DNA of 26,786 nucleotides, from IMG/VR virus record IMGVR_UViG_3300009182_000278, positions 1 to 26,786 of that record, one strand, 5' to 3'. The first letter of the stretch is position 1; each line of letters begins with the position of its first letter. The stretch comes from a virus. The notes under the pieces are model-generated. The model had not been told where the DNA came from and searched no databases. It saw nothing but the letters and a program-made list of their open reading frames with translations. Shown here piece by piece: positions 1 to 26,786 of the stretch. Position numbers and translations under genes: made by a program.

Positions 1-400
1 AAATTACTAATACGCTAAAGCGAAATTACTTCATCCAGATTTAACTGTCACACTTTGCCCTGGCGGGGCAAAGTCAATGTGATTTCATCCGAGTTCACAC
101 CATCACTTAGCGTTACAACAATTACAGAGGCGGTCGTCCGGTACCTCGAGTTGCGTCTTTATACGACGGCAGTTTGTAAAATATACGCTAACATACTTAC
201 AAACGTAGGGAATACTATCCCTTCTTTTAGCCTTTTGATTTCTTTAACAACGAAACGGGTTCATAGGCATATCCCATCATGGTCCTGTTAAGGATACTCG
301 TTGAGTGCTTTCCACAGCCGAAAGTCTTCCGTCCCTGCGACCCTAGGTCCAGTTATCATAGGTACTCGAAATAAGCCAGTACTAGCCGGTGTCTGTGTGA
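1..400. other. Unassigned G+C-richer stretch without a convincing gene
   Basis: I see no credible protein gene here. The longest open frame (55-291, plus) needs a TTG start, has no ribosome binding site and gives a low-complexity-free but unrecognisable 78-residue product. By hand count positions 1-420 are about 43% G+C, against roughly one third in the neighbouring coding DNA. Several short inverted repeats occur: 52-60 with 66-74 (9 perfect pairs, 5-base loop), 172-179 with 197-204 (8 pairs), 207-211 with 218-222, and 361-366 with 379-384 (one G-T pair). This is compatible with a structured RNA or a control region downstream of the minus-strand block, but no known tRNA, tmRNA, RNase P or intron core motif was recognised. 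An assembly join with foreign sequence cannot be excluded. Confidence 0.5.
48..82. repeat. Inverted repeat able to form a hairpin
   Basis: ACTTTGCCC at 52-60 is followed by a five-base loop (TGGCG) and its exact complement GGGCAAAGT at 66-74. TCAC at 48-51 can extend the stem with GTGA at 79-82 across a small bulge at 75-78. No run of T follows on either strand, so this does not look like an ordinary intrinsic terminator. It is the most stable-looking hairpin in the unassigned left end. Confidence 0.55.
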
Positions 401-922
401 TTAACTTTGACTACTGCAAAGTTGTTTTACTTGCTTGGAGTTGGTCTCGAAAAATGTTTGATGATCCATGATGATCCATGAGCCATGAGTTTGATGTGTA
501 TATATAAAATGATTTTTTAAATTGAAAGACGTGGTGTCAGAATGATGTACGGCAACATATGTGCCTTTTCGATTAAATTTCATGAACAAGATATTGAAAT
601 CCCCAGAATCTGCGGCTTCCATACATTGAGCAATCCATAAGTCTAAGATTTTAATTGAACCTGTAAAAAATTGATGAAAGGGAAAATCTTTATAGAATTT
701 ACATTCAGCATTGAGTTTGGGAAAACTCTGTCCGGGAATAATGTCTCCCTTAAAACTGCGAATTTGTCCCTCATGCAAGAATTCCTTGCGTTTACTATTT
801 GACCCGCCCACATAGGCACCAGAATTAGGTGTTCTGATAAATTTCTCACCATATAGATCAGTGAGAAAAGTTGCAATTTGTCTTTCGAAACCGCCGCCTT
901 TGGCCTTTTGTGGACTTGTCAT
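401..922 (-). CDS. PD-(D/E)XK nuclease, probable Holliday junction resolvase
   Basis: This 173-residue protein has the layout of a small PD-(D/E)XK endonuclease: an N-terminal Glu in GGGFERQ (E13), the PNSGAYVGG loop (32-40), an acidic residue in KGDII (D60) and the E-x-K pair in AECKFYK (E73, K75). The spacing D60 to E73-x-K75 fits archaeal Hjc-like and phage resolvases, which cut branched DNA using two metal ions. It lies 45 bases downstream of the gp46 gene on the same strand, so a role in resolving recombination or packaging intermediates is a reasonable inference; T4 uses the unrelated gp49 for this. There is no strong Shine-Dalgarno before the ATG at 922. The C-terminal tail is crossed by a 10-base tandem repeat (461-480) that could have shifted its frame. 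The exact substrate is not shown by the sequence. Confidence 0.75.
   Translation of the reverse strand: MTSPQKAKGGGFERQIATFLTDLYGEKFIRTPNSGAYVGGSNSKRKEFLHEGQIRSFKGDIIPGQSFPKLNAECKFYKDFPFHQFFTGSIKILDLWIAQCMEAADSGDFNILFMKFNRKGTYVAVHHSDTTSFNLKNHFIYTHQTHGSWIIMDHQTFFETNSKQVKQLCSSQS
461..480. repeat. 10-base tandem duplication inside the nuclease gene
   Basis: ATGATCCATG occurs twice in a row, followed by a related partial copy (AGCCATGAG). The unit length is not a multiple of three, so gain or loss of one copy changes the reading frame of the last part of the nuclease gene. With one copy removed, the frame would instead end after residue 161 with a basic tail finishing in RPTPSK. Confidence 0.8.
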
Positions 923-967
923 ATGTTATTAGTTAGTCCAGTTTAGTTGTAATAAAAAATAAACACT

Positions 968-2728
968 TTATTCATAAGCCCTGAACTCAGTATATCCATT
1001 TTCTTTAACTACTTTGAGTACATTGCCTACCCTGCCTATTAATTCGTCTCTATGGCTGATAAACCAAACTGATTTATTTCTCTCACGGCCCATGCCTTTT
1101 AATATTGATAGAGCATTTTCCATGCCAACAGGATCCAAACCATTATCCAATAATTCGTCAATGAATAATAAATTAATTGGGTGAAATAAATTCTCCCAAA
1201 CATCCCTAAATGCAAAACTTAAACTTAATGTGAGTCTAGTCATTTCACCTCGGCTTAGATTGTGAAAATCCAACTCTCTGCCCAATTCAGTAATACTGAC
1301 ACTTAGGTCATTATTAAATTGAACAGTATGTGGTAACCCGATTCTATCCAAATATTGCCCAAGTCTAGCATTTAAATAGCTGAGATTTTGATCAATGATC
1401 TTTTTACGAACAAAACTATCCTTATTGGTTAGCAATTTAAGTAGAAACTCCTGATGGTCTCTTAGAGAAATTAATTCGTTGATTTGATCGTAACTGACGG
1501 TTTCCAATCCTTTATCAATCATTTCTTCAATTTGATCTTCATAAGGATCTGTTTCGGCTTGTTTACTGGATATTTGATTTAACAAACCTGCCATACTACT
1601 GCGATGTTCGAAAGCATCAGATTCTCTGTCATAATAAACTTTTGGTGGTGTGCCTAACACCCCTAACTCAGTAATAGCAGCATTTAATTCAGCGATAGTT
1701 TCGGTGTGCTCATTGCTATTAGATATACTTGATGCAAGTTCTTCTTCTTTGTTTCTTACTAATTGATCATGATTGGTGTCGTGATATTCTTGACCACAAG
1801 AGTGACAACGATGTTCTTTTAATGCAGATAATTCTTTTTGTAAACTTTGTTGATGTTTGATTTCTCTACCATAATCCAATTCTGCACGTTTAACTGCTTT
1901 GTTGAGTTCTGCCAGATCTTTGTTTTTTTGATTAAATTCAGAAAGATCTCTGTGTGCTAATAATTCTTTTTCGATATCTAAATGGCTTAGTTCGTCATAA
2001 GCAATTTGAAATTGATTTAAATCGTCAGTTTTCTTTTTTAACCAAATCTGTTGTCTACGTTTTAAGTTTTCAATTTGATCTTGGATACGCTTGTTAGCAT
2101 CCCCAACCGCTTTGATTCTAAATTCTTCTTGGGTAATACCATCTTTGGTTACTTTGATTAGTTCTTTAAGCCGGTCGGCTTTTTCACTAAGAACAGTTAT
2201 ACCAAGTAATTGTTCAATAATAGCTCTTTGATCGCTTGAGCGCAGGCTAAGAAATGGTTCGTTGTAAGTATTCAAAGCCACTGTTTGTTTAAACATGTCG
2301 TGACTCATGCCTAGGATTCTATCAATATCTGCTTGGGTTTCTCTACTATCTCCCTGGCTATCGTCAGTAATTTCCTGTTCTACATTACTGACATAAAATG
2401 CCATAGTATTAGGACGGCGACCACGCTCTATCCTATAGTCTATGCCATTTTTTTCAAATTCCACAGTAACCAACATATTTTTACCATTTGATTTATTAAT
2501 CAAATTGTCTTTTCTTATATTAGTCAGTGCTTGTCCGTATAATGCATAGCTGATGGCATTAAGCATTGCTGATTTACCAACGCCGTTCTTAGAACCAGAA
2601 TCAACGCCACCCAAATCTAAATTTTCACCAATAACCAATGTTAGGTCATCTCTATCTAAATTTACACTTTGGGTAACTGCGCCAATAGACAGGAAATTTT
2701 TCGCAGTAATGGATTTAATTTTTAGCAT
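968..2728 (-). CDS. gp46: Recombination endonuclease subunit gp46 (SbcC/Rad50-like ATPase)
   Basis: This 586-residue SMC-type ATPase pairs with gp47 to resect DNA ends in T4-style recombination-dependent replication. The N-terminal half-ATPase starts KIKSITAKNFLSIG and has the Walker A core NGVGKS at about 48-53. A long charged coiled coil (about 170-430) is interrupted by a zinc hook CHSC (C308, C311). The C-terminal half has the ABC signature LSRGE at about 493, Walker B LLFIDE followed by LLDNGLD near 520, and the H-loop WFISHRDE. Length is close to T4 gp46 (560). The gene starts 15 bases after gp47 stops. No Shine-Dalgarno is visible; a TAGACA/TATAAT pair sits just upstream, so it may also have its own promoter. 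All nucleotide-binding motifs look intact. Confidence 0.94.
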   Translation of the reverse strand: MLKIKSITAKNFLSIGAVTQSVNLDRDDLTLVIGENLDLGGVDSGSKNGVGKSAMLNAISYALYGQALTNIRKDNLINKSNGKNMLVTVEFEKNGIDYRIERGRRPNTMAFYVSNVEQEITDDSQGDSRETQADIDRILGMSHDMFKQTVALNTYNEPFLSLRSSDQRAIIEQLLGITVLSEKADRLKELIKVTKDGITQEEFRIKAVGDANKRIQDQIENLKRRQQIWLKKKTDDLNQFQIAYDELSHLDIEKELLAHRDLSEFNQKNKDLAELNKAVKRAELDYGREIKHQQSLQKELSALKEHRCHSCGQEYHDTNHDQLVRNKEEELASSISNSNEHTETIAELNAAITELGVLGTPPKVYYDRESDAFEHRSSMAGLLNQISSKQAETDPYEDQIEEMIDKGLETVSYDQINELISLRDHQEFLLKLLTNKDSFVRKKIIDQNLSYLNARLGQYLDRIGLPHTVQFNNDLSVSITELGRELDFHNLSRGEMTRLTLSLSFAFRDVWENLFHPINLLFIDELLDNGLDPVGMENALSILKGMGRERNKSVWFISHRDELIGRVGNVLKVVKENGYTEFRAYE

Positions 2729-2736
2729 GTAAGACT

Positions 2737-2766
2737 ATTATACTTAAAGGTTTCTATAAATGTCTA
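2737..2766 (-). promoter_or_regulatory. Possible sigma70-type promoter before gp46
   Basis: Reading leftward, TAGACA (2766-2761, five of six consensus bases) is followed after 18 bases by TATAAT (2742-2737). It overlaps the end of the gp47 gene, and transcription would begin about at the gp46 ATG, leaving almost no leader. TATAAT arises often by chance in AT-rich DNA, so this is tentative. Confidence 0.35.
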
Positions 2767-3766
2767 ATAGAAGATTTTGATTAAAATGCTCACTACTAAC
2801 AGATGCAATTTGGCTTGATACAATTTGATCCACACTTTCGAAGGCAATATTGCCCTGTATGATGTCATCACCAACTGCTGATGATTTTTGCGGAATCAGC
2901 ATCATTTCTCTCAACTTATAAGTATCAATGAAAGTTTCCTTAATAAAGCTAGCTTCTTCGTAACTAATATCAATATCAATATTAATTTTGCAATGCATAT
3001 TTGGTTGTAGCATTTTTTCGGTATGATTCAAAACGTCACTGAGTTTATATACTCTATATTTGGGTTGATCTGGCCAAGCATGAAATTCTGGAGATTCTCC
3101 CCATGGCAAAATCATCAATCCACGATCATCGTCTCCAGCGTCGGAATAATTATGTGGAAAGCAATTACCAATATAGGTAATATTTTTCTGTGTTTGTCTT
3201 TTATGGAAATGCCCAGTAAACACATGATCAAATTGGGTAAAGTGTTCTCGTTTTATTTCGCCATGATCTGGCATAGCTACTTGAGCGTTCATCAAATATC
3301 CAGGCAATTCAAAATGCCCGAACATATAACGTGATTTTAATTTGGGAATACGTTTATAGTCATCACCCACAAGCCAAGGTGCAATAACAACATCGCCATG
3401 TTCAAACCAATCATTACACACAGTGACGTTGGGGAGATGTCGCGCCCATTCAACACTTTGAACATCTCTCTTGTCACGATAATATAGATCATGATTGCCG
3501 GGAATAAAGTAAACATTATCAAAATTGTCATTCAAATGCTCCAAAGCCCTCAGGCTATAGTTCAAAGTTAGTATATTAATGCTGGCTCGATTATTGTTCC
3601 AATCGCCCAAAAACATAGCAGTCTCACAACCTTCTTCTCGAGCTTTTTTGGTTGCCCATTTAACGAAGTTCAAACAATCTTCGTTATGCTGTACACTATT
3701 TGACTTCAAGCCGAAATGAATGTCGGTCATGAAAGCGGCTTTTTTAAATAAATTAGTCGTAGTCAT
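2744..3766 (-). CDS. gp47: Recombination endonuclease subunit gp47 (SbcD/Mre11-like)
   Basis: This 340-residue metallophosphoesterase is the nuclease partner of gp46; T4 gp47 is almost the same length (339). The dinuclear-metal motifs are all present in order: D15-x-H17 in MTDIHFG, GDWNNN (D55, N58), GNHD (residues 90-93), then the His motifs MFGHFE and VFTGHFHKR in the middle of the protein. The rest (from about 230) would be the capping region that contacts gp46. It lies 43 bases downstream of the gp55-like gene and 15 bases upstream of gp46. The ATG at 3766 has no clear Shine-Dalgarno; an internal ATG (residue 13) would cut close to the first metal ligand, so the longer start is preferred. 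A perfect extended -10 lies eight bases before the ATG. Confidence 0.94.
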   Translation of the reverse strand: MTTTNLFKKAAFMTDIHFGLKSNSVQHNEDCLNFVKWATKKAREEGCETAMFLGDWNNNRASINILTLNYSLRALEHLNDNFDNVYFIPGNHDLYYRDKRDVQSVEWARHLPNVTVCNDWFEHGDVVIAPWLVGDDYKRIPKLKSRYMFGHFELPGYLMNAQVAMPDHGEIKREHFTQFDHVFTGHFHKRQTQKNITYIGNCFPHNYSDAGDDDRGLMILPWGESPEFHAWPDQPKYRVYKLSDVLNHTEKMLQPNMHCKINIDIDISYEEASFIKETFIDTYKLREMMLIPQKSSAVGDDIIQGNIAFESVDQIVSSQIASVSSEHFNQNLLLDIYRNL

Positions 3767-3773
3767 ACTGTCA

Positions 3774-3782
3774 ATTATAGCA
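3774..3782 (-). promoter_or_regulatory. Possible extended -10 promoter before gp47
   Basis: Reading leftward, TGCTATAAT (3782-3774) matches the TGn-TATAAT extended -10 exactly. The region where a -35 would lie (about 3802-3797) reads TTTTAA and is a poor match. The predicted start of transcription is within a base or two of the gp47 ATG, so a transcript from here would be essentially leaderless. This may be chance in AT-rich sequence. Confidence 0.35.
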
Positions 3783-3809
3783 GATTCGTTTCTATATTAA
3801 AAGTTTTGG

Positions 3810-4685
3810 TCAATCGTAATCGCCATCACCAAAACTGCTACTTGAGCTCATTCCCTGTCGGGTATATGATGGTGACATGCCATTCAATTCCAAAATATCA
3901 TCACGAAGATTTTGATTTTGTTTTTCAATATTCAAAACTCTTGTAAAACTATTGGTCACAACGGCAGTGAAATAGCTGAAGGGATTTGAGGATTTTGATT
4001 CATCAAATTTTAAACCAATTTGACTTAATTGTAAAAGAGCCTGGCTACGCATTTCGTCATTATATGTATAGCCTCTCCAATTACTACGAGTAGCATATCG
4101 TTCGCATAGTTTGATAAACATATGTGCTAGTTTTTTAGTCATTGCGCCGTGATCTTTGCAAAATTCACCAGTAATCAAATCGCCCTTCCAATGACTCTTA
4201 CCAACACAATAAGTTTCATCATTGTTATTCAATTTAAAATGTTGGAATGGTGGGAAGTTACATTTGGTATATTTTGTTGGTTGAACATCTTCTTCAATGT
4301 CATATTCCGTTTTGACAATCTCATCGTCATCTTCTAAGATTTTTGCTTTACCTTTTGGTACTTTTTTAGCTTCTTCTGGAATATGTTCCCAAGTCATAAC
4401 TCTAAATACCAAATCAGTTTTGCTAATAGTGGCGGGATCAACAGTAAATTCTTCTAATTTTCTTTTTTCTACAGATTCCAACATAGCAGCGTCGTAGGCA
4501 GCGCGGCATAATCTTTCTGATCTCAATTCAATGGCTTCGCCAATTTTGATGTCATTGATTTCGGACAAAGAGTTAATGATGATATCATAATCGCCATCAC
4601 TGATATCCAAGTAAGTGCAATAGGTATTTTTGCTTTTATGTATTTCTTTGAGTAAATCTCTATTGTTGAGATAATTAAATTTCAT
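3810..4685 (-). CDS. gp55: Late-transcription sigma factor, gp55-like, with a large insertion
   Basis: The C-terminal part (about 178-265) matches the sigma region 2-like core of T4-type gp55, which redirects host RNA polymerase to late promoters: TRSNWRGYTYNDEM at 199-212 and FDESKSSNPFSYFTAVVTNS at 227-246, followed by FTRVLNIEKQNQN. The first 20 residues (FNYLNNRDLLKEI) resemble the start of T4 gp55. Between the two lie about 150 residues without a T4 counterpart, including an acidic run at 118-133 and a CVGKSHWKGDL segment at 160-170. Total length is 291 against 185 in T4. The tail ends SSSSSFGDGDYD and lacks the SLDFLYE sliding-clamp motif that I recall from T4. A Shine-Dalgarno AAAGGA (4698-4693) sits seven bases before the ATG, and a good sigma70-type promoter lies just upstream. 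Confidence 0.88.
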   Translation of the reverse strand: MKFNYLNNRDLLKEIHKSKNTYCTYLDISDGDYDIIINSLSEINDIKIGEAIELRSERLCRAAYDAAMLESVEKRKLEEFTVDPATISKTDLVFRVMTWEHIPEEAKKVPKGKAKILEDDDEIVKTEYDIEEDVQPTKYTKCNFPPFQHFKLNNNDETYCVGKSHWKGDLITGEFCKDHGAMTKKLAHMFIKLCERYATRSNWRGYTYNDEMRSQALLQLSQIGLKFDESKSSNPFSYFTAVVTNSFTRVLNIEKQNQNLRDDILELNGMSPSYTRQGMSSSSSFGDGDYD

Positions 4686-4709
4686 ATTATGATCCTTTAG
4701 ATTAAAAGT

Positions 4710-4739
4710 ATAATAGCATTTATATTAGAAAAAAGTCAA
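4710..4739 (-). promoter_or_regulatory. Sigma70-type promoter for the gp55-47-46 block
   Basis: Reading leftward, TTGACT (4739-4734) is followed after 18 bases by TATTAT (4715-4710), which carries a TGC extended -10. The predicted start is near 4703, giving a short leader that contains the AAAGGA ribosome binding site of the gp55-like gene. This is the best sigma70-like promoter I see in the window and fits early expression by unmodified host polymerase. Confidence 0.65.
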
Positions 4740-4767
4740 TAGATATAAACTACTATTATTTTAACTA

Positions 4768-4776
4768 CGATAAATA
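4768..4776 (+). promoter_or_regulatory. T4-type late promoter element before the structural block
   Basis: CGATAAATA matches the NATAAATA late element described for T4-like cyanophages (TATAAATA in T4). It sits 42 bases before the ATG at 4819, leaving a leader of about 37 bases that contains GGAG (4805-4808). The flanks TTAACT before and TTTAATAG after resemble the element at 11548, which is also preceded by TTAACT. It lies back to back with the early promoter of the late sigma factor. Confidence 0.55.
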
Positions 4777-4818
4777 TTTAATAGATTTTAATTAAATCAT
4801 TCTCGGAGATCAAACCAT

Positions 4819-5919
4819 ATGCCAATACCTGATGAAACTTTGGAAAAATACAAAAAAGCCAAAAGTTTATCTGATGATTACCTTAAATTTGGTGATCGAG
4901 GAACTGCAGGTTCAGTCTCCAGTCACGCTCTTGAGGCATTAGCCGAAGCCAAATATGATCTAGCACTTTCCTCAGATCCAATGGCCGCCACAGTAATTGC
5001 TGAAATCGATGAAAAAGAAAGTGCTGTACAAGATAAATTGGCCGAGGATCAGGCATATAACCCCCCTGCCAAACTTCCGGATGATGCGCCAGACGAGAAC
5101 TTCATGCCCAATGACGGGCCTGGTGGTGGCGGGGACGGTCCAGATGAAAACTTCATGCCTAATGATGGTGTAAATTATAAACCTAGTACGGATCCGTCTG
5201 AGTCTAGGTTAAGATCAATTGGTGCGTCTAAGGATTTAGTAGCAGCCCCAGCAGCTCCAAAAACGCCATCTATTAGATATGCGTCTGGATCGGAAAAAAC
5301 AGGTAAGATGGTTTCAACAGAGGAAGATTGGCGTGTTAGAGTTAGTGTTGGGGAAAAGTCTCGGTTATTTTATAAGAGCAGTGATCCAGGAATAATGAAA
5401 CGTCTATTAGATACTTCTGGAGCAATTTTCCCGTATACTCCGGCTATTACGGTTAGTTATTCTGCAGGATATAGCACACAAAAAAACACACATAGTAATT
5501 ATCCTGCCTTTAATTATGACAGCAGTGAAGTGCAAGCCATACAAATAAGTGGAGAGTTTACTGTACAAAATCAAAGTGAAGGCGAATATTTGTTAGCAGT
5601 GATTTATTTTTTCAGATCGGCTGGTAAAATGTTTTATGGGACTGGCGATTTGGCCGGTAATCCTCCCCCAGTATTGTTTTTAAATGGTTATGGTAGAGAT
5701 TACTTTCCGAATGTCCCATGTGTATTAACTAGTTTTTCTCATATTATGCCATCAGATGTTGATTATATGGATATTGATTCAAATGGTTCGGTGACTAGGA
5801 TGCCAACTAATAGTCAAATAACAATTTCTTTACAACCGGTATACAGTAGATCGTCAATTGCTAAATTTGATTTAGAAAATTTCGCTCGAGGCAGGTTACT
5901 TGATAAGGGATTCATTTAA
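4819..5919 (+). CDS. Virion structural protein, probable tail-tube or baseplate component
   Basis: This 366-residue protein is first in the late structural block. Residues 1-80 look helical and charged. Residues 81-150 are a Pro/Gly/Asp-rich linker holding two copies of PDENFMPNDG (91-100, 108-117). Residues about 155-366 form a beta-rich domain with a pattern I associate with structural proteins of T4-like marine phages (AGYSTQKNTHSNYPAFNYDS, FFRSAGKMFYG, PPVLFLNGYG, then LQPVYSRS near the end). Its place directly before gp53 and the hub genes suggests a tube-cap or tube-initiator role like T4 gp48/gp54, but I cannot show that from motifs. A GGAG ribosome binding site lies ten bases before the ATG, and a late promoter element lies upstream. 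The stop codon overlaps the next ATG (TAATG). Confidence 0.75.
   Translation: MPIPDETLEKYKKAKSLSDDYLKFGDRGTAGSVSSHALEALAEAKYDLALSSDPMAATVIAEIDEKESAVQDKLAEDQAYNPPAKLPDDAPDENFMPNDGPGGGGDGPDENFMPNDGVNYKPSTDPSESRLRSIGASKDLVAAPAAPKTPSIRYASGSEKTGKMVSTEEDWRVRVSVGEKSRLFYKSSDPGIMKRLLDTSGAIFPYTPAITVSYSAGYSTQKNTHSNYPAFNYDSSEVQAIQISGEFTVQNQSEGEYLLAVIYFFRSAGKMFYGTGDLAGNPPPVLFLNGYGRDYFPNVPCVLTSFSHIMPSDVDYMDIDSNGSVTRMPTNSQITISLQPVYSRSSIAKFDLENFARGRLLDKGFI
5089..5169 (+). repeat. Duplicated decapeptide PDENFMPNDG
   Basis: Two copies (5089-5118 and 5140-5169) encode the identical ten residues PDENFMPNDG, separated by seven residues (PGGGGDG). The DNA copies differ at five of thirty bases, all at synonymous third positions (GAC/GAT, GAG/GAA, CCC/CCT, GAC/GAT, GGG/GGT). 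The peptide therefore looks conserved while the DNA has drifted, which suggests a functional linear motif. Confidence 0.85.
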
Positions 5920-6221
5920 TGTCAGCAACATATACAAAATATAGTCCTTATTATTCTACGGGTAGTTTTGGTCCATTTTTAGATGTAATGGAGAAACGTC
6001 CTATTCCCAAACTAAATAGTGATCCCATTTTAAAAATAGAAACAACCTATATGTATAGACCTGATTTGTTGGCCTTTGATCTTTATGGCAATGCTGCTTT
6101 ATGGTGGGTCTTTTCTAGTAGGAATCCTGATATTTTAATTGATCCTATTTTTGACTTTTATACTGGTCAAAGTATCTATGTTCCAAAAAAAGATACATTG
6201 ATGCGATCTTTAGGAATTTAA
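5919..6221 (+). CDS. gp53: Baseplate wedge protein gp53-like
   Basis: This 100-residue protein matches the conserved core of T4 gp53 family wedge proteins. The diagnostic run is YMYRPDLLAFDLYGNAALWW (residues 44-63), followed by VFSSRNPDILIDPIFDF and a C-terminal GQSIYVPKKDTL that resembles a LysM-like fold ending. In T4, gp53 joins neighbouring wedges around the hub. Here the protein is about half the T4 length (196), so it is close to the minimal core. The ATG overlaps the upstream stop by one base, and AAGGGA (5905-5910) provides a good Shine-Dalgarno. The next gene follows after three bases, which points to tight translational coupling. Confidence 0.87.
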   Translation: MSATYTKYSPYYSTGSFGPFLDVMEKRPIPKLNSDPILKIETTYMYRPDLLAFDLYGNAALWWVFSSRNPDILIDPIFDFYTGQSIYVPKKDTLMRSLGI

Positions 6222-6224
6222 CCC

Positions 6225-9200
6225 ATGTCTACATCAGCAGAGTTAGAAGAGGCCCTTAGAGTAGCAGAAAAAATCAAACGTGCATTGCAGAAAGCAAAAG
6301 ATTCAGGAGAATCTCAACAAAAAATTGACGAAATACAAAACGACTTAGATCGAATACTAGTCGCTGCTGGTGAACTTCAGCGAGCAGACAATGAATCGCA
6401 AAAAAAAGGCAATGTACCAGAAGTTAAAAAAGAATCAGGATCATTAGGTGAAATACAATCGGCCAGTGATGCAGTATTGGACAATCTTCGTGAAAGAAAA
6501 GCCTACACCGCAGAAATTGCAGCCAAAGCAAATGCAATTGACGCTGCTAGTCCAACTGCCAAGGAAGATTTGGCAGCAATAAAAGCTGAATATGATTCAG
6601 CAACTGAAAAATTTCGATCAAAACAAAAACAATTAACCGATACCTTTATAAGATTGGGCCAAGCTGGCGCTGGCTTTTTTAACAGAAGTCAAACTCAGGC
6701 AATTATTGACCGCACCAATGCCGAAATGAATTCTATTATGAGTGGTGGCAATCCTGCAGAGCCAGCATTGGGAGCAAAATCCAAAGAAATAACTCAAACT
6801 GCTGCTGTTAATAAAGAGTCAGCTGCATCAAACACTGCGGCTTCAGCAGTCACTGATGCTGAAAAAAATACAACACCATTAGAAGAACCAATACCTGAGG
6901 CGTCGCCGGATACCCAAGCACAGTCACCACAGCCAAAAACAGTAAGCAAAGTAGATCCACCATCACAAAATAAAATTAGCGAAGAAAATAAAAAAAATAA
7001 TTCAAATGCTAGACCAAATCCGTTGTTTGAATATGCAAACTATACTTATGGGTTAAGTTTACATGTAGTGCCACCAAAAATTTATAATAATCTAATGACA
7101 GTTCGAGGATTTCAATATGTTCCTATGACTGAAAACGGTATTGGGACTGTATTAATAGCTAGTGGCGGCAAAAGGAATGATACGAATTTTAAAAGACATC
7201 CAGACTTCAATGAAGACTTTTATTTTAAAGAATTAAAATTTACAACAGTAGTTGGTTTGAGTGCTAGAACTAAAAACACAAATGCCATTGACATGTCTTT
7301 TACAATTGTAGAACCTTATGGTATTACCTTGATCAATCGTCTATTATCAATGGCTAAAAATATAAAAACGCAAAGTTGGATGCAAATTCCTTTTTTGATG
7401 GAAATAAATTTCTATGGCAATACAAGTTCTGGGGAACCACAAAATAAAATTATTGGTCAAACAAAATATATTCCGATCAAAATAATTGGGTGTAAAGTGA
7501 AGGTGAATAAAGATGGAGCGGAGTATCAAATATCTGCAATACCATTTAATCATCAAGCATTCATTGATAGTAATGTTAGAACACCAGCAGCTTTTGAAGT
7601 AACAGCAAAGACTGTTGGAGATTTTTTTAGCAGTGATCTTATTGATGCTGCGGGCGAAGCAGCCAAAATGTCTGAAGTTAATAAAGGAGTGTCTGAAAGA
7701 AGAGAATCCTTGATTAAAGAAGCCGATGAGGAAAGGAAAAACAAAAATCCTAATTCTAATAGATTGGCAGAGCTTGAAAAATCGCAACAAGAATTGGGTA
7801 AGGCTGCAAGCTCAAGTAATTATCTTGTTGGTAGCTATGCAGCAGCTATTAATAGTTTTCAAGAACAATTAGTTAGCAGTGACGGCAGAAAGTTGCAACA
7901 ATATCCTGAAAAATATTCTTTTGTTATTGATAAATCTATAGCTGATTCGGCTATTGTTTTTCCTGAAAAAACGGCAGTTAATAAAATAAACATGCCTGAT
8001 TTAAACTCACAAGCCGCCCTGGCAGAAATTAGATCTAAGGCGGGAATTCAATCTAGTGGATTTGACAGAAGCAAAGAATCGTTTGGTATAAATCCTGGTA
8101 CCAGCATTGTTGATGTTATTAATCAAGTAATGCGCAATAGCAGTTATATTAGAAATGAAATAACAGACCCTACAATAGATGTACAAAAAGCCAATGATAG
8201 TGATATACAAAATCTTGCAAATAAAACAGAAAAAAAAATAAACTGGTTTAAGATAATTCCATTAGTTACTCTTAAAGATTTCGATCTAGTAAGGGACACC
8301 TATAGTAAAGAGATAACTTACTATATAAAAAAATACACATTCCATAATACCAAAATCCCCACAGCAGCTCAGTCAGTTCCTAAGGCTGCATTAAAAGAAT
8401 ATCACTATATGTTTACTGGAAAAAATGACAGTATTATAAATTTTGATTTAGATTTTGATACTATGTTTTATACTGTACTCACGGCCGACAAAGCTAAACT
8501 AGAATCAACCACAACATCAGTGTCGGCGGAGGAAAATGAAGCTGGTAAAGTGCCGCTACAAAAATCAGATGTCGGCGTGCAGGATAATGTTAAAAAATAT
8601 GTCACAAATCAAATGGATATATCTGCCAGTGCAGGTGGCAGTCCTGATGCAAAAGGCCAAGCGGTGAACGATCTATATAAAGCATCTTTGTCAAATAGCA
8701 AAGGAGATATGATCTCTGTTAAATTAAAAATCGTTGGTGATCCAGAATTTATTAAACAGGATGATGTTTTTTTTAATCCTGGAAATTCCACAGTGGCGGA
8801 CAATAATAGTGATAACCCAATGGATGACAACGGTAGTTTAGTTTTTGATAATTCAGAGATGCATGCATTGTTGACTTTTAGAACCCCAATGGATTTTGAT
8901 CCAAAAACAGGATTGGCAATTTTTGATGGCAAGGCAAACACCAGTGTGTTTAGTGGTATGTACAGAATTATTACCATAGAAAACGAATTTAGATCAGGAG
9001 AATTTATACAAAATCTAGATCTAATTCGAATGTTTGGTCAGGATAATTATGATACAATTTCCGCTACCAATACATCAAGTCAAGCTAATAGACAATCAGA
9101 AGTCAGTTCAATTGCAGATTCAACAGATTATTCAAGTGAGACGGATTCTTCTGGTTCATTAGGATCTTCAGACGCCAACGAAGATCTGTATTGGGAAAAG

Positions 9201-9371
9201 GGCTCAGAATTAGCAAACAATAAACCAAATCAAATTGAAAAAATAAAACAAAAAAAAGTTGATGTAGTTAACAATATTTCCTCATCACGTAACCAAGTGG
9301 AAAAACTAAAAAATGATTTGAAAAATGCACCCTCAAAAGTCATCAATGATTCAGCTAACTTTTTTGAATAA
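6225..9371 (+). CDS. Large baseplate structural protein, hub (gp27-position) candidate
   Basis: This 1048-residue protein lies between gp53 and gp5, where the gp5 partner would be expected. Residues 1-190 are Ala/Glu/Lys/Gln-rich and probably coiled coil; 190-264 is a Pro/Thr/Ser/Asn linker. A structured part starts at 265 (NPLFEYANYTYGLSLHV) and includes GGKRNDTNFKRHPDFNEDFY and a beta-rich stretch to about 470. Another charged helical stretch spans about 480-535. Near 909, FSGMYRIITIENEFRSGEF followed by NLDLIRM is a pattern common in tail-hub proteins that clasp a spike. The tail is Ser-rich, then a short coiled coil. AGGA (6212-6215) lies nine bases before the ATG. I recognise it as a virion protein of T4-like marine phages; the gp27-like role is inferred from position and that C-terminal pattern. 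Confidence 0.72.
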   Translation: MSTSAELEEALRVAEKIKRALQKAKDSGESQQKIDEIQNDLDRILVAAGELQRADNESQKKGNVPEVKKESGSLGEIQSASDAVLDNLRERKAYTAEIAAKANAIDAASPTAKEDLAAIKAEYDSATEKFRSKQKQLTDTFIRLGQAGAGFFNRSQTQAIIDRTNAEMNSIMSGGNPAEPALGAKSKEITQTAAVNKESAASNTAASAVTDAEKNTTPLEEPIPEASPDTQAQSPQPKTVSKVDPPSQNKISEENKKNNSNARPNPLFEYANYTYGLSLHVVPPKIYNNLMTVRGFQYVPMTENGIGTVLIASGGKRNDTNFKRHPDFNEDFYFKELKFTTVVGLSARTKNTNAIDMSFTIVEPYGITLINRLLSMAKNIKTQSWMQIPFLMEINFYGNTSSGEPQNKIIGQTKYIPIKIIGCKVKVNKDGAEYQISAIPFNHQAFIDSNVRTPAAFEVTAKTVGDFFSSDLIDAAGEAAKMSEVNKGVSERRESLIKEADEERKNKNPNSNRLAELEKSQQELGKAASSSNYLVGSYAAAINSFQEQLVSSDGRKLQQYPEKYSFVIDKSIADSAIVFPEKTAVNKINMPDLNSQAALAEIRSKAGIQSSGFDRSKESFGINPGTSIVDVINQVMRNSSYIRNEITDPTIDVQKANDSDIQNLANKTEKKINWFKIIPLVTLKDFDLVRDTYSKEITYYIKKYTFHNTKIPTAAQSVPKAALKEYHYMFTGKNDSIINFDLDFDTMFYTVLTADKAKLESTTTSVSAEENEAGKVPLQKSDVGVQDNVKKYVTNQMDISASAGGSPDAKGQAVNDLYKASLSNSKGDMISVKLKIVGDPEFIKQDDVFFNPGNSTVADNNSDNPMDDNGSLVFDNSEMHALLTFRTPMDFDPKTGLAIFDGKANTSVFSGMYRIITIENEFRSGEFIQNLDLIRMFGQDNYDTISATNTSSQANRQSEVSSIADSTDYSSETDSSGSLGSSDANEDLYWEKGSELANNKPNQIEKIKQKKVDVVNNISSSRNQVEKLKNDLKNAPSKVINDSANFFE

Positions 9372-9384
9372 TGATTAACATATT

Positions 9385-11544
9385 ATGACTATAGATTCGG
9401 TAAGACTTAATAAAATTCCAGAATTTCTCGATAAGGATAAATCTACGGTTAGATTAGATCCAGGTCCCTATATCGGTAAAATAAAAAATAATCTAGACCC
9501 CACTAGGAGCGGAAGACTACAAGTCTATATACCCAACTTAGCATCCGGCGATGAATCCAATACATCAAATTGGAGGACTGTGTCCTATGCAAGTCCATTC
9601 TTTGGTAGTACTCATCAACCAGATTCTAATAAGCAGAACTCCTTTAGTAAAGTTCAACATACATACGGTATGTGGGCAGTAGTTCCTGACATAGATAATT
9701 TTGTATTATGTACATTTGCTGGTGGAGATCCCAATAGGGGATTTTGGTTTGCTTGCATACCTAATCAGATTGGTCATCACATGGTACCAGGACTTGCCGG
9801 AAGCGTTAATATTGATGATTCTAATATTGAGGATGAAAAAGTAAAATCAAATTTTGAGTCTGGTAATCCAACAATAGCTGCTGAATTCAACGAAAATCAA
9901 GAAGATTTAAATTGGGAAAATTTTGTCGGATTAAAAAAACCTATCCATGAAGAACAATTTAAAAACTTATTAAGACAGGGTCTAGAGTCTGATTACATCA
10001 GAGGAATTATATCTAGTAGTAGTCAAAGAGAAAGCCCAAGTCATGTATTTGGAATTTCAACTCCTGGTAGTAGTGTTAATAACAAAGGTGCAACCACAAG
10101 TCGAGTAGGCGATCTTAAGGCTGGCATAGTTACGTCAGATGACTATGCAGTTCCAACAAGAAAAGGTGGCCATTCCTTTGTTATGGATGATGGGGATTGG
10201 GCTGGTAGAGATCGTTTAGTTAGGATTAGAACATCTGCAGGCCATCAATTATTAATGAATGATACTGCTAGAATATTATATATAGGAAATAGTGACGGCA
10301 GTGTTTGGGTAGAGTTAACTGGGCCTGGACATTTAAACATTTATGCCGGTAATAGTGTAAATATTCGGGCACAAGGCGATTTAAATTTTCATGCAGATAA
10401 GAATATTAATTTTAATGCCGGAAAAGAAATTAATTTTAATTCAGGATCAGCAACAACAATTCAAGCCCAACAAATAAATCTAAATAGCACTCAAAATTTA
10501 ACGGTTTATGGGGAAACAATTGGTATTGGAAGTTCGGGATCGTTGATCATCAACTCCTCTGGCGCAGCAAGTATTAATGGATCATCAGGGTTAAAAATGA
10601 CTGGGGCCACTATTACTTTGAATCAAGGGGGAACACAGGCAGTTAATAGGCCCAATGCCTTAAAGACTAATATATTAGATGACACTAAAAAAGATGGCTC
10701 GGGCAAATGGAAAAGTGGGCAAATTAAATTAGAAACAATAGTTCCTATTGCACCTACACATGAACCATGGAATTTGCATCTAGGAACACAATATCCAAAT
10801 TCAATCACTTCAGGGTCTTCTTCTGAATCTATTAATTCTGGAGTTCCTGCTAGTAATGGGGTTACTAGTGGGCCTGCGCCAGGAGAGGATGACACGACTA
10901 ATAACAGTTCACCTTCTCCGGCTAATAATCAAGAATCTAATTTAGGTAAGGAATCCGCAAAGGGTGCAGGGGTTAAAAATCCAGCCCCCACCACTTCAAT
11001 GAATAGTGCTAACAATCCTACACCAAATACTGGGATAGGCCCGTTGAATGTTAGGGAAACAAAGGCATTACTAACTCAATTGGGGCATAGTGAAAGTGGT
11101 TCTAAGTATGGTGCTGTGAATAAATTTAATTATTTGGGAAAATATCAGATTGGTGCAGCAGTATTAGCGGATCAGGGATATATTAAACCGGGTGCTTTTG
11201 AAAAATACGGTAATAATGCAGTAAATTATCCCACGTCGTGGACTGGAAAGGATGGTATTTTATCAAAAGAATCTTATCTGACGTCTGATCAAACGCAGGA
11301 AAAAGTAATGCAAAAGTTATCGACTTCTAATTACAAGTCTTTAGTGAGTTCAGGGGCGTTAAAATCAAATGATGATTCAGCAACTGTTGCGGGTATGTTA
11401 TCGGTTAGTCATTTATTGGGTTCAAATGGCGCTAAGAATTGGGCTAAAACTGGTTCTGGTGCTGACGCAAATGGAACCACTGGCTCCACATATTTTAATA
11501 TGGGAAGATATGCAGTCGACGTCTTAGCGGATCCAAAAGGTTAA
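9385..11544 (+). CDS. gp5: Baseplate hub spike gp5-like with C-terminal peptidoglycan hydrolase
   Basis: This 719-residue protein forms the membrane-piercing spike. Residues about 27-135 are the OB-fold (GPYIGKIKNNLDPTRSGRLQ, then YGMWAVVPDIDNFVLCTFAG). The conserved RESPSHVFGISTPGS lies near 214-228. Residues about 255-420 lead into and form the VgrG/gp5C-type beta-helix (GHQLLMNDT, NIYAGNSVNIRAQGDLNFHA, repeated NINFNAG-like turns). A Ser/Asn/Pro/Thr linker spans about 470-553. Residues about 553-719 resemble a lysozyme/lytic transglycosylase, with HSESGSKYGAVN and LGKYQIGAA; E570 is the likely catalytic Glu. In T4 the lysozyme lies between OB-fold and beta-helix and is cut free, so the order here is different. 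No strong Shine-Dalgarno is visible before the ATG. Confidence 0.92.
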   Translation: MTIDSVRLNKIPEFLDKDKSTVRLDPGPYIGKIKNNLDPTRSGRLQVYIPNLASGDESNTSNWRTVSYASPFFGSTHQPDSNKQNSFSKVQHTYGMWAVVPDIDNFVLCTFAGGDPNRGFWFACIPNQIGHHMVPGLAGSVNIDDSNIEDEKVKSNFESGNPTIAAEFNENQEDLNWENFVGLKKPIHEEQFKNLLRQGLESDYIRGIISSSSQRESPSHVFGISTPGSSVNNKGATTSRVGDLKAGIVTSDDYAVPTRKGGHSFVMDDGDWAGRDRLVRIRTSAGHQLLMNDTARILYIGNSDGSVWVELTGPGHLNIYAGNSVNIRAQGDLNFHADKNINFNAGKEINFNSGSATTIQAQQINLNSTQNLTVYGETIGIGSSGSLIINSSGAASINGSSGLKMTGATITLNQGGTQAVNRPNALKTNILDDTKKDGSGKWKSGQIKLETIVPIAPTHEPWNLHLGTQYPNSITSGSSSESINSGVPASNGVTSGPAPGEDDTTNNSSPSPANNQESNLGKESAKGAGVKNPAPTTSMNSANNPTPNTGIGPLNVRETKALLTQLGHSESGSKYGAVNKFNYLGKYQIGAAVLADQGYIKPGAFEKYGNNAVNYPTSWTGKDGILSKESYLTSDQTQEKVMQKLSTSNYKSLVSSGALKSNDDSATVAGMLSVSHLLGSNGAKNWAKTGSGADANGTTGSTYFNMGRYAVDVLADPKG
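11041..11541 (+). other. Lysozyme-like domain of gp5 (residues 553-719)
   Basis: Domain call within the gp5-like gene. The segment GHSESGSKYGAVN puts a Glu (E570) ahead of LGKYQIGAAVLADQGY, the arrangement of soluble lytic transglycosylase and goose-type lysozyme active sites (Glu, then G-[KR]-Y-Q-x-G). It would open the cell wall during injection. It follows a long Ser/Asn/Pro/Thr-rich linker, which suggests a flexible attachment at the far side of the spike. Confidence 0.7.
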
Positions 11545-11547
11545 CTG

Positions 11548-11555
11548 GATAAATA
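11548..11555 (+). promoter_or_regulatory. Late promoter element before gp25
   Basis: GATAAATA follows the gp5 stop codon by three bases and is preceded by TTAACTG, as at 4761-4776 (shared TTAACT, short gap, GATAAATATT). With the usual T4 late spacing, transcription would begin near 11561, only about two bases before the gp25 ATG at 11563, and there is no Shine-Dalgarno. Either the transcript is nearly leaderless or the element is fortuitous and gp25 is read from upstream. Confidence 0.45.
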
Positions 11556-11562
11556 TTAGATC

Positions 11563-11919
11563 ATGACTACATATAAAGGATTCAGCACCTATAATAGATT
11601 TAAAAAATATAAGCTAACTGATTATGAGTTAGCTAAACAGGATTTGTTTAATCATTTTCAAATAAGAAAAGGTGAGAAATTGATGAATCCAAATTTTGGA
11701 AGTGTAATTTGGGAATTATTATTTGAACCATTCACTGAAGAAATTAAAGAAAAAATTGTCAATGACATTACTGATGTAGTCAAATATGATCCTAGAATGT
11801 CTGTGGACTCTGTAGTAGTAGCACAATTTGAGTATGGTATACAGGTTGAGCTATCCTTGACCTATATACCGACAAATCAGACCGAAACAATGCTTATGCA
11901 GTTTAATCAGAAAACATAA
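11563..11919 (+). CDS. gp25: Baseplate wedge protein gp25
   Basis: This 118-residue protein belongs to the gp25 family, a sheath-nucleating wedge component conserved in contractile tails and type VI secretion (TssE). The key segment is NFGSVIWELLFEPFTEEIK (residues 44-62), followed by a helix and YDPRMSVDS. D76-P77-R78 takes the place of the conserved EPR core motif, with Asp for Glu. The length is slightly below T4 gp25 (132). It starts 18 bases after gp5 stops, and a 90-base gap to gp6 follows. The role is to link the inner wedge to the first sheath ring together with gp6 and gp53. Confidence 0.92.
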   Translation: MTTYKGFSTYNRFKKYKLTDYELAKQDLFNHFQIRKGEKLMNPNFGSVIWELLFEPFTEEIKEKIVNDITDVVKYDPRMSVDSVVVAQFEYGIQVELSLTYIPTNQTETMLMQFNQKT

Positions 11920-11980
11920 AAATTGTTTATTAATAATTTTGGTAAAAGTTATTTTTATTAAAACTATATATTTTAAAATC

Positions 11981-11988
11981 AATAAATA
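11981..11988 (+). promoter_or_regulatory. Late promoter element before gp6
   Basis: AATAAATA lies in the 90-base gap between gp25 and gp6. The predicted start near 11994 leaves a leader of about 16 bases before the gp6 ATG at 12010. The gap (11920-12009) is otherwise AT-rich and includes only an AT-only imperfect hairpin at 11920-11941. Exact NATAAATA strings also occur inside the giant gene (21622-21629, 23206-23213), so the match alone is not proof. Confidence 0.5.
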
Positions 11989-12009
11989 CTATTATACTGA
12001 GTTTCTAGA

Positions 12010-15000
12010 ATGGCCATTAACAAACGACAAAATTCTCTGCTAGCAGCAGAAAACTGGAAAAAAATATATCAGACGTTTCAAGACGCCGATTTCACCAGTT
12101 ACGATTTTGAAACTTTAAGAAAGAGCATGATTGACTATCTTAGGATAAATTATCCTGAGGATTTCAATGATTTTACTGAAAGTAGTGAATATGTTGCTCT
12201 AATTGATCTGATTGCGTTCATGGGACAAAGTTTAGCATTTAGGACTGATCTAAATGCTAGAGAGAATTTCATTGATACTGCCGAGCGTAGAGACAGTATT
12301 TTAAAATTGGCCAGATTAGTTGGATATAATCCAAAAAGAAATATACCTGCTTCCGGATTTTTAAAAGTTGACTCGATAAGCACGACCGAGACCATCTATG
12401 ATAGCAATGGTTTTAATTTAAGTAATCTTTTAATATATTGGGATGATAAAAATAATGTCAATTGGTTAGAACAATTTGGATCAGTGATAAATGCAGCTCT
12501 AGTAAGTTCCCAAATTGTTGGAAAACCAGGGCATAGTCAAACAATAAATTCTATTAGAACAGATGAATACACATTAAATCTTGCGCCCAATACAACTAGC
12601 ATTTCTCAATTTCAAGCATTAGTAGAAAATGGTAATGTTAATTTTGAGGTTGTAAGTTCAACAAGCCTTGGGAAGTCTTATATTTACGAAGTTCCCCCAA
12701 AACCTAATTCATTATTTAATTTATTATATAAAAATGATAGTTATGGCAACAGTTCAAATAACACGGGTTTTTTTGTATATTTTAAACAGGGTGAATTGCA
12801 AAGCCAAGATTTTTCATTAAATGATTCTTTACCTAATAGAACAGTCCCCGTAAATTTTACCAATATAAATCAAATTGACGTTTGGCTTTATGGTCTCTCT
12901 AGCTCAGGTGGTATTCAAGATCTTTGGAAGGAAGTTCCATCGACATCTGGAGTAAATGTAATTTATACCAAAGAGACTGATAAAAATTTATATCAAATCA
13001 ATACCAAAAACAATGACCAGATTGATTTGATTTTTGGTGACGGTGTGTTTACTAATATTCCTAAAGGGCCATTTAGAGTTTATTTTAGAACTGGAAACGG
13101 ACTAACATATAAAATAACGCCCAATGAACTGCAAAATGTCATCATACCAATGACTTATGTCAGTAGGGCTGGCAGATTAGAAACACTTACTTTAAAAGCT
13201 AGTTTAAAATATACTGTAATCAATGCATCCTCAAGGGAGACCTTAGACGATATTAAGCAAAAAGCGCCACAACAATATTATTCACAGAATAGAATGATCA
13301 CTGGCGAAGATTACAATATTTTGCCATTTACGTCATTCAGTAACGTTGTTAAAGTAAAAAGTATTAATAGAACTAGTTCGGGGATCAGTAAATATTTAGA
13401 TATTCTAGACCCAACTGGAAAATACTCCAGCACAAATAGTTTTGGCAATGATGGTATTTTATATAAAAATGAAACAACCAATGTCTTCACTCTTAATTTT
13501 TCTAATTTTACAAATACAAGTAAAATAATTTATGATTCTGTGATTGATAATATTATTAATTCTAAAGAATTTAAACATTTTTATTATGAAAATTATCCTT
13601 CATATGATTTGAATAATCATATTTGGAATTTGCAAACGTCGGCAGCTCCGGCAGTCACTGGTTATTTTTCCTTAGCAACTGTTGAAAACTTTGATTTAGG
13701 TTTGCCTTATTTGCCACCAGGGATATCTGGATCATTTGACCCTATACCGTCGACTAATCCAAACTCTAATTTAAAACTAACTGTAAATAATCTAACTAAA
13801 AATTTAGGTATAAATCAAACAATAAGTCCGTTCATACCAATAGTTGCGACGGGCGGAACAAAACCCTACAGCTATTCTATTAGTCCAGATTTGCCAAAAG
13901 GGGTGTTAATGGGTGCCTCAACAGGACGTATCTCTGGGAACCCAAAAACTACTTTCCCAGTCACCCCATATGTCATTGCGGTAATTGATTCAACAGGGTC
14001 AATAGCAACAGCACCGTTTTTATTATCAGTGAATAGTAATTTCGTTGATGTCCCTGCCGATGCCAATACCGATTCTAGACTAGATTCTTGGGACATACGT
14101 CCGGAAGCAATTAATGCCTCTTCAAATTTCAATATTAATTATATTAAAAAAGGCGCAATAATAAAATTTAAACCAGCACCAGGCAATCATTTTGATGCAA
14201 ATAATAATATGATCCCGGGATCAACAAAGCTTGTTACTGATAAAATGGAAATCTTTGCGGGAGTATTAGATGTTTCAGGACCATACAATAAAGTGTCATC
14301 CTCAGGATTGGGCCCAATTTCTTTGAGTACACTGGTGCCAAATGGTGCAATTGTTGACAAAATTTATCCTGTATTTAAAAACAGCTTTTTTTCCACCTTT
14401 ATATCAAAAATGGTTGATTTGGTTGGTGAGTTTAAAAATTTTGGAGTTGCTTATAATAGCAGATATCAAAGTTGGAGAATTATAACCAATCAGAATCTGA
14501 ACATCGTTGATGATTTTAGTTTAAAGAATGAAGGTGACTATAGCAATACTGGCAAAGATTCAAGTTGGTTAATTAGATTTGAAGCAAGTGGATCAAATTA
14601 TAAAGTTTACTATAGAGTAGTTGAATATGTCTTCGAAAGTCTTTCCCAAGTTGCGTTTCTTAAAGATGAAAAATTAAAAATTTATGATCCTAAATCTGGA
14701 CAAACAATTAATGATCAAATAACAATTTTTAAAACAAACTCTGGACCAGACTCGTTTGCTGCATTGGGTGCAGATTATGTTTGGTCCGTTTATAAGAGTC
14801 CAGTAGCTGCTGACGGATATATGAGTAATTCTCGAGTATTGTTGACATATACAGATTCAAATTTTGATGGTATACCAGATAATCCAGAACTATTTGCTAA
14901 ATTGGTCAATCCTAAATTTAATCCAAATTCAAAAATGGTTTACTTTAAAACCGTAGAATCAAATGATAGATTCAATGATTACGAATCAATTAAAGAAGGA

Positions 15001-15789
15001 ACGATAGTTTCAGAATATAGATCGATGAATCAAATTCTGAATAATTTAAATTATTTTCTTCCTGGTCAGATTTTTTATACAGAATTAGATAAAAAATTCT
15101 ATCGATTAACTAATAATAACACTCTAGAAACCGTCAATGGTTACAAAGCGTCTTTTGGTAGGCAAAGTCTATATTTTCAATATAGACACAATAGTCCAGA
15201 AAGTAGAAGGATTGATCCAGGAACATCTAATGTTATTGATGTATATGTTTTGACATCCTCGTATGAAAAAGCATATAGAAATTGGATATCAGATACTAGT
15301 GGAACTATGATCAAACCAATAGAACCATCAAGTATTGATTTAGCGACACAATTTGCGTCATTGAATGATATTAGAAGTGTGTCTGACACTATGATTTTTC
15401 ATAGTGCAGTTTTTAAACCATTGTTTGGGTTTAAGTCTCCAGAAAATTTGCGGGCTGTGTTTAAAGTTGTCAAAAATCAGTCAATAGAAACTAGTGATAA
15501 TGATATCAAGACTTCTGTTGTGAATGCAATTAATAATTATTTTGATATAGCTAATTGGGATTTTGGTGAAACTTTTTATTTTAGTGAATTGGCTGCGTAT
15601 TTGCATCAAGTTTTGGTTCCTAATATATCATCTATTATCATTGTTCCAGCAAACTCAAGTTTGACTTTTGGTCACTTATATCAAATTAATTCAGAACCAA
15701 ATGAAATTTTTATAAATGCAGCGACTGTTGAAAATGTGGAAATTATTACTGCATTGACAGCATCCCAATTGAATGTGTTCATTAAATAA
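12010..15789 (+). CDS. gp6: Baseplate wedge protein gp6 with an inserted Ig-like domain
   Basis: The N-terminus is unmistakably gp6-like: DFTSYDFETLRKSMIDYLR, DFTESSEYVALIDLIAF, then GQSLAFRTDLNARENFIDTA and SILKLARLVGYNPKRN (residues about 27-118). gp6 dimers form the ring that holds the wedges together and pass the contraction signal to gp25. The central beta-rich part contains DQIDLIFGDGVF (near 337-348) and GEDYNILPFTSFSNVVKVKS (near 433-452), as in J-like wedge proteins. Total length is 1259 against 660 in T4. Part of the excess is an Ig-like domain at 588-677, with further extra segments at about 690-1130. The C-terminus (about 1150-1259) resembles the gp6 end with FSELAAYLHQVLVPN. The start has a weak leader and a late promoter element upstream. 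Confidence 0.93.
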   Translation: MAINKRQNSLLAAENWKKIYQTFQDADFTSYDFETLRKSMIDYLRINYPEDFNDFTESSEYVALIDLIAFMGQSLAFRTDLNARENFIDTAERRDSILKLARLVGYNPKRNIPASGFLKVDSISTTETIYDSNGFNLSNLLIYWDDKNNVNWLEQFGSVINAALVSSQIVGKPGHSQTINSIRTDEYTLNLAPNTTSISQFQALVENGNVNFEVVSSTSLGKSYIYEVPPKPNSLFNLLYKNDSYGNSSNNTGFFVYFKQGELQSQDFSLNDSLPNRTVPVNFTNINQIDVWLYGLSSSGGIQDLWKEVPSTSGVNVIYTKETDKNLYQINTKNNDQIDLIFGDGVFTNIPKGPFRVYFRTGNGLTYKITPNELQNVIIPMTYVSRAGRLETLTLKASLKYTVINASSRETLDDIKQKAPQQYYSQNRMITGEDYNILPFTSFSNVVKVKSINRTSSGISKYLDILDPTGKYSSTNSFGNDGILYKNETTNVFTLNFSNFTNTSKIIYDSVIDNIINSKEFKHFYYENYPSYDLNNHIWNLQTSAAPAVTGYFSLATVENFDLGLPYLPPGISGSFDPIPSTNPNSNLKLTVNNLTKNLGINQTISPFIPIVATGGTKPYSYSISPDLPKGVLMGASTGRISGNPKTTFPVTPYVIAVIDSTGSIATAPFLLSVNSNFVDVPADANTDSRLDSWDIRPEAINASSNFNINYIKKGAIIKFKPAPGNHFDANNNMIPGSTKLVTDKMEIFAGVLDVSGPYNKVSSSGLGPISLSTLVPNGAIVDKIYPVFKNSFFSTFISKMVDLVGEFKNFGVAYNSRYQSWRIITNQNLNIVDDFSLKNEGDYSNTGKDSSWLIRFEASGSNYKVYYRVVEYVFESLSQVAFLKDEKLKIYDPKSGQTINDQITIFKTNSGPDSFAALGADYVWSVYKSPVAADGYMSNSRVLLTYTDSNFDGIPDNPELFAKLVNPKFNPNSKMVYFKTVESNDRFNDYESIKEGTIVSEYRSMNQILNNLNYFLPGQIFYTELDKKFYRLTNNNTLETVNGYKASFGRQSLYFQYRHNSPESRRIDPGTSNVIDVYVLTSSYEKAYRNWISDTSGTMIKPIEPSSIDLATQFASLNDIRSVSDTMIFHSAVFKPLFGFKSPENLRAVFKVVKNQSIETSDNDIKTSVVNAINNYFDIANWDFGETFYFSELAAYLHQVLVPNISSIIIVPANSSLTFGHLYQINSEPNEIFINAATVENVEIITALTASQLNVFIK
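13771..14040 (+). other. Ig-like (He_PIG-type) domain within gp6 (residues 588-677)
   Basis: The segment shows the bacterial putative-Ig pattern: ATGGTKPYSYSISPDLPKGV, then STGRISGNPKTTFP, then YVIAVIDSTGSIATAPFLLS. Its signature is a G-x-x-PYSYSI strand, LP.G, a TG.ISG.P turn, and a closing DS.G..A strand. Such domains usually mediate surface or carbohydrate adhesion. It is bounded by Pro/Ser/Asn-rich linkers (before) and a VPADANTDSRLDSWD stretch (after), consistent with an insertion into the gp6 scaffold. Confidence 0.8.
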
Positions 15790-15804
15790 ATTAGATAATA
15801 TATT

Positions 15805-18800
15805 ATGGCTAATAGGAAAACTTTAGATTTTTTACCAAAAATATTTCAAACTGAAACTAACGAAAAGTTTTTAAACTCTGCATTAGATCAGTTAATAAGT
15901 GATGCTGATTTTAAGAAGATAAACGGGTATATTGGTAGAAAATTTGCCCCGTCATATAAGACTACTGATAGTTATATTTTAGAATCAAGTAAAGAGAGAA
16001 AAAACTATCAACTTGAGCCTAGTGTTGTTGTTTCAGATTCTGACAATATTGAATTTTGTAGCAGCTATTTGGACCTAATAAACAAATTGAAATATTATGG
16101 GGCTATTGTTAATGATCATGATCGACTATTTTCATCAGATTATTATTCGTTTAATGGCCTAATAGACTTTGATAAGTTTGTAAATTTCTCCCAATATTAT
16201 TGGATACCAAATGGTCCTGAACCAGTTTCAATAGGGGAATCTTTAGTTAAATCCCATGAAATATTTAACATAACTAGAAATTCTTTAGATTCTAGTTATA
16301 AGTTCAATGATAGGCAAACTAACAATCCCGAATTGACACTAATGCGAGGGGGTGTCTATAAATTTAAATCCTCCCAGCCAGGTAATAAGTTTTGGATCCA
16401 GACTGAACCTGGCATTTCTGGAGTAAAAAATGCAACACCAACAATCAGTTCACGCAACGTTTTAGGCGTAACAAATAACGGTGAAGATGATGGTGTGACT
16501 GAATTCTTTGTGCCACTAGTTTCCTCACAAGACTACTATTTAAAAATGCCTTTGATCGACACTATTGATTTTGCTATTTCAAATGTAACATTAAATGATC
16601 TTGATGGCGCAGATGTTTCTATATTGGAAACCATTGGTGGGCTTGACGGCATAAAATTAAACCCTGATGGAAAAACCTTTATTTTTCTAACACCAACTAA
16701 AACTGAATTTGACTGGTATTCTAGAAATAGAAATAGTCCAATAGAACCACAATTTAGAACTGGTATTTGGCAAATATCTGTTGATGCAAATCAAACTATC
16801 TCGCTTTTATATATTGCAGACTTTGATATGAATTCTAGGGTTTATGTCAGAAGCGGTGTTACAAATGCTCATAATGAGTTTTTTAAAGATAGTTCGGGGA
16901 AAATTTCCTTAGTACCATCATTGACTGCGCAGCTTGATGTTTTATATTATCAAGACTCAATAGACCCAAATATCTATGGTATAATTAGATTGGTAGATTC
17001 TGATGTTGAGGAAGTAAATGTTGAACAGGACATCATTGGGAAAAAATATTGGACTAGTGGTAATGGAATAGTATTAACCAACGGACTAAAAATTAAATTT
17101 GGTGAATATGTTGTCCCCTCAACTTATGCTAGTAACACTTATATTGTAGATGGTGTTGGGGATAGTATAGTTTTAGTTGATTATTCCAAAATAGTTTGTC
17201 CTGAGCCAAATATTGTTGAATCAATGTCGGGGTTTGATAAATCAAAATATGATGAAAATAAATTAGATGAATCATATTACGGTTCGACAGAACCAGACTA
17301 TATTGTTTCTAATAGAGCAAGCCTAGATTTAAATGCTTGGGCTAGACAAAATTGTTGGTATCATATTTCGGTTCTCGAAGCAGTATCGAAATATACCGGA
17401 AACCCAGTAACTGTGGATCAATCGGTTAGAGCGAAAAGGCCCATCATTGAAATCAATCCAAATATTCAAATGTTTAATAGTGGATCTGTTGGTATAAAAC
17501 CTGTCGATCAAATTGATACTATACATACTAATGCATTTAGTCAGATTCAGCACAGTAAAACTTTGGAAATTTCGGGACTGTCTTTAAAAGTCGGGCAAAG
17601 AGTTTTATTTGCTAACGACAATGATCCAAAAGTAAAAACTCAAGTTTATACAGTTGAGTATGGGATGCAACAGGAGTCAACAGAAGTATCATATTATGAC
17701 ATCATTGGTACTGGTACTATACAAAATAATCCTGTATACCTTGACTTTTCTTCCAAGGAAAGTCCGAGACCATTGGGCAATTATGATTTATATGATTTAG
17801 ATTTAAATTTAGATTATGAATATACTTGGAATGTGGTTGGTAAGGAAGACCTATTAAAGGCAACTGTTGTTGAGGGTCTTGAATTAGCAACGGGTTCTCC
17901 TGATGCAGACGTGACGTCAGTGACTTATCTCGGTGGTAAAATTTATAAAATTCAATTTAAAGCCAAAGTCCCAATAATAAGTTTTACTAAACAAAATGTT
18001 AAAATTAGAATTCCAGGCGGATCATTAAAGATTGCAGGAACAGATACTAAGTTTCTCAGCGAATTGACAATTGGGTCCGGCATCTATGACAACAATGACC
18101 ATTATATTGGATCAGTTACTTCAATCCATTCAGACTCAATAGCTTTCTTAGATGCACATTCTGACAAATTATTATTGAATAGTAAATTCAAAGTTAAAAA
18201 CCCAAAAGTTAGATTAGTTGTGTCTCCAGATCCGCTAGATGTTGCTGAATCAGGTAGTATGGTTGTTGCTACGACTGGGACAAATAGAGGGAATAGTTTC
18301 TGGTTCGACGGGCAAGTATGGAACATGGCTCAGTTAAAGACTTCAAAAAATCAAGCACCATTATTCGATGTATTTGATTCAAATGGTGTTAGCTTTTCCT
18401 CAAAAGATGTTTATCCAAATAGTAATTTTTCTGGAACAAAAATATTTTCTTATAAAATTGGAAATGGCGCTGTTGATTCAATCCTAGGGTTCCCTTTATA
18501 TTATACAAATACCAATTACACTACAGCAGAAATAACATTTGATAATAATTTTGATTCAGATATTTTTAGTTATTCTGTTAGCAATAAAATTTATAAAAAG
18601 AATATATCATCAGGTAATTTGAAGAAAAATATTAATTCTAATAGTTATGCAATGGTTAGCCCCTGGAGCTTGGTTTCTGAAAAGTCAAAACAATATCAGA
18701 TTATAAGTACTGGTTATGATGGCGAATCTAATAATCTTATTATTGACATAACACCCGAAGCTTCAACAAAAGCATCAAATGTCAAAGTATTTTTAAATAA

Positions 18801-21800
18801 TATGCTATTAAGCATGTCTGATTTTAAACTAAAAACAGTTGATTCTATAACGTCGTTGGAAGTTAAAAAGTCTCTTTTAACAGTTGGTGATAAGATTGAT
18901 ATCTTAATTTACAGTAAATCGACTAGCGATCTCGGATATTATCAGGTACCTTTAAATTTAGAATATAATAGTAAAAATACTCCTGTATTGCAACTAAATT
19001 TAGGACAAATTAGAAACCATCTTTTAAAAATTGTGGAAAATGCTAATGAAGGTCTCGAAGCCACTAATGTCAGAGACATGATTGTAAATGGAATAGGCGG
19101 AAACATTCTTCAACAAACAGCTCCAATAATTTATCCAACTTTATTTTTGGTATCTAAGCAAATAAACTTCATTGATTCGTTAGAATATGCTAAACAGGAA
19201 TATACAAAATTCAAAAACAATTTTTTAGAATTAATCACCACCTTAATTGAAAAAAATCAAAAAAACATTACGGTTGATGAGATATTGACGATTATTAATC
19301 AAAACAAAAATGAGTCATTTCCCTGGTATTACAGTGATATGGTTCCATATGGGACTCATAAATTATTTTCTTATAAAATAACCAACTCATCTAAAAAACA
19401 ATATCCAATTGATTCAATATTTGATATTAATAAATTGCAGTCTAGGGCCATCCTTGTGTACTTTAACGATAGACTTCTGACTTATAACAAAGATTATAGT
19501 TTTAGTAAAGTATTACCAACAATTATCATTAAAGATACTGTTGTGTTAACTGTCAATGGTCTATTAGAAATCAAAGAATATGATACGGATAGAAATTTCA
19601 TTCCCGAAACACCAACCAAGTTGGGACTTTATTCTAAATTTGTTCCAGAAATTTTTACAGACTATACTTACCAAATACCAACTGAAGTTATACAAGGACA
19701 TGATGGAAGTATAACTCCAGTTTTTGGAGACTTGAGGGATCAACTGTTATTAGAGTTGGAGCTCAGAATATTTAATAATATTAAGTCAAATGACAAGGCC
19801 AAGACTTTTGATATAAATGAATTTATTCCAGGACAATTTAGAAATGTCGATTATACTTTGGATGAATTTAATAATATATTGTCTAATGGATTTTTAAAAT
19901 GGGTTGGCAATAACAAACTTGAATACTCTACCAATAATTATGCCATTAATGGGGAGTTGTTTTCCTATAATTATAAAACTAGCAAGAACAAACTGACTGA
20001 TCAAAATTTATTAGGTTGGTGGAGGGGAATATATAAATTTTTATATGATACCGATCGTCCACATATTTGTCCTTGGGAAATGCTAGGCATTAGTGAAAAG
20101 CCAGACTGGTGGGATGATACTTATGGGGCTAAACCATACACATCTAATAATAAATTTCTTTGGGATGATTTAGAAAATGGTATTATTAGACAAGGTAACG
20201 ATATTACTATAAATCCAGCATATATTAGGCCAGGTTTATCTAAAATAATACCAGTTGATGATCAAGGAATATTATTACCACCACTTTCAGTCATTGTTTC
20301 TAAATTTAATTCTAATAGAATTACCAGTAGTTATTCTTTTGGCGACTGCGCACCTATAGAAGCAGCTTGGCGTAAGTCAAGTGAATATCCATTTGAACTT
20401 CAAAGAACACTAGCATTAATGAAGCCAGCGTTTTATTTTGGTACACTATTGAATAACAATGTGTACTATATGGATAAAGTGACTAATGAGTATGTAAATG
20501 AACAAAATAATTTACGAATCAGGCCAGATTCTATTAGAATAAATGGAGACACTGACGGCACTGATATTGTTAGAAGTTCTGGGTATTTGAATTTTATACA
20601 TGCACACCTTACTAATTTGGGTGTTGATGCTTCAAATTCTATTAAAAATCTATTACTTGGTGTTGACGTTCAATTAACATATAAAATGTCTGGTTTTTCG
20701 GATAAGAAATACCTAACTATTTTGGCAGAGCAATCCAGTCCATCTAGTACCAATGAGTCTGTGGTACTGCCAGAAGAAAACTATAGTTTATATTTAAATA
20801 ATGGGGTACCAGTCGACACAGCCACTTATAGTGCAGTAATTGTGCAAAAAACAGAGTCTGGATATTCTATTAGTGGATATAACACATCAAGCCCATATTT
20901 TATCATAGTACCAAGTGATCCATCAGCTGGAAATAGTAATACCATTAGTGTTGGTGATTCAAAGGCAATTATTTTTAATGGGTATAAAAAAGAAAAAATA
21001 TTTGTGCCCTATGGTCAAGAATTTGTTAATAAACAACAAGTAGTTGATTTTTTAATTAGTTATCAAAGATATCTAATGTCGTTAGGGTTTATTTTTGAAG
21101 ATTACAATAACGATTTGAAAGAACAACAAAATTGGGTATTGAGTGTAAAAGAGTTTTTATTCTGGGCGCAGAGATTCCTAAGTCCAAAAAGCATACTGGT
21201 ATTAAGTCCTGTTGGATCAAAAATAACCTTTTTATTGACCAATAGCGTTGTTGACGATCTATCCAACAGCAGTTCTGTGTTGGATTTGAATTTCGATCCT
21301 GTCAAAATTGAAACATTATTTGTGTCTAGATTGCCTGGTAAATTTTCAATAGAATCTACGACAGGCGAAACCTTTGGGTTTGTTCAATTAAATCTAATTC
21401 AATTTGAACATGTGTTGATTTTTGATAATACTACAATTTTTAATGATGTGATATATAAACCAGAATTGGGTAATAGGCAATTTAGACTAAGATTGATTGG
21501 TAGTAAAACTAGTGAGTGGGACGGATCCATATATCCACCAGGATTTATTTTTAATAGCGCAAAACTCAATGATTGGCGTGCTGGCAAGGATTATCTGAAA
21601 GGCGATTTGGTCACATTTAAAAATAAATATTATGTAGCAATGCAGCAGGTGTATGCTCAGGATTCCTTCAATATAACTTATTGGAAACAGATTCCCAAAG
21701 CATCTATCAAAACTGGATTATTGCCAAACCTTTCACAAAATGCCTCCAAGTTCAATGAAGTTTATAATATTGATTCTGAGTCCTCTGACAAGCAGTTACG

Positions 21801-24800
21801 CCAACTTGGTGCAAGTTTGATTGGTTATAGATTTAGAAATTATCTAACAGATTTAAATATAGGATTAGATAGTCAGACTAAATTTTATCAAGGATATATT
21901 AAGGACAAGGGAACTAAAAAATCTATCTTTTCTTTATTGTCTGCTAATGTCAACTCTAATAGAGATGTGAGTATTGGTCTTAATGAGGAATGGGCTATAT
22001 TGGTTGGAGAATATGGGGCACAAAATAGCAATGGCCAAATCGAAGTCATAATTGGTAGTTCTTTAATAAATAAAAATGTTTTTGGGTTGATAATTGACCA
22101 GGACCGTTCACTGCCAGAGTTTATTTCAGTCTCGTCTAATAAAACATATTCAGACTCTGTTATTCCTTGGCAAGGATTTTTGGAAAGAACTGATAAAAAA
22201 CGTTATGAAAATGATTTGATCATGGCCGGGTATGTCAATTTAGATGACATTGATCTAACCCTATTTGACATTTCAAAACAGACATTGGATAGAAATATAT
22301 TAAACTCTACTGTTGCTGGGATGCATTTGTGGCTAGCTAAAGATATATTTTATAATTGGCAAGTTTATAGACTTGATGAGTCTAATAATCAAATCAAGTC
22401 TATAGAATATGCATTAGATATGAGGGCGATAGTGACTACAGGTCTAAGAAATGATCTTCAGGCCTATGATACTATTATTATTAAACAGTTTGATTCTGAA
22501 TTAAATGGGATTTATTTAGTTTTAGAAAAAATTGATTCAAATAGATTCTTAATTGAAATAAATCAACAACAAGTAACCTTGTTAAAACAAGGCCCAGTAA
22601 AAGCTGTTGGTTCACTTCTGATATTAAGATCTGTCAGATATCAGAATCTAGAGTCGGTCATTTCAGCATCGTCGTCTTTAAATTGGCCCACTAGGACCAA
22701 AATTTGGTTAGACAGTGATGAGAATAATCAATGGGCATATTATGAAAAGAAACCCACATGGAAGTTTGAAAATAAAGTTAGTTTAGAAATTTCTAATGAT
22801 TCAAAAAGTGTTGGGTACGGGTCCTCAATAGCTGGTAGTCCAAATCAGAAATTTATGGCATCCGGTGCACCTAATAAAAACAATGGTGGTGGTAGAATTC
22901 ATGTCATAACGTCTGTTGATGAAGCTCAAACAATCAATATTATTGATAGTAAAAATGAAAATATTAAAAGCTTGGGATTTAGTTTAGATTTAACTGACAC
23001 TTGCCTAGTGTCTGGAGCTCCTAGATTCAATAATAATATTGGGTCTGTATTAGTTTGTCTATGGGATAAAGAATTAAATCAACATGCTATTACACAGCTT
23101 ATCTATCCACCTCTTGAAGAAACTGCTAGTCTTTTTGGATATAGTGTTAAAGTTTCAACTGATTCAAATATATTATATGTGGGTTCTCCAGGAAACAATG
23201 CGGTTTATAAATATAATCTCAAAATTCCTGATCGATCAGTTACCCAATATATCCCATTAGACTCAAAATTAAAAACTTACAAATTAAATTTTGATAAAAT
23301 TGATTTTAAAAATCTTTCCGTGGATATTGATGGTGAGTTTTTAATATTTGGTATGGATTATTTCATAACTGCTGGTGGAGTTTTTTCACTTAGTGAACAA
23401 CAATTGATAAAATATCAGACCAAAGAAATTAGGCCTAACGAAGCACATACCATTAGAGTAAGGGTATTGCCATATTATGAATATTCTGGGATTAAATTGT
23501 CTGGGGGCAGTCTGGACTCAAAATTTGGACAAGCAATTGATATTAGCAATGATGGCAAAACGGTACTAGTTGGTGCACCTTCAGATTATTTACGAGCATC
23601 TAAACCTACAGGGGCAGCATATGTATTCAAAGAAGATGAATTAACTCAAAAGCTTTTACCAGAACAAATTAATATTAGAGCAAATTTTGGATTTAGTGTC
23701 GCATGTTCATCTGATGGTAACAAGATTTGTGTGTCGGCCCCCAATTACAATAACGACCAAGGCTCTGGCGGCGCAGTTTTTTATTATATTGCCACAAATA
23801 ATCTTTATGGGCTTGGCCAAATTATATCTGGACCAAAATATAAATCTAGTCAAGAATTTGGATATAAAATAAAGCTATTGGAAGATGGTAATTCCTTATT
23901 AGCATCTAGTATACTCGGATCTATTAATATCTACGAAACTGTTGATCAAGAAAACACAATATTTGACAGTAATACTACTAGATTCTGTCAAACTGAAATT
24001 GGAACCGGATCTGTTTATCTATATGAGTCATTAATTCTAGATCCGTCAAAGCAAAATGGAACAATGGTTTTCACAAAAGAATTTAATGAAAAAGACACAA
24101 GACCTGGTGATAGGTTTGGCAGTGATGTGGAAATTACTAAAAATTGTATTTTCATTGGGTCTGACGAAAACAAATCAACAAAAGGTCAAATTGGTCAAAT
24201 TTACAAGTATTCAAACACTTCGGGGTCTAAGACTTGGACAAAAGTGAGAACTAAAGATACTATGGTAGATATTGAATCTATAAATCAAGTCTCATTATTT
24301 GATAGAGACAATAATGTTACATTATCACAGTTTGATTATATTGACCCAGCAAAAGGAAAAATATTAGGTATTGTTGAGCAAGATTTAGATTATAAAACAA
24401 CAATAGATCCGGCAATTTATAGTACAGAAACAGCATCTTCGATGGATGGTGGAAACGACGGAAATCCTGGTTGGACAGTGTCCCAAGTTGGCAAAACTTG
24501 GTGGGACTTATCTAAGGTGAGATACATAAATTATGAGCAGTCAGAATTAACATATAGGCTGAAAACATGGGGACAAACGTTTCCTGGCAGTGAAATACAT
24601 GTTTATGAATGGTTTGAAAGTATGACTCCACCAAGTCAACATGTATCATCAGGTAAACCGGGAATTCCATATATGGAAGACGATAGCGCATATTCTATAG
24701 TCTCTTATGTGAGCCCGCAATCTAAAATAGTTACTGTAAAATATTACTATTGGGTCAGATTGCTTAATGAAATTCCAAAAAGTTCTAACAGATCTATCAG

Positions 24801-26786
24801 TGTTACTGAAATGGAAATAGCTATATCTAATCCCAATATGCAAAATATTCCTTATGTTGCATTTTTGTCTAAGAACAGCGTCGGGATATTCAATAGTCAA
24901 AATTATTTTCGAGGAGCAACTTTGTCATTGATAGTTAATTATGATAAAGTGTTAAATTCGAATTTAGCTCATAAGGAATATGTATTAGTTAAAGATGGTG
25001 ATCACGCCACAACATTACCAGATTCAATTATTAATAAAATGATAGATAGTTTATCAGGATTTGATCCTGCTGGTAATGTTGTGCCAGATATTCGATTAAT
25101 GCCTGATTCAAAGTTGGGCCTAATGGTTAGACCTAGACAGACAATAGTTTTAGATAGACTATCGGCATTGCGGAATGTCATTGAATTCATTAATTTAATG
25201 TTGTCGACAGATGGAATAGTTTTGGCAATTCAGAATAATCCCGAGTTTAAAAATTCTAGACTAAATCAAATTGACCAATTACCAGACAATTATACTCATA
25301 AAATTAATTCTAGACTAGAACTTGATTTTATTGCTATAAAAAAAGATGATACAGTTCTAATTTTGGATGATGAGGAATATGGTAATATATGGACATTAAA
25401 TCAATTTACTGATAACGGTTATAGGATCATAAAAAATCAAACATTCGACACTAGAAAATTCTGGAGAATGCGATCTTGGTATGCTAGTGGCTTCTCATCA
25501 TCAACATATATTGACTATGTTGTTGATCACTATAATACAATTAGTCAATTAACAATATTGAAAGGAAATGTTGTTAAAGTGCTATCCCCGACAGGATTTG
25601 AAATTTATTATTTTGAATCTAGCAGTACAAGTAGATTGGTTGGTTTGGAAAAGGGAACTATTGAGTTTTTGGATTCTATCTGGAGCACACAAAATTCAGG
25701 ATTTGATAATAATAGTTCAGACCTAAGTGGGTTTGATGGAAGTAATTCAATTGAGATTAGACAAATTTTAAATGCACTAAGATACGAAATCTTAACGGGA
25801 AGTTTAGAAGGCGTGTTTAATCAAATGATCTTTGTCTTGATTAATTATGTATTGTCAGAGCAAGATAGTATTGATTGGGCATTTAAAACTAGCTTTATTA
25901 GTGTTATTCATAATATTAGAAGATTGGAACAAAGTCCTATCTTTATTAAAGACAATCAAAATTATTATATTGATTATATAAACGAAGTAAAGCCCTATAG
26001 GACGAAAATTAGAGAATATATATTATCCTATTCCAACTTAGATTTGGGTGAAGTTCATGCAACTGATTTCGACTTGCCATCAATGTGGGACAATACACTA
26101 AATGTATATAGATCTCCGTCTGGTGAATATCCAATCAAGGACGGCGAATTATTATTACACTCTCAATATCAAGATTGGCGTAAAAATTTTCAATATAGCA
26201 TTGAGTATATTAAAATTGTGAAACCAGGAAAAAATTTCACAATGAATCCAACAATTAGGCTGATATCTGTTGATGGGTTTGGATCAGGAGCAACAGCAAA
26301 AGCATTTATTAATCAAGCAACAGGTTCTTTATTGTCAATAATGCTTACTGATCCAGGTCAGGGATATATCCAGCCACCTAAAATTATTATTAATGGCGAT
26401 GGTAATGGTGCAGAATTGTTGGCAGTAATGTCTAATAAAAAAATTAGATCAATGAACGTTACTTTGAAGTTTGATAGGATAAGCTATCAAACAAATGTTA
26501 CTGAATGGCTACCAAATAAAAAATATGAAATGGGAAATCGAGTTAGTTATCGTGGCAACGGGTATGTGGCAACTGCCGACATTCCGGCTTATGATTTATT
26601 CAACTATTCACTATTTTCCTTGATTCCTGATTCAGACTATATTAGTGCTAATGATAGAATAGCTTCAATTTATCGTCCTGACAGGAATCAAGCACCAAAG
26701 GATATAAATGAAGATGGAACTATTAACTTGTCCAGACTCATTCCTGGTGTCATTCGAACTGGTAACGCAGACGACGGGTCATTACT
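15805..26786 (+). CDS. Giant virion structural protein, baseplate-associated (runs off window)
   Basis: One frame is open without interruption from the ATG at 15805 to the window edge, giving more than 3660 residues; I read every codon line and found no stop. Segments I associate with very large structural proteins of T4-like marine phages include ELTLMRGGVYKF and PGNKFWIQTEPGISG (residues 177-212), NRASLDLNAWARQNCWYH (about 504-521), GNSFWFDGQVWNMAQLK (829-845), VIQGHDGSITPVFGDLRD (1295-1312), GWWRGIYKFLYDTDRPHICP (1406-1425), GKTWWDLSKVRY (about 2897-2908) and NEVKPYRTKIREY (3393-3405). It contains recurring beta modules, two carbohydrate-binding-like motifs and a seven-repeat FG-GAP propeller. 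It follows gp6, the position of gene 7 in T4, so a wedge or baseplate-periphery role is inferred. No Shine-Dalgarno is seen; only AGATAATATATT precedes the ATG. Confidence 0.9.
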   Translation, partial: MANRKTLDFLPKIFQTETNEKFLNSALDQLISDADFKKINGYIGRKFAPSYKTTDSYILESSKERKNYQLEPSVVVSDSDNIEFCSSYLDLINKLKYYGAIVNDHDRLFSSDYYSFNGLIDFDKFVNFSQYYWIPNGPEPVSIGESLVKSHEIFNITRNSLDSSYKFNDRQTNNPELTLMRGGVYKFKSSQPGNKFWIQTEPGISGVKNATPTISSRNVLGVTNNGEDDGVTEFFVPLVSSQDYYLKMPLIDTIDFAISNVTLNDLDGADVSILETIGGLDGIKLNPDGKTFIFLTPTKTEFDWYSRNRNSPIEPQFRTGIWQISVDANQTISLLYIADFDMNSRVYVRSGVTNAHNEFFKDSSGKISLVPSLTAQLDVLYYQDSIDPNIYGIIRLVDSDVEEVNVEQDIIGKKYWTSGNGIVLTNGLKIKFGEYVVPSTYASNTYIVDGVGDSIVLVDYSKIVCPEPNIVESMSGFDKSKYDENKLDESYYGSTEPDYIVSNRASLDLNAWARQNCWYHISVLEAVSKYTGNPVTVDQSVRAKRPIIEINPNIQMFNSGSVGIKPVDQIDTIHTNAFSQIQHSKTLEISGLSLKVGQRVLFANDNDPKVKTQVYTVEYGMQQESTEVSYYDIIGTGTIQNNPVYLDFSSKESPRPLGNYDLYDLDLNLDYEYTWNVVGKEDLLKATVVEGLELATGSPDADVTSVTYLGGKIYKIQFKAKVPIISFTKQNVKIRIPGGSLKIAGTDTKFLSELTIGSGIYDNNDHYIGSVTSIHSDSIAFLDAHSDKLLLNSKFKVKNPKVRLVVSPDPLDVAESGSMVVATTGTNRGNSFWFDGQVWNMAQLKTSKNQAPLFDVFDSNGVSFSSKDVYPNSNFSGTKIFSYKIGNGAVDSILGFPLYYTNTNYTTAEITFDNNFDSDIFSYSVSNKIYKKNISSGNLKKNINSNSYAMVSPWSLVSEKSKQYQIISTGYDGESNNLIIDITPEASTKASNVKVFLNNMLLSMSDFKLKTVDSITSLEVKKSLLTVGDKIDILIYSKSTSDLGYYQVPLNLEYNSKNTPVLQLNLGQIRNHLLKIVENANEGLEATNVRDMIVNGIGGNILQQTAPIIYPTLFLVSKQINFIDSLEYAKQEYTKFKNNFLELITTLIEKNQKNITVDEILTIINQNKNESFPWYYSDMVPYGTHKLFSYKITNSSKKQYPIDSIFDINKLQSRAILVYFNDRLLTYNKDYSFSKVLPTIIIKDTVVLTVNGLLEIKEYDTDRNFIPETPTKLGLYSKFVPEIFTDYTYQIPTEVIQGHDGSITPVFGDLRDQLLLELELRIFNNIKSNDKAKTFDINEFIPGQFRNVDYTLDEFNNILSNGFLKWVGNNKLEYSTNNYAINGELFSYNYKTSKNKLTDQNLLGWWRGIYKFLYDTDRPHICPWEMLGISEKPDWWDDTYGAKPYTSNNKFLWDDLENGIIRQGNDITINPAYIRPGLSKIIPVDDQGILLPPLSVIVSKFNSNRITSSYSFGDCAPIEAAWRKSSEYPFELQRTLALMKPAFYFGTLLNNNVYYMDKVTNEYVNEQNNLRIRPDSIRINGDTDGTDIVRSSGYLNFIHAHLTNLGVDASNSIKNLLLGVDVQLTYKMSGFSDKKYLTILAEQSSPSSTNESVVLPEENYSLYLNNGVPVDTATYSAVIVQKTESGYSISGYNTSSPYFIIVPSDPSAGNSNTISVGDSKAIIFNGYKKEKIFVPYGQEFVNKQQVVDFLISYQRYLMSLGFIFEDYNNDLKEQQNWVLSVKEFLFWAQRFLSPKSILVLSPVGSKITFLLTNSVVDDLSNSSSVLDLNFDPVKIETLFVSRLPGKFSIESTTGETFGFVQLNLIQFEHVLIFDNTTIFNDVIYKPELGNRQFRLRLIGSKTSEWDGSIYPPGFIFNSAKLNDWRAGKDYLKGDLVTFKNKYYVAMQQVYAQDSFNITYWKQIPKASIKTGLLPNLSQNASKFNEVYNIDSESSDKQLRQLGASLIGYRFRNYLTDLNIGLDSQTKFYQGYIKDKGTKKSIFSLLSANVNSNRDVSIGLNEEWAILVGEYGAQNSNGQIEVIIGSSLINKNVFGLIIDQDRSLPEFISVSSNKTYSDSVIPWQGFLERTDKKRYENDLIMAGYVNLDDIDLTLFDISKQTLDRNILNSTVAGMHLWLAKDIFYNWQVYRLDESNNQIKSIEYALDMRAIVTTGLRNDLQAYDTIIIKQFDSELNGIYLVLEKIDSNRFLIEINQQQVTLLKQGPVKAVGSLLILRSVRYQNLESVISASSSLNWPTRTKIWLDSDENNQWAYYEKKPTWKFENKVSLEISNDSKSVGYGSSIAGSPNQKFMASGAPNKNNGGGRIHVITSVDEAQTINIIDSKNENIKSLGFSLDLTDTCLVSGAPRFNNNIGSVLVCLWDKELNQHAITQLIYPPLEETASLFGYSVKVSTDSNILYVGSPGNNAVYKYNLKIPDRSVTQYIPLDSKLKTYKLNFDKIDFKNLSVDIDGEFLIFGMDYFITAGGVFSLSEQQLIKYQTKEIRPNEAHTIRVRVLPYYEYSGIKLSGGSLDSKFGQAIDISNDGKTVLVGAPSDYLRASKPTGAAYVFKEDELTQKLLPEQINIRANFGFSVACSSDGNKICVSAPNYNNDQGSGGAVFYYIATNNLYGLGQIISGPKYKSSQEFGYKIKLLEDGNSLLASSILGSINIYETVDQENTIFDSNTTRFCQTEIGTGSVYLYESLILDPSKQNGTMVFTKEFNEKDTRPGDRFGSDVEITKNCIFIGSDENKSTKGQIGQIYKYSNTSGSKTWTKVRTKDTMVDIESINQVSLFDRDNNVTLSQFDYIDPAKGKILGIVEQDLDYKTTIDPAIYSTETASSMDGGNDGNPGWTVSQVGKTWWDLSKVRYINYEQSELTYRLKTWGQTFPGSEIHVYEWFESMTPPSQHVSSGKPGIPYMEDDSAYSIVSYVSPQSKIVTVKYYYWVRLLNEIPKSSNRSISVTEMEIAISNPNMQNIPYVAFLSKNSVGIFNSQNYFRGATLSLIVNYDKVLNSNLAHKEYVLVKDGDHATTLPDSIINKMIDSLSGFDPAGNVVPDIRLMPDSKLGLMVRPRQTIVLDRLSALRNVIEFINLMLSTDGIVLAIQNNPEFKNSRLNQIDQLPDNYTHKINSRLELDFIAIKKDDTVLILDDEEYGNIWTLNQFTDNGYRIIKNQTFDTRKFWRMRSWYASGFSSSTYIDYVVDHYNTISQLTILKGNVVKVLSPTGFEIYYFESSSTSRLVGLEKGTIEFLDSIWSTQNSGFDNNSSDLSGFDGSNSIEIRQILNALRYEILTGSLEGVFNQMIFVLINYVLSEQDSIDWAFKTSFISVIHNIRRLEQSPIFIKDNQNYYIDYINEVKPYRTKIREYILSYSNLDLGEVHATDFDLPSMWDNTLNVYRSPSGEYPIKDGELLLHSQYQDWRKNFQYSIEYIKIVKPGKNFTMNPTIRLISVDGFGSGATAKAFINQATGSLLSIMLTDPGQGYIQPPKIIINGDGNGAELLAVMSNKKIRSMNVTLKFDRISYQTNVTEWLPNKKYEMGNRVSYRGNGYVATADIPAYDLFNYSLFSLIPDSDYISANDRIASIYRPDRNQAPKDINEDGTINLSRLIPGVIRTGNADDGSL
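18778..18927 (+). other. Beta module copy 1 in the giant protein
   Basis: Residues about 992-1041 read NVKVFLNNMLLSMSDFKL, then LTVGDKIDILIYSK. The pattern is a strand with a x-V-x-LNx turn, a second strand ending in a D-[YF] pair, then a strand followed by GD-x-I-x-I. Related segments occur at residues about 1213-1264 and 2501-2557, suggesting a duplicated small beta-sandwich. Confidence 0.45.
19438..19596 (+). other. Beta module copy 2 in the giant protein
   Basis: Residues about 1212-1264 read AILVYFNDRLLTYNKDYSFS, then IIIKDTVVLTVNGLLEIKEY. It shares the strand, N-[DG]-turn, strand with KDY, and closing alternating hydrophobic strand seen at residues 992-1041. Confidence 0.45.
21568..21690 (+). 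other. Carbohydrate-binding-like motif 1 in the giant protein
   Basis: Residues about 1922-1962 contain DWRAGKDYLKGDLVTFKNKY, then YVAMQQ and, after a gap, YWKQI. The pattern W-x3-x-Y-x-x-GD-x-V-x-F/Y-x-x-x-x-Y-x-A ... W resembles the short CBM5/12 (chitin-binding type 3) fold, where the aromatic residues contact sugar. W1924 is the first of these. Confidence 0.5.
22801..24213 (+). other. FG-GAP (integrin-alpha-like) beta-propeller in the giant protein
   Basis: Residues about 2333-2803 hold seven repeats of the FG ... (V/I)xGAP type. Repeat starts are at about 22813 (GYGSSIAG, then SGAP), 22975 (GFSLDL, SGAP), 23134 (FGYSVKV, VGSP), 23524 (FGQAIDISNDGKTVLVGAP), 23686 (FGFSVACSSDGNKICVSAP), 23857 (FGYKIKLLEDGNS, degenerate) and 24115 (FGSDVEI, IGSD). 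Most end in a GxVYxY-like strand such as GAAYVF or GAVFYY. Typical spacing is 52-57 residues. Seven repeats would make one closed seven-blade propeller. Repeat 3 to 4 is widened by about 75 residues (a beta module), and repeat 6 to 7 by about 30. Confidence 0.8.
23296..23475 (+). other. Beta module copy 3, inserted between propeller repeats 3 and 4
   Basis: Residues about 2498-2557 read FKNLSVDIDGEFLIFGMDYF and continue to HTIRVRVLPYYEY. This matches the strand, DG-turn, MDY strand and closing hydrophobic strand of the two copies near residues 1000 and 1220, and accounts for most of the extra length between FG-GAP repeats 3 and 4. Confidence 0.45.
26500..26580 (+). other. Carbohydrate-binding-like motif 2 in the giant protein
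   Basis: Residues about 3566-3592 contain EWLPNKKYEMGNRVSYRGNG followed by YVATADI, the same W ... Y-x-x-G(D/N)-x-V-x-Y ... Y-x-A pattern as near residue 1924. W3568 is the first aromatic. It is preceded by a Gly-rich segment (residues about 3492-3540) with GFGSGATAKAF and DPGQGYIQPPKIIING, a pattern often repeated in phage tail and fibre proteins. Confidence 0.45.

Follow-up and report, generated by a model that had tools for sequence, protein, structure and literature searches.

A predicted integrin-alpha-type seven-bladed FG-GAP propeller is a plug-in domain of a giant jumbo-phage baseplate protein

Propellers are already known from phage receptor-binding and baseplate proteins, as are integrin-like proteins from jumbo phages. 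In phiKZ, a seven-bladed propeller lies at the baseplate periphery as part of gp131C (PDB 4GBF), a suspected receptor binder; the baseplate propeller of the phi11 receptor-binding protein Gp45 is thought to hold the receptor sugar, and P2 of PRD1 also counts among the phage receptor-binding or baseplate proteins with a propeller (PMC4901313). An integrin-like "hemagglutinin," gp213, was reported earlier from the Sinorhizobium jumbo phage AP-J-162 (PMC11242549), and Atu_ph07 has an integrin-like protein too (BFVD A0A2L0UZX4). Our literature search found no paper combining FG-GAP with phage and baseplate. Here, we describe a 26,786-nucleotide stretch of viral DNA (the window) in which a segment of a giant baseplate protein is, by profile and predicted fold, an intact integrin-alpha-type seven-bladed FG-GAP propeller, present as a plug-in domain.

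The closest described systems each share part of this arrangement. The phiKZ protein likewise places a seven-bladed propeller in a jumbo-phage baseplate, but as the C-terminal domain of another protein, and 4GBF was absent among the best 50 PDB fold matches listed for our propeller. Gp45 of phi11 differs in being a five-bladed, trimeric, separate protein of a phage with a Gram-positive host. AP-J-162 gp213 and its Atu_ph07 counterpart are integrin-like proteins of related jumbo phages, but they are separate proteins of ~375–395 aa outside the giant baseplate protein. What is new is that the propeller is built into the giant baseplate protein itself, together with its exact boundaries, single gain, vertical inheritance, and family-specific motif.

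The window carries a baseplate gene cluster:
5919..6221, + strand: small baseplate wedge subunit (phrog_7145), likely gp53-like by size and position
9385..11544, + strand: gp5-like baseplate hub and tail lysozyme
11563..11919, + strand: gp25-like baseplate wedge subunit
12010..15789, + strand: gp6-like baseplate wedge subunit
15805..26784, + strand: giant virion structural protein (phrog_10938), directly after the gp6 gene, 3' end open in the window

The reading frame from 15805 is still open at the window end after 3660 aa and is complete in the sister contig L008 (3973 aa), which bears out the claim of a structural protein of more than 3660 residues. It matches the phrog_10938 profile with 1025 bits (E reported as 0). 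Other members of this family, from isolated phages (CBB_236, RaK2 ORF070w, PA5oct/MIJ3) share its place after gp6 but are without the propeller (checked in MIJ3 and RaK2). In Pectobacterium phage CBB, the homologous protein CBB_236, whose gene follows that of the gp6 homologue CBB_237, was found in purified virions by mass spectrometry with 21 unique peptides (PMC5259590). The gene order is 25-6-7 as in T4, with the giant protein in the gp7 position, and this order suggests that the protein may have a gp7-like role and that the propeller would be held by the wedge, as originally proposed. An hhalign comparison with single T4 sequences gave no match to gp7. The core of the giant protein has no significant PDB fold match and no solved baseplate protein as a relative by sequence or fold; its only solved relatives are small motifs of the chitin-binding CBM5/12 type, and none was found for the part of the core that follows the propeller. 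Elsewhere in the neighborhood, the gp6-like protein includes a putative Ig-like He_PIG domain mid-protein (residues 596–674, E 4e-6), and the products of the genes after the giant protein in L008 (18974–21501) are fibre-like and contain GYTGS/V repeats resembling collagen.

The original prediction placed the propeller at 22801–24213. Comparison with relatives that have an empty site kept this end and moved the start to about 22738. The features in and around the module are as follows:
21574..21648, + strand: chitin-binding type 3 (CBM5/12-like) motif ahead of the propeller (Pfam, below cut-off)
22738..24213, + strand: seven-bladed FG-GAP beta-propeller module, residues ~2312–2803 (empty-site comparison, profile, and predicted fold)
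22816..22821, + strand: FG motif of blade 1 (residue 2338, YG)
22972..22977, + strand: FG motif of blade 2 (residue 2390, LG)
23134..23139, + strand: FG motif of blade 3 (residue 2444)
23236..23475, + strand: nested domain of ~80 aa between blade-3 strands, residues ~2478–2557 (weak Sgo0707_N2 match)
23524..23529, + strand: FG motif of blade 4 (residue 2574)
23686..23691, + strand: FG motif of blade 5 (residue 2628)
23857..23862, + strand: FG motif of blade 6 (residue 2685)
23944..23979, + strand: family signature D...TTFD...T (D2714, F2720, D2721, and T2725, nearly invariant in the clade), located in the extended blade-6 loop
24115..24120, + strand: FG motif of blade 7 (residue 2771)
24229..24636, + strand: anchor A1 (DPxKG...WWD...PGSxIxVYEW), a conserved core segment immediately downstream of the propeller

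All seven of the proposed FG-GAP repeats were located. The regular 52–57 residue spacing claimed for them holds for four of the six gaps between successive motifs (52, 54, 130, 54, 57, and 86 residues), while the gaps of 130 and 86 arise because blade 3 houses a nested domain of ~80 aa and blade 6 an extended loop (~30 residues). With two such gaps, a series of seven evenly spaced repeats was rejected. The Pfam family FG-GAP_2 (PF14312) matches the segment with E-values between 1e-14 and 1e-16, according to the stretch submitted, and with scores of 54.9–61.1 bits against a curated cut-off of 23. Individually, three of the seven window repeats pass Pfam, and blades 1, 2, and 6 are weak. A separate profile was built only from the FG-GAP repeats of another protein, from phage Phosso: it scores the segment at 70.3 bits, compared with a maximum of 7.6 bits among 1,000 shuffles, and detects five window repeats, four of them clearly. 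The homologues named as a further check also agree, as the giant proteins of related phages carry the same domain: 23 of 27 clade members match FG-GAP_2 at E ≤ 0.01, and seven is the commonest repeat count (25 of the 52 inserts with any repeat match). In these relatives, all FG-GAP repeats were confined to the insert. The propeller has the above-cut-off score and the tandem repeats, forming a predicted beta-propeller, of other FG-GAP_2 members; it differs in being embedded within a phage structural protein and in its family-specific blade-6 motif.

AlphaFold2, run on a 27-sequence alignment, predicts a propeller with a mean pLDDT of 83 and a pTM of 0.85. The best PDB match to this fold is an integrin alpha head (9ind_A, E 1.4e-12, TM-score 0.54/0.63, the latter by target length), and among viral proteins it is matched best by FG-GAP proteins from phages and from giant viruses of eukaryotes. 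Against all PDB sequences, the phage-propeller family profile retrieved integrin alpha chains only, with integrin alpha-4 as the best (7e-18). FG-GAP entries in the PDB are mostly integrins, so we take these matches to reflect a shared repeat family and not descent from animals. The structure prediction proposed as a check thus returned a propeller with integrin alpha heads as best matches. The predicted fold, along with a dN/dS of about 0.05–0.22, also upholds the view of a complete seven-blade propeller that is folded and not decayed. While the integrin alpha head has the same seven FG-GAP blades, the phage propeller shares only ~13% identity with integrin alpha chains, lacks their thigh/calf domains, membrane anchor, and beta-subunit context, and is followed directly by conserved phage core. 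As for the calcium binding often found in such propellers, there was no strict integrin-type DxDxDG loop in the window or in any of the 50 clade propellers scanned, and a calcium-binding propeller is rejected as regards this motif.

To define the insertion site, we compared the named relatives RaK2, PBECO4, XaC1, Vibrio 2.275, MIJ3/PA5oct, Atu_ph07, Phosso, and SCTP-2; a search for further relatives with the downstream anchor gave 312 candidates, from which 80 contigs were kept, while a search with the window propeller alone found nothing. In the named relatives, the core is conserved on both sides, and the stretch between anchors ranges from 240 to 1556 aa. It is 737 residues in the window and about 240, without a propeller, in RaK2-type phages, where the flanking core segments are nearly adjacent. 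RaK2, PBECO4, XaC1, and others have empty sites, and at the propeller site the giant proteins of MIJ3, RaK2, and Atu_ph07 gave no FG-GAP match. The arrangement of the window was present in none of the named phages searched. A second clade (L041, L043, L045, L097, and relatives) has inter-anchor inserts of 851–863 residues in which, apart from a weak hint of CBM5/12, no domain was recognised. The giant baseplate protein is also encoded by L112 (CASEYV010000001.1), a contig of 283 kb that was filed under an uncultured bacterial bin and is probably jumbo-phage sequence.

The propeller was gained once and then descended mostly vertically. When a tree was built from just the flanking core, L004 and the 46 sequences with a propeller formed one branch with 100% support, and on this tree the propeller requires one gain and one loss (46 of the 47 clade members bear it). 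Propeller and core trees have 14 of 24 splits in common with no strongly supported conflict, and their distances correlate (r 0.87). The frequent module exchange that is usual, although not required, for phage receptor-binding proteins was not seen for the propeller; its tree agrees with that of the core, and the idea of a swapped host-range cassette is not supported. In L004, the lone clade member without a propeller, the propeller site is reduced to ~85 residues, and the same inter-anchor region holds a GDSL/SGNH hydrolase bearing the catalytic motifs GDS and DGIH:
L004 12020–14263: GDSL/SGNH hydrolase domain inside the giant baseplate protein
We rejected this hydrolase as a replacement at the exact propeller site, as it sits ~200 residues upstream.

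Within the conserved protein, the propeller is a rapidly diverging part. It had the lowest identity, relative to the flanks, in 108 of 113 close-pair comparisons, in which the flanks had been chosen as conserved anchors; in a fairer test, a whole-protein scan, it fell in the lowest 2–22% of windows in seven of eight pairs. Its variability was unremarkable in the very close pair L067/L065. By tree length, it evolves 1.6–1.9 times faster than the flanks and core. The propeller is nevertheless under purifying selection, with dN/dS at 0.05–0.22 in nine of the ten close pairs compared (the remaining pair has no amino-acid changes), higher than in the upstream core in eight of the nine informative pairs and well below 1. 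Over most of its loop surface, conservation is low. Apart from glycines and prolines of the FG-GAP repeats, conservation is highest at the four residues of the blade-6 signature, which is near-invariant even though propellers outside L008 are only 21–30% identical to that of the window.

Further domains are nested in or lie near the propeller. The blade-3 domain occurs only in the window, L008, L078, and L048; it was not a clear copy of another giant-protein domain, with a single hint at residues 1207–1244 (E ~0.01). Other clade members have larger insertions between other blades, and the propellers of L005 (12197–16810), L086 (6128–9997), and L037 (6404–9997) contain extra insertions of several hundred residues, i.e., nesting inside a nested domain. 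Pfam on residues 1399–3660 returned only FG-GAP_2, CBM5/12, and Sgo0707_N2-like matches. The CBM5/12-like assignment is backed by PDB profile and fold matches to chitin-binding domains, and a second such Pfam stretch is probably the similar sequence that we read by eye near the window end (about 26580–26700).

FG-GAP and propeller-like proteins also occur elsewhere in phages. Besides its baseplate protein, Sinorhizobium phage Phosso has two more giant frames (~3700 and ~3180 aa), in which FG-GAP repeats number in the dozens, and further FG-GAP matches near 92–94 kb:
L011 7929–16585 (PV764938.1 57900–68978): Phosso FG-GAP frame
PV764938.1 ~48386–56545: Phosso FG-GAP frame
Among cyanophages, proteins resembling the propeller are present in Synechococcus phage S-SCSM2R (L110 3246–7355) and in S-TIM5 (L109 5650–6873); one is annotated as TolB, in a tail-fibre gene cluster, and the other as a virion structural protein.

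What might the propeller do? The best-supported reading, for which our belief and our doubt are about equal, is that of an exposed, covalently attached baseplate module for host contact (receptor-binding-like), which would bind the host surface. The repeats, predicted fold, site, single gain, purifying selection, and presence of a homologous giant protein in virions form its observed basis. Because the two ends of a closed propeller lie together, the domain could hang from a core loop and leave the core undisturbed. We infer that several copies of it would be exposed on the outer side of the baseplate, with the loop-bearing face binding a glycan or protein of the host surface; it would then serve as an adhesin that acts at short range in support of the tail fibres, and might pass contact on to the baseplate. 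We regard the original suggestion of a receptor-binding or trigger domain as plausible, with the trigger role possible. Host contact is favoured by the propeller diverging faster than its surroundings, by CBM5/12-like motifs in the same chain, and by the GDSL hydrolase in the propeller-less L004; phi11 Gp45 offers a precedent for a propeller in a phage receptor-binding protein. Counting against it, the propeller tree is congruent with the core, unlike that of many swapped receptor-binding cassettes; the blade-6 signature points to at least one conserved partner; the L067/L065 pair is not unusually variable; and the hydrolase lies ~200 residues away from the propeller site. We consider it unlikely that the domain goes further and acts as a contact sensor, in which a captured integrin-type head binds the host and signals straight to the baseplate through the covalent wedge-like protein, with no separate fibre-to-baseplate trigger protein.

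The same conserved partner could lie inside the virion. Propellers are common protein-docking scaffolds, and this one may hold a baseplate subunit, a tail fibre, or a neighbouring giant protein, with no host contact; single gain and inheritance with the core, strong purifying selection, and the near-invariant D...TTFD...T across otherwise divergent propellers all fit such a docking platform. However, the same core works without a propeller in RaK2-type phages and L004, conservation is low over most of the loop surface, and the propeller evolves faster than the core. We hold this chief rival as tentative, a serious possibility that we would still bet against. That the site tolerates inserts of varied length (240–1556 aa between anchors) and that propellers themselves host nested domains would suit a decorating domain that merely widens the baseplate, adding size or stability without a specific ligand; the low dN/dS, retention in 46 of 47 clade members, and a conserved non-structural motif make this improbable. 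The weakness of blades 1, 2, and 6 and the small number of repeats passing Pfam alone might hint at a chance or low-complexity pattern, or at a decayed propeller, but this is refuted by the shuffle control, the predicted fold with its PDB matches, seven as the commonest repeat count in relatives, and purifying selection, leaving it a negligible chance.

Jumbo-phage baseplates contain very large proteins without solved relatives. Here, one such protein has a defined site between core segments where phages plug in whole functional domains: an integrin-type propeller, acquired a single time by a widespread clade, or, in the one member that lost it, a hydrolase. As a discrete, foldable domain with exact boundaries, the propeller can be expressed, assayed, and deleted, and it opens the question of host contact by giant baseplates besides that made by tail fibres.
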